From Trametes villosa (taxonomy: Eukaryota > Basidiomycota > Agaricomycetes > Polyporales > Polyporaceae): DNA of 64,000 nucleotides. The stretch lies in assembly GCA_002964805.2 (NCBI GenBank), contig PUDQ02000016.1:620001-684000 (forward strand), in the 5' to 3' direction. The translations under genes and the position numbers were made by a program. This document shows positions 1 through 64,000 of this stretch, piece after piece (the stretch's first letter is position 1; each line of letters opens with the position of its first letter). The notes under the pieces were generated by a model. That model saw only the letters and a program-made list of their open reading frames with translations, had not been told where the DNA came from and searched no databases.

Positions 1-788
1 CACATCACCTGGAACCTGGGCCTCGGCTTGTTTCTCAATGTAGCGTTTCCATTCCTCCGGGAGCTCGATGTCCGTATACGGTAGGTGCGTCTCGAGATGT
101 TTGACCGTAACGTCAATGACGTCGGACGCGTCGCTCACCCGCAGATGCAACCACCCGTGGCAAGCGAAGCGCGACATGCGGCGGCGGTCGCGCGCTTTGT
201 CGCCCTTATCGACCTTCGGCTTCTTGTCACGGTCCGCCGACTGGCAGCAGCTGTACGAGTACACGGTAGCCCCGGTACGCTTCTTCTTTTTCTTCCCTTC
301 GCGCCTGGACACTTACCCATCAATAATTGCAGCCTTTAATGAAACCAGATCACGTACGCCCAACGCAGCAGCATTGCCTCGCCTATGTTCGCCGACAGAT
401 CGTGTGCGCGCTCGGCGCGCGTACGGCCCACTCGTGCCTCAGCGCCGACGTCAACCTTCCAGTTCTGGAGATGACACGGGTTCTCCTCAGCCTCGCGGAG
501 ACGCGCGAGAAGATCCTCAAGCGCGATCGCAGGCTGTCCCTCCGGAAAGCCTTCCACCGGCACCTCCGGATCCTCTCGCCCTCCGCCGTCTTCTTCAGGT
601 CCAGGCTGGCCGGTATTGTCAGGCTGCTTCCGCTTCCGGTGTTTGCGCTGGCGCTCCGCCATCCGCTCCCGACACGGACTGCAAGACACTGAGTAGTCGC
701 TGTCTTTTGCACCGCCGGAATTGATCTTCTTCAGGAACTCTTTGGGCGGCTTCACCTGCCCGCATTCTTTGCACTTGCGAGGGTCCAT
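1..788 (-). CDS. MULE-like transposase, N-terminal part (runs off left edge)
   Basis: Two exons are seen: 788 to 358, then 304 to the window edge, joined by a 53-bp GT-AG intron (305-357, donor GTACGT, acceptor TCCAG) that keeps the frame. The start at 788 (MDPRKCKECG) gives an N-terminal Cys-rich segment with CxxC pairs (KCKECG, SCSPC), then a basic stretch and an acidic linker. Exon 2 holds a basic run followed by a conserved-looking block with SYSCCQ, RFACHGWLH and a Cys/His pattern ending near HLPYTDIELPEE. From memory this order matches the N-terminus of Agaricomycete proteins that carry a MULE transposase domain further on; that domain would lie outside the window. An in-frame upstream ATG at 848 would place a 12-base C homopolymer inside the coding region, so 788 is preferred. 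Exon structure is convincing; the family name is inference. Confidence 0.6.
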
Positions 789-798
789 GAGGGCGGTA

Positions 799-810
799 GG
801 GGGGGGGGGG
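799..810. repeat. 12-bp G homopolymer
   Basis: Uninterrupted run of G on the plus strand just upstream of the preferred start of the leftmost gene. On the gene's own strand it is a C run in the 5' leader, or a run of prolines if the upstream ATG at 848 is used. Such tracts are prone to length error in assemblies. Confidence 0.9.
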
Positions 811-2186
811 ACGAAGTCCAGAGGTACAAAAGTGCAAACTTCATCCATTGCACAGTTTGTCGCTCTCGATATTCTAGCTAATATCTGGTTTATTACAGGA
901 CTTGTAATCTACTACACAGCGTATCTAATCAGCGCGCCGGGCCGTAGGCGCGCGCGCGCGCGAGGATGCGCGAGGTGCGCGAGTGCGCGCGAGGTGGCGC
1001 GGGGTCGCGATGGTCGCGCGCGGGGTCGCGCGAGGCGAGGGGGCGCGCGCGAGGGCGGGGCCACTATGTCGGGACGAGTGGCGGTGGCGGGCGGGCGCTA
1101 CGGTGATGCAGCCACAGCGGGGTTTGAACGCCCGTGACAAACGGCTGGGCCGTTAACGTCAAGTCTCCCTCGGCCGTGCTGAGACTCGGTCGCTCGCCTG
1201 CTGCTGCCGCTCTATAGCTGCGCGCGCCTTATGCTGGGCTCTGTATCCCTCGCTTACTGTGTCTAGGCTCTCTCTATGTCTCGTTCGGATCTCTTGGTTC
1301 TGTCATAGCCCTCCCCCAGCCTCAATGCTGCCGCTCGATTCGCCCAGCTGCGGCAGCTTGCAGTATCCTGCGAGACTCCAGAAGAGCAGCCTGGTTAAGT
1401 GTGGATCAAATTTTCCTTCCAGGTGAGCTCTATGCGGCTCCTTATCCAACGTGTCTGCTGCGTATATCGGAAATGAGATCTGGTCTGGTCAATGAATGCA
1501 CGTCCCGCTCGCGCCGTCCTCTTCAGTCGTGCTATGCTGTACGCTGCCGTCTTTCTCTCTGAGCATTCTGCACGCTAGAAAGATGTCTGGAACTTGTGAT
1601 TGCTGCCCTGTGATGCTGCGGATTCTGGTTCGGGGAGTAGTTCACGCGAGTCGAGTGCTAACATATATTCATGTCCGCCTCAGCTCAGCAAGCATGGCGT
1701 ACAAATACCTACTCATACTCCGGGATGCGCTGGTCGTTCTGCATCTCGACCTCATCCAAGAGTTCTGAGACACACTCAACCCGGCGCGCGGCTGCGAGCA
1801 ACACCGCGTCTACACGCGTTCATCCGAGCAGGGGATCCCCATATCTATGCCACCTTGTCATCTCGAAAACAATGCGCTTCTGGATGCCATATCCTATAGG
1901 CTGGCCGGGGCCGGCGCGGAAGAGGCACTCCTGCTGAAGCCCGAGGTATGGCGACTCTCGTCAATCATGTCCGTCCGCTGAGGGCGGTCTGTGCCACGGC
2001 TCAGTCGGCGCTGGCGAGCGGGAACCCCGGGCGGTACCTTGTACGTTACGAGCATTCTCTCTCTAGTACGACTTTCGTCGCATCATCAGCCCAGCGGCAG
2101 CGCGCAGGTACAGCAGCCTACCGCGCCTCTCGCGCGCGCGCATTTTCCAATGCATATACTACAGCGTACGTTGTCTCCCCATGCGG

Positions 2187-2303
2187 TCCTTCCCGGGCAA
2201 TCAAAGAACATGCACAGCACTATGAAGGGCATCGCCGCGCATGTATATCTACGGACCTACCATCCGCATGATCAGCGTCAAAGTGTTCATGTGAGTGCAA
2301 CGG
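2187..2303 (+). repeat. Copy 1 of a diverged repeat
   Basis: Starts GTCCTTCCCGG and ends near GTGAGTGCAACGG. It aligns by eye, with many substitutions, to 3183-3300, about 996 bp away. The order of conserved words (CTTCCCGG, GAA-ATGCAC, ATCGCC, GTATA, ATGTGAGTGC-ACGG) is the same in both copies. Confidence 0.5.
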
Positions 2304-3182
2304 AATGCTCCTCCTCGTCGACGTACGGCGGATGCAGCACACCCACAGTCCGTTTCCGCGACTCCGAGGCACCCGAGCCAGCACGCCGGAAGCCAGCGCG
2401 TCCCGTAAATGTCCAGGCTGCCGATGACGCCTCACCTGGTAAGTACTTCATACCGCTCTCATGCTCCCCGCCTGCTGCAGACCTTGTATGCGCGTATCCG
2501 ACCTTGGAAACCGGTCGATGTCTGCGGCGTGGCGGTTTGCTTGGGCCGCGGTAACACTATCAGCAGCGTCCTATGCTCCACCAAATCGTATCATCACAGG
2601 TCATATCTCCACACGGGTCCCCCGTGAACTGAGAGCCCCGGAAAGGAATAGAAGCAGCGACCTGGAGGCTCTCAGCTTTGAGTGGCCGTTCGCTCATGAG
2701 AAGACAACGCGCAATCCGTATCACCCCATCTCACACGACGTTATGACCCACACGTTGCTGTGACGCCTCCAGGCTACCTCGGTAAGCGGAGTGGCTCCGA
2801 GGACGCGAATGGCGATACACTCACACGAGGAGAGGACGTGCCACGTAGCCAGCCGGTTTCTTCCAGAAGTACTCTGCGTCGCCCGTCTCTCTCCTTGCGT
2901 CCACGTACGTTCGCTCACTCATGCAACAGCTCATTGTCCCAACTCGCAGGCGTTGCGGAAGTGGGAGCATCCTACTGATATACTGTCCTCAGCTGGCTCT
3001 TGGCATCATCTTTCACCCGCCTCCTAGGCCCTCCCTCACGTCGAACAACGCCTATGCACCCCAGCCCGCCATTAGTGCCCGAACTGCCCGGCTCGCAGCA
3101 AATCCTGCCTTCTCGACCTCACGCCCTTCGTGGGTTGCTCGGTAGAGTAGAACATGGTTCGCTCGCTACGTGATTCCATAAC

Positions 3183-3300
3183 GTCCTTCCCGGAACTCGA
3201 AGAATATGCACTGCGTTATACGTGGTATCGCCACATACGTATACTTCTACAACCGCTGTCCTCGCGCTCAACATAAAAGAGTATATGTGAGTGCGACGGT
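3183..3300 (+). repeat. Copy 2 of a diverged repeat
   Basis: Partner of 2187-2303. In one frame it still reads as a short protein-like run (SFPELEEYALRYTWYRHIR), so the family may descend from coding sequence, but stops and frame breaks surround it. Confidence 0.5.
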
Positions 3301-4311
3301 AGCGGAAAGTTCGCTAACCAGTATCCTCCTACGTAGCAAAGTCTACTCAGAATACCGACGCCTATGTTGCCGATTGCATGCTCCGCAACGCGATGCACGC
3401 GCTCAAAAGGCGTCGGCCGGGCGGTGTACCCATCGAAACGAGAATTCACGTTCGCGGCACTCCTCTGGTAACGGGGCGTGATCTCTCTGTTGTTTCCCCT
3501 TACTGTACTTTGTACTCCTGTAAGCGAGTTGACCTCCCTTGGCATAGCTCGCCACTTGTGCTGCCATTGGTACGTCACATTGCGCACGAGGCCTACTTCC
3601 TCGTCGTTCTATCCATTCTGTCACCAATTACAACGCTAGCGTGCCTATGCGCAATCTGTTTTATCGTCATCCGATACAATTAAATGAACCTGCCCCAAAA
3701 CATTGTTTCGACCGAAGCTAGTCGAAGCCTGAACGCGCGAGCTGCTATACGGCCAGGCTATCGTTTCAGAACGGTAACCGGGTACCCAAATCCTGCTTGG
3801 TTCGCGCACGCTGGTGGATGGCAGAACCTTCGCGCCACAATGCTGGTGGACAGGGAAGTGACAAATATCTCGCCGCTCTAGATCGATCCTGTGGGTAGAT
3901 GGTTCCTGATCACAGTAACAGTGCGGAGCAGAGTCATGGCTCGCCGCCGCAATCATGAGTCTAGCTCCTGGAGTGCGAAGACAGGTTAGCACCCTGCTAG
4001 CCTTCGTCTGTTCGCCTTCGTGATTGAACGTTGACGAGTAAACAAAACTTGAACGTTTGCTGTGGCGAGCATTCGCCTTCCAGACCTTCAAATCAACGTT
4101 CTTTTCCCCTCGCCCCCTAGTATACAATCAGGAACCTAGTTTTCTCTGAGTCGGGCGACATTCGATAACATACGGTAGGAGGACGCTGAGCCGAGGGCCC
4201 GAATGTTGACAATAGCCTCTCAGACCGAAAACCTGACGCCAAAGAGCAACGCTACCATCTTGCAGATGGAACAGGTTATGATAGGAGAAGAAACATGTAT
4301 AGCAAGGTCGC

Positions 4312-7300
4312 TCAGCCTATCTTGACCATCAACAGGTACCGCAGCCGGACCTGCGAGGTGTTATACACGATATACTTCCCAGACCACGTGCATCAACCTC
4401 AGATCAAGTCTGCGAGAACGGGGGGCGATACGGACCTCGTTGTGGTGGAGACGCTTCTCTGGCATTTTGACATGCACGGCAGCGCCCTTGGGCATGTGGC
4501 AGCCGCTCAACTCTGGATTATTCAGGGCCGCGCCGGCGTCCTGCCAATCGCCAGGTTGCGAGTACCCCAAGCCCTTTGTCGCCCTGCAACAAAGAACCGA
4601 CAGCCGTCAGCGTCAGGATAGCAGCTCTATTTCAGACAAAGGTGACCTTGCGCCTGCCCTCTCGCAGTCGGCCTTTGCATCGCCGTTGCCTGAATACTGT
4701 TCGTAGAATGGCTTCGCTGCGACTTCGCAGAGGAGGAGCAGGCCAATGCTGTCGCTTAGGCTGCGAGTAGTGAGCGAGGGAGCCAGCCGAATGCGTATAG
4801 TATATACACTTACCAGGAGTGGCAGTGCTTCACAGACTAGGTACATGCGGGGAAGGTTAGTCTAACATCAGTGTCTCTACAAGTGAGCGTACCTTAGACA
4901 TTGTCTGTAGCAACGACTTTTGATCAGCGGTCCCCGTTACTGAGTTATCGCAGAAGGGACTCACATCCGCAAAATATACACCCTTGCCGAACATGTACCC
5001 TAGCCAATGTCAATAACAGCAGTGAATAGGGCAGACACAGAAAGGCACTCACCATTCACGGGCGCTGGGATCGGCGGCATTAGGGCTGAGTCGTGATAAA
5101 GAACTGGAAGAGCTGCTCACCTTCTGGGGGTGCAATTCGCAGACCTTGCTTCAGAATACCTGTACGCATCATTAGTGCGCAGATTTTAAGCTACCGCAAT
5201 AATAACGAGGCCCACCAGCGAAGTTCGTTGTGCGGGACCCATGCCACAGCAACAACCGTTCCCCGTCTAGGAGAGAACCAAAACCGGCCTCCATCCACGC
5301 TGCCGTCTCTTCCTCTCTGTGATTCCCCGTTTGTTACCCAAGCAACCAAGCCTCAGCTGGCAGACGCACCTCTCAACGCGGAACGCGTCCATTATATCGA
5401 CATCGTAATGGAGGGATGTTGCATCAGTGTGCATGTAACCGACGGCACGCGCGTACGTCTCGAGGGCTACAAATTCAGCACTCGCGCGTGTGACAACCTC
5501 CATGCGCGAGAGTTGCAGCGAGCGGAAGCGGTCGTCGAGCGGATTCACCGGACGCCCATCTACATCGCGCGGGATGGATGACGAGAGTAGTTTTGAAACG
5601 ACTTTCTGTAGGGAGCGGGGCGTTAGCGGGGAGTCAGTAGGATGGGTGCGGCGGAGGGAGGGGAGACGTGCCATTTCTCCCAAGGATTCAACGAGCTCTA
5701 GCTCCTACAGTGCCCTTGGGTGAGTGTATATTGTGTGGAGGGGGTATCTATATAATTACCCTTTTCAGCCTGTCGAGGTTGTCGATGACTATAGGTCGCT
5801 CTCTGCCAACCACATGTGGGATTACGCTGATCGCAGCCTCTTTCAATGTGTGCTACTCATCAATGTAGTCTTGGGAACGCACGAATAATAATGCTCAGTA
5901 AGGCCCTCAACAGCGCTTCGGAATCCGCAATAACTATTAGCGAGGTCACCGTCGGGCAGGGCGATCACTTCTGAGAGTTTCTGCACGTATGTCAAAATGT
6001 TGGAAGAGCCTGGAAGAGCCTCAGGACGCCATAACGTGCCTTCAATGCAGTAAATCCTTTCACGATAGTAGATTTGGCAAGTTTTCCTAGTAAACGAGGT
6101 CGACAGTGAGCGGAGCGAATGCCACAGCGATAGGTCGCAATACCGCCATACCAAGTGGGAGCTTGTTGGCGTCGTAATTCATCGAAGACAAGTGTGCGTC
6201 GATGTGGCTTCCAGAATGTTAGCTTCGTGTATGCACGTAGTGAGTGTTAGGCTCACGAGGGGTTGAAGATCAGCCTGCAAAGGGCCTGTTTCGTATAGTT
6301 CAGTCAGGCGACTCCCTAGCAAACGTAGACGTCGCATATTACGAACCTGAATCTCAGGTGACAGGGTCGAGTCTGGGATTCTTACTGCCTGCTGGCCGCT
6401 TGACCCACTGCTCTCCGCGGAGTCGCCCTTCGCCTTGTTGGCCTCTTCCTCGTCCTCCTCATCACCATACGAGCGCTCTGGAACAATGACGTTAGCAAGG
6501 TTGGTCTGTCAAGAAATGGGTGTGAGGCCTACCGAGCCACATATATTTTCCTGCGCATACAGCGATTAGAAAATGTGGAGGATATCGCTAGTGAGCATAC
6601 CAGGGTACCTTTCTTGGGCACCATGCCTACGCGCTGTTCCCAATGTACCCCCGCCTTTTCCTTGAACTTCTTCTTGAACTCGTCCACGGCCGTTATTGGC
6701 GTCAAATGACTCTATGGTCACATAGGCATCGGGCTTCTGCCTGCGCAGCACCGCAGGAACACCAGATACGCACCTTTTTTGCTGACTGGCCAATCTCACC
6801 GACACGGCCCCAGCGCGTATACAGGATACATTGAGCGTTATTGCCGACCTGGTGTAGCAGCTGTAGCACGTAGAATCTGACCCGTCGCAGATGTCAGAAA
6901 AGTAGTAAGTATACCAAGCGACTGCCAGGGATAAAAGTTGGTAAGCGTACTTATTCGCGTTCTTGCCAAGGTTGGTTTGGTTGAGCATCGCATCCCAGAC
7001 GCCTTCAGGGGTGACTAGCACCTCGTGAGTATCTGTCGCGACGTACAACGTAGAGTCAGCCTTCAGTATGGCGCAGTCATAGTGTATCTGGGAGACAGAC
7101 CGACGAGACCGGATGCGGCGTCCACAGGAGCAGCACCGCGCTTTACGACGGAGACCTAGGAAACCAGGTTCAGGACAAATGTGCACTCCGGCATATACCC
7201 TGGCATCACGAGCTTTCTAGCAGTAAATCCGAGTGGTATCCAACACACCATTTTCTGCGGCAAGTCTGCCACATCCTTCGCCCTCTTTCTCACAGCCTTG

Positions 7301-7707
7301 CTCGCCAGCTTAGTCCCGGAATTCTTGGTGTCAGTGTCTCCGCCCGCATCCGACGCGCTGGCGCCTTTGCGCGCCCGCTTGCTCTTCGGCTGTTTCACCT
7401 CTTGCTCTTCGTCTTCATCTTCCTCCGTGTCCTCCTCCGCGTCCTCTGCGTCCTCATCGTCCGACTCCCCTCGTGTCCGCTTGCCCTTGCCCTTCTCTGC
7501 ATCCCGCGGCTTACCCAGGGCCTTCGCTGTTGATACCGCCTTAGAAGGCGAGGGCGAAAACGCAGCAGCAGCAGCCATCACAGCTGCTGCTTTCGCGGAA
7601 GGTGTGCGGTTTCGAGGGCTTGTTCGCGTCGCGGCGGGCCTCACGGTGTCGTTTGCGCTAGGCCCGATACCCGCATTTGTAGCATCAGCCTTTTTCCTTG
7701 GAGGCAT
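4312..7707 (-). CDS. PARP: Poly(ADP-ribose) polymerase (WGR-PRD-PARP)
   Basis: Transfers ADP-ribose from NAD+ to proteins, normally in the nucleus in response to DNA damage. Exon 1 (7707-7249) starts MPPRKK and is a disordered Ala/Ser, acidic and Lys-rich tail of about 153 residues. The next exons give a WGR domain: LNQTNLGKNANK and, near 6,800, TRWGRVGEIGQ. These are followed by KYMWLE, then the regulatory domain (LPLGKLAKSTIVKG near 6,100; YYS-VIPH near 5,850). The catalytic domain holds all three H-Y-E residues: His in LWHGSR (about 5,240), Tyr in GKGVYFAD (about 4,990) and Glu in NEYIVY (about 4,370). The protein ends VRLRYLLMVKIG, stop at 4312. It has about 15 short GT-AG introns; some boundaries are approximate. 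No BRCT domain or zinc finger is visible in the N-terminal tail. No frameshift was seen. Confidence 0.93.
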
Positions 7708-8398
7708 TTCGTAGTTCACCGACGGTCGCAAGAGTCAATCTGGTCAGTAGTGGGAGCGCGAAGTCAAGCAAGGCCCAGCACGTAGAGGCCGGGGGGGACA
7801 CTCATAACCGCGCCGACACGTGTTTTGCATGAGGCTTGGGTACAGCGTTATTACAGCTTCATAGTTGAGTGTGACACAGTGAAGAGGACACGAGCAAGCC
7901 AGAAACGGGGGAATGACCTGCTCACGTCAAGGTAAGTTTGGAACGAACTCTGCTCCGGCGCTTGGGCACCTTCGAAGTTTGCAGAAGTGGCAGTTCACGG
8001 TCAAAGTTGGCTCTCGATGAATGGACCTTCCAAAATTACACTGCAGGCGGGCGTTTCAGAGGATTCTCGCAAAGCCATACTGAGAAAAGGCATATCAGTA
8101 CTCACATAAGTTTCGTAGCAATGGAGTTCGTTGACCGTGGCTGTCGGACAATGAGCCCCCCCGTAGTCAAGCTCGCGTAATGACAAATAACGTGGAAGCG
8201 TACACAAAATGAGTATATCCCCGCTCTCAGTTCCAAATGTTGAGGCACACGACGCGCGCGACCGGGTCGCGCGCGTCGCGAGCGCGGTCGCGTGTGCGTG
8301 AGCACCGCGCCGCGCTCGGCGAAGGGCAAAGCGCCTGCGACCGCGTGAGCGCTCAAGGCGAGTGGAAGGGCGAGGGGATTCGGTTGGCTGACTCGTTG
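7708..8398. other. Intergenic region upstream of the PARP gene
   Basis: No supported gene. Contains the presumed promoter of the PARP gene at its left end and a CpG-rich tract of repeated CGCG words at about 8,249-8,300. Confidence 0.5.
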
Positions 8399-9420
8399 CT
8401 ACTTATAATACACGCTGGACGTTCGAGTGCGCGTCCGCGTTGTCTTGCGCGGCCGCGGCGCGAGGGGGCGCGGGAGACAGTGCTGCGACGTGTGCGCGGA
8501 CCCGGCGTGCACGCCCGGGAGGGTGTCCGGCAGCGCGAACAACGCTGAGGACGACGCTGAAGATATCGTGGAGGGCGATGCGACGGTGCAGCCTGCAGGG
8601 ACTTGCGAGTGCGGTGGCACGAAGGGTGAGTCGTTGAATATGTCCATCGGGATGTGCTGCTGGCTCTGGTTGACAAACGAGATTGAGGCCTCAGACGGGA
8701 AGAGGGAGGGGTACTCCATCAGTGACGGGTGCACGTGCGACATCTGCTCCTCCACGGTCTGCGGGAGCGGCGTGCACTCGTCGCTGCTCGGCGTTGACGC
8801 CGCTGCCACGCCGCCCGCCACAGAGGCCGGTGTAGACGCGGTCGGCGTCGTCGCGTTCGAGTCATGCGGCTTCGCGGGAATGCGAGTGCGCTTGCGCGAG
8901 AGGGTCTTGTTCGTGAGCACGCGCGTCTGCCCGCCGAAGATCGCGAGCTCGTCCTGGAACTGGTCGTCCGGCCCGCCGATGTGCAGCTGGATGTCAAGCG
9001 ACGGGCTCATGTGCCGATTGCTGTACCTGCTGTACGCCTTCAGCGCGCGGTCCTTCAGGTTCCGCAGGATTGGCTATGGGAAGAGCAATCAGCAGGCAAG
9101 CAGATAGTGCAGGACAATGCTGACTAGGGCTTGCCGCGCGCAGGAACTCATCGCTGCTCCGCGCTCGAAGAAGTCGACAGCGAGGTCCAGGTCGGTGAGA
9201 GCGCTTGGCGCCATCGTCGCGCTAGGCAAGCGCGTGACGGTGCTTCCCAGGAGACATACCTACATCTGCAAGAAGATCTGTAGTCAGCGTGGAGCCCGCG
9301 GGAAGACGAAGGCAGCCATTGAAACACGTATTTGCGCCAACGGCTGATTGGTTGAAGAGGCAAACAGAAGATGTACAACAGCGAAGAACGCATGCGTCCA
9401 CATGCCGCAGAAGCGGCTGC
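8399..9420 (-). pseudogene. Fungal transcription factor, C-terminal remnant
   Basis: Minus-strand exons read: a segment with CGMWTHAFFAVVHLLFASS (about 9,420-9,330), a segment with LTDLDLAVDFFERGAA (about 9,220-9,130), an intron ending CCCATAG near 9,075, then PILRNLKDRALKAYSRYS and a long Ser/Thr/Pro-rich tail ending at 8399. The helical motif followed by a disordered tail resembles the C-terminal part of Agaricomycete Zn2Cys6 factors with a fungal_trans domain. Neither the DNA-binding cluster nor most of the regulatory domain can be found upstream, so the gene appears truncated. It could also be the 3' end of a gene whose 5' exons I failed to recognise. Confidence 0.45.
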
Positions 9421-9499
9421 AGATTTCCGGGCTATGGGGATCGACGAACGCGTAAGAGTTAGATTTACAGTGACGATGTGAGAGAATAACGTCGAATAT

Positions 9500-9951
9500 G
9501 TTGGCATGCGCGGTCACGGTCGGGTCGCTGCTCGAGTAAAACGCCAGTAAGAAGTCGTTAAAGGAGATCCAGTTGTAGCTCTTAACAGCTGCTAGTACGC
9601 CATGGATTTTCTCCAGTCGCCGGGCTTGGCTGCTCGGCGCAGGCGTGCGCGACATCGACGTAGTACGGACAGAGACCGCGGCTGGGCGCTTCGCGTTACT
9701 CTCGGATTAGCATTGTTACTTATCGCGACCTAGCACCGCGTTCAAGCTCAGATAGATAACGATTGTAGTCGATTGTAATCAATGGGCCACCCCCCAGACC
9801 CCTTCACTTTCCCGGACTTTGAGACAAGACCGTCCACGCTGACACGTGAACGGTCTTGGTATGAGACTAAGGCAATTCCCGCGGCCGCGCGCCTGTTTCT
9901 CTTGCTTGCGTCGCCGTCCACGCTCGTTCCCGACTCATATTCATCGCTCAA
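9500..9951 (-). other. Coding-like fragments, possibly DUF6589-type N-terminus
   Basis: One minus-strand ORF from 9655 (start MSRTPAPSSQ) contains LEKIHGVLAAVKSYNW followed by a FNDFLLAFYSS segment. This loosely resembles the helical N-terminal region of DUF6589 proteins such as the one at 16001. A second ORF, 9951-9748 (start MSDEYESGTS), has normal amino-acid composition but no recognised domain. They may be first exons of the remnant at 8399-9420 or unrelated debris. Confidence 0.25.
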
Positions 9952-12070
9952 GCCTCGGTCGTTAATTGACCGTAAAGAGCAATCTAGGAGGCTGCACCTT
10001 CATTCAACATGTCACGTAAGTAGTAGCCTGGACGCTATCCCGTACGCCGTGTATCTATTATAACTGTGGGCGAAGGCGCGTAGCAGACTCCATCGGCTTG
10101 CCATAGGAGAGCCACGCCCAATTGACTGCCGAACTCGCGGATTTACCTTCATTACAGCGCGTCAGAACGTAGTACCGATGAGACATTCGCACCGTAGCCT
10201 GCGTAGACATCCTAACGGAGAGCTATGCAACATAGGCCCGCGGCGTTGAGCGTGTATTGCGCGCCCACCGCGGTGTCAAGGTCGCCCTGAGCATGGGTGG
10301 AGGGCGTGGATGGCGAGACGTACCGCTCCCGCGTCACTCGCGGTAGAATGAGGCGTACTATGTTTCCATGATGTGATTTGTTAGATCAGTATGCACGGGG
10401 CCACGGGAGTATAAAAGCCGCTCTAATGACGAGCAGTGTCCGCACTCACTAAGCCCGTGCATCTGGAAACCCGACAGAGGAAACAAGATGGTCCGTCCAG
10501 ATTGGTGCTCCTGCGCACGAGCGCGTTTCTGGGTAACTTCTGCGTGGGGAGAGAGCTCTGATTGGCCAGGCGTGTAGACCAGGTCTGCAGCGCGGAACAG
10601 AAGGTACGAGTGCCGCGAACGAGTCCGCTGAAAATGCTTTGAGAAACATGTAGGCGTGGTATGAGGGCACGGCGCGAACAGGCGGACCTGGTGTCAGCTT
10701 CTCAGCTTCTGCCGAAATATTGGATGGTGCGGTAGATTATGCTCGCGCCGTTGCCTAATTCCGCGTCAGTGAATAGCCAGAAACAAGCTCGCCTGCGCAG
10801 CGTACTCCGCCCTGTAAGCACTGATACCCCCGTTCCTCTGCGGGTGTATTAATCTCGGCAGAGAAGCCCACGTAGCGCGACGTTTTAACTCACGGTTGCC
10901 CGCTGCCTCGTTCAACCGACTATAGTGGGAAACACTCCGTGTAACCGGAAAGATACGGCGCAGCTGCAAAAAGAGCTTATTCGCAACGCGTTTGCATTCC
11001 CTTGCGTGGAGCTCGTTTTGCATTGCGGAGCTGAAAACGTGCGCCCCCCACCAAGGCTGCTAGCGCCAGATCTGCATTGCTCCGCTCCTTGTTGGTGCTA
11101 CCCCACGAAAAAAACGCGTCTGCGAATAAGCCCTAAAGCGCATCCGGGCGCGGAGCAACCTGGGGTGAGGAACGGTTAATGAAGCACGTGGTATCTTCAA
11201 AATGAGAGATAGTTGCAGCAATCGCACATCGTTAGCGGCATTGAGCGCAATATTGCTCGAGATGCTACTCACAAATATTTCCACCGCCAACAGAAGACGT
11301 ACAACTTGCCGAGCGTTGCGGGTCTGACTCTTGAGAGGAACGCTCCAGGGCAGAGCAAACGGGACGCCATCGAGGACTGGGGATCGCCCTGGTTCTGCTT
11401 TCCTGGGTCAGCACTACCGAGGGCTAGTAGATACTCACTTCTATCAACACCTGATTGACCGATACAGGTCTTCTTGCGTTCGACAGCGCCGGGGGTCGAA
11501 TTTGCACTCGTGAGATACGCGACATGGGCGAGAAGCTACACGTAGTGAGTGAGTGAACAGGTACACAGAGAACCTGACGTACCAGTTGAAAGTCTATCTT
11601 GTGATGAGGCGTCCTCGTTGCGCTCAAGGTTGTCGACCAATAGAGCGTGGACGGGATAGCGTCCTATGTGTATGCTATTCGCAATCTCCTCGTCCACCTT
11701 CGTGAGCGTCACAGGCTAGGCTTTACAGTCACTCACCACGTAGCTTTGTACATCTGTATACCCATGCTATCATGAACAATCAGAGGTGTTGGTGCGATGA
11801 TGCTGACGCCGTCTCACAAGGACGAGGAAGAGCTTGACGTGGCCTGATGATGTGGGTTTAGACCTTTCAGCAGCAGCGAAGCCAACGGCGCAGAAGGACA
11901 CAGTGCATTTTGCTTCAACAAGTAGCCACAACGTTACGGGCCATCATCGACATCGGAAAGGTGGTGCTAGAGTAGAGTAGAGCTGAACGCTGGGAGGAAT
12001 ATCGGGAGTGTGGGTGGAAGGCCGAGGAATGGGACTGTGGGCGTGAGGCAGAAGCGCTGAGGCCTGAGGG

Positions 12071-12186
12071 CGTGTCGACAAAGACGCCGCGAAGTAGGCG
12101 TGCGATAGGACAAGCGCCGGAGTCTGGGTAGGTATGACGTCATTGACTGAGGCGCTGGCAACCGAGGCGGACGCGCACATTAAATA
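12071..12186 (+). repeat. Dispersed repeat with CRE and TATA-like words, copy 1
   Basis: Aligns by eye to 30278-30407. Shared words in order: CGTG, ACGCC-CGAAG, GGACAAGCGCCGGA-TCTGG, TGACGTCAT (perfect CRE palindrome, 12135-12142), GCGCTGGCAACCGA, then an AT-rich TTAAATA at 12180-12186. The spacing from CRE to AT-box is 45 bp here and 50 bp in the other copy. Confidence 0.65.
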
Positions 12187-13769
12187 TTCTCTCCTCCGCT
12201 CTCGTGTCTTCACTTGCTCGTTCGCGGCGGCCAAGTACTGCGTTCATCTCGTGTGCAACGCTCACCCTCAGCTTCCAAAACCTTGTTCCTGATGCACTGC
12301 ACCCCTGTCCTTGGATGTCGCACGGCGCAACGATCCTCGGCACCTCTGCCTTCGCCTGACGACTCCCCATACACCTCGAGAATCTGGAAACCCGGTGGGC
12401 TACATAAAGAGATGCCTCTAGCGTCGAGGTAAGATAAGTACGGGTTAAACGTGTACCCTTTCGCGACCTTGAACGTCTGCGTCGCAGCCACTCCTGTTCA
12501 GCGATGTGCTTCGCTGTCTCGACTCTCCTGTACCCGCAGTTCTTCTAGATCTTGAGCCATCCTCACCTAGAGTGGCGGATCGATGACGGTACGAACTACG
12601 AGAGCTAATCCATACCATCCTCTAGTGCCTAGATGCACCACTGCCGCGTATTAAAACATGGGCACCAGGTGCACATTGCGCCATGTTGCAGTGTCGACGC
12701 CCCCGCGTCGCCTCTAGGCGCCATCCTCACATGGACCGTCCGACATGAATCCTCCTCCCTCAACGAGGTGCTCCTGCCTGGGAATTCCCTGATTCTAGAC
12801 GAAGCCCTGCATATGGCGCAGGTACGGCACGATTCTTTTGCGCGTATCACCCGTGATCTCATCCATGACGAATTTGCAGCCGTCATGTGAAGCTCCGGGC
12901 TATCGATTGCATGCCGTGCGCCCCGTAGTTTCTTACGCCCGCGGGGCAGGATGGTGCCTCGGCCTCGACCTCTCAGGCGCGTTCACCGCTATGACGATTT
13001 ACAGTATTCCAACTGCCCCTTGTCTGCGCACGTCCAGTCAACATTCAAGGGCAGCGACGGAGTCACGCCGTCTTGCTCAAGTACGACCACCCACTCGCAC
13101 ACCCTGCCGCCTTGCAGCTACGGCTTATCATATCACGCACCCCCTACTATCCCACACTCTATCCCCAGGCACCATCGCACCTAGGAGCAGGCTGTCTCCT
13201 CGCTTACGACTTATACACCACCGCGAGGGGCCCGTCGCACTCTGCCCACCGTATGACGCGCTTCGGAACGTCAATCTACACTCGTGTGCTCCCCTCATTT
13301 TAGCTTTATCCTCCATTTGTCTAGTACGTCTACCATGCACGTCCTACATCACGACGCTTGCGAGACGCATTCGAGGCCACTACGTCTCATGTCCTCTAGT
13401 ATCTCTCGCATCTTCACGTCTATGCGTACTGCCTCGTTCATCATCAACGACCGCCCGCCGACTGCGTCTCCCGACATAGTATTCCTACCACCCGTACAGC
13501 ATAAACACGATCTGAAGGCTCGCCCTGGCAATCATCTCCCGTCTTCGTCTGTCCAGCACGTGCACTCTTCTCAGCACTACTTTGGACTGCGATGTCCGCC
13601 TTGCGCTCTGTATATTCCCGCGACCTCAACCCATATTTAAAGGTGCATGGCGGAACACGCCGCTGCCCGGTAAGTGACCTCTGCACGCAGGCGTTGTGAA
13701 GCTCGAAGCCTTGTACTGACCTATCGTTTGGCAATCCAATCTAGTTCGCGTATTCTTCTCCCGTTCCAC

Positions 13770-14060
13770 GTCTGTGCAACCGCGCGAGCACTCTCGCAGC
13801 CGCTAATTCCCGCGTGCGAGAGTGCCGTGTTGGCCGTCCGAACAGAGCATCACTGGCAGTGCGACGCCGACGGGTACATACCCCACGACATGCTCTCACT
13901 TTCACTGGCTTCTCTGCTCTCCAGGACATCCAGAAGATACCATGATAGGACCTCTCTCTTCCGGAACCACTGGTCGTCGTGCAGTCTGGTCGAAGCCAGA
14001 CTACGTCCGGACGCGAGTCAGCTTCCCCACGGGCATATCAGGGAGCACCGCGGCTTGCAG
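13770..14060 (+). repeat. Diverged pyrimidine-rich dispersed repeat, copy 1
   Basis: Resembles 33005-33310 at moderate identity. Shared landmarks: a TTGGCCG-CCG word, a GACG-TGA/GGGTACATACCC-type word, then CATG followed by CTC-CTTTCACTGGCT, and later a CCGGAAC word. Both copies lie in strand-skewed non-genic DNA. Confidence 0.45.
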
Positions 14061-15708
14061 CCCGTCTTGCGCGTGCGTGCGCGAGGCCCGCCTCCTCGAT
14101 GGAACGCCGACACCGACACATTCACGACATCGAGTGGTAGTCATTTCTCTTCCCCTCAATCGCTCTCCACAGGGCTGACTTGGCACATTGTCAGATGCCC
14201 CTCGGGCAAACACGTACCCTGACTGTCCTTCCACGGATCTCCCAGGTCGATCGTCGCGGCTCTCGCATACTGGCGCGACGGATGCTCAGCGAGCGTCCCC
14301 AGTTGGAGAAGATCAGCATGATTGACTTGAGAGTTCCCCGTCAATGGAGAGCCCCAGGTGGGCCGGTGTGCGTACTGCTACTCGTGACCACGTCCTCCCG
14401 AGTTCCTGCCCTTTTCTCCTCGTCAGCTCCTCATCGGACTCGCGGTAGACCGCCTGCGGTCGCTACCAGTACCGTAGTTAGCCCTCCGTCAGGCATAACA
14501 CAACGAACCCTCGGTTGGCCATGCGCGAACGCCAGTGCTGAAATTCCACTCTGTGCTCGACTCCTTGCGCGCGCGCGTCACATCTTCCCATCTCGCCAAC
14601 CTTCCCGACATTTGGAAGCACGTTTGCATAAGCTAGGCGATGGCTCGCCGCATGGTCTTGTTCGCCAACGCTACCGTCAACACTGCAATTCAGTCTCTTT
14701 CCCTCACACGCCACATTCAAGGGGTACTACCCCTCGCACCCTGCAGAAAGGTGCGCCTACTCGATCAGGCTTCCCGCGGCCCGATGTGCGAAATCTAAAA
14801 TGCCTATCCGCTCCAACATCCTTTCACTGTTCTACTCACCGGCGTCCGCTGGAGTGGATGCTGTTGGGGTCGACAAGGCGGTGCACCCGGGGGACACAGA
14901 CGAGCCGAACGACATCACTTGCCCTAGGTGAGTAACGTTAGAGCAGACGTTGTGCGCGTTGATGCTGATGATTTCCAGGCTTGAGACCGCGTCAAGGAGG
15001 TCGTCGGGCAGTGATTTACCGTGAAGGTACATGTACAGGGCATATATCCACATGTATCTGTTCGCTGATGACGCGCCTGACCTTTCCCGCAGAGTACCAT
15101 CTGACGTGACAGGCATTGCACGTCCCGCAGACACGCTATAGCGCCACACCGACCGTCGTCGTCCCTCACCCCTGGCTCGTCATCCCCCCTCCCTTCCTTC
15201 GAGCCGCGGACGCAACACTTACCTGACTGTCCCGGCCCTGTTACAGCCTGTGTTTTACCATCATCTCGTCCCGCGCTCATCCCCCTCGCATACCCAAATC
15301 ACGCTCTCGAGCTTCCTTGCCCCTCACCCCGAAAATCCTGCCACCCGTCTTGCGTACTTACAACTTCCAGTCCCCCATGCTGTCTCGTCTCCTCTCATCC
15401 CTCATCTCATGGCCAACAACCCTTTCTGCGCATGTCTGGTCTTGTTACGCTCCCCTCGATCATCTTCGCCGCGGCGTATGCCGCTTGTACGTTCTGTAAA
15501 ACATAGATATCGATTGTGTTACTGAATTTAGTGAGTTCTCATCTCGTCCTGTGTGTCTCTTCCGAATAGACGACGATCAAGTTGGCGTGCAGCGGCTCGC
15601 ACTACGTGTTAAGACATAGATTTCCAACCGACACATGGACACGCGATGCCCCTCGTCCTGCTCGATCGGAAGTGTCGAGGCAGCTTAATTCATCCCCAGG
15701 CCCGTTAC

Positions 15709-15717
15709 AGTACGGAC
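15709..15717 (+). repeat. Left 9-bp target-site duplication
   Basis: AGTACGGAC, identical and in the same orientation as 17879-17887. The two copies sit immediately outside the inverted repeats, so they are read as the target duplication made at insertion. Confidence 0.9.
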
Positions 15718-15840
15718 TAGTCTCGTAACCAGCCGGTATAGATATATCGCTCCTTTTTGGGACAGAGACAGCGAGAAACGAGAAGGAGCGAAATCTATAC
15801 CGTCTGGTGGAAATCGGACAGGTGGGTAGGGGGTTGTCAC
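15718..15840 (+). repeat. Left terminal inverted repeat
   Basis: Pairs with 17755-17878. The outer 20 bp (TAGTCTCGTAACCAGCCGGT) and the inner block (CTATACCGTCTGGTGGAAAT, then GGACAGGTGGGTAGGGG, then GTTGTCAC) are nearly identical in both ends. The middle differs. In this copy it folds: GGTATAGAT and TCGCTCCTT pair with AAGGAGCGA and ATCTATACC around a loop containing GGGACAGAG. Confidence 0.9.
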
Positions 15841-16000
15841 GCCCACGTGGGCTGCGGAGCTTCGAAGCATTAGGCGCCGCTGGCAGAGCGCGTCCTCGAT
15901 CTCGGACGTCGACGCGTCTTCGACGCTCCGACCGCGACGCAGCATAGGTGTGCAGCTATGATTCTGAATATACGTTATTTCTCTCCTCTCCTCTCCTCCA

Positions 16001-16792
16001 ATGCCTGCGGACGACATGCCAGGACTGCCTTCCCACCCTCAAGTCGACGAGAACGAGCTTGACGAGCCTGACCTCGGCGAGGGCGCCGAGGAGGAAGACC
16101 ACGACGACGATCCCGTCATCCCTGAAAACGTCGACAATCGTTCAGGTATTCCACCGCACACTGGAGAATCCCCGCATCGAAATCGTACGAAATCTTACAG
16201 GGCCTTTCACGCTGCGCAATCTGGCAAGACTCTGGCAACTGCTGCGCGCGCAATACTCGGCTATATGCGCGAGCTAAGGGTCGACTTGCCGCTACTGCTC
16301 TGGGCGATTAGCTACAACTTGGATGAACTGGTCGACGACGAACTTGCGAAGTTTGAACGAACTGCGCTGCTGTCTAGTGCTGAGCTTCCCTCGCTTCTCA
16401 GGACGTGGTACCGGCCGCCGCGCGGTCATAGCCGGGGAGTGCGAAGCAAGGGTGCCCGCGAAGCCCTCGATGCGTTTGCGCTGGACACGGTGGTTACAGT
16501 TACGCGGCGCGAGATGATTCGCGTAGGCACATACATGCGCTCGCTACCGTCAGAGTTGTCGGCCGAGAGCCTGCTTTCCCTCAAGATCCCGGAGATGAAG
16601 CAAGGCGTACAGACTCGCGCCCCCACGCTATGGTCCCTACTCCGTCAATGTTCTTGGACGTCTCGTCAGGAAAAGCGGAATACGCTCAAGGACCCGGACG
16701 CGGTAAGCTACACAACACCAATTTCAGGAGTATATACATATTTACCCCGGCGGCGCTTTAGACGGCTTACGGACCCCGAGGTAACTACGTAG
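16001..16792 (+). CDS. DUF6589-like protein, C-terminally truncated
   Basis: Starts MPADDMPGLPSHPQ about 160 bp inside the left TIR. The first 45 residues are acidic and disordered. The rest is helical, with LLLWAISYNLDELVDDE, FERTALLSS, LRTWYRPPRG, a segment ending RTYM-like LPSEL and then TRAPTLWSLLRQCSWTSRQ followed by RNTLKDPDA. From memory this order of motifs matches the N-terminal third of the DUF6589 family, which is strongly expanded in Agaricomycetes and whose role is unknown. After KDPDA the reading frame runs into unrelated sequence (possible splice donor GTAAGC at that point) and stops. The last 51 bp overlap the end of the opposing helicase ORF, consistent with a deletion junction. 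Confidence 0.65.
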   Translation: MPADDMPGLPSHPQVDENELDEPDLGEGAEEEDHDDDPVIPENVDNRSGIPPHTGESPHRNRTKSYRAFHAAQSGKTLATAARAILGYMRELRVDLPLLLWAISYNLDELVDDELAKFERTALLSSAELPSLLRTWYRPPRGHSRGVRSKGAREALDAFALDTVVTVTRREMIRVGTYMRSLPSELSAESLLSLKIPEMKQGVQTRAPTLWSLLRQCSWTSRQEKRNTLKDPDAVSYTTPISGVYTYLPRRRFRRLTDPEVTT

Positions 16793-17590
16793 TTCCACCA
16801 ACTGCGAGTACTTCTTCCTGAAGTGATCCCCCCACTGGGAGATGCAGTGCGCCTCGTCGATGACGACATACAGGACGTCTCGCATGAAATCTGGGGAATG
16901 GACGAGACGCGAGAAGCGTTCGTGCTCGAGACACATCTCGGGTGAAGTGACGAGCACTCGGAATCCCCTGGAAGTGATGCCCTGCGGAATGTCTAGCTCG
17001 TACGGCTTCTTCGAGTGATATGGGAAGTTGAAGGTGGACATACCTCGTGTAGTTCTGTATTATAATCCTCGCCGTTCACTGCGGCTGCTGTAAGACCCAT
17101 TGCGCGAAATCTGCGAGCCTGTGAATATACGGAAGTGATTGTTACAGGACGCCAACTGTGCGAGTTTTCCACTACTGCATACCTGGTCCCGCTCGAGTTC
17201 GTTGAGCGGCGAGATGATGATGACCATCTTCTTACCCCCTCCGTCCAGGAAGAGGGACATAACAAACGGAAGCGTTTTGCCCGCACCCGTGCCGGCGATC
17301 AGACAGACGTCCAGCCCTAGATGGAGCGCTTCCGCGACGTCGACCTGCCACTCATAGGGGTCCCGTCCCCTAAACGCTTGAGAGAAGGTTTCTTGGAGGC
17401 GCGTTCTTGTCACGCCCGAGTCATATCTATGCACCCTCCCGGCGTCCGCGCGAGCGGCTTCTAGCAGCTGCAAGGAGCGGGACTCGCGTTGCGCATGTGT
17501 GCTACTGGCAGTCGCAGTCGGGCCGGACCACTGCGCTCTTGTAGTATCCAGAGGAGCGGGCGGGTTTGAGGGAGCGTCGAGGGGGTCCAT
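16742..17590 (-). CDS. RecQ-like DEAH helicase, C-terminally truncated
   Basis: Three exons: 17590-17183, 17118-17044 and 16981-16742, with GT-AG introns of 64 and 62 bp. The start MDPLDAPSNPP lies inside the right half of the element. Helicase motifs in order: a Q-motif-like DPYEWQVDVAEAL, Walker A AGTGAGKTLPF, SPLNELERDQ, TSPEMCLEH, and motif II VIDEAHCISQWG. The DEAH form followed by CISQWG is the RecQ signature. The ORF ends 30 residues later at LRSYLG plus a short unrelated tail, so motifs III to VI, the second RecA-like domain and the RQC region are missing. An ATPase this short should be inactive as a helicase. Similar truncated RecQ-like ORFs are common in Agaricomycete genomes. Confidence 0.85.
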
Positions 17591-17754
17591 AGCGGCAAGA
17601 ACAAACAGGTAAAATATATATATGCATCTTTGAATAGCGCAAAAGACAAGCAGGAAGGTAGACGACCTAAAGCGCGAGTCGTGGTAGCTCTCAGCAGATT
17701 CGTCGAATGTCAAGTGCCAAAGCGCCGGCGTTCAGCTGTCCATGTGTGACAGGT

Positions 17755-17878
17755 GTGACAACCCCCTACCCACCTGTCCTATTTCCACCAGACGGTATAG
17801 GTGGGTCTCTGCGCGGTTTCCTCTGTCCCGTTTTGGTAAAAACCGCGCGACCCCCTAGACCGGCTGGTTACGAGACTA
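17755..17878 (-). repeat. Right terminal inverted repeat
   Basis: Inverted copy of 15718-15840. Its central part also folds into a hairpin, but with a different stem: GCGCGGTTT pairs with AAACCGCGC, preceded by GGTATAGG-GGGTC pairing with GACCCCCTAGACC. The loop again contains CTCTGTCCC, the complement of GGGACAGAG. Confidence 0.9.
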
Positions 17879-17887
17879 AGTACGGAC
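17879..17887 (+). repeat. Right 9-bp target-site duplication
   Basis: AGTACGGAC, identical to 15709-15717. Confidence 0.9.
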
Positions 17888-18375
17888 CTAGTGGTGGACG
17901 AAAGCAAACGTCGGCGACGCGCAACAACAACCGCACTGGGCAAATGCGCGAGTGGCAGAGGTCAGCTGACCGCGTCTGGCGAGGGTAGCGTGAAGCGCCG
18001 GTGACGCGTCGTGCGCGTCAGCGTTCCCCACCCAACTCTCCTCTACTCTCTTCTCGCCACAACTCCAATCAGCCTCACCATGGCCGTCCTTATACAGCCT
18101 GAATGCGCCCCTGTACACTCTCAGTGACCCGCGTGCGTCACCGCGACGCGCATCTCTGACGGTGAGCGAACGTAATATTGCCCGGCCGGCGGGGTGCCAC
18201 GGTGCAGCTCACGAAAAGGAAGATGCTCCCTCCTCGTTTGGCGGCGGGATAGCGTAAGGCCGCGGCGGGGTGGCTACCCACGAGAACGTCTGCCCAGCAC
18301 TCGTTGACGGTTGGCAAACTACGCTCGATCGGAGACCCCTGGGTATCGTCATCGACCCACCCGTCGTCCCCCGCC

Positions 18376-18382
18376 TATAAAG
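18376..18382 (+). promoter_or_regulatory. TATA box of the NmrA-like gene
   Basis: TATAAAG lies 85 bp upstream of the ATG at 18461, followed by a pyrimidine-rich leader typical of strongly expressed fungal genes. The element at 15718-17878 ends about 500 bp upstream, so the proximal promoter looks undisturbed. Confidence 0.55.
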
Positions 18383-18460
18383 CTCACCGACCTCCATTCC
18401 CCGCTGCCAAGCCTCCTCTTCCTCATTTCCCTACCAGCCTTGCACGATTTTCTGATCTCA

Positions 18461-19991
18461 ATGGCTCCGAAGCGCACAAGCAACGGCGACGCCAAGTCCG
18501 GCTCCAGCGGCGGCACACAGAAGTCTTCGCGCAAGATCCTCGTCACCGCCGGCGAGGGCCAGACAGGGCGGCTCATCATCGAGCTGCTCACGACCGACGA
18601 CACCTACGCGAGCAAGTACGCCCAGCTCACCGCCCTCGTCTTCTCCGAGCAGGCAAAGTCCGCCCTGGAGGAATTTGAGAGCGTGAAGACGATCGTGTAC
18701 GACCCGCAGGGCACAGAGGCGCTCACGGCCGCGATGTTCGCCGTCGACACATGTCTGCTCATCCCGCCCGCGCGCAAGGTACGTCCGAACTTCACCGTCT
18801 TCTGCACTGAACGCTGACTCTCTGACTGACTCTTCATTCGATTGCACAGGACAAGGCCAAAATCACCCGCACCCTCCTCGACGCCGCCAAGCAGGCGCAG
18901 ACCGTCCAGAACCTCGTCTTCCTCTCCAGCGCAGGGGCAGACTACGCCGAGCGTGACGCCCAGCCGCGCCTGCGCGAGTTCATCGACCTCGAGGCGCTCG
19001 CCCTCGCGCCCAAAGGCCTAACCTCCACGGGCGACACCGGCCACTCGCCCTGCGTGATCCGCGCGGGCTTCTATGCGGAGAACCTGCTGCTGTACTCGAA
19101 GCAGGCACAGGGCGAGGGCAAGCTGCCCCTACCGATCGGGGAAGACCACAAGTTCGCGCCGATTGCGCTGGGGGACGTCGCGCAGCTCGTGGCGTATGTG
19201 ATCACGAGCGAGGGGCCGCATGGGCTGGCGGACGATGTGAGGAGCCAGATGATCGTGGCGACGGGTACGTGTATGCGGATGTGTGCGCGTATGTGGTATG
19301 CTAATCGAGATTCGTAGGTCCGCAACTGACTGCGGGGCCTGAGCTCGCTGTTGCGGCGTCCCAGGCGCTGGGCGCGAAGATGGAGTTTGAGAGTATCGAC
19401 GAGTATGTCCCTCCCATCCGTCCCCCCTCGTGTCGCTAACGCCGTCCTCCTACCATCATAGAAAGACCGCGAAGAAGATCCTCAGCTCCGAGCAGGGAGA
19501 GGAAGTTGACGAAGGTGCGTCTTCCCCCTCTCGTCTTTGGCGCGCGTTCACTGACGATGACCTAGCCGAGCGCGAGTACTTACTCGAGTACTACTCGCTC
19601 GTGCGCGCGGGAAAGACGAACTACACCGCGACGACGGCGATGCTCGCATTCTTCGGGCATCGCGGCCAGGAGCCGACCGAGTTCTTCCAGACCTACTCTG
19701 TAAGTCGCCCTCCCGCCTCTTCGATCTAGGCGTAGGCACTTGCTGACTGAAATATTGGCTCAGGCGGAGTTCAAGCCGAAAAAACGGCGGACGACAAAGA
19801 ACGACAGCGCCTCATCGGAGGGCACAGCTCACCAAAAAACGACAGGCACAGGCACGTCTACGCGCGGGAAGGCCGCTGCAGCAGCAAACGAGGACGCGCA
19901 GGACGATGTCGACATGGACGCGGACGCGGACGTGGGCGACGACGGCGCGGTGCCGGAGAGGGGCCGGCGGACGGTCACGAAGGGCTTGTGA
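18461..19991 (+). CDS. NmrA-like NAD(P)-binding Rossmann protein
   Basis: Six exons: 18461-18778, 18850-19264, 19318-19402, 19462-19514, 19566-19699 and 19764-19991. All introns are GT-AG and the frame holds, giving 410 residues. After a Ser/Gly-rich start, ILVTAGEGQTGRLIIELL is the glycine-rich dinucleotide-binding turn of atypical short-chain dehydrogenases. LVFLSSAGAD, VIRAGFYAENLL and FAPIALGDVAQLVAYVI fit NmrA-like proteins, which act as redox-sensing regulators or oxidoreductases. The residue usually acting as catalytic Tyr is not obvious, as in regulatory NmrA members. The last exon is unusual: a Lys/Arg patch (KPKKRR) followed by a Thr/Ser and Asp-rich tail of about 60 residues, suggesting nuclear location. 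ATG context and the TATA box support this start. Confidence 0.85.
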
Positions 19992-20422
19992 GGGACACCC
20001 TCGTCTACTTTGTCTACGTTGTGTTGAGTGGCGCATGAGATGATGCGCGCGCATGGGTGCCACTCAAGCGCTCACGCATCATAGCTGGTTCGCGCAGGAC
20101 TGTGATGTAATATATTGTGTATTTTTACTGTATAAGATCGCGCTCGGTCGGTCACTCGATACTCTGGGGCATGAAGCCGTCTTCCTCACGTCGGGTTCGC
20201 CCTGACCCAACCAAGAGACGCGGCGGGAAGGAACGAAGCTCTTCGGAGAGCTAGACTCAAAACCAGGCTGTGTCACCGCACTCACTCCTCGGTCCGAGGC
20301 TGTAAGCGCCCGATGCGCAGTACTTTTGCGATTATACGCTCCGCGCGCTCTTTGCCTCCGTACTCGTCCCCGGCATACCCACATACCACCCCATACCACA
20401 TATTTTCGTAACAATCGACACC
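19992..20422. other. Intergenic region between two plus-strand genes
   Basis: 431 bp holding the 3' end of the NmrA-like gene and the presumed promoter of the transcription factor gene. No ORF or motif of note. Confidence 0.5.
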
Positions 20423-23400
20423 ATGTCTTCCGCTGACGAAGATGGCCCCACGGACGCTCGGCGAGGCGAGGCGAAGAGGCGCAAGGTGCTGCAGCGCGCC
20501 TGCGACTACTGCCGACGCAAAAAGAGTATGCATGATCCCGTGTTCGTGCTCACTCAAGCGCCCCGTCACTGACTTGAACTCTGTAGTCAAATGTAAGCCG
20601 GCTCATCGCATGCATGGCGGCAGTAATACCCTATAGACCGCGCGTGGGCGTCTCTCCGAGACACTCTAGGCCCCTGTCCTGACAAGGCTATGTGCATTGG
20701 GACGTACCCGTAGGATGGTGTTAAGAGCGTCATCTTCTATAATGACGGCTCAATTACTACGGATATTGATGCTGATTCCAATCATCGTCAGGCGACGGCC
20801 CGCGGATGCCCAACAAGCGTTGCTCAAAATGTGTTTCGCTTCGCGCCGAATGCACATACATTGAACCGTTCAATGTGGGTCAGGCTCACGTAGCATGCTG
20901 TGATCTCATAGGCACTCACTACGCTTTCCCGCAGAAACCCCGCTATCCTGAGAGGTGGGATGTTCCGTGAATCGCTCTCACGGAGATCTTATGCATCACG
21001 GTTGCATCCGCAGCTACGTGGAGAACCTAGAACGCCGCTTACAGCGGATGGAAGAAGTCCTCAGCAAGGTACAAGCATGCTGCGTTTGACACTTGACGAG
21101 CGAGATATTGATGTGCATATAGCTGAACCCTGACGCCGAGGTGCTCCAGACGCTCGGCGGCGAGGCTGAACGCGACTTCTCGCACAAGTCAACATCTGTG
21201 AATGCACCTACACCAAGTTCAGCTGCGTCACCGTCTTCCCTAAGTGTCCCTCCTGTCTCCATCGCCTCTTCCTGCCCCGAATCCGTGGACGACGAGAACG
21301 AGTTCAGCGACCACGACGAGGTGATGCGCAAGGAGATAGTCAACGGCATGTCCAGATTGACTCTGCAACCCGCCGGCCTGCGATATCACGGCAAGTCGAG
21401 CGGCTGGGTGTTCATACAGGCTACAGAGAGCTTTCGTCAAGAATACCTCCGTGAAACGGTGCCAGCGTCCGGGTCACCTAAATTCATCTACGACGGCAAA
21501 CCGGGCGGGAAGACGTATGAGAGTCAGCCCGTACGTATACGAGTTTTTTATGTCAGATTCTAGGTTTTCCTGACGTGCGATTGCTCGCCAGTGGATCGAG
21601 CGCCCGCCCCAATGGCGCCTCCTATCCCCAGAAGACTTCCCTCCAGCCGACCTCATGAACTCGCTCGTGAAGAAGTATTTCCGGCACGAGAACGACTTCG
21701 CCCCCCTGCTGCACGAGCCGAGTTTCCTCCAGAATATCAATGAAGGGCTACACCTGCATGTCCCGGGATTTGGCGCGACCGTCCTCCTCGCGTGCGCGCT
21801 CGGCGCGCGGCATAGCTCCGATCGGCGTGTCTTGCTTCCCGGCACGGACATGTGGCAATCGGCGGGCTGGAAGTGGTTCCAGAAAGTGGACGAGATGCAC
21901 AAGTCCATGTTGGCCCCAGTGCACGTATACGACGTCCAGATATGCGCGGTACGGTTTTTTTCACGGTTCTTCCGGTCCAGTTCCTGACGACCACACTATA
22001 TACTTGCGCAGTTGGCGACGATGTATGCGTATACAACCACCCTGCCGCACTGCGGCTGGATTACGGTCGGTTTGGGACTCCGGAGGGCCATGGACGTGGG
22101 CTCCCATCGCAAGAGCATGTACAAGGTCAAGCCCACTATGGATGACGAGCTGTGGCGACGCGCGTTCTGGTTAGCCCCTTCCTTGCTCCGGGAGTAGTTA
22201 TGCTAAACAGGATAACAGGGCACTTCTTGCATGGGACTCCACCTATAGCTATGGCCTTGGACGACCTCCCTGTATCCATGAGGAAGAGTAAGACAGAATA
22301 TCCTGCGCGTTGCGCAGCTACTCATGCCGCATCCCTCCAGGTACGACGTTACCCTTCCGACAGAGTGCGACGACGAGTATTGGGTTAACGAAGACACCGA
22401 CTTGGCGTTCAAGCAGCCGCCTAGAAAGCCATCTAAGGTCACCTTCTGGATCCTCTCCCTACGACTTTGGAAGATCGTTGCCTATGTGACAAGGACCATC
22501 GTGCGTAGTTCCAACGGCGAGGCTCACCTCCAGACTTGGACGGATAGGGCTAACTACATCGGCCTCGCCAGTTCTCTATACGGAAATCAAGAGTGCACAT
22601 GAACGACGGGGACCAGCAGTGGGAGGATCGCATCGTGGCAGAGCTCGATTCAGAACTCAATAGATGGGCCGATTCGGTGCCAGAGCACCGTCAGTATCTT
22701 CCGCCTATTCCCTAGTTCAACGCTGACGCCGCATGCCACAGTGAGATGGGATCCGCAGCGCGAAGACGGGCTCTGGCTGCGGCAGTCTGCCACGCTCCGC
22801 GCGCTTTTCTATCAGGTCCAGCTCACGGTTCACCGCTCGTCCATCACCTCGCGGCGCGGCTCCCCGCAGTCTCTAGCATCGCTCATCATCTGCACAAATG
22901 CGGCCCGATCTTGCCTGAAGGTGCTCGATGAGCTCAACCAGCGCATAGGCACGCCTCTCGCACGGAATTCGGTGAGCGAACACCGTCATCGAGTGTCTAG
23001 CACGAGGGGCTAATCGGTGCGACAGGGGGTGTTGTTCAGCGCGGGCATCGTGCTGCTCATCAGCATGTGGGGCCAGAAGCGGTCAGGCCGCGATTCTGGT
23101 GCGCACCGAGACGAGGAGTATATCCGAAAAGCGATCAAGATGCTGAATTCAATCGAGCGGCAGTACGTATACTACTAGTACAGTCTTGGTGGGTTCACGA
23201 TACTAACCAATTGCCCATTCACTAGGGCCAATGTGTCATCGACTCTGGGGTGCGTCTGACCCGATAGCAGCTGTAACATCGCTCACCTTGCGTTCTCTAT
23301 AGCGACATGCTGCAGAGTTTTATGACTGTCAATCTGCACCGACAGCCGCAACAGGGGCCTCGCGAAGAAGAGGACTCTCGAAGCGAGTCTGAGAAGAGCC

Positions 23401-24164
23401 CCGACGCCGGCACTGCAACAACGAACTCTAGAGACTCGGATGAACGCCGCACGGCGCGCGCGGAAGGCCCGAACACATCGACCCAAACCTCCACTCCCGA
23501 TCTCCTCTCCCGTCCATTCGCGGGGCAATCGTCACAGCAATCGTTTCACTCCACATCCACTCCGGGTCAGCTCATCGCGCCCATCGTACCGCCCTACCCC
23601 AGCAGCGACACTTTCACGTTCGCTCCGCCGCACAACCCGAGCTTCCCGCCGCGCTTTCCTGACGGGCCCCTCTCCTCCGGTTGGACGCCTTCCGTCGGTG
23701 GGCAGCCCCAGCAAGAACGAGCCATGCAGCAGTCTTCTTCCACATCTGCCCGGCCGGGCTTCAACTATTCGCCTTTGGACCCTTCGTCCCAGGCCTGGGG
23801 TAGCAGCGCAGGAAGCAGCTTTGGGAACGCAAACCAGAGCATCGCGGCGCAGCCAGACAGCTTGAGGACGGCGCCCTCGGGCTCCGCTTCGTTTGGCACG
23901 CTGAGTGGCTTTGGCGATGGGGGATTCGGAGAGCTTCCGATGGACTTGTCGGGGTTTGGGGGTAATGAGCTTGGGTTGCCGGACTGCGCGTTTGTGGACG
24001 ACACGATGATGATGTGGTCTAACGCACCGGCAACGTTCGGGTGAGTACTCACTTAGCTAGCGAGTCGGGTGTTTTATTGACAAGACCGGTGAATTCTCAG
24101 GTGGCAGGATTGGGACGTGTACTTCAACTCGATGAGTGGATCGCAACATCAAACTGGTAGTTAG
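20423..24164 (+). CDS. Zn(II)2Cys6 transcription factor with fungal_trans domain
   Basis: Starts MSSADEDGPTDARR. The binuclear zinc cluster is split by introns: RACDYCRRKK, IKCDGPRMPNKRC and SKCVSLRAEC supply all six Cys. A linker and coiled-coil segment follow (YVENLERRLQRMEEVLSKL). The middle regulatory domain has LVKKYFRHENDFAPLLHEPSF, VGLGLRRAMDVG-HR and GLGRPPCIHEEDYD, the signature region of fungal_trans (PF04082). The C-terminal 240 residues are Ser/Pro/Gln-rich, ending after an intron at 24164. There are about a dozen GT-AG introns of 50-75 bp. Expected to bind CGG-type sites as a nuclear regulator; no target pathway can be read from the neighbours. Confidence 0.9.
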
Positions 24165-24986
24165 ATGCTGCTACTCGACCAGCGGTGTTTTGTAGTAGGG
24201 TGGATTCGTGCCATGACTCGGAATCTCAAGCTGCGCCGCGGCTTCTCGAACCCGGGGCGTATATTCATGTCAGTATCCATCACCCTCCCCCGCTCATCCA
24301 CGTTCTGCAACACACATCAATGTATGCTTTCTGTATATCTACCTGTGGTGCCCCGGCTGAAAGTTCGGCTCACTACCGCGCGGTGATGAGGCCGGAAGGG
24401 GGAGTCTGAGGCACTAGTACTACCACCCACAACAGAATGTCAGAAATACGGGCTCGTCTACTCCTTCCCACCACGGATCGGTGACGGCCCGCAGCAGGCA
24501 CTGAATAGAGGCTTGCTGCTTTTGTTGGGAATCGAACGGGTCAAAGGTCCCGGTGTACAGCTCAAGCGCGGGTGCATGTCCTAGAACGCAGGTCGCAGGT
24601 GCGGCGCGCTGGGTATGCTCTTTTGGCCGCAGACCTCTTCCCGTTCGCCGCGCACCTCTTCCCGATCGCTGTGCACTCGCACCTCGGAATAGCACACGCC
24701 TCCTCATCTCCTGTGCCTTTGTCAGAGTCGTTCTGCTTGACTGCCACCATGGGCAGGCCACGCGACGGGAGGTCGTGCGGTTCGGTGTAGGGGAGCGCGC
24801 AACGCATCTGGGGCGAGGACTCCGCGCGTGTGGATACGGCAGGGGCAGGGCGGCCCCGACAGTCCAGAGCGGGGTGGCGACCAGAAATGCGCGTGATGTC
24901 GCCGCGGTGGAGCATGTCCGAGTGGGAGGTGGACGAGCTCGACAGGCCCGCGGCGCAGGCGAAATTGTATGCCCAATGCAACTGCC
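24165..24986. other. Intergenic region
   Basis: Holds the 3' flank of the transcription factor and GC-rich sequence with overlapping ORFs on both strands. Possible further exons of the minus-strand gene at 24987-25391 may lie here (for example LPMVAVKQNDSDKGTG near 24,750), but splice sites could not be settled. Confidence 0.35.
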
Positions 24987-25391
24987 CTACGGAAAGGTGC
25001 GTCTCGCGCGAGCGGAACACGTCCACCCTTTGGGACCGTCCGCAAGCTGGTCAGCGTGCGCGCGAAGGACTGTTTGGCGCATGCGACGGGCTATGTGGCA
25101 TGCGGCTGCAGGGAGCCCTGGTGGTTCTGGTAGCACGGCTGCAGCGAGTGCTGCGAGGCGTATTGTGTCCACTGTCGGTGAGTACATGCGGAAGGATGTG
25201 CTCAGCAGGATGCACGGCATGGGTGGAAATCAAGACTCACCCGCGGACATGGGCGAGGACAGCGGCGAGGGAAGCGCCAGGAGCCTGGCAACATAGAGTA
25301 CGGCAAAGAAGAGCGCGAAATAGACGGCGATCCTGAGCCGGCGATCGACGCACTCTGCATGTCCGGCGAGAGCGACGTGAGAGAAAGACAT
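24987..25391 (-). CDS. Putative signal-anchor membrane protein (partial model)
   Basis: Exon 1 (25391-25241) starts MSFSHVALAGH and has a clear hydrophobic segment, RIAVYFALFFAVLYVARLLAL, about residues 20-40, preceded by arginines. It ends at a strong GTGAGT donor. An acceptor after ACCGACAG near 25,170 continues the frame through an Ala/Pro-rich segment to a stop at 24987, or to a further donor GTAGGG just before it. No family recognised. The topology suggests one membrane span near the N-terminus. The 3' end is uncertain. Confidence 0.35.
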
Positions 25392-25784
25392 CACATATGT
25401 TATAATTTGAAGAAATGCAACAGGGCGAGCATCCAGCGGTCTGACTATCCCATCCGCCCCAAATGTTCCCCAGCGAGCTACTCCTACGACCAGACAGGAA
25501 CATAACGAAACCCATCTAAGAGGAAAGGCCCCGCTGCTTCAGTCATTTCGAGCTGTGCCTGCTCTTTGTTGGTAATGTGTGAACCAAACTTCGTCGTCTT
25601 GATCTTGAAATATCTGCAGTGCCGGCGCAACACACATCGTCACGCCGGTCTGCACTCGGTATTGCCGGGGGGATACGCGAGGACGCGCTTGCATGCACCG
25701 ATCATTTGCTACAGAAAGGGAGGGGGTTCACTGGCAATGTTCGAGAACATGTGCGGGGGTCACGTACGTTGCTTGACATGTCCT

Positions 25785-26968
25785 TTACCTCTGACGTCCG
25801 CCCCTCATACAGTTGCCGGTGTCCCGGTGCCTCTTGAGGGCGTCGCTGCGGGCGAAGCTACGCCCGCAGGGCCGGCAAAACCTTCTCATGGTTTTGGTGT
25901 GGCATCCCGCGATGTGCTTCGGTATGTTATCCCACTGCATGGGATCGCGCCCGCAGTGATCGCCCCACTGACATTGGACACGATCCCTTCCGCCCGGGGG
26001 GCTCCCCTGGAAGTGATGGTCACGGAGGTGCCGACGTATTCCCGCGCAGGTATTTTCTGGTAGCATCAGGTGACAGCCGTCCCACTCGCAGGGCGTTGTG
26101 GAAGCGCGAACGTTCCCAGAGCGTGATGCCGAGGGCTGTGACGCATTACTGGGAGGGGCAGTGTTGTGCGGCGGGTACGGTAGGCTGTAGTCGCCGGTAT
26201 CATCGGCGAGTGTGCTGCGGGACGATTGAGATGCGTGCGGGCGATCGTAGCCATCTCCACAGAGATAGCCTGAGTGGTTGGCAGGTAAGGCCTCATGGTG
26301 ACGATTGGCAGAAGGGTTCGGTGATGTGCATACGACCGCCGGCCCAGGGATAGGCAAGTGGTGCGGCGCCGAGGGGACGATCACGCGGCGCGGTGAAGGA
26401 GCGGTGTGGTACAGGGAGCTAGACCATTTCATCAAGTTGAAGTGGTCGCTGGGGAAAGGAAAGATAACTTACGACAGTCCGTACTCCGGCACTGTGTGAG
26501 GGAGGTTGGGAGGTACCACGGTATAACCATCGCCAGAGATGCCGGGCGGTAGGAAATCCGAGGCAGAGATGCCGTCGGCGAGCGGGAGCTCCAAGACCCA
26601 CCCCAAGAACACGTTCTGCTCGGTATCACAGCCGTGATTGTGAATCGGGCTGATCGAGACGTGAGCAGGGTAACCCTCGTACGAAACGAATAGGCTTACG
26701 GTAAGTCCAGACGAACACCGTAAGCTCCCTCCGTGACAAGGCCGCTCGACTGCCAGTGGGGCCCAGAGTAGCTCTCGTCGGGAGGTTGCGTAGTCGGATT
26801 CACGCAGCTTGTTGAGATCGCCGAGCAATAGGAATCGGCGGATAAGCTGCGATGCGCAAGGCGGATATTCTTCGCTTCGAGAAATCATTTTATCACTCAC
26901 CAGTATGATGAGCCGTCATCAGACGAGGAGCTGTTGCCCGACGAGTGGTGAGAATTGTTGTAAGACAT
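25785..26968 (-). CDS. C2H2 zinc-finger protein
   Basis: Starts MSYNNSHHSSGNSSSS at 26968. The frame runs through three introns: one with donor GTGAGT after the Ser-rich start, one with donor GTAAGC near 26,700, and a 54-bp intron ending GGTCTAG near 26,420. All keep the frame. The C-terminal 110 residues carry three zinc-binding units: CEWDGC followed by HLRDHH, CQWGDHC followed by HIAGCH, and FCRPCGRSFARSDALKRH. The last fits the C2H2 linker and finger pattern. The protein ends RGGRQR at 25785. It is likely a DNA-binding regulator; such Agaricomycete three-finger proteins with a long disordered N-terminus are poorly characterised. Confidence 0.75.
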
Positions 26969-27097
26969 CTTGCTAACCAGCCCTGAAACTCCGTCGTAGG
27001 TCAACAAGGCAACTCTCGAGGGAGATCAATGGGAGATACCGCTCGTCGACGGTGGGCGCAATGGAGATCACGCTGACGTTACAGGGGAGCTTGAGAA

Positions 27098-27140
27098 GGG
27101 GGGGCTTGCGAGGGGGGCTTGCGAGGGGGGGCTTGCGAAA
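27098..27140 (+). repeat. G-rich tandem repeat (unit GGGGGGCTTGCGA)
   Basis: Three near-identical 12-13 bp units, each a run of six or seven G followed by CTTGCGA, then GGGTGGGG. Four G-runs within about 60 bp could form a G-quadruplex on the plus strand. Confidence 0.8.
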
Positions 27141-28197
27141 GGGTGGGGAGCTGAGAGGGCGGTCGGCATCCCGTAGTATACTTGGCAGGTATCCCTGACC
27201 TTGTGCATACCACACGCATCCTGTCAACGCGCATTACGATCAGGTCCCGCCACAATAAATTGGACTACGTAAGTCTCATGGGACCTATGAAGGGCCTCAG
27301 CCCGGCGTCTTACGAAAAGGAGGATGGAAGAGATCCATCCAGTGAATCGAGCGCTGGATGAAAGGCACAGGAATGGGGGGGGGGGCAGCGTGCAAGAGAA
27401 CCAAAGTCACCATATCCGCGCAGAAGCACAATCAATGTAGGGAGGCAAGGCGAGCTGGGTCGGGACTCCTTGAAACGATTGGATGACAGAGTCACGCACC
27501 TCGCTGCAGGATATCTTCCTCATGGCGCTGCACAGGCATTATGACGTCTTCTGCGGCAGCTCCAGGTCCCATGGTCGTTCATGTCGGCGCATGTACCGTA
27601 ACGTCAACGCATGGTGCTGACCGTGTCGGGTAAGAGAACAGGCCCGCCATTCCAATAATTGGAAAAGGTCGATATGCCATATTATGATGCTACGGCTGGG
27701 CGCTGCAAGGGACGGCATCGGGTAATTTTGCAAGACAACTAGAGAAGTATTCGACGACACTTGCCTTGTATTACAGACCTCCTGGCGCAGATGCTTACAC
27801 TGCTAGTGGCAGACGCACAGGTTCGGTTGCGGTATCCGGAGATGATGGAGTAACGAGCTGAAAGCCGTTTACTGTGAGCGCTAGACAGTGGGAACCGCCG
27901 CCGGCGTACCACCGAGACGCTGGTGGGTTCCCCGCGACGTCCGCGTCAAATCGCGGGTCGAACCCCCCGGAGATGATTCACTCGAGGGCACCACGGTGTT
28001 CGTACATTCAACGAATCGCAGGCTCGTTGGGATTGTAAGTTCAAGGGTACAGACGCCGCAAGAGCGACTGTGTGCTCGTAATCTGAGTGCTCTACGGAAG
28101 CGCCAAGGGTCCATGTATCGTCGGGGAAAACACAGTGCTGAAAGCTACAACTGCGCATGCACCGCAGGTATCTAAGCGCTGCACGACGGAAATTGTA

Positions 28198-29630
28198 TCA
28201 ATGGAACCTCGCGATATCTAGAACCACGATACCACCCGGCGCAACCAACCAACGGGTGCTGGGCGCGCCGACCCGCATCCAAACAAATTTGTCTACCGCG
28301 CTCCGAGGCGGGGTCAGTGCCCGGATCAGGGCAGCGTGGCGTGGCGTGCATTGCTTATACTGACGGCGGCAATGGAAGGAGGTATCTGCCTTATTCAAGC
28401 AGTACGCATGCATTCCCAAGAGCCAACTCCGCACCCTCGGGTAGCAGGCATTGCCAGCCGTTCGGCGCATACGTAACTGAACGAGCTTCCCAGACTCGTG
28501 CCAAACGGTGCACGTTGGGGGTTCGTTAACGGAGAAGCTCAAGACATGAGTAGCCAGAAAGAGTCGTACCTCAAAGCAGACGGAAGGCGGACATGCGTCT
28601 AGCACGTTCACCTCACCACCATCGCACGAGCGGGGCAGCCCTAGGAACGATTGTCTTCCACCCCCGAACATGAGGCTGGTTTACGAGCCTAGGGCAGCCC
28701 AGGCGTTTGATCTGTGGACAGGGGGAAAAGTCTTGAAGCGAGCGGGCGGGCACCGGCAGACAGGGCCGCCGATGCAGCACCAACGGACCCGGCGAGCCCA
28801 GTGACGATAACCTGTAGTAAAGTGAGAGATCGTTGATGCGTGCCTCGGACTAAATGGGTATTGCAATAACTCACCACAGTGAGGCTATACCACGTCCCAC
28901 GAATACTTGAGGCGCGGACGGGGGATACCATGTCCTCCGTTGATCAGGGGACGTGGGACGCCTCCCGGGCTGCACGATTCGCGACTAAGGGCAGCGGCCA
29001 CCGCAGCGGTTGTGTTCCTGTGCGCAGGCTGTGACTGCATCCATTCCTTCGCGGTTTTCATCGGTTCTGGTTGACATCTTCGTATATCTCATGCCGTTCA
29101 TGCCGCCAGAGGAAGTATGCAGGCCTCTCTTCGGTGCCTGGCCTGGACATTCGCGCCGGAGCGTGCGGAGAGCCAATCCCGCACCGCTCGTGCGTCGACC
29201 GCATTCTCAGGAGGACAGCGCAGGACAGCGCGGATCTCGACTCTGCACGGGAAAACGTTTCCTCGAGCGCCGTCGCCTCCCAGAGCGGAAACCTGAGAGC
29301 GCCGCTCACGGCAGAGGTGTCCACGGCCATAGTCACCGGACCGGCTGCGAAGTCTGAGAATACGTGAGTGTGCATCTCGAGAAGGAGGGTCGGATGAGGC
29401 ACTTCTGCGATTGAAGAGAAGCCTCACCGGTCACCCTTCATACCGAGACCGAGCGTTCGGTATCCGCGCAGCCGCAACGATGTCCGGCGCCGAACGCGAG
29501 GTGAAGGAACCCGACGGGTCGTAGTTCCGCTTACACTGTCATGAGCGGCGCGGGAGGAACGAGGCAGTGACGTGAGAGTGGTGCGCGGACGCGCGAGGAC
29601 AGACGCGATGCGACGCGCGTATGCAATCAC
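28198..29630 (-). other. Coding-like minus-strand fragments
   Basis: Several minus-strand ORFs have protein-like composition: one near 28,800 with VIVTGLAGSVGAASAALSAG, one from 28671 starting MFGGGRQSFLG, and one near 29,350 with ALRFPLWEATALEETF, preceded by a plausible GTGAGG donor and CTCAG acceptor. I could not join them in one frame. They may be a real but unresolved gene or a decayed one. Confidence 0.25.
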
Positions 29631-30277
29631 GTTGCCGCGGGCGTGTGCAGGAGAGCGATGCGGGGCCCAATGCGCACATGAACATGTGAGGCGGTGGATG
29701 CAGGCGCGAGCAGTGCAGGTGCATGCATGGCCTATGATGCTGTCTCCGCGCTCTTAAACGTATACTTCGCTGGGGCGAGATGGACGCCTCCAGCCTACAC
29801 AGCGAGGAGAGGGGTACGTGCAATGGCCGCACAGTCAACCAGCGGGTAGACGGACGCGCGAGGCCTACTCGATCACAAGCGGGGGAGACCATGTTCCCGA
29901 TGGGCCTGGTCCGGACGACCGCTTCCACATTTCCTGAGCCCGCCCTTCCACATCTACTACCTCCTGACGCGGGAACGAACGATGCTTGAGGGCCAGGCGA
30001 GTGCGGGACGGCAGACCGCCGACGGTCGTAGCGCCCATTATGGAGGGCGCTCCCAACGGCCGGCGGCCACAGCCATTAGCAGAGCGGCCCAACTGAAGAA
30101 GAAAGAGACCTGCTACTCACATTGGCTCGAATGGGGATAGAGCGGAATGGGAGGCTGCTCACACTGCAACCGTGACGACGCTACGGCGGCTGCTCTCCGC
30201 GCGTCATGTGTATGCATAAGATAAAGCATCCCGGTGCGCCGCCCATCCAGGTATAGCAGCTTGCGTCGCGGGGTGTG

Positions 30278-30407
30278 CGTGGCCATAGAAAACGCCACGA
30301 AGTCGGACGCGAGAGCAGGACAAGCGCCGGAATCTGGCCAGAAGTGGTCGTGACGTCATCGACTGTAGCGCTGGCAACCGACGTCGCGGCGCAGAGGCTG
30401 TATAAAG
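30278..30407 (+). repeat. Dispersed repeat with CRE and TATA-like words, copy 2
   Basis: Partner of 12071-12186. The CRE palindrome TGACGTCA is at 30351-30358 and TATAAAG at 30401-30407. Confidence 0.65.
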
Positions 30408-31080
30408 TTACTTGACGCTAGCTTATCCGTGCGTGAACCCCACCTAAAATCAAGGCAATTAACTTGGACTTGCGTGACGGCGCTTGCGGTGATCCCACAG
30501 CGTGCGTGGGCGCTAGATTTGCCCTCCTCACTGCCTGCGGCAGTCTTGGCGCCGTCATTACCACTGAGCTCGTCGTGTTCGCGGCGCTCGCCATCGTCTT
30601 CCCCTTCGTCGTCAATGTCAACTCCCGTCATCTTTCTCTCTCGCTACTGCTCCCTTTCCTAGCTCCCTCACAGGATGTACGTATATCTGTACCGCATTCT
30701 AATGCTGTATACCTCAATATAAGTAGTACAAGGTGGTATAAGTAACACTGGGGCGAGGCTGAGCCTTCTCTTATTCGGGGAACTAACATATGTAACATAT
30801 GGCGAGGTATACAGAAGCTATCCTTTACTTGTAGTCCGTTGAAGGCCTGCTGTATTGCGGTAGGCGGTCTGAACGATGGATCTTCGCGGATGGACGGTAC
30901 CTCATGCAAGGCCACGCAAGGTGCTTGGGCGCCTAATTTCACTCAGCATCGAGGGGCCCTTTGACGTTGTTCTCGCTCATCTACAGATATTCAGAGCATA
31001 CAGTGAGCTTGCTTAGCTGTGTATGAACACCTTGAGATAGCTTTATCACGTTCAGACAGAGAGAGGCTGCTACAATGAGC

Positions 31081-31200
31081 CCACGCAAGTTCACGCAAGT
31101 CACGCAGGGTCACGCTAACTTGGCGTCAAATTAACTTGTCCTGCCAAAAACGCTAATCCACGCACGCCACGCACGTTTTGTAAGGGCCACGCACGTAACT
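31081..31200 (+). repeat. Cluster of CACGCA-type short repeats
   Basis: Within 120 bp there are seven copies of CACGCA or CACGCT: two CACGCAAGT side by side, CACGCAGGGT, CACGCTAACT, then CACGCACGC, CACGCACGT and another CACGCACGT. AT-rich words (AATTAACTTG) lie between. An inverted ACTTGCGTGA with the same AATTAACTTG word occurs at about 30,455-30,480, in the opposite orientation. Confidence 0.55.
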
Positions 31201-33004
31201 CAAGCTAAAATGTGAACCGTCGCGGCGCAAATTCTGTCCTTTGCCTTTGCCTTCACCCGCTCACTCGACGTCGGCGCCTCGGCAACGACTACGCTGCTCT
31301 TATTCTTCTTTATGATCTCGGGCTGGCCCATGCCAAGTATAACTGCTCCATTCCACCTCGACTTTGTACGGCGCAATTATCCCCGGTACTCTGACTTCGC
31401 CAGACAACTCCCCGCGGACGTCGGTACTCTGCAACACCAAGGGGCCACACAACGAGAAGTTGCATCTGGCGTTCAGGTTAGCACCAAACAAGACTATGTG
31501 CGACCCCTCGGCTTTTTCATTCTTCATTCAACGTCTCTGCAGTAGCCACTCTTGTCCAGCGGTGTGCTCTGCCAGTGACGTTGTCTCTCGTACGCATGGT
31601 ATGTCTCACTTCATCCGTCCTCACCGGACAGGCGAATGGATAGCAGTCTGAACGCCGAGAGCTAACCCGTACGCCTAGCTGCGCAACTGATGTGTTGCAA
31701 GGGTGTCAGTTCTAACTTCCACACGGACAACCCGATATCGACCTTTTCCTCTCGGTGCACTGCTTCTCGCGTTCTTAGACTCGGGTTCCTGCACTCTCCT
31801 CGAGGCCCTCGGAGGACACTTGTAGCCGTCCTCGCTACTCGCTTGCCCAGGACATCCCTGGTGCTCGATCACGCCTTGCATGTCGTGTACGGTGCGCTAC
31901 TTCCACACATCTCGCCCGTGCTCTAGCGTACTGACGCGTTTGCCGTTTCGCCCTTCTCATCATGTAATCTGACGTACCAATCGCATGCCCTACCACCTCG
32001 TACACGCCCCGTCTTGTGCGCCCACGCCGCGCGATTGCAATGGCATCCTCCGCTGGGTATCTCACTTACAACATATCGGGCGTACCTGCTGCTCTGATAG
32101 GCGTGCACTACTCAGGCCACCCTTCGCGCTTCCCGTCTGCACCTTCCTGCGCCGTTCGAAAGCAGCCTTCGCCACCCTGATTGTATACAACCTCTGGATC
32201 GCCTGCGTCGCCATCCGGCAACGACAGTTCGCCGTATCTCGCTCGTCCTACCCTCCTCCGCTCCCTCTCCTAGCACCACAGTCTCCCGGACATCGCGGCC
32301 TCCTACCTGAGGACTTATGGAAGAGCAAGCCGTGTAGCGGGACCCGCCGTACTCTGGCCACCCCGCATACCTTCTCCCGGGATCGCACCGCACCCTCGCG
32401 TGCAGCCGGCGCACGGATCTCAGGATGTAGCCCGCGAAGAGCTCTGCAAGGGCGGTCGCGAGCACGAGGCTCGGTACAACGTCCACCTACTCGTGCTGCA
32501 CTGGTATCTTCTTCCATCCCGCTCCCTTCACCACTTGTGCCGCAAGTCTACAATGCCCCGCTGCGTGTCCTGGTCCTGAGGCGCCCGCAATGCCGCTCCG
32601 TCTACTGTCTTCTGGTACCTCTCGGACCTTGACGTTCATGGTTCTTACGTCAACCACCGCACGCCGACTACATTGCTCAGCACAGTCTCGCTACCCGTCC
32701 CGCTCAAAATTGATTAGAACATCCGCTCTGTCGCTTATTCTTAGGTTTCATGTGGCTAGCAACCTCTCACAACCCGTACTCTGTGCTGCGACGCCTCGCC
32801 TTGGACTCCGTACCCTCGCGCGGCCTGAACCCCTGTACGACGGGATCCTCAAGCTATGACGCAACACGCTCTTACTCGGTAACTCGGTGAGTGTCTTGCT
32901 ACTCGAAGGCGCTGCGGAAGTCGGATCAGCACACTGACTTACCGCCGGGGAGCCTTGCCCTCAGTTCGCTCCGGCCCTCGCTCTCCCCTCCGCATTTACT
33001 CTCC

Positions 33005-33310
33005 TGCAGCCGTGCGAGTACTCTCCTGGTGTGCAGCGCACACAAGCGTTGGCCGCCGTCGGCGCACAGTACGTGCTCAACGCGCATATCGTTCGTGGGA
33101 CGCTGATGAATATGTACCCTGTGTCATGTCCTCGCTTTCACTGGCTGCCTATGCGAGCGCCCCCTTTCGGACGCCCTCCGTCTCGCGGTCGAGCACTTGT
33201 CATACTCCATCTGGAGACATGTCGGTCTGGGCCCGGAACGTGGAGCGTCGTCCCTCGCGACTCGTCTCACACCCGCGCTCGCGCGCAATACCCCGATATT
33301 CACATTCGCC
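33005..33310 (+). repeat. Diverged pyrimidine-rich dispersed repeat, copy 2
   Basis: Partner of 13770-14060, as described there. Confidence 0.45.
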
Positions 33311-35284
33311 GGCTGCGGAGGGCTTCGAGCGCCGCTGTTGCTTTCCCCCGCGGAGACGCGTTTGCCATCTGTACCTCGCGGCCGATGTTCCACCTCGATG
33401 GCCCTGCTCCTGTCCAGGCGCGATGGATCCTCGACGGACGTCCCTCATTACCATTACGGAAGACCAGCCCGACGAGTTGTGGTTTCCCCTGTAAACGGCG
33501 AATTTGTGTCCCTTACAGTGGGTACTCTTACTTTGAATTGCCACGCCTTTCTCACAACCTGCCTCCCACCTTCGCCAGCGTCTTAAAGGACTCGCTACAG
33601 ACCTCCTGCGGCCGCGACCTATGTCCGTATAGGCTATCGGTTAGTAGGCGCTTGCAATTTTGCTGATGCAGGACGTCGCGCGGCGATCCGAGTCACCCTC
33701 GCTCAAGCTACGATGTGCGCTTTCGCTCATGGGATCGCATAACAGGCGTTGAACCCGACATTTGTGTTGCGCCTGAGAACACTTTCAGTAGGGTATGTTG
33801 AAGATCTCACTTGAAGTGAGGTCGCACCTCCGCTGACCTCTGCCGCCACGCCCCCCGGCCTAGACATCAATTCCAATTTAAGTTTCGCTAAATCAAGATG
33901 ACACGCTGGTCCATGCGCGAGGTATCCTCCTCCGGCGCGATCGTGTAGGTGCGACGCTCCCGATTGTGTTCGTGCTTCTGCCAAACTGATGTTTGTACCC
34001 CTCTGTCGGTCGTCCTGCGAGGAGTCATTGACGGCAGCCGACACTACGACGATCGCAATCCCGTGCTTCAAGGGTACAGATGCATGAGTCGCCAGGCAGT
34101 ACTCTCTGTCGATCCTCGACGCGGTGCTGGGCGGCCGCGGCGTGAACTGCTTACGTACACGACGCATCAGAGATAGGACCAGTAGGACGCGAGTGTTCGG
34201 GCGGGCGAGCGCGAGGGAATCTGTATCGTACAACGCTGGACGTGTATGAGAACTTCATTGGTACTCTGAGTGTTGAAGCCCAGACTGCAGATGCCGAGAG
34301 GTCAACCGCAAGGACGATCCAGCGTATGTAGCGTATCCGGTATACAGTGGAGGCTTCAGATGGGCCGACACGAGGCGACGTGAAGGATATGGAGACGAGG
34401 AGAAACGGTCGTAGACCATATATGGGGAAGAGTGGGTACATAGAGAGCGCGACGGAGGGCCTGGGCGTGTATCGTGCAAGAAGTGGTACGAATGGGGACG
34501 GGGGCGAGGCGGGAGACAACGTAGGCATGTATCGTACATCACAAGAAGGGGGCAGGGAGTGCAATACGCGCAATCAGGGAAGTGGGGAAGCGGGGGAGAG
34601 AGCGAGACGAAAGGCCGCTTCAGGATGAAGGAGGGAGGCCGCATGCGAGCTGAACCGCTGCATAGCCCTACCCGCCAGGCGAGACGCGCGATGCGCGATA
34701 GACAGGGAGACGACGGCCTCCGCGGCGTGCGTCATTTGGTATTGATACGAGTGTGAGGCAGCATGGGCTACGCTTTAGGCACGTGTCGAGAACGCGTCGA
34801 GAGAAGCCGTGGCTGCCACAGGATGGACGATTTGGGTGTATGCTTCAGCGCGGCGTGAGTATAGTGACGGGTGCAAAGTTGAATCCTTACGTGCCCTGGG
34901 ATCGTGAAACATCTGCGCGTGAGTTCGGAAGCATGGGCGTCGGAAGGTGCCACACGCTGGATAGAAGTGCTGGGGGATGCGAGAGCGCTGCGGACGGTCG
35001 AATGGTGGTAATGCCGAAAGAAGGGGATGCATATTGGGGGCGAGGGCTGGAGTGCTTGCGGAGGGAGGATTTGGAGCTGACTATAGGTGAGAAGCGGGAT
35101 AAGGAGCCTGCAGAGCTGTGATCCGAAGTAGCGCGTGTGGTTCAACGCGTCCCGCTCGAAGGGCAGGAACGCGTATCGATAGGGTAGTGTTGAGCTACAA
35201 GATGAAACTCCATATGTAGCAGACATTGTGTCGAAGGCTCACAGAGAAGGCGATGGCATCCGAAGGCGACGGGAGAGGGTATCC

Positions 35285-37522
35285 CTAACTCGAAGTATGA
35301 ATAGCCGGCTTGTTGAGGGAGTCGTCGCGACCGCCGTGCTAAAGTCAGGGAAAGAATGTGTCAGAGCGATGCACACGAGGAAAGCAGTCGGAAGAGTACT
35401 GACATCTGTCTGGGATCTCCCTTGAGGCGGATAACCTTCTCTTTCAGCTCGAGCGCAATGCCTGGCATAGTCTTCTTGATGCCATCGTTGCCATAGTCGT
35501 GAGTCTCCCTGAGTGTGTCTACCATGTTCAAGACGTCAGGGACCCTCCTAACGTCGATGCACCGCAGCAGGTCGTCCGAGACAGTAGCACCGGCGAGGAG
35601 CATCATGACGTTACAGAGGACATCGGCGTTGGTACCCTGCGGGAAGTGCCGCCCCTGATCTCCCCTGAATTCTTTCAGCAGAGTGGAAGCCAGCTGTGCG
35701 AGAACATCCCCTGTGTAGGTGCGAACGGTCTCCAAGAGGTTCGGATCGTCTCCAGATGCCTCCAGAATTTTGTTGGCACATCGCAGAAAGGTATAGGTAT
35801 GCCTGAGGTGCGTGGCGAGGCCGTCAACGGGGATGCGCGTCTCCGTGAAGCGGACCTCCTGATATGATCCGAGCATAGCTTATAGGTGGGTCATTTAGTA
35901 CATAAGGTAAGGGCAAGACGTGGGTGCAAACTCACCTCGTAGGAAAACCTTATCCTTGCCGACCTTTAGCTTCCTTGCAAAGTCGAGCAGGGAACTCCTC
36001 CCGTCCGCAACCCATTCTTCATTCAGGAAGGAGAGTCGCCGGCGGCAGCTTGGCACCCACAGCTCTCGTGAAATAGCGTCGATAGCTGACAGCGCCCATT
36101 CCACGTCCGCGGCCTTCATGTCGGGCGACCAGCGTCCTCTGCGGTAGTAGATGTTCAAGGCGTACTCCGCTTCATCTGAGAGAACTGTTCTATCCGAGTC
36201 GAGTAGTACGCACAGGATGACCTGGAGCCACAGTAGCCTCTGATGGTTAGCCCTTCCTGGGAAGGGTTCAGCTGACGGACCGAAATACGTGCTTGCATAC
36301 GCGTGAAACTTGCGGAAGTAGTTGACAACCTCATGCTCCTTGAAGTCCAGGATACAGACGGTTGCCAAGGAGAGGGCGTTTTCGCCCAAGGTCAAGCTGT
36401 AACCCTCGAGCAGAATCTGCTGGTTTAAAACGGCCGCGTACGAATGGGATGAGCCTACGAATAGCCGCTCTAAATCCTGCTGACTCCAATGCGACCGCCG
36501 GTATCCTTTGGTGCAGTAGTCGCCGAGTAGCCTCAGAAATGTGTGAAGTGCGCGGGCTTGAGGAGTGACATAAGCGCAGCCCCTCATGAATAGCGGGAGG
36601 AGGGTAGTGGCGCCGACGAATGTACCTAAGAGGCCTACGAGAACAGAGGAGATGGCTGCGATGGTACTGTGAAGGGTCCATAGGAGGACGAGGAGACCAG
36701 TGAGGAAGAGTGCGAGGGCAAGCTGCAGCAACACCGGGATGATGCCGACGATGTCCTCGACATGCCATTCCCTGAAGTTGTACAAGCGAACCTGGCGTAG
36801 GCGGGCGGCGGGGAGGGTAGTTCCCAGGATGCCGCTCTTGTACTCATTCAACCATTGCTTGGCCATGATGCCGATGGTGGCGGCGGCGAGGCTGAGGATG
36901 AGTCCCGAGAACCAGAGGCCGTTGAGCCAGATGGCCCAGCGCGGAACCGCCACGGATGTGTCAGAATTGGCGGCATGAAGAGTACCCGGCTGTTGGGTAG
37001 AGTTGACGAAGGGGTGGTGGATGGAAAAGGAAGCGAGTTGGGAGGAGATCTGCTGTAGAATCGTGATGGAGGGGTCTGGCGGGGTGGGAGTGAGGAGGAC
37101 GTATGTCTGCACGTTGAACGTCGTGAGGATGGCTGAGAATAGACCCGCCTTGCATTTCTCGGTTAGCAACTAGTAACTGACTCATTGGGCGCGCCCACGA
37201 CACGCACAAATACGAGGTAGGTGTCGATCTCCTCTTTCCATCGTTGAATCATCTCATCGCTGTACGTCTGCACCATGCTTGCAGCCCCTGACCAGGCTTG
37301 ATCTTTCTCCTCTTGAGTGTGCACGTTGCCCCGATTCTCATTCACGCGCTGCAGAATCACATTCAAGTGTTAGCGAGCAGCCAACTCTGGGATGGCGGGA
37401 CATACCTTCAGATCATACACCTCCGGGTTCTCTGGGCGCACGAGTGGCTGTTGCACATCTCCAGAGTGATTTGATGAATGGTCGGCGGCCTGCTGGTTTG
37501 TTTCGTGCGACGCGTCGGACAT
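35285..37522 (-). CDS. DUF6535-family membrane protein
   Basis: Exons 37522-37406, 37348-37208, 37148-35936 and 35878 onward, with introns of 57-59 bp that keep the frame. The protein starts MSDASHETNQQ. Exon 2 has DEMIQRWKEEIDTYLVF; exon 3 begins AGLFSAILTTF. Both are hallmarks of the Agaricomycete DUF6535 domain. Three or four membrane segments follow: LWFSGLILSLAAATIGIMA before KQWLNEY, VGIIPVLLQLALALFLTGLL, and a hydrophobic stretch to TTLLPLF. The long C-terminal half is soluble and helical. The end is uncertain: the open frame stops at 35361, or a last intron (acceptor CCTGACTTTAG) leads to a stop at 35285. Function of the family is unknown; it is lineage-expanded. Confidence 0.85.
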
Positions 37523-40500
37523 AGGCGAGCCAAGAGATGGTGTACAGGATACTTGGATGAAGAGCTAGTGGAGTGGTGGCAGAGCAGTGATCGTTCCACG
37601 GGTCACTGAGCCGCTAACTAAAGAGGCTGCAACGCGTAGGGCGCGTGCCCTGCAATAGCGTGCCTTCGCATCCTCGCGATGCCAGACGTCAAGTAGAGTT
37701 TCGTCCACCCGCAGGCGGCGTAATTACCACGGCAAACTCATAGCGCTCGGCGCAGGGCTTGAGTTGGCAAAACGCGTCCCCGACGAGGCGGGTGCCCCAG
37801 CCCCGGGCTCATAATCGGAGCCGAGTTGCCGCGCATCTACTTTCGATAGAAATTCAAAAGCCATCCCGGTTTCACTGCGCAGGCTCCGCGCCATGCCCGC
37901 ATACATCCCCTGCCCCCAACAGGAACGCTAGGTTCGGGTAGGGGGCAGGCGTCGACGGAGAGTGACTCCAAACCGGTAGGTACGTGCAGAACGTGTCAGA
38001 TCATATGAAAGAAGAGACAAATGCGACAGGGCCGAGGTATAGAGGCAGCCTTATAGAGAAAGGGGCTATCCGGCCGCGTAAACCTCTGACCCACGTACAC
38101 GTACGCAAAACGAACGCGCTGAGCGTAGGTAATGGTCCGGCCGTGGGCCTCATGGCAATAACACCGCTGAGGAGCGTAGCCTCATGCCGGGGTATGCCCA
38201 AGTACTGTTCTCCACGTCCCCAATTGCACCTGTACCCCGCCACCCGTCCTCTCGCTCAAGAGAACGCCTTCCCATCTGTAACGCTATGCCAACTTCTAAA
38301 CCAGAGCGACGGCGGTGTCGGGCGGCACATCGGAACGTTGAGCTCCTCGAGAGCATCCCCAACTGTCCCTCACAGCGCATCGTACTCTAGTTATGCCACA
38401 TTGGCTGTAGTAGAAGCAACGGATCATGCTGGTGTCGCGTTGACGTGATCGCGGCACACGTGATGAGTGCAATCTATCCCGGACGGGCAGGAAAACGTAT
38501 GGCACGATCCCTCAGTGAGGAGGCGCATGGGAGATAGAGGGCAGGAGTAATACATGCGCGTGTACTCGAGGCTCTATCGATGATGTGAGACGGGCTTCTA
38601 CGCGAACTTGGAATACGAACACACTCTTGGTGCATCATTCGGCGCTTCGGCGGCCACCACAGGTTCTCGTATACCGAACGAAAATGGACTGAAGGATGCA
38701 CGTACCGATGGTCATTCACGGTACTCCGGCCTGCAGCGCGGGAAACCCGCCCACACGGATATCATCACGGGCATGGTGATCGTGTCAATCCTCGAAGGTA
38801 CACGCGCCCGGCAGCACTTTTGGCGGCGCTCATTAGGGTTCTGCGGGCGTGGACGAATATGAACGTTGGTCCTGGAGGAGACGCAGCGTTACTTGCCGGA
38901 AGAGTGAGTGCGGGCATCGGCATTTCCCTCCTTGAGATCCTGCATGCGTATATCGGTGTCAGATGTGGATAAGGGAGGGATTTCAGCGCTCACGACGCCC
39001 GTACGCACCGGACTGTGCAGCGGCAAGTTTGGCCTCTGTTGTTCCGGGCTCGGGGCTGCCGTCGTGTTTAACGAGCCAAGTTGCAGATCCTTCGCAAGGC
39101 TTAAGCGGATTTTTACAACAGCGAGATCGCGGATGTTCTCGAGCGACGCATAGTACACGACTGTTGCGACCTGAGAGGTCGAATGCGTCCAGAGGGACAG
39201 TCAAGAGACCTACAGCAATAAGGAGAGCAGTCTCAGTCAGCCTCTGGCTATTGTAGAATGAATAACTCAACGGTCGTGTCTATGGCGCCGGGGTCCAAAA
39301 ATATCCTAGGAGAGGTGGGAAATGTTGCGGATTGCGCGGAGCTTACTTCTGCTACGCACTGCTGATTGCATGTCGCGTGGACAAGTCCCGCCAATATCAG
39401 CAGCAACCTCGCACCATGCCATAGCCAGGCTAACGGGCACTGTGAACTGACGGACTCGAGAGGCTGATTGCGACGAGGCAATGCTGTACAGCAACGACTG
39501 GAGGTTAACAGCCTGCGGCTGGACTAAGCGACTCGCAGGCGCCAGGACTCACTATCTTGGAGTCAAGTCGTGGTGAGGTTGCTTGGCAATATAAGACTAT
39601 TCTGTAGGGCTGGGCATGGAGTTGTAGACCATTCGTGTGCAAGAGATGTCGATGAGGCTGAAGCGGAAGAGGCATGTCTGTCAAGCGCTGGACGTCGGAG
39701 ATCTCTCTCGCGTCATCGGTACGTTTAGCGCTAACGCTGCCTGCTCCTGGCATCCGCCCTCATGCTCTCGCTAGCTCACTCGACGTCTATGGCGGCCATG
39801 GTACTCTTTCCGTGCAGCGCTCAAGGCTTCAACTCTCTCAATCCTGCTCACTGTGCTGCTTCCTCTGATACTGGGTCTAGCTGAGATGTCCTCGAGACTG
39901 CAGCTCTCGCTCCGGCCTGGGTCGACTCGGACGACCGCACTCCCGAGTCCCGGGGACACGAGAGGGACATTTGACGGTTGATGTTCTGAGCATGGAGGAG
40001 GGCTATACGTCGTGAGATCTACGTACGTGGTGCGTGGTTGTCGAGAGTGGTTTTGCTCGGTTACTACTGCATCTCGACCCACCATGATCCGTGCTGTCCC
40101 ATTGTGCTACGCCCCTACGATCCTTGTCCATATGAATCCCCTTGGCTCTGATTTTGTGCGCACCATGTCCTTAAGCCCTATTTCTAACGCATGTCCTCCA
40201 CAGTTGCATACTCCCCTGCGCACAAGTCCTGAAACAAGACGCTCAGCCATTCGCTGGGCAGTACTCGATTTCGGTACCGACACCATGCAAAATCAGCAGA
40301 AACTACCCTCGACGTAGTATCTGGCTGTTAGCACCCCTCACACCCACGTCGTCTGCTCGGTCCCTGTTCACCTTCTCGTCCACTCCCCGTACACTTGAAC
40401 TAGCTCTCCACCGGCGCCTTCCCCCACGAGTAGTCGGTCGGCCGCCAAACCGCTGGATGTCACCTGCTGTTACACACCAATCCGTGGCAGGACGTGGCAA

Positions 40501-43500
40501 ATTGAAGGGAATACCGCCGTTTTTGAGTCTCAAGTGGGCATTTTCGAGCGCGGCGTTCGCATACAGGGTATCGCTAGGTGAGCGTCCGCCATCCTGCTGC
40601 GTTCGCCTTGAGATCTCCTCTAGCCCATGCATGTGCTCGATTGCGGGTTGCCTGGGCGCATGTGCTCCCGCAGATTCGCTCCATGCCCTGCTACCTAGTA
40701 AGTCTCCGAGCTCGGCAAATCCGGTGATATCGTAGCCTACCCTGACAGCAGCTCACTACAGTGAGCATCCAGAGCCGTTTGGAAGTGTTACCTGCAAGGA
40801 CTCCTTCAGGGCGTTCGTTTGTAAAGACGGCTCTAGCACACATATTACCTGGGATTGTCCTCCCGTTCTACTTCCCCAATACACCGTCCATTGTCGCAAT
40901 CCCGTCGTTTTGACGCTGTGCCTCCACAAGATCTCACTCTCTTTGAAACAGGGCTAGTGATGCATACCCGACCAGTGTCTTATACAGGTCAGCCTATTCT
41001 TCCTCTCCCCGCAGAAGCAACATACCTGACGGGCCATGCTACCGTCCCGCCTGGCGAGCGCGCCGCTATTACATCGCATTCCCATCTGGAACTACGCCGA
41101 CGCCGGCCTGCGAGTGCTCTGCCCCTTGGAACCGCGACACACAGCAGCGTTGAGGACCCATGCACGCTGTGTACTCCTCAAGTTCGGCCTCTACGCCACG
41201 TGCACGACGCGCTTACGGTTGGCACGACTCCGCCAGATATCCGCCGCAGGACTGGGACGGCCATCTGCGCTGGCTTCCCTGATACGGCGACAACGTCTTG
41301 AGCCACGCGTGCTGCGAAGCATCATCCCGTCTGCACCCTCCACCTCACCCGCTGTGTAGATGCTATACGGCTTGCATTCCTGCCGCGCCGCGTAAGGACT
41401 AGCACCCCTCGCCCTCCTCGCGCTCGCTAACCCCGGCCTAATACAGGCTCGACGCGCAAGCACCCACACACACGCGTGCTGATTGTGTGCCGGACGGTTG
41501 CGCGCCGGGCGTTGGCAGTCCTGTGCCTCAATCCGCTTCGCCACGTTCCTCGCCACGTCGAACTACGCAACAACATCTCCCGTCGGGCGACGCCGTAGCA
41601 GGCCCGACGGCGCTCCTCCTGTCGATAGAACCCCTAGCGAGTAGGCTTAGGATAGCAAATTGCTGGACTTGAGGGTACAGATTGTATAGTTGACAAGACA
41701 ATGTACATTCATCGCATGCGCTTATAATACATATATCTCATGAATCGGACAACCCAGCGCGGGCCTGATGCTAATGGACGTTATGCACTGTCGCCCAGGA
41801 GATCCTGACAACACACGCCGGTTGCGAACAGGCGTGGAATCCTGGGCGAGGCGAACCGATGCCCTCGTCGCTAAGGCGTGATGTGCAATAGTCGTGTGCA
41901 TCGCAGCGGAGAGCTGGGTATAGTACTCCTTTCTGATGGGTAGGGTAGAGGGTTGCGTACGACGTCGTCGGGAGATCCACAAAGGGAAGCTTAGCGAGAC
42001 GCAGGTGGAGAGGAGGGAGTGCGGGAAAGTATAGCATATGAGTGAGATGAGCGAGCGGCATTAAGGGCGCACTATCGGGAATTGGCACGCGGCAGGACGG
42101 TATGATGCTTGAAAGCTTGACGCCGTCGATAGGAGCAGCGGATGAAGAGTACCTGGACACAATCCAGAGTCAGCTTAATCTGATGCGGCAGGCAACGGGT
42201 TGAAACCTCACCGTCAGCGACGACGGCCGTAGCTGGGATGTCCCGAGCATCCCTTCAGCACGCACGCATCAGTCTCAACGCTCACCGCGAACGCGATGGC
42301 GGCATGGACGCCGGAACAGGGCGCGCCGCTGTTTCTCTTCAGGCTTCGGCGGACGATGCACGAAGTCCGACAATCTGCAGGTACGGCTAGGTTCGTCAGG
42401 CGTCACCCTCGTAGATAGTCTGCTCGAAACGTACGTATCGAATTCCGGAAAGACCTTCAGCGCGGAAGACGTTTGCCTCGAGCTTGTGTACGACCCTGCG
42501 CACTTCCACAGCGCGGCATCTGTCGACACGTCTAGCGGCGGTCATGATCTATCTCGCGTGGCGCGCGATGATTTCGAAGCTTCGGAGAACTGAAGTGGAG
42601 GACGCGGCGGGAGCCGACAGCAAGCGGGCGGTCAGCCGACGAGTGGGTCGCGGGCTTCATCAGAGGCGGGAGCATGAGAGGCGGTTTGCGACACCGTAGA
42701 TGGGCGATGGACACGACTAAGTCGAACTGGAAGGCCCATCAACAGACCCGCTGCACGGCGAACCTTCCCTGGATGTTTGAGAGAGTGAATCAGAGCACAG
42801 CCAAACGTAGTCTTGCGAGCTTTACGACTCACCAAGCATACTAAACGAGTATCACTAGGCCCAGGGAGGCGAGCCTCTGGGGATGTCTCCAGGAGGCGCT
42901 CCGCGGATGGCCGTCTCCGTCACTTGCGGCAAGTATACACGCAATGGGGCCGATGGATAAATCCGTGTGTAAAATGTGCTCCATGGGATTAGGCATACGA
43001 GCTTACCGGCGGAACCTCATGGCAGGTAGCAGATGCCGTTTTTGGCGCAGCCGCTGCTGCACTCCCGGCAGGTCTGGCACCGGATCGACAACGTGGGTCG
43101 TAGCCAATTCGATAGGCCGTTTGACCGATATCTGCCGTTGATCAATGTGTCTGCTTGTGAGGCTGGGATGGGAATATGAGGAGAGTAAGCACCGGGAATA
43201 TCTGAACAGCAATGTGCAAACCACGGTCCCTGTAACTCGGAAGCAGACTGAGAGGAATTCACTCACCGTACGATGACCGATACGGTCAACAAGTCCTCAA
43301 TCTCCGTCTCGCCGGCGCCGGGTACACCGTGTAGCCTCGTGTTCTTGGGAGCGGCATTAGAGAGCGTCTTTGGGTGGAGGGATTGACATTCGGTGTGAAT
43401 GGCGCGGCGGGGATGACGACTGGAAGAGACTGGAACGGCAGACTGACAGCAGACTGACAGCACGGCGCTCCCATGACCTGCACAGAGTGAGTAGCTTTCC

Positions 43501-43777
43501 CAAGCGTGTCGCATATTGTTGAGCAAGACGAATCCTAGAGAGAGCGAGCGACGAACGCAGGGAGAAGACGCGCAACGAGGACGACGACCATCGATCGCAG
43601 CCGCAGACTCGGCCACGCCGGCGCGGGAGAAGCGCGGTCACGTGGCCGCGTTGTCAGGTTCTTGCCACCTTACTTGTTGGGTGTGGGCGGTTCCCGCGAG
43701 TCCGATTCCACGAGCTTGTTCCTGTTCCAAATACTGAGCATACAAAGCATGTGTTACTTCTATCACTAAACTATCGC
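37523..43777. other. Gene-poor stretch
   Basis: No complete gene assembled. The strongest coding-like signal is minus-strand 39270-38889 (see separate entry). 40.85-41.65 kb is pyrimidine-rich on the plus strand, like the repeats at 13 and 33 kb. A minus-strand ORF at 42529-42275 (KVFPEFDTYVSSRLSTRV) has ordinary composition but no partner exon. The rest shows nothing I can support. Confidence 0.4.
38889..39270 (-). pseudogene. Fragment of a membrane-protein gene, possibly DUF6533/6534-like
   Basis: Two overlapping minus-strand frames read RLTETALLIAVGLLTVPLDAF and then, after a plausible splice, YYASLENIRDLAVVKIRLSL followed by a polar C-terminal tail ending SSGK at 38889. A last membrane helix followed by a short cytoplasmic tail resembles the end of seven-helix Agaricomycete proteins, but upstream exons are not intact. 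The family assignment is a guess. Confidence 0.3.
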
Positions 43778-44453
43778 TCAACCCATCGGTTCGCAGCGCC
43801 GCCATTCCTCGAGTACAGTATCGGTGAGTAAGAGCTCGAGGCGCAACGCAAACCATTGCGCGTATTCGTCCCAAATGTGTCGATAGAAATCAGGCCGCCG
43901 GTCTCGAATCCAGGTGTCCACCGTCCCGCATACCATGACCATCGGCGCCCCGCTCGTAGAGTCCGGATCTTCTGCAAACGCAGCAGTGAACGTCATCTCG
44001 ACCTAAGGTGGGGATTGTGAGCCGGTCACGACTCACGCGCATACAGATACCGTGTACTCACAGTGCCGCTGCGGAAGTGAAGGGCAGGTAGATTTACTTC
44101 GGCGTTGAGTAAGGGACGCGCGAAACTGTGCTCCCAGGTAGCTTCTACCATGTTCGCAATCAACCACCACGGCCGCCTTCGCCTGATACTCTCGACGGTA
44201 TACAACTCGTCTATGCATGCAGCATCAACCCTAACCGCCGCCAACCTCCAGTTTCGTACTCCCATTTTGACTGTTACAACAAGCTCGACCTAGGGTGCAG
44301 TGGTCTTGAACCCCAGAACACGAACGGGCGCAATATGGAGAGCAAGCTTACCACTTCATCGCCAAACGTGTAAGGGTTGCTGTTAGACCGGGCAGGATTG
44401 ACTAGGGGCGAAGGAGGTGGGGATGGGTATAGAACCCCGTAAGGGTCGGCCAT
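43778..44453 (-). CDS. Unknown protein, 184 residues
   Basis: Three exons (44453-44352, 44289-44062, 44002-43778) with introns of 62 and 59 bp, all GT-AG, keep one frame of 185 codons including the stop. The protein starts MADPYGVLYPSPPPSP and has a Pro-rich N-terminus. It continues with VVELVVTVKMGVRNWRLAAV, a Trp-rich RRPWWLIANMVEATWEH, and ends WRRCEPMG. No signal peptide or known motif. It sits in the same orientation as two further unknown genes upstream and may form part of a local cluster. Splice phases make it a real gene; the function is not recognised. Confidence 0.65.
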
Positions 44454-44693
44454 CTCCCGGTTTTACAGCAGTGTGTGAGGGCGAAAGCACCGGGCAGGTG
44501 AGGTTGTAAAGCAGAGCCTCGGAGGAGCGTCCGAGGATGGCGCGGCGGCACAGTGCCAGGAAGCAGCACGGAAAATTATTTTCTCCCTGTCTGAGTCATG
44601 TAACCTCCCGGTGCGTCTCCAGTTCTGTGTCTTGCCTCTGCTGCGCTACGGACATAGGACAAGTACATCGCTAAGGCTAATTCGAGTTCCCTA

Positions 44694-45236
44694 CTAACAC
44701 TCATCCCATGGGCGCCCCGCCTCGTCTTTCATTTTCTGGATCATCCTGCATACAGTCGTTTGCGTCATATAACTTTCATCAAACGGTATCAGAACGTACT
44801 CTAGAATGAGTGTTGTCGCGATTGCGCGGTCCCCCTGACGCAGGTTGATATATCCATTGTAGGTCTTGGAACGCCTGACCGCTATGACCTCGCCTCGCCA
44901 CGCCGGCCCCTCGGGCAGTCCAAGAAGGGCCTCATTCGGCCCTCCGGTGCTGGAATTCGTAGTATAGAAGATGTCAAACGTGACGCGTCCGGTGTTATCC
45001 GTCTCGCGTTTGCTGTCGATATGCCCGACCACCGAAAAGATGTTGTCGAAACGGGGGATGTCAAATCCATCGTCGATGTCGAAACGCTCGATTGGAATCG
45101 AGTACACATGCCCTTCTCCCCACTTTGGTAAGCGGTAGGCAGTGACTGACCGCATCTAGAGCCGGCAGGGGATCGAGTCAGACAGTGAAGGCGCTAGGAG
45201 GAACAGAACCAAGTTGCCCCCTACCGATGTGGCCAT
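44694..45236 (-). CDS. Unknown protein, about 157 residues
   Basis: The main exon (45155-44694) reads MRSVTAYRLPKWGEGHVYSI then IERFDIDDGFDIPRFDNIFS and ends GRPWDEC. A tiny first exon encoding MATS (45236-45225) followed by a 69-bp GT-AG intron would provide a better start (context CCGCCATGG) and splices in phase. The alternative is a start at 45155. The middle looks beta-rich (VTFDIFYTTNSS, WRGEVIAVRRS). No family recognised. It lies about 290 bp downstream of the split host gene. Confidence 0.6.
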
Positions 45237-45522
45237 GGCGGATGAGTGTGGCGGACGACGAGAACTTCCGACCCTCAAGTCCAGATGTTCCGCCGCCACC
45301 CGCCGCGGCTCTTGAATGAGTCATGCTGCTTCCAGACGATTAAATTTGTGGCGGCTAGGATAATCTGACACTCAGGCTGCAGACTCTTGACGCTCCTCGA
45401 CAATCGCAGACAGTTCAATGTCCCGCTATATTCATACTTTGTGGACAGAAGTTCAGAGCATACATGGCATCTCTACACATTGGCGCAGAGCTAACACTTT
45501 TTGTAAGATACAGGGCCCAAGT

Positions 45523-46242
45523 CTACAGGACGGTATCTCCGGCATGGTCGCTCTCTTCATCAGAGACCGGCTCTTCCTCTACCCCACGCAGCAGCCTACA
45601 GACACTCACGATATTGAACGACGTACACCACTTATCCCATGCCGATTTGTTGTACACCGCCTTCCCATCGTCGCCTACGCGGAACCTCGCGATGTTCGTC
45701 TCGACCAAGACAAGATCTTTGCGGCCAAGGTCTTTAGACTGCAGCGTCGGCATGAGAGACTTCGCAGCGTAGCCCCCCGAGGCATCGTACGTGTGCTTGA
45801 AGTGATAAGCCTAAGACGAGGTCAGCCAGACAACGCGGGCGAAACAGTAAGCCTGTACTTACGACACGGTCGTTCGAGTTCCTTCCGTGCATAGTCTGCT
45901 TGCGGCCTGCGCTGATGAGGTCTTTGTACTTGTCGTCCCACGGTAGAGTACCTACATCATGATCAGCATAACAAAGGACGCTGTAGCCACGGCAATACTC
46001 ACCTTTCCACGTGCTGTACTTCGATAGGATGTTGCGCGACTGGGACAGATCGCTCTGCTGCACCGGCCGCAGGTAGATCGTCACGAACTTCTTCGGAAGG
46101 TCGCCCTTCTCGACGAAGTAAGCCTGATCAACCTCGCCGACCAACACGACCAAGAGCGGCTTCCCCTTGAGGCACAGAAGGTGGTCGTCCTTGTCCCACT
46201 TAGCTCCCCAGCGGAGTCCGGCGGGGACGTGCGCTATGCCGT
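45523..46242 (-). pseudogene. Split host gene, 3' part
   Basis: Continues the gene that starts at 61059, after the retrotransposon. Reading leftward from the insertion: a long exon (YGIAHVPAGLRWGAKWDKDD ... KYSTWKG), an intron with GTGAGTATT donor near 46,003, an exon TLPWDDKYKDLISAG ... RNSNDRV, an intron with GTAAGTACA donor and GTCTTAG acceptor, and a last exon (AYHFKHTYDASGGYAAKSL, then DLVLVETNIARFRVGDDG) ending SDHAGDTVL at 45523. All splice sites are canonical and no stop was seen, so the only lesion is the insertion. Family not recognised. Confidence 0.75.
46239..46242 (+). repeat. Left 4-bp target-site duplication of the Gypsy element
   Basis: CCGT, repeated at 59999-60002 directly after the 3' LTR. 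Removing the element and one copy rejoins the host reading frame. Confidence 0.85.
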
Positions 46243-47001
46243 TGATGCGCACGGTGCCACGCTGACCCCAGGATCTTTCGCCAGGCCTCTACGCTCGGCG
46301 CACCGCGCGTTATGCACGCGCTCGCGGAAGTGCGCGCGTCCCTCCCTTCAGGTATCCGCAAGGGCGCGGTGGCTCCGTTCGCGACGGGCCCGGAGGCTTC
46401 GCGCGCGTTGAGCGGGACTATCGGCCGAGCGGGCGGAGCGCGAGTCATCGCCAAGGTCGGGCGCAGCACGCGGGCAGCCTTATCGGGCGCGACCGCCAAT
46501 CGTAGGGCGGGCATTCGCGAGCGCGCGTGGACTCGCGCGCGGCGGGGCCGCTGTCCTCGCGATTCACGGCGCGGGCCCCCGAAGGTGTTCTGGATCCTTT
46601 CGCTGGCCTAGGCTTTGGTAGCACGATCCGGCCATGTACCTACGCGCCTCGGGCGCCAGAGAACTCAGATTCCTTTCCCCCTCACCCTCAGGAGCTCAAT
46701 TGCGTCTGCGTCCCCTCTGCGAATAGCGTCCTGCGTTGCGTTGCGTTGCATTGCGAACTGCGCCCCTGCGTCTTCCCTAGCGTTTCCGCTTGCGCTCCCG
46801 CTGCGAAGCCTACCCGCCAGCGCTCCGCGTACGCGTTGCGATCCGCGCGAGACTTGCCAGCGCATCGCGCTTTCGCCGCAAGGGCACCCCGACTCGAACC
46901 TCCCTTCTCCTCCGCTTCGCGCTTAGCTTCCCTACAGGCCTCGTCCTCCGAAGGCCCTCGGCCTGTCTCTGGTTGTCCCTAGGGGATAGTTGAGTGCATC
47001 A
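46243..47001 (+). repeat. 5' LTR
   Basis: 759 bp, starts TGATGCGCACGG and ends GAGTGCATCA; the terminal 6 bp are inverted repeats of each other. Identical to 59240-59998 except for one C/T difference seen. The 3' half has a short TTGCG tandem run (TTGCGTTGCGTTGCATTGCG). Confidence 0.96.
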
Positions 47002-47004
47002 TTC

Positions 47005-47022
47005 TGGTGACCACCGCAGGGG
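47005..47022 (+). other. Candidate primer-binding site
   Basis: Starts TGGTGACCACC three bases after the 5' LTR. TGG would pair with the CCA end of a tRNA. I cannot name the tRNA from memory, so this remains a positional call. Confidence 0.4.
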
Positions 47023-47567
47023 GGTGGAGTTAGAACTTCACAGTCGGCTTCCTCCTTCGACGGCAACAGCGCCGTCCCCGTCGCGATTACGCGAAAGACT
47101 CGCTCCCGCTCGCGACAGGCTTCCCTCTCAGAGGAGCTCCTCTTCACTAGCTTCAAGCAGGCCGTCTCGCGACTCCGCAACAGGCTCGACCTCGAGCAGA
47201 CGCAGGCGATCCTTGAACCCATTCACGCTATCCTCGAAAAGGGAGCAGCAGTACTCGCTCGCGACCCCGACGCGACCGCGTGGATCCGCGACACTGCGCT
47301 TCAAGTCATCGAATCCGCTGTCGAACCCCGTCAGACCGAAGAGCTCGACGACCTCTCCATCCTCGACGACTCGGCAATCTTCCAGACTCCAGCAGCGAGT
47401 CCGAACTGCGCCGTACCGAGCTCTCTCCCATCGACCAGTCCGCCTCCGACGAACAGGCCTCGCAACCGCGTTCTGAAACACCGTCGTCGCCAAGCGTACC
47501 GTCTATCAGCCCTCCATCTCCGACTCTGTCGTCTCGCTCGCGCTCGCCCTCGACACCTAGCGCCAAC

Positions 47568-50048
47568 ATGCCGGGAGAACACGACGACCAATCGCGCTCG
47601 CGGCGCGCTATGCCGCCCGCGCGCCATTCCACGGCGCCGATCTTCGACCCGCAGGAGGTACGCACATTGCGTCGCTTCTTCCAGGACCTTGAGGCGCTCT
47701 TCGAGATCTGCGAGGTGGAGGACGACCAAGCCAAGAAGCGGTGGGTCATCCGCTACCTCCCGATCGCCGTGAGCGACCTCTGCGAAGGGCTACCCGCCTA
47801 CACCGAGGCCGCGAAGTCGTACGAGGACCTGAAGAAGGCGATCACCGAGTTGTACCCCGGGGCAGGGGAGACGCGCAAGTATTCCGTCGCCGACGTCGAG
47901 GCGTTAGTTGCGGCGCGCGGCGCGCGCCCCATCACCAGCATCACGGAGCTATCGAGCTACCACCGCGACTTCCTCGCCATGACCACCTACCTCATCAGCA
48001 AGGACCGCATCTCGAAGTCCGAGCAATCGCGCCTATTCGTTCGCGGCATCCGCTCGCCCCTATGGGAGCAGGTCTCGCAGCGTCTTCAGCTTAAAGAGCC
48101 CGACCACTACCCCGACGACCCGTACCCGCTCGAGACGGTCTACAACGCGGCGGCCTTCGTCCTTCATGGCACCTTGGCCTCTAGTCCGCCCTCGGTTCCC
48201 GCAGCAAGCGAAGCGCGAGGTGCCCCGAGTAGCGGAGGCGCGACCGTGAAGGTCGAGGACTTGGGCTCGATCCTCAGACTCCTCGCGCAGTCGGTTGGCG
48301 AAGGGAGTGCGAACGCGATCGCGAACGTCGCGAACTGCGTCGGAGGCCCGCCCGGAGGTGGTCCGCAGCGATTCCAGCCCCCGCCGCACGCTCGGGGGGA
48401 CGCTCGCTACCCACCCGGCAACGGACCCGGGGGGAACTTCTGCCACTACTGCGGCAACGCGAACTGCCAGATGAGGACTTGCCCGTTCGTGGAGGAAGAC
48501 GTGCGCGGTGGTCGCGTCATGCGCAACGAGCAGGGCTATGTGGTACTCCCGAACGGTAACTTCATCCCAAGGACGCTCTCCAACCCTCACTTCGAAGGCG
48601 TGACGATCCGCGACCGCGTCTACGAGTGGCACCGTCGCAACCCAAACGCGCTGGCGCATAACGCGAACGCGCCCGCGGCCGCCCAGCTCAGCTTCGAGAT
48701 CGCGAACGACGACTACGACTACCCCCCTCTGCAGAGTTTTCAGTTCAGCGCCGTGGACCGCATCGCGCAGCTGGAACACGAGATCTACGCCCTCAAGCAG
48801 GTTAGTGCGCGACAGGGTGGGAGTCGGTTTGACGGAGTAGAGATCCCGCCTTACCGGGGTCCGCGCTCGCGCCCGACGTCGCCGTTCCGACCTGAGCGAG
48901 GGCGCTCTAGTGACGCGCGCTCCGAGCAGCCGCGCACCAGAGACCCCTCCCAGCAAAGGATCGGCCCCCCGTCGAACCCAGCCAGCTCAGGGCAGCGCCA
49001 GCGCGATCCTCCGCCTCACCAGCCAGCTCCCCCACGGGACTCGGGCGCGCGCGAGGCGCGTGACACGACTATCAGCACTTCCGCGCGCGAGCAGGAAGCG
49101 CCACGCGCAGCGGCCCGGCCACCTACCCCCTTCAAGGAACCTGCCGCGCCCCGCGAAGCAGCGCCGAGCGGTAGTCGCGAGCACCCGTTCGCGAAGTCGC
49201 GCGACGCGACGTACGCTCCTCCGCAGAACCGTAACTTCGGAGCGCCGCCTGCGAAGCCGAAGGAATCCGAGCGCGAGACAGCCTACCGCACGCACGTCCC
49301 GGTCTATAACGCCAAGTTCGCGGAGGAGATCTTTGAGCGTTCGATGAAGACCCCGGTGATCACGCTTTCGCCAGAGGAGCTCCTGTCGATCTCACCTGAG
49401 TTGCGCGCGAAGTACCGCGAGGCGGTCTCGCCGAAGCGCGTCCCGACGGGCGCGCGGTCGGTGAACTTTGCCAACGTCGACTCCTTCCCGGACCATCTCG
49501 AGAACGACGTGTCATGTCACGGCGACCCACTGGAGCCCGGAAGCTTGGTCATCCCGGACCCGTACGAGGTCTACCTACGCAGCGACGCGGCGAAGGACGA
49601 GACGCCGCCCCTCAGCGTCGCGAAGGAGTCTCACGCACTGCGCTCTATCTCGGGGCTGGTCGACAACAAGGAGTGGATCGAGGGGATCATCGACCCAGGT
49701 TGCATGATCATCGCGATGTCTGAAGGAGTCTGTCACGCGCTGGGACTCGGGTACGATCCCACCATCCAGCTTCGCATGCAGTCCGCGAACGGCGCGTGCG
49801 ATTACTCCTTGGGGCTCGTTCGGAACGTCCCGTTCCGCGTCGCGGACATCGTCCTCTACCTGCAGGTCCACATCATCCGCAACCCTCCCTACGACATGTT
49901 GCTGGGTCGGCCATTCGACGTACTCACGCGCAGCGTCGTCAAGAACCTCGACGACGAAGGCCAGACCATCACCCTCCACTGTCCGAACACGGGGCAAGTC
50001 GTCACCATCCCGACGCAGCCGCGCGGGAAGGCTCGATTTCGTGCTTAA
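47568..50048 (+). CDS. gag: Gag with aspartic protease
   Basis: 826 residues from the first ATG in good context (CCAACATGCC) at 47568; the frame is open further upstream but without ATG. Residues about 20-220 form a helical capsid-like region (FFQDLEALFEICEVEDD, KYSVADVEALV, SRLFVRGI). Residues 292-305 are a zinc knuckle of form C-X2-C-X4-C-X4-C, with Cys in place of the usual His. A long basic Pro/Arg/Ser-rich linker follows. The protease starts with IIDPGCMIIAMS (Asp 709), where DPG replaces the usual D-S/T-G, and closes with MLLGRPFDVLT. Gag packages the RNA into particles; the protease matures the polyprotein. The ORF ends CGT GCT TAA, with pol open in the +1 frame. Confidence 0.93.
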   Translation: MPGEHDDQSRSRRAMPPARHSTAPIFDPQEVRTLRRFFQDLEALFEICEVEDDQAKKRWVIRYLPIAVSDLCEGLPAYTEAAKSYEDLKKAITELYPGAGETRKYSVADVEALVAARGARPITSITELSSYHRDFLAMTTYLISKDRISKSEQSRLFVRGIRSPLWEQVSQRLQLKEPDHYPDDPYPLETVYNAAAFVLHGTLASSPPSVPAASEARGAPSSGGATVKVEDLGSILRLLAQSVGEGSANAIANVANCVGGPPGGGPQRFQPPPHARGDARYPPGNGPGGNFCHYCGNANCQMRTCPFVEEDVRGGRVMRNEQGYVVLPNGNFIPRTLSNPHFEGVTIRDRVYEWHRRNPNALAHNANAPAAAQLSFEIANDDYDYPPLQSFQFSAVDRIAQLEHEIYALKQVSARQGGSRFDGVEIPPYRGPRSRPTSPFRPERGRSSDARSEQPRTRDPSQQRIGPPSNPASSGQRQRDPPPHQPAPPRDSGAREARDTTISTSAREQEAPRAAARPPTPFKEPAAPREAAPSGSREHPFAKSRDATYAPPQNRNFGAPPAKPKESERETAYRTHVPVYNAKFAEEIFERSMKTPVITLSPEELLSISPELRAKYREAVSPKRVPTGARSVNFANVDSFPDHLENDVSCHGDPLEPGSLVIPDPYEVYLRSDAAKDETPPLSVAKESHALRSISGLVDNKEWIEGIIDPGCMIIAMSEGVCHALGLGYDPTIQLRMQSANGACDYSLGLVRNVPFRVADIVLYLQVHIIRNPPYDMLLGRPFDVLTRSVVKNLDDEGQTITLHCPNTGQVVTIPTQPRGKARFRA
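49708..50048 (+). promoter_or_regulatory. gag/pol overlap, presumed +1 frameshift zone
   Basis: The pol frame is open from 49708, while gag runs to 50048, so a +1 shift anywhere in these 341 nt would fuse the proteins. No ATG opens pol here; the first in-frame ATG is far downstream inside conserved sequence. The last codons of gag read GCT TAA C: slippage from GCU to CUU at the stop would enter pol (AAC next). The exact site is not determined. Confidence 0.5.
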
Positions 50049-53000
50049 CGCGCCCGCGTCGCCATCTTCGTACCTGTTCGCGGACGCGGAAAGCGCGGAG
50101 GTGGCCGTGATCGTGGAAGCGGACGGCGACGTCCCTTTCATCAGTGCCTATACCCCAGTTACCCCTTCTGCCGCGGACTCGTCTATCTCTCTCTCTCTCT
50201 CTGCGCTCTATCTCTCTGCTTGTGACCGTCTCCCAGAAATCGCGGCGTCCTACGCCCTAGAACAAAACCCACAAAGCGAACCGGTTTCACGTCTCTCTGG
50301 CTCGATCTCTCTCTCAGCTTCGGACTCTTTCCCTGTCTCGGGAGTGGATCGCGTAGCGACGCACTGCTCCCCGAACCCGGCGCAACCCGAGGTTCAAGAT
50401 ACCCGAGCTACCCCCTCTCAGTTCGCGCTCAGGACGGAGGCAGGTGTGCGCGTCGTTTACGCGCGCGAAGACCCCCGCGACACTGCGGCGACCTTCATCC
50501 AGTCAAAGAAGAAGTACAAGCCCGTCGCGCAGAAGGTCCGCGCCGTCCTCGGCACTGTGCCGACCCAGTTCCGCATAGAGCGCAACATTCGCGGCGACCC
50601 GCTCGCCGACATGCCACGGCTCGACCCGCGCCCGCCGGAGTTCGTACCCATCGGTCGTTATACGCTGGAGCGGAAGGAGGCGTTCGACAAGCTCCACGGC
50701 GGCGACTTCCTCTGGCCAGAGGAGAAGCGCCTTCTCCATCACTTCATGACGCTACACCACGACGCTTTCGCTTGGAGCGACGCGGAGCGCGGGTGCTTCA
50801 AACCGGAGTACTTCCCGCCGGTGGAGTTCCCCGTCCTCCCACACACCCCGTGGGTCGAGCGCAATATCCCCATCCCTCCAGGGCTCTACAAGCAGGTCTG
50901 CGAGATGCTGAAGAAGAAGATCGCGGCCGGCGTGTACGAGCCCTCCAATTCCTCCTATCGGTCGCGCTGGTTCTGCGTTCTCAAGAAGGACGGGAAGTCT
51001 CTGCGCATCGTCCACAGTCTTGAGCCGCTCAATAAGGTCACGATCCAGCACTCAGGGGTCCCGCCTACGCCCGACTACCTCGCAGAGCAGTTCGGAGGGC
51101 GCGCGTGCGGCGCGATCCTCGACCTCTATGTCGGCTACGACGAGCGGATGATCGCGGAGACCTCGCGCGACCTCACCACCTTCCAGACCCCCTTCGGAGC
51201 CTTGCGTCACTGTACGCTGCCGATGGGATGGTCCAATTCCGTCCCCATCTTCCACGAGGACGTCACCTACATCTTGCGACCGGAGATCCCCGAGTTCACG
51301 GTACCCTACATCGATGACGTACCTGGCAAGGGCCCCGAATCCGACTATCGCGGCGAGGACGGCACGTACGAGACGATCCCCGCGAACCCAGGCATTCGGC
51401 GTTTCGTCTGGGAGCACTTCGGCAACATGAACCGTATCGTGCAGCGCATGAAGTACGCGGGAGGCACCTTCTCGGGCACGAAGTCGATCCTCTGCGCGCG
51501 CGAGATCATGGTCGTCGGACACCGGTGCACACCAGAGGGACGTCTACCGGACGAGTCGCGCGTGGCAGCGATCAAGAACTGGGGTCCGTGCAAGGATCTC
51601 TCCGAAGTACGCGCCTTCCTCGGAACGGTGGGCGTAGTGCGCATCTTCATCCGCAACTTCGCGAAGCGCGCGAACGCGCTAGTCCAGCTCACGCGCAAGG
51701 ACGCACCCTTCGAGTTCGGACCCGCGCAGCTCGCCGCGATGAACGATCTGCGCCAAGCGCTTCTCGAGTCTCCGGCCCTCCGCGCGATCAACTACGACTC
51801 TCCCGCGCCGGTCATCCTCGCAGTCGACACGTCCTACATCGCCGTCGGCTACCACCTCTGCCAGTGCGATGAAGAGGACCCGCGCAAGCGGTTCTACAGT
51901 CGCTTCGGGTCGATCACGCTCAACGAACGGGAGGCGCGCTTCTCCCAACCAAAACTGGAGCTCTATGGCCTCTTCCGCGCCCTGCAAGCGACGAAGCTCT
52001 ACCTAGTCGGCATCCGCAGACTAGTAGTGGAAGTGGACGCGCGCTACATCCGCGGAATGCTACAGAATCCGGACCTCGCCCCCAGCGCGAGTATAAACCG
52101 CTGGATCCTCGGAATCCTAACCTTCCACTTCCATCTCGTTCACGTTCCCGGAACCTCCCACGGACCGGACGGTCTCTCGCGGCGACCGCGACAACCAGGA
52201 GACCCTGAAGTTGACGAAGAAGATGGCGAGGAGTTCGAGGACTGGATCGACAAGATCCACGGCTTCCTGCACCAGCTACTTCCGCGACCGCGCAGCCGCC
52301 CTCCTCGCGAACGCGACCCCATACACCTCTTCGCTCTCGCCGATGCGACCGAGGACGGTCACGATTTCAGCGAGGGGGAGGAGGCGCAGGACACGGAGGC
52401 ACAGAACGCGAGCGAAGCAGGAGGACCGAGTACGAGGGCGAAGAGGGCCAAAGCTCGAGCGAAGGTCAGGTTCGCGTCAGAAGACGACACGCGCGCGATC
52501 CCAGAACCGGAGGGCGAGGCAGAGATGCCCTACGCGGAGCACACTCGGCGAGCGGACGAACGGCTAGAACGCGTCGCGAGTTGGTTGCGCACGCTCCAGC
52601 GACCCGAGGGACTCAAGGACGCGGAGTACCGCACCTTCATCAAGTACGCGCAAGGCTTCTTCGTGGATGGCGAGCGACTGTGGAAGAAGGACTCGCAAGG
52701 CGCACACAAGCTCGTAGTCTGGCGCGCGAGACGGCTGGCGACTCTCCGAGCGGCACACGACGACATAGGACACCGCGGCAGCTACGCAACGTTGCATCTC
52801 GTCGCCGAGCGCTTTTGGTGGCCCTCGCTCCGCGACGACGCGACGTGGTATGTCAAGACCTGCCATATCTGTCAGACGCGCCAGCACCGCAAGGTCCTGA
52901 TCCCTCCAGTCGTCGCTCGCCCAGGCGGACTCGGCGTACGATGGTACATCGACATCATGAAGATGCCTAGCTCAGGTGGATACACGATCATCGTTGTCGC

Positions 53001-53967
53001 GCGTTGCTCCGTGTCAGCGTGGCCGGAGTGGCGGATGCTGCGCTCGGAGAACGAGAAGACAGTCAGCGACTTCCTCTTCCAGGAGCTGCTCTGCCGCTGG
53101 GGCGCGATAGTCGAGATCATCACGGACAACGGCTCCGCGTTCATCAGCGCAGCGCGCAAGCTCGAGGAGCGCTACAACCTCAACCGCATCAGCATCAGCC
53201 CGTACAACTCGAAGGCGAACGGCATCGTGGAGCGCTCTCACTTCGATACGCGCCAGGTCCTCTACAAGGCGGCGGGCGGAGAACAGCACAAGTGGTCGCA
53301 GTACGCGCACTACGCGTTCTGGGCGGAGCGCGTCACGATCCGACGGCGCATGGGCTGCTCGCCGTACTTCGCGGTGACCGGCTGCCACCCGGTCCTCCCC
53401 TTGGACGTCGCGGAAGCTACGTACCTACTACCGCCTCCAGTCGGGCTGTTGTCCACCGAAGAGTTGCTCGCGCGTCGCGCGACCGAGCTACAAAAGCGTC
53501 AAGAACAGCTCGCGACGCTGAACTCGAGAGTCTATCGCGCGCGAGTGGAGGCGGCGCGCAAGTTCGAGCGCGACCACGCGGCCACGATCCGAGACTACGA
53601 CTTCAAGGCTGGCGCGCTGGTGTTGATGCGACACACGCAGATCGAGAAGTCACTCAACCGCAAGATGCGACCACGGTACACGGGCCCACTGGTAGTGATC
53701 TCGCGCAACCGCGGTGGGGCGTACGTCCTGTGCGAACTCGATGGGACCGTGCTACATCGCGCGGTGGGCGCGTTCCGCCTGATCCCCTACGCCGCGCGAC
53801 GCACTATTCCGCTCCCCGAGAACTTCGCGGACATCTCGCAGAAGAGGCTAGCGGAGCTGACGGAGGGCGACGACGATGGCCTCGACGACCCGGAACCAGA
53901 GCTACTCGACGGCGCGCGCGACGTAGACGGCGACGTCGATAGTAGCGACTCCGAGGACGACGAGTAA
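50041..53967 (+). CDS. pol: Pol: reverse transcriptase, RNase H, integrase
   Basis: 1,308 codons if counted from 50041 (a GTG, not a true start; expression probably needs a frameshift from gag). After a low-complexity N-terminus with a CT-repeat Ser/Leu run come KYKPVAQKVR and a DPLADMP region typical of Agaricomycete Gypsy elements. Reverse transcriptase: LKKDGKSLRIVHSLEPLNK, LPMGWSNS and the catalytic YIDD (Asp 425/426). RNase H: AVDTS (Asp 596), KLELYG, VEVDARY, GPDGLSRR. Integrase: H-X4-H and C-X2-C zinc site, then Asp 971 (WYIDIM), Asp 1029 (TDNGS) and Glu 1064 (IVERSH), a DDE triad with 34 residues between the last two. A GPY-type module with RYTGPLVVI follows; no chromodomain is evident. 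All catalytic residues are present. Confidence 0.95.
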   Translation: MLNAPASPSSYLFADAESAEVAVIVEADGDVPFISAYTPVTPSAADSSISLSLSALYLSACDRLPEIAASYALEQNPQSEPVSRLSGSISLSASDSFPVSGVDRVATHCSPNPAQPEVQDTRATPSQFALRTEAGVRVVYAREDPRDTAATFIQSKKKYKPVAQKVRAVLGTVPTQFRIERNIRGDPLADMPRLDPRPPEFVPIGRYTLERKEAFDKLHGGDFLWPEEKRLLHHFMTLHHDAFAWSDAERGCFKPEYFPPVEFPVLPHTPWVERNIPIPPGLYKQVCEMLKKKIAAGVYEPSNSSYRSRWFCVLKKDGKSLRIVHSLEPLNKVTIQHSGVPPTPDYLAEQFGGRACGAILDLYVGYDERMIAETSRDLTTFQTPFGALRHCTLPMGWSNSVPIFHEDVTYILRPEIPEFTVPYIDDVPGKGPESDYRGEDGTYETIPANPGIRRFVWEHFGNMNRIVQRMKYAGGTFSGTKSILCAREIMVVGHRCTPEGRLPDESRVAAIKNWGPCKDLSEVRAFLGTVGVVRIFIRNFAKRANALVQLTRKDAPFEFGPAQLAAMNDLRQALLESPALRAINYDSPAPVILAVDTSYIAVGYHLCQCDEEDPRKRFYSRFGSITLNEREARFSQPKLELYGLFRALQATKLYLVGIRRLVVEVDARYIRGMLQNPDLAPSASINRWILGILTFHFHLVHVPGTSHGPDGLSRRPRQPGDPEVDEEDGEEFEDWIDKIHGFLHQLLPRPRSRPPRERDPIHLFALADATEDGHDFSEGEEAQDTEAQNASEAGGPSTRAKRAKARAKVRFASEDDTRAIPEPEGEAEMPYAEHTRRADERLERVASWLRTLQRPEGLKDAEYRTFIKYAQGFFVDGERLWKKDSQGAHKLVVWRARRLATLRAAHDDIGHRGSYATLHLVAERFWWPSLRDDATWYVKTCHICQTRQHRKVLIPPVVARPGGLGVRWYIDIMKMPSSGGYTIIVVARCSVSAWPEWRMLRSENEKTVSDFLFQELLCRWGAIVEIITDNGSAFISAARKLEERYNLNRISISPYNSKANGIVERSHFDTRQVLYKAAGGEQHKWSQYAHYAFWAERVTIRRRMGCSPYFAVTGCHPVLPLDVAEATYLLPPPVGLLSTEELLARRATELQKRQEQLATLNSRVYRARVEAARKFERDHAATIRDYDFKAGALVLMRHTQIEKSLNRKMRPRYTGPLVVISRNRGGAYVLCELDGTVLHRAVGAFRLIPYAARRTIPLPENFADISQKRLAELTEGDDDGLDDPEPELLDGARDVDGDVDSSDSEDDE
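52345..52385 (+). repeat. Internal copy of the polypurine-tract region (candidate central PPT)
   Basis: 52345-52380 matches 59203-59238 at 34 of 36 positions (GCGACCGAGGACGGTC, two mismatches, then GATTTCAGCGAGGGGGAG). It lies inside pol between RNase H and integrase, in a poorly conserved acidic linker. A second plus-strand priming site is inferred, not shown. Confidence 0.6.
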
Positions 53968-54438
53968 TCAGACTCCGTGTTACGTGTACGATACTTTTAC
54001 GACGACGGACCACTCTTACCAAATACCAGTCTCTCTTTCTTCGACCCGGCTTTTCCACTTAAGACTCTGTCTCGCTTCCTTTTCAAGCGCGCGCGCGAGT
54101 CCTTTATGTGCGCGTACGCTTCGCTAAGTCCGCGCCTCGTCCTCCAGGCCCGCGAAGTACGCGCGAGTACGAGCAGCGTGCGACTAGGCACGTTATTCCC
54201 GACCTCACACATTCGTTTGCCAAGAACTATACAATTTTCATTGATTTTCTCTATGTACCTTTATGAGCCGGCTACTATGGACGAAGAGTACGGGCGGGTG
54301 CGGCGATACATACTGACGCGAGGGTTACAGGAGCGAAGCGAGCGGCGCGAGCGAAGAGCGGATACGTACAACACGAAGGCGCGTCCGAGGCGAGCCAGCC
54401 CGCCTGAGCGCGCACCAAGAAGCGACCCCCTTTCCCTC
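53968..54438. other. Spacer between pol and the convergent antisense gene
   Basis: 471 bp, less GC-rich than its surroundings (for example ATACAATTTTCATTGATTTTC near 54,230). It probably holds the 3' ends of pol-sense and antisense transcripts. No ORF of note. Confidence 0.5.
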
Positions 54439-56944
54439 CTACTCAGCGCGCGCGGCGCCGGAACCGGACGGCTCCCCTGCGTTGGACGACGCGGCCTCCG
54501 CGGCGAGAAGCGGGAGGGGGCCGGCCAGGTCGTCGGTCCACGCGGGGCTGTACACCATCTCGAGCCTCTTCATCGTCACGGCGCGCATAGCCTGCATCGC
54601 GGAAGCGTAGCCAACGATGTGTGCGTCCGCGGCCAGCGAGGCGTCGCGGTGCGCGGCGCGAACCAGCGAGGATCCAGCTGGGAGGGGCTCGAGCGGCTCG
54701 GACGGCTTCCCGTCGCGTTGAGCGCGCAGGTGCGCGCGCGCGGCCTGGCGGAGTTGGGCGACGAGGTTGTCGACGATGGCGTCGATCGTGTCATCGCTGA
54801 GGGCGCAGGACTGGAGCGAGGAGGTGAGGAGGGAGACGTCGGGGGTAGGCTGGAGCCCCTCCGCGTTAACGGAGGCGAGAGCGGATGGCGGAGCGGGAAC
54901 GTAGGCGGGCGCGGGACCGAAGGAGGGCGGAGGCGGCTCGAGGGCGATCTCGGGTAGGTCGGGCGAGGGAGGCGAAGAAGGAGGGGCGGGTGCCTGCGAA
55001 GGTCCACCCGAACGCGCCGACGAGGCACGCGAGGGCGCGCGGGAGACCTGCGGAGGCAAAGTCAGGCGGCGGCGAAGGAGCGCGACGCGAAGGGGACCCA
55101 CCTCGACATGGGAGAAAGCAGAACGTACCCGGGCAGGAACGGCGCTAACGCGAGAAGCGTCAACGTCACCCGCGAGCTCGTCCTCGCTAGACTCCGTGGC
55201 GGGCTCCTGGGGCTCGGACCGCGGCTCCACGTCGGCGTCGGATTGGTCGGAGGCGGCCTGGTCGGGAACAACGACGTCGGGGTCCTCGGAGCTGCTGGGC
55301 TCGCGAATGCCTTGCAGAGCGGCAAGGCCACCACCCGACTGTCCAGCGCGGGGTCGGCGGGTGTTGTTAGCCGTGGCGTCTATGACGGGTGCGCCCTCGT
55401 CGAAGCGGGCGGCATGTTCCTCCAGGGCCCAGCTAGGGATGGCGACGCCCCGCGACGAGAGGAGGCCGGCGACGAGCGTACCGTCGGGGCGCAACGCTAG
55501 CAACGGAAAGTCAGCAGCGAACACGCAGAGCATCGCGAAGGAACCTACCGCGCGGGTACTCCATGAAGTCGTACCACTCGCCGAAGTTCGGAGCCTCCTC
55601 GAGTCGCTGTTCCTTGGTAGCGGCGGCGTTCAAGTAGCAGCCGCGCTTGGAGACAGCGCACTTGGTGCACAACGGCAGGCCGTCCACCATGTGGCACTTG
55701 TCGGGCTCCGCGGAGCACCACTCGCACTGCGCGGGTTAGAGGAGCGAAACGCGGAAGCGGGGGAGGACTCACATGGGCCTCGAAAGGGATGCGGTCGGCC
55801 TCGCTAGCGGGACGGAAGATGGGCGAAGGGAAGCGCTTGCGCGCGATGGCAGCCTTCGTCTCCTCGGGCCAGTCCTCGCCCTCCTCTAGGAGCGGGTGCG
55901 GGCGCGGCCCCTGCATGTCGACGTCGGAATCACCATCGAGCGCATTGGCAGCGCGCCCCTTGCCGTGTCCGCCCGCGCGGCCTTTGCCCTTCTTGTCGGA
56001 CTTGCTCTTCTTCTTCTTCTTGGGCGGCGTCACGTGGGCGGCGGTCTTGCGCTCGCTCTTGACAGCCGCAGCGCGGCGAGGACCGCGCGCCGGGCTGGGT
56101 GCGGCTTCCGCGTCGCTGGAGACCTCGATGGCCTGTGAAGCGGCGGGCGTCGAAGGTCCCGCAGCCTTCTTCTTGCCGGCCGCCTTCTTGCTGGTGGTGG
56201 TCGCGGCGCCCACAGCTGGCGGCGAGGACGAGCGGCGCTTGCGCTTGGCCGCGACAGAAGTGGAGGGCGAAGAGACGCCGCTAGGGGCGGAGCGCGTGCC
56301 TCGCGAGGCCGAAGGCTCGCCGCGGACGGCGGTGTTGCGCCCGCGAGCGGAGGAGGAACCGGCGGAGGCCTTCTGGGCGGCTTGCTTGAGGTCGAGCGTC
56401 GCGATGGACGGTTCCGGGAGGACGTTGCGGCGAGGGGTGTAGCCGGGCGTGGTCCCCACCGGCCGGGCGCGAGGAACCGTCGACTCCGGAGCCGCGGTGA
56501 CGGCGGCAGGCGCGACGGCGGCAGGCGCGACGGCGGCGGGAGCGGAAGCGACGGCAGGGGCGAAGAACCGCGTGTACGCGGCGCGGTAGAGGGGGTTCGT
56601 CCACGGAGTGCCGACGTCTACGACACCGTCCGCGCCGACGGCGCGATTGCCCGTCGCGGCGATGACCTCCTCTAGCGCGTCGACGGTGTCCTCCTCCGTC
56701 TCGCCGTTATTCATCAAGAGCCGCTAGACACGAGGGTCAGCAGAGTAACCGGCGGGCGCGTGCGCGCGGGACCTACCGCGATCTCGAGAGCCTCGCGCGC
56801 GAAGTTCTCGCAATCGGCGTCGGACGACGAGTTGGACGGGCGGCCATTCCGGATCAGTTGGTCGAGCCGTCCCCACTGTTGACGCTTGGCTGCGGCGAGG
56901 GTGCTGCGGGCGGGAGGGGTAGCGGGAGTAGCGGGAGGAGCCAT
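54439..56944 (-). CDS. Antisense gene A: Zn2Cys6-like protein inside the Gypsy element
   Basis: Four exons: 56944-56777, 56723-55773, 55726-55549 and 55496-54439, with GT-AG introns of 53, 46 and 52 bp. The phases fit and give 784 residues. Exon 1 (MAPPATPATPPARS) and exon 2 contain a helical segment, then a long disordered region with Lys runs (KRKRR; PPKKKKKSKSDKKGKGR) that look like nuclear localisation signals. Exon 3 starts CEWC and has Cys spacing C-X2-C-X6-C-X8-C-X2-C-X6-C, which fits the Zn(II)2Cys6 binuclear cluster, at about residues 374-401. Exon 4 is Pro/Ser-rich with a helical C-terminus (DTIDAIVDNLVAQLRQAARA). It may be a nuclear DNA-binding or regulatory protein of the element. 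No homologous function is known to me. Confidence 0.8.
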
Positions 56945-57379
56945 GGGGAGAGGAAGAGGGAGAGAGAGAGAGGGCGGAGGGAATGCGCGGCCAAAGCTGG
57001 CGACCTTATGCGCGAGGGCCTTCGCGCGGGAGACGCGACAACACGAGGGTCGCGCACGGCGTCTCACCTCGCGGCGCGCGGCCTGGGCACTGCAGGACCA
57101 CGGAGGGACGCTTCTCTGATGCGCGGTGAACTCGCAGTGTCGCTTCGCCGCGCGGCAAAGCGGCCCGGGCTCCCGCGACCCTGCAATACGCCGCGCGAGG
57201 ACAAATACTCGCGGTCACGAGGGCGCGACGCGCGAGGTCGCGCGATCCACCTTCGCGTTGCACGACCGCGGGTCCGAGGCCTTCTCCCGCGGCGCGACCG
57301 GCTTCAGGAGTTGTCAGTCGCGGCATTCAATTCTATTACCGAGGGCGAAGTACAACACGTGCTACCAATCGCCTGCATC
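56945..57379. other. Spacer between antisense genes A and B
   Basis: 435 bp with the presumed promoter of gene A. The leader of gene A contains a CT-rich run (CTCTCTCTCTCCC on the minus strand, about 56,960-56,975), common near fungal transcription starts. Apart from that it is GC-rich with no supported ORF. Confidence 0.45.
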
Positions 57380-58192
57380 TCACTCCGCCGCGGGTTCGGC
57401 TTGCTGGCTAGCGAATACCGCCGCTGCCGTTCTCTCCGGGTCCTCGCCCATCGGGAGGTGCGTGTAGCCGACGAGCAGGTCCGCGAAGGACGCGTCCGCG
57501 AGATCCGCGCCCCGAGTTGGCGGGTCGCTTGGCGGCAAGGGTGGAGATTCCAGCGGCGGGATCGATTCGGACGCAGTTATCGGGCGACCGGAGAAATCGA
57601 GTGGGACGATACTGGCGTGGTGGATGGCCTCGCGCGTGCGGACGTTATCGCGCTGGAGCGCGGCGAGTTGGGCGAAGATGCGTTGGGTAGAAGGGAGCAG
57701 GAAGGCAGCGTCGGCCCCGCTGCGAATGACGACTCGGCGCGCCGCGGCGGCGCGCTCCAGGAGCGCTAGGAGCTCTCGTTGTTCGAAGAGCGCTTCTTCG
57801 CGCTCGCGGTCCAAGGCGACCCAGGCGAACCGACTCCGGAAGTACGCCAGAGCGGACGGAGGCGCGGCGGGCCCGCGTAAGACGCGTTCGACGCGGTCGG
57901 TGGCGTCGCGGAGGTGGTACGAGGTCAGCTCGAGCGGCATCGCGAGTTCCTACGGCGAGTGTTCAGTATCGGAGGCGCGCAAGGAAGACAAGCCGCGGAC
58001 GCGGTCCTCGGGACGTACGGAGGCTTCCAGGAAGCGATCTAGGGCGACTTCCCACTCGCGAGGGTCGACGTCGCTGCGACGGGCCAAAGTCTCGAGCGCG
58101 CGCGAGGTGCGCTCGATCTGGGCGACAGCGAAGGGAACGGAGGCAGCCTGGAGCGCGCGAATGTCGTCGCGTAGGAGCGGGAGGGCACTCAT
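57380..58192 (-). CDS. Antisense gene B: helical protein of unknown function
   Basis: Two exons (58192-58019 and 57949-57380) joined by a 69-bp intron with donor GTACGT, branch-like ACTGAAC and acceptor CCGTAG; in phase, 247 residues. Starts MSALPLLRDDIRALQ. Almost entirely helical, with heptad-like leucines (ALFEQRELLALLERAAAARR, IFAQLAALQRDNVRTREAI), then a Pro-rich segment and an acidic C-terminus ending QQAEPAAE. A coiled coil that might oligomerise or pair with genes A or C is inferred. Without the intron the first ORF would stop after 80 codons. Confidence 0.7.
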
Positions 58193-58432
58193 GGTTCGCG
58201 AGGCGGTCGGCGCGAGTCAAGCACCTCGCGATCTTAAGGGCTTCGCCGGCAGTGACGTCGGAGGCGTCGCGCATTGTTCACCCGCTGACAAGATCTATTT
58301 GGGACATCGATACATCGCTCCTCGTGGCCCGAACCCTCTACCCAGCTTCGCGTCTCCTCCACCCGGCGCGGTAACCCTCCTCCCCGGCCCCTCTCGTGTT
58401 CGCCTGCGAATATGGCTGGCCGTCTGTCGTCG

Positions 58433-59126
58433 TCAAGCGAAGCCGCCGTTCTCGTAGGCCTCCAGGTCTGGCAGTCCGTACCAGATATCAGAACCGCGGC
58501 GCGGGACGAGGCTAGCAAGGGCGGGCGCACCGGCGGCGGCACGCGCGGCAGCGTCGTTAGTCGCCTCTGCGAGAGCGCCCAGCTCGCGCCGAATAGCTCG
58601 CAGGTGTTGGCGCACGGAAGCCTCGATGTCGGTAGCGCGCGCGAGCGCGAGCGCGCCTTCGGCACCCGCGCGAGTGAAGGCGTGGCGAGCAGCCAGTACG
58701 CGGGCGAGTTGGACCTCCAGGCGCATCTGCGCGGCCTCCGCGACACGGGTTTCGATCTCCCTACGGACGGACGCCAGCCGCTCCAGGAAGTACGGCCGCA
58801 GGCCAGCATCCGTCGTTTGGGCTCCCACCGCGCGCTCGATCCGCGCGAGGAGGGGAGTGAGGCGAGCGTCACCGTCCGTCACGATCAAGTACGACTCCTG
58901 CACCCTGTCAGGCTGGGTTCGCGAGCAGCGCGCGACGACTCACGGTCGCGAAGATGGTCTCCTTCAGCGCGGCGTACCAGTCCTCCTGGCTGAACGACAT
59001 CGCATCCTCCATCTCCTCGAGGTTTGCAGTCTGCCGCTCGAGTTGCTGAAGGACAAGCGGTTGGGCTTCCTCGCGGAGCGTGGCGACGGCGTCTTCGGTA
59101 GCGCGGAGTCCGTTCATGGCGTACAA
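58433..59126 (-). CDS. Antisense gene C: coiled-coil protein of unknown function
   Basis: Two exons (59126-58944 and 58897-58433) with a 46-bp GT-AG intron, in phase, 215 residues. The start is MYAMNGLRATED (or the second Met). Exon 1 has LQQLERQTANLEEMEDAM; exon 2 is a long run of Leu/Ala/Arg helix (ARIERAVGAQTT, RREIETRVAEAAQMRLEVQL) ending YENGGFA. An A/T-rich TATTTAAG on the minus strand at about 59,165-59,172 lies some 40 bp upstream of the ATG and could be its TATA box. The gene lies just inside the 3' LTR, so the LTR may contribute its promoter in antisense direction. Confidence 0.7.
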
Positions 59127-59202
59127 GAGCTGAAGAGCGCGGCGCGCCCCCGATTCGCGAAGTCCTTAAATACGCCGCGACGCGGACGCGATCGCATCGA
59201 TA

Positions 59203-59239
59203 GCGACCGAGGACGGTCGGGATTTCAGCGAGGGGGAGA
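59203..59239 (+). other. Polypurine tract region before the 3' LTR
   Basis: GATTTCAGCGAGGGGGAGA ends exactly at the LTR boundary, the expected place of the plus-strand primer. The same region, with the preceding GCGACCGAGGACGGTC, occurs in pol at 52345-52380. Confidence 0.75.
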
Positions 59240-59998
59240 TGATGCGCACGGTGCCACGCTGACCCCAGGATCTTTCGCCAGGCCTCTACGCTCGGCGCAC
59301 CGCGCGTTATGCACGCGCTCGCGGAAGTGCGCGCGTCCCTCCCTTCAGGTATCCGCAAGGGCGCGGTGGCTCCGTTCGCGACGGGCCCGGAGGCTTCGCG
59401 CGCGTTGAGCGGGACTATCGGCCGAGCGGGCGGAGCGCGAGTCATCGCCAAGGTCGGGCGCAGCACGCGGGCAGCCTTATCGGGCGCGACCGCCAATCGT
59501 AGGGCGGGCATTCGCGAGCGCGCGTGGACTCGCGCGCGGCGGGGCCGCTGTCCTCGCGATTCACGGCGCGGGCCCCCGAAGGTGTTCTGGATCCTTTCGC
59601 TGGCCTAGGCTTTGGTAGCACGATCCGGCCATGTACCTACGCGCCTCGGGCGCCAGAGAACTCAGATTCCTTTCCCCCTCACCCTCAGGAGCTCAATTGC
59701 GTCTGCGTCCCCTCTGCGAATAGCGTCCTGCGTTGCGTTGCGTTGCATTGCGAACTGCGCCCCTGCGTCTTCCCTAGCGTTTCCGCTTGCGCTCCCGCTG
59801 CGAAGCCTACCCGCCAGCGCTCCGCGTACGCGTTGCGATCCGCGCGAGACTTGCCAGCGCATCGCGCTTTCGCCGCAAGGGCACCCCGACTCGAACCTCC
59901 CTTCTCCTCCGCTTCGCGCTTAGCTTCCCTACAGGCCTCGTCCTCTGAAGGCCCTCGGCCTGTCTCTGGTTGTCCCTAGGGGATAGTTGAGTGCATCA
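59240..59998 (+). repeat. 3' LTR
   Basis: 759-bp copy of the 5' LTR with T at 59946 where the 5' copy has C at 46949 (a CpG to TpG change); no other difference was noticed by eye. Confidence 0.96.
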
Positions 59999-60002
59999 CC
60001 GT
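59999..60002 (+). repeat. Right 4-bp target-site duplication of the Gypsy element
   Basis: CCGT, same as 46239-46242. Confidence 0.85.
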
Positions 60003-61059
60003 ATCTTCCGTTATCTTCGTCCTTGAGATTGATGAGTCGAGGGAGCCGACTAGCAGATCATATAAGTTTTAAGTCTACTCCAATCAGACAGCAAAAACAA
60101 TACTCACCCAGCGAGCTCATCGGAGTATTCCTGTCCGAATGGGCTGAGAAACCGTTCCTGAGACTTCGGACGAACATTCTTGTCGGCTTTGAAGACACTG
60201 TCGCAACCGTCAGCACAGGATGCCGCTGACCTACGGGGTAATGCACATACGTTGGGACACCAGTCTCCGTCGTCTGTGACGTTGTGCTGTCCACGATGTG
60301 GTTAGTTCGTTGGCGCAAATAAGCAAAGGGCCAACGTACAAGAGTTGTAAGTCATCAAGAGACTTAGTCGAGAGCCTGACACAGTGACCGTTGGTATATG
60401 AGTGACCATCAGCTGGAGCAGACGCACCTCGGTGCCGTTGGCGAAGATGGCGGCGAAGATGACACCGCTAGTAGGTTCACCGACGAGGGAGGGGGCGACG
60501 AGGACTGCGGGTTCACCGACGACAGAGGCGACGATGAAGGCGGTGCAGCCGGGGTCGTCAACGGAGGAGAAGACGAAGGAGGGGCATCCGCCGTCGCCAA
60601 CGGGGGAGAAGACGAAGTCGGCGGGGTTCCCGTCGTCGACAGAGGAGACGACTGCGGCATCACAGACGACAGAGACATGTCTGCCTCGCTGCAAGATCCG
60701 TCAGAGTAGCGTCGACGTGACGGTGTGTGAGGTGCTGACCTCGAAGACTTGGCCCCCGCTGTGTCAACGCTGGCTGGCTGCGCGAGTTCGTCCGCGTGGA
60801 CTGCTGGGGTGTCAGTAGCAAGCTCGTTGGCTGCCACCGCCGCTCGCAACGCATTCTGGGCTTGCGTAGTGCTCCTAACACCGCCGTCAATCGCCGTCCA
60901 GCCGGAGCCTCAGATGAACAGTGAGCACTGACCTCGTCGTCTTGGGAGAGGAGCCGTTGGCCTGCGTCGGCGGCTGCTTCCGCTTCTGTGGAGCCCTATG
61001 AGAAGAATGCATCAGCTAGACGGAGCGGTGGGGGGAGGGAGCAGGCCGCACGCTTTCAT
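60003..61059 (-). pseudogene. Split host gene, 5' part
   Basis: Starts MKA at 61059. A 5' intron (acceptor CTTCTCATAG) leads to APQKRKQPPTQANGSS (possible nuclear signal). A second intron leads to a Ser/Pro-rich exon with repeated PPSSSPPL-type units. After an intron ending ATCGTGGACAG comes a Cys-containing exon (CPNVCALP, CADGCDSVF, FLSPFGQEYSDELAG). A GTGAGT...CTGCTAG intron follows, then LPRLINLKDEDNGR up to the insertion. The 5' splice site of the intron after the Ser/Pro exon is uncertain. The frame continues at 46242 on the far side of the element. The product may be nuclear; family not recognised. The gene is inactivated in this copy unless the element is removed at RNA level, which is unlikely for 13.8 kb. 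Confidence 0.75.
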
Positions 61060-61545
61060 CTGGGATGGTGGTGGTAGAGAAGAAAGCGCAGAGGGGGGAG
61101 GGGGACAATTTTTCTGGCAGGCCAGAAGACGCTCGGATCCGGCCGAGTTTTGGGGGCGGGCAGCGCCGCATCTATACTTCACGATTAAGGTTCTAGAGCC
61201 AGATGCATCGAGTCACATACCTTAGCCTAGCACCTGCGTCTGCAATGAACACCGACTACTTACCAACCTCCAGCCCTGCGCTCTGATGTTGCTGTACTAG
61301 TAGAATATTGCCTACACCATGAGCGTTGTAATGCTTCAAGTCTGTGATTTGCACGCCCGGACTGCTTTTCGCGCTGCTTTGGATGCGGCGTGAGGGAGAA
61401 TCGGGCAGACCGGCGTAGGCGCACGATCGAGCTGGGGCAGGAAAAAATTTAATGGCAGCGGCTCACCGTCGGTTCCGACCACGCAGGCTTGTCTGCATCC
61501 CCCCACTCCGCAACATTCACTCCATCTCCCGCACGCAGCGTCCCT
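61060..61545. promoter_or_regulatory. Divergent promoter region
   Basis: 486 bp between the starts of the split host gene (minus, 61059) and the gene at 61546 (plus). Contains a purine-rich run near 61,080-61,110. The two genes may share control elements. No specific motif could be assigned. Confidence 0.5.
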
Positions 61546-62670
61546 ATGTCATACTTCTGCTGTGAGTATGCTGCACACAGTCTAAGGTTACCAGAGCTTA
61601 CCTAGTCTTAGCCGGCGACCGGCTCGTTCGCGACATGTGGCCTCCTAACCTAGCCAAGCACATGGACGTTGCGCTGGATAAGGACGAGATGGCAGGCTGG
61701 GCCGTTGTTCCTGATACGTTCGATGGTGCGTGCTCATGGGCCGTTGTGATGCCTCTCGAAGAGGGGCGGCCGAACGAGTCCACGCTCCTCTACGACGCGC
61801 ACGACGGGCCCTCCAGCGATGGGAGTCCGGTCCGGGTTACGGTGGTCGTGCATGGCGTGGTGGAGAGCATCAATCTGCGTCCCCTGGGCAACTACAAAGG
61901 GTGAGTGGAACACATGCCACCGACGTGAACTCACCGCTAACGCGCCAACAAGCCTCGTCCAAGCAGCATCTCGCGCGGTACAGTATATCACCCTGTCCGG
62001 CGGACCGTGGCAGGAAGTGTTCGCTGCTCAGGTGAACTCCTTGAACTGCATCCGTGCTTTCGTCGGATCGGTGTTCGGTGTCGAAGTAGCGGATGCTGCT
62101 CATAACGCCGATACAATCCACTTCCATCGCCCTGTGTTCACCCCGGTGAGTAACTAGAAGTTACGCTCAAATATCCGTACTTACTATCACCAGGCTCAAA
62201 CCGCAGGCGTGCATAGCCTCTTACGCCGCGGAGACGACCCCCAAGGCTTCGCCACCGCAATATCCAGGCAGTGGGTCGTGGGTCATCGCGTCCAGGTTGG
62301 TATTGCAGGTGCGGGACGTGCCTCTGCCACTTGCGTTAGAAAGGGAGATTTCGTTGCGGTGGCGGCGTGTATCGACATCGTGAAGACGTATCGCGGGAAG
62401 CAGTGGAAGTCGGAGCTGCGCTTATCTATGCGGGAAGTTAGCCGCATCATGTCTGTCGATGCTCTGGCGGTGAGTCGTTGTTACTGTGTACCGATATCTC
62501 TGCTCACCATCATTCAGGAGCTACTCCCGAAAGTCCCCAAGCCCGAGATCCCCGCCGTCGTGCGCACGCGCCCCCTGGAGTTGTTGGTGTTAGGGTGCGA
62601 GAGTGACGAGGAGGACGATGAGCATGGACAGCAGAAGATGGAGGGCGTGCGAGCGAGCACAGCTGCGTAG
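61546..62670 (+). CDS. Unknown protein, 308 residues
   Basis: Five exons: 61546-61561, 61612-61900, 61953-62145, 62194-62469 and 62518-62670, all with GT-AG introns of 48-52 bp; the total is 309 codons with the stop. The first exon encodes only MSYFC. The protein continues GDRLVRDMWPPNLAKHMDVA, has a beta-rich region (VTVVVHGVVESINLRPLG), AVQYITLSGGPWQEVF, then HRVQVGIAGAGRASA and a block with FVAVAACIDIVKTYRGKQW, and ends in an acidic segment (CESDEEDDEHG). No signal peptide, membrane segment or recognised domain. If the 16-nt exon is wrong, the start would be at 61635. It is divergent from the split host gene. Confidence 0.7.
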
Positions 62671-64000
62671 TTGTCATACCTGTCTGTGGTGCAGCGAACA
62701 CTTCAGCGTGCTCAAGAACCAAGTACATCGCCGTCTAAATGCTACATGACAACAGTCACAACGGTACAGTATATACACGGCACGGCACGGATATGACGAT
62801 GCACTTGGAGAGCCGGGGAGCGATGAGATAACGGCGCCACCTCCCCTGTACTCAAGTAAACATCGAGGCCAGCTGCCCTCGACGGTGCGGGTATCTATGT
62901 ACACACGACACGCACTCCCTGTCAGTCGGCGCGCAGGATACAGAGGCGCAAAGGGTGGAATACGGCAGCCGTACTAGCAAGCCCGGCGCGCACACTATGA
63001 CCTTCGAAACAGAGGGCCCTAAGCGCTGTGTGGGGAGTCCGTGCAGTCGTCGACAAACGGCGTGCTTCCACACGAGCAGTAGCACAGCGACTACGGTGCT
63101 TCAATGGTAACTTAGCCCATCCGACCACGGAGCCCTGTTCCAGTATATACCTCGCACGATGGCGTCTCAGAAGACGCACCGGTAAACCGCTCTCACACGA
63201 CGTACCCTTCACTATCTCCCGCCACCCTGCTGTATTTGGTCTTACCCCTGATCGCACTTGTCAGCACAAACCAGCTAGGAAACATGTAAGTACGTACCAG
63301 TTCTGTTTTCTGCAGGTCTCACACCGCGACTGACTTGGTCATCCCCACAGTTTGCTGACTGGACGGGAGACCGCGCGAGCGCGCTACACACCAGTGTTGC
63401 GCCGTGATTTCAAGAGCAGGCGGTGAGATGCTTGGGCAGAGAGAGGAACAGGGTGTGAGATGGAGCTTACCAGTACTCGAAACTCAGCTGATCTCGTGTT
63501 GACTCTAGAACACTGCGCGTGAACGAACAGCATACGCGGCTGGCGCAATACTGACGGCTCTCCCATCGCAGACTGTGCGCTTCCCACTCACCTCGTCCTA
63601 CCGCCGGTGGACTTGGTCCTGCAATCGATAGCGTCAGTAGTATTACCACGCGCATGCGAACGTCAAGTCCACACGCGTAAACGAGCGCGAGCGAGCACGG
63701 CGGGGCGGGGCAGGGCAGTTGTGCGCGCGGGGACTGAAGCACGTCGCGTGTGCGAAGGTCCAGAGAGCCTGAGGCCGCGCTCCAGCTGCGCCGGAATCGG
63801 CGTCCGCGTCCGTCTCTCTCCGCGAAGTCCACCGCGCGCGCCATGGGAGCTCGTTCACTCAAGTCATCTAGTCATGCGCCACCGCCGCTGGCGACTCCCT
63901 CGCTCTTCCACATTCCCCTTACACATAAACCTAATTCCGAAGGAGCCTCGGCCGCCCTACGATGCTGCCAGTGCAAGAGTCTTAGCCCCCGGCACGCGCG
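62671..64000. other. Right-end stretch without a supported gene
   Basis: Short ORFs on both strands with no convincing splice chain. A minus-strand start near 63,660 (MRVVILLTLSIAGPSPP) looks like a short hydrophobic leader but cannot be extended reliably. Gene ends may lie beyond the window. Confidence 0.35.

Follow-up and report, generated by a model that had tools for sequence, protein, structure and literature searches.

A predicted spliced three-gene antisense module in a Ty3/Gypsy retrotransposon family of Trametes villosa

The window, a stretch of 64,000 nt of the Trametes villosa contig PUDQ02000016.1, contains an LTR retrotransposon that carries a module of three genes (g1, g2 and g3), all on the minus strand, between the stop of pol (53967) and the 3' LTR (59240) (Table 1). 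An earlier note, made by a model from the letters of this DNA, had already described three consecutive genes on the minus strand of this interval, and their positions were borne out. The LTR pair, the CCGT duplication and the polypurine tract mark the element as Ty3/Gypsy, and its Pfam matches follow the Gypsy order of protease, RT/RNase H and integrase. In pol we obtained matches to RT_RNaseH_2 (E 1.3e-10), RT_RNaseH (8.4e-9) and Integrase_H2C2 (1.7e-16); the rve core stayed below the Pfam cut-off and RVT_1 was not among the listed matches. The sequence GGGGGAGA stands before the 3' LTR in 8 other copies, namely those in which the start of this LTR was read. The two LTRs are identical at 758 of 759 positions, and on the basis of this single mismatch the element is young and was recently mobile.

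Table 1. Features of the element and its antisense module (positions in the window)
Feature	Position	Strand	Basis or remark
Ty3/Gypsy LTR retrotransposon	46243-59998	+	LTR pair, target duplication, polypurine tract, domain order
5' LTR, 759 bp (TGATGC...GCATCA)	46243..47001	+	target duplication CCGT directly before
gag-protease frame, open stop to stop	47217..50048	+	Asp_protease_2, E 1.1e-5
pol frame, RT/RNase H then integrase	49708..53967	+	overlaps gag frame in a different reading frame
g3, 784 aa under a three-intron model (53, 46 and 52 nt); 766 aa once intron 4 is removed	56944-54439	-	gene model
g3 exon 5, C-terminal	54439..55047	-	stop ends at 54439
g3 intron 4, 54 nt	55048..55101	-	GT-AG with CTGAC
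g3 exon 4	55102..55496	-	gene model
g3 intron 3, 52 nt, phase 1	55497..55548	-	gene model, comparison of copies
g3 exon 3, Zn2Cys6-like: C-x2-C-x6-C-x8-C-x2-C-x6-C ... W-Y ... R	55549..55726	-	aligned with 12 relatives
g3 intron 2, 46 nt, phase 0	55727..55772	-	end adjoins first Cys
g3 exon 2: N-terminal domain common to relatives outside the element; lysine-rich stretch	55773..56723	-	
g3 intron 1, 53 nt, phase 0	56724..56776	-	gene model, comparison of copies
g3 exon 1	56777..56944	-	ATG at 56944
g2, 247 aa, one intron of 69 nt	58192-57380	-	gene model
g2 exon 2	57380..57949	-	gene model
g2 intron, 69 nt	57950..58018	-	GT, branch motif and AG kept in 7/7 copies
g2 exon 1, 174 nt	58019..58192	-	ATG at 58192
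g1, 212 aa, one intron of 46 nt	59117-58433	-	gene model
g1 exon 2	58433..58897	-	dN/dS 0.048 vs C1 copy
g1 intron, 46 nt	58898..58943	-	codon position identical to g2 intron
g1 exon 1, 174 nt	58944..59117	-	ATG at 59117
candidate TATA box TATTTAAG	59165..59172	-	55 nt upstream of g1 ATG; putative function
polypurine tract GCGAGGGGGAGA	59228..59239	+	adjoins 3' LTR
3' LTR, 759 bp	59240..59998	+	target duplication CCGT directly after

All six introns of the module run from GT to AG and contain the branch motif CTGA or CTAA. The earlier note had counted five and missed intron 4 of g3, which is invisible in a single sequence because its 54 nt are a multiple of three. In other copies this intron measures 54 nt (C37), 58 nt (L044) or, with GC-AG ends, 50 nt (C1). 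The sizes given in the earlier note agree with our models at 247 residues and, for the three-intron g3, at 784, while its 215 residues for the remaining gene had to be corrected to 212. The candidate TATA box lies 54-55 nt 5' of the g1 start codon in all six aligned copies.

The proteins of g1 and g2 align without offset from the start codon, with a score of 129 against 42.8 ± 7.3 for 2000 shuffles, none of which scored as high. Their first exons are equally long and the intron position is common to both, and the sequences identify g1 and g2 as old tandem paralogues. For g1, 18 of 19 matches lie in element copies and the remaining one has E 1.6; for g2, all seven do. A large protein collection, which may hold few fungi, gave no homologue of g1 at E<=0.1 or of g2 at E<=0.01, and no Pfam family was found at E 0.1 in the four exon frames of g1, g2 and g3 that were scanned. 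A possible g1 relative in the element family with a 50% RT match (tblastn E 0.003) was dropped, being about 4 kb past the 3' LTR of that element.

Nine loci match the RT over its full length at 100% (rounded). An antisense g3 part was found at the expected distance in seven of them; at the remaining two, C37:1765 and C82:491, the contig stops short of the g3 position. This contradicts a one-off insertion and upholds the earlier reading of the genes as resident cargo. As in antisense aORF elements, an opposite-strand frame between pol and the 3' LTR is present in most copies and conserved at the protein level.

A comparison between copies, proposed in the earlier note as a check for purifying selection, shows the genes to be under such selection. 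Against the C1 copy, g1 has 28 synonymous and 4 nonsynonymous changes (dN/dS 0.048; 3/1/28 substitutions at codon positions 1/2/3) and g2 has 88 and 52 (dN/dS 0.152; 35/17/88), with indels of 3 and 9 nt in the g2 coding sequence. For g3, dN/dS was 0.328 against C37, a value from the three-intron model in which 18 codons of intron 4 are treated as coding, and 0.174 for the last 140 residues against the C1 copy. Among themselves, the close C1-type copies show higher dN/dS with few changes. The GT, branch motif and AG of the g1 intron are kept in all eight copies with both exons located, the window included; in one copy, about 15% diverged, the intron has 47 nt and its splice signals intact. The count of seven copies for the g2 intron likewise includes the window; in the six others it is 66-70 nt long, and in the C1 copy 32 of 70 columns are substituted. 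The C1 copy of g3 gives an open frame of 722 aa after four introns (54, 50, 56 and 50 nt) are taken out, each agreeing in alignment column and phase with its counterpart in the window, at 331 identical residues of 679 aligned (49%). The middle of the g3 alleles is too diverged for DNA alignment and is still open and spliceable.

Stops and splice sites lost at random were named in the earlier note as evidence against its reading, and in most copies this check turned out in favour of the genes. Some copies have decayed: C37 has a 1-nt deletion near the end of g1 and ATA as the g2 start, g1 is interrupted in C90 and has a stop in C16:598k, C88 has neither g2 nor g1 exon 2 nor the front part of g3, and C24 and C3 carry insertions within g3. 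The description as three genes thus holds for full copies, the module being altered by deletions or insertions in C88, C24, C3 and C90. Two RT relatives (71% and 50%) do not have the antisense module, which shows that retrotransposition as such does not depend on it. By their sequences, g1, g2 and g3 are genuine protein-coding genes that selection has maintained in this element family together with their six spliceosomal introns.

The Zn2Cys6 cluster follows the spacing C-x2-C-x6-C-x5-12-C-x2-C-x6-8-C. Six cysteines with this spacing are present in the zinc exons of the window and C37, and some g3 relatives deviate, with x5 to x9 in the first loop. The zinc exon of the window matched no Pfam family at E 10 or E 1, thus not reaching the PF00172 cut-off, and it is without what we take to be the usual run of basic residues; PF00172 was found in 5 of 13 family members at E<=1 (best 3.2e-4). 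A model of the zinc exon (pLDDT 91) had a single Foldseek match in PDB, the Zn2Cys6-DNA complex of PPR1, which is weak (E 0.94), as are the PDB matches altogether. The eggshell protein 9pgb, with the top E-value against the zinc profile, was set aside as Cys-rich bias. In the large protein collection, which may hold few fungi, residues 360-490 of g3 had no homologue at E<=0.1. The resemblance to Zn2Cys6 (GAL4-type) factors consists of the cysteine spacing and of weak profile and fold matches, whereas g3 differs from PF00172 factors in its missing Pfam match, its odd W-Y...R tail and an exon flanked by two introns.

Contig C19 has at least eight zinc exons related to that of g3, and C1:4255k has one, all of them outside the element; in part of the family members the introns flanking the exon match those of g3. 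The C19 stretch 54000-63499, with four of eight C19 zinc exons, is essentially single-copy. No transposon domain was found in ten frames of this stretch and its neighbour, no gag or pol match better than E 0.1 in the C19 region and no LTR match on C19. Another family member, likewise antisense, is carried by a gag-only relative; this gag-only family has at least eleven copies of its antisense gene, two of which were compared. By sequence, g3 is a member of a Zn2Cys6-like gene family also present outside elements in the same genome. The zinc exon alone gave an unresolved tree. A joint tree was built for 11 of the 13 members (C19_62209 and C19_44793, with no N-terminal part lined up, were left out), and it groups the g3 genes of the autonomous element with C1:4255k (96/92), although long branches meet in it and the groups were named after the sequences had been seen. 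A clade of the two element types alone was rejected (p-AU 0.004). With C1:4255k added it was not (p-AU 0.493), which leaves room for a single capture and one later escape. The most likely source of g3 is the host family, from which unspliced DNA or antisense RNA would have been captured.

In the genomic RNA of the element the minus-strand introns read CT...AC and no splicing takes place there. The introns persist because the element RNA is the opposite strand and unspliced, and reverse transcription therefore copies them intact. A TATA promoter of the module, located between g1 and the polypurine tract, would drive transcription of its genes, although g2 and g3 perhaps have starts of their own, and the antisense transcripts would be spliced and then translated. 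Judging by its domain resemblance, g3 may enter the nucleus, bind DNA and regulate the element, be it the LTRs, the number of copies, their silencing or the choice of target. The g1 and g2 proteins, linked to g3 by conservation and position only, may be its partners, and template switching may exchange the variable g3 core between element lineages. Taken together, the locus is probably a Ty3/Gypsy element with a standing three-gene antisense module, in which g3 would be a nuclear regulator of host-family descent alongside g1 and g2.

Several other explanations were weighed. Since the window has 59% GC and many long spurious frames, the minus-strand frames could have arisen by chance, perhaps as the mirror of a plus-strand gene; a plus-strand frame whose third positions coincide with those of g1 and g2 likewise gave low dN/dS (0.07 and 0.23). 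However, in the comparison of window and C1 this frame has two stops in g1 and two in g2, and the longest frames on the plus strand here vary among copies. Across diverged introns it is the minus strand that retains splice sites, branch motifs and a continuous frame, and the paralogy begins exactly at both ATGs. The comparison of copies led us to reject this explanation as very improbable. It could also be that the antisense transcript itself matters, as dsRNA or by interference with the sense RNA, the proteins being incidental. Such a mode of action is assumed for antisense transcripts of other elements (PMC7264820), and pol and g3 are convergent, but we hold this to be improbable in view of the strong amino-acid-level constraint on g1 and g2 and the open, spliceable state of g3 alleles beyond DNA alignment.

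There is similarly little chance that the cargo, as a carried host regulator, serves the host, with only indirect gain for the element. Relatives of g3 do exist outside elements, but g1 and g2 were found in element copies only, apart from the one g1 match at E 1.6, the g3 part recurs at the RT-identical loci except where contigs end, and the gag-only element retains an antisense family member. No result supported the suggestion of the earlier note that the genes serve the host. A descent of the outside relatives (the C19 array and C1:4255k) from escaped or domesticated element genes has a better claim and is still unlikely. It draws on the grouping of C1:4255k with the autonomous-element genes, a tree that gives no direction; against it, the genes on C19 are more numerous and more diverse than those of the elements, and remains of LTR, gag and pol were not found on C19. 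Beyond the regulatory module that we favour, we tentatively suggest, as a possibility somewhat short of even, that this LTR lineage is a vehicle for intact intron-bearing host regulatory genes. Members of the zinc-cluster family would have been taken up antisense at least twice (autonomous and gag-only element), selected and diversified as an exchangeable core cassette beside two element-specific paralogues.

HBZ of HTLV-1 is spliced. Like other retroviral antisense genes it is encoded by the minus strand close to the 3' LTR, and it acts in the nucleus (PMC11963269); our element differs in having three genes and a candidate promoter outside the LTR. The aORF-3R of the plant elements Retand, Grande and RIRE2 agrees with the module in position, orientation, presence in most copies and non-autonomous members, and a nuclear or DNA-binding character has been proposed for its proteins, as for g3 (PMC7264820; PMC11963269). 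Here, in contrast, there are three genes, two of them paralogues, with six introns, and the TRP28 domain (PF04195) of Retand is absent from the Pfam matches; the main text of the Retand paper does not contain the word intron (PMC11963269). Among fungi, the Gypsy element Boty of Botrytis cinerea has an additional antisense gene, brtn, apparently a single one against three here (PMC7264820; PMC8365987). The earlier note knew of no described spliced three-gene antisense module in a fungal element, and likewise no LTR element with several spliced antisense genes came up in the literature we searched. Antisense genes as such are already known from plant Gypsy elements and Boty; the combination of three spliced genes with relatives outside elements makes the present module a novel variant.

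A review states that most antisense extra genes are of unknown origin, for want of similar genes outside elements (PMC7264820). Here, unlike there, g3 has such relatives, some with matching introns, which bears on this open question. Penelope-like elements of bdelloid rotifers, described as different from every other type of retrotransposon, disperse intron-containing genes, and an antisense template has been proposed for intron retention; the host genes are framed by terminal repeats of non-LTR elements and moved in trans (PMC3846280). In our case, intron-bearing genes form a resident module of an LTR element family, and their splice sites were tested by comparing copies. Since selection keeps these genes with their introns intact, elements of this kind are able to copy genes that contain introns. 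The small fungal genome, with copies of different age, makes the function of the module genes testable.

The Ty3/Gypsy element at 46243-59998 holds 5.3 kb between the end of pol (53967) and its 3' LTR, and the minus-strand genes g1, g2 and g3 lie there. One base differs between the two LTRs and both ends of the element are flanked by CCGT. The gag-protease frame is followed by RT/RNase H-integrase in a different reading frame; the two overlap at 49708-50048, which suggests a programmed frameshift. The insertion site is crossed by an open minus-strand frame (45734-46288). At the level of sequence, we could show that the antisense genes are under selection and spliceable, and that the element was recently mobile.

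Features of the element and its antisense module (window positions)
Feature	Strand	Position	Length	Introns
5' LTR		46243-47001	759 bp	
3' LTR		59240-59998	759 bp	
g1	minus		212 aa	one, 46 nt
g2	minus		247 aa	one, 69 nt
g3, model from the window only	minus		784 aa	53, 46 and 52 nt
Extra g3 intron (intron 4), found by comparing copies	minus	55101-55048	54 nt	

The earlier note had described three minus-strand genes of 784, 247 and 215 residues with five introns. The three genes and the size of g2 stood, but the comparison of copies gave six introns in the module, since intron 4 of g3 is in frame and thus hidden in the window sequence. With this intron removed g3 has 766 aa, and g1 was shortened to 212. 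L044 (C16:563000-572500) has an intron of 58 nt at this place. In the C1 copy it measures 50 nt, its donor is GC and the frame is kept only if it is removed. The GC donor (GCGAGT) was found in the C1-type copies L030, L031, L033 and L046. Copy C3 has GCCAGT at this position and has probably lost the donor.

The earlier note had proposed conservation of splice sites as a check, and splice signals are kept in most of the copies compared. For g1, the GT, branch motif and AG are present in all seven other copies with both flanking exons, one of them about 15% diverged with an intron of 47 nt. The same signals of g2 are kept in six other copies, and this includes the C1 copy, where 32 of 70 intron columns are substituted and 5 gapped, yet the signals persist. 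Introns 1-3 of g3 are kept in C37 and C90 with changed lengths of introns 2 and 3, and the spliced frame is open. Once introns of 54, 50, 56 and 50 nt are taken out, g3 of the C1 copy reads as a 722-aa frame; each of the four shares its alignment column and phase with the corresponding window intron, while residues match at 331 of 679 aligned positions.

Purifying selection on the minus-strand frames, which the note had also proposed to test, was supported by the substitution counts. Between the window and the C1 copy, g1 has 28 synonymous and 4 nonsynonymous changes (dN/dS 0.048; 3/1/28 at codon positions 1/2/3), and g2 has 88 and 52 (dN/dS 0.152; 35/17/88), with coding indels of 3 and 9 nt. 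Against C37 the counts are 15 and 2 for g1, and 11 and 9 for g2 (dN/dS 0.293). Counted against selection, close C1-type copies give higher ratios, with maxima of 0.375 (g1) and 0.75 (g2), based on 1-12 changes. One plus-strand frame, which has its third positions in common with the minus frame, also looks conserved. We rejected it as a gene because stops interrupt it and the plus-strand frames are not the same from copy to copy.

A 645-bp probe spanning g1 exon 2 and the spacer that follows had nine matches in the genome (46.7 Mb, 140 contigs), in which the window is C16:620001-684000; stretches of seven copies were fetched first, and C88 and C16:563k were added later. Copies found by module probes contain the module by construction. 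A less biased count started from the nine loci where the RT matches in full at 100% (rounded). Seven of them show antisense g3 sequence at the expected distance, and in the other two (C37:1765 and C82:491) the contig ends before the g3 position. The window LTR has 45 matches in the genome.

Identity to the window in gag-pol pieces is 91.7-100% for C37, C90, C1, C24 and C88, and 97-100% for most of these pieces. In the middle of g3, identity falls to 73-85% in C37 and C90, and C1, C24, C13, C3 and C88 cannot be aligned to the window as DNA; it climbs again through g2 and reaches 93-100% at g1 in those copies. The element is thus a mosaic whose variable core lies in g3. In this core dS rises to 1.07 (residues 421-490) at a dN/dS of about 0.3, and this indicates an old, constrained divergence that entered by recombination rather than positive selection. 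In the C37 copy (L025/L026) the two LTRs are mismatched at 65 of 746 positions, yet the identity of its gag-pol to the window is mostly 97-99%, which suggests recombination between elements.

Copies lacking the frames or broken at random had been named as evidence against resident genes. Most copies keep the splice signals; however, decay was seen in some. C37 has a 1-nt deletion near the g1 end and ATA at the g2 start, g1 is split in C90, and the C16:598k copy has a stop within g1. C88 has lost g2, exon 2 of g1 and the beginning of g3, and C24 and C3 have insertions in g3. g1 is whole in five of nine places holding part of it (window, C1, C24, C13 and C3). L044 contains a further diverged g3 with a partial LTR nearby, and no g1 or g2 match was found in the stretch read.

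The genes g1 and g2 are paralogues. Their Smith-Waterman score is 129, and none of 2000 shuffles (42.8 ± 7.3) scored as high; among the best five ungapped offsets only offset zero scores positively. Exon 1 has 174 nt in both, with the intron at the same codon boundary. Of 19 genome matches of g1 (E up to 10), 18 are in element copies and one is elsewhere (E 1.6); the seven matches of g2 at the default threshold are in element copies only.

Antisense transcription may start from TATTTAAG, a candidate promoter conserved 54-55 nt before the g1 start in six of six copies. The g3 product could be a nuclear DNA-binding protein, for which profile and fold support is weak, and g1 and g2, going by their conservation and linkage, might be its partners. 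Published work already describes antisense extra genes in retroelements, including one fungal case (PMC7264820, PMC11963269, PMC8365987). We met no spliced antisense module of several genes with relatives outside elements in the literature searched, which includes PMC3846280, PMC5408684 and PMC6431247 and leaves out most subscription papers.

The cysteines of the g3 zinc exon (exon 3) are spaced as in a Zn2Cys6 cluster. The fungal Zn2Cys6 family has at least 31 matches in the genome, all above the cut-off, and none in 14 control genomes; with the short introns, this makes a fungal source very probable. Outside the element, relatives of the zinc exon are eight diverged exons on C19 that point in both directions (42-71 kb; stretches L047-L049, C19:41000-47000 and 54000-73000) and a gene at C1:4255k. 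Six Cys and one Trp are identical in 13 of 13 aligned zinc exons, where five C19 rows were chosen by Cys pattern, which presets the Cys identity there and not that of Trp. Intron borders of these relatives were read by eye. The first Cys is immediately preceded by AG, as it is in g3 of the element, in C1:4255k and in five C19 genes; the other three C19 genes lack such an acceptor. Stops close the upstream frame in three of the five and in C1:4255k, so an intron is needed; in genes 57257 and 55807 this frame stays open, and there the AG may belong to an exon. Most family members have a GT donor behind the W...R tail.

Pfam detected no transposon domains in ten frames of the C19 stretches L047 and L048, gag/pol matches better than E 0.1 were absent from L043 and L047-L049, and there were no LTR matches on C19. 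The copy-number check covered C19 54000-63499, with four of the eight exons; this stretch matched a 0.6-kb end repeat and a few short pieces only and is essentially single-copy. At C1:4255k the flanks are duplicated elsewhere and the gene is single-copy, with no flanking direct-repeat pair seen in the 7.5 kb read.

Two relatives lack the module: the 3' LTR follows pol within about 0.5 kb in a 71%-RT relative (LTR pieces C1:6632642 and C1:6640119) and within about 1.3 kb in a 50%-RT relative near C1:3.77 Mb. The module was thus gained in the lineage of the window element or lost in those relatives. The LTRs of a third relative, L040, were not located. L045 (C53:23800-31500) is a gag-only, non-autonomous relative. 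Its LTRs are related to the window LTR with only positions 191-759 in common, its gag is 56% identical, and it has two short pol-like stretches; neither an RT nor an integrase domain was found in the long frame. It carries an antisense member of the zinc-cluster family whose N-terminal part is closer to the C19 genes (best E 5e-9) than to autonomous g3, and the acceptor of this gene type is 12 nt earlier than in g3. This zinc exon occurs at least 11 times in the genome, and one of these copies contains a stop. Two copies differ by 6 synonymous and 5 nonsynonymous changes in the region of the first exon, by 10 and 3 in the long exon that precedes the zinc exon, and by 2 and 4 in the zinc exon itself.
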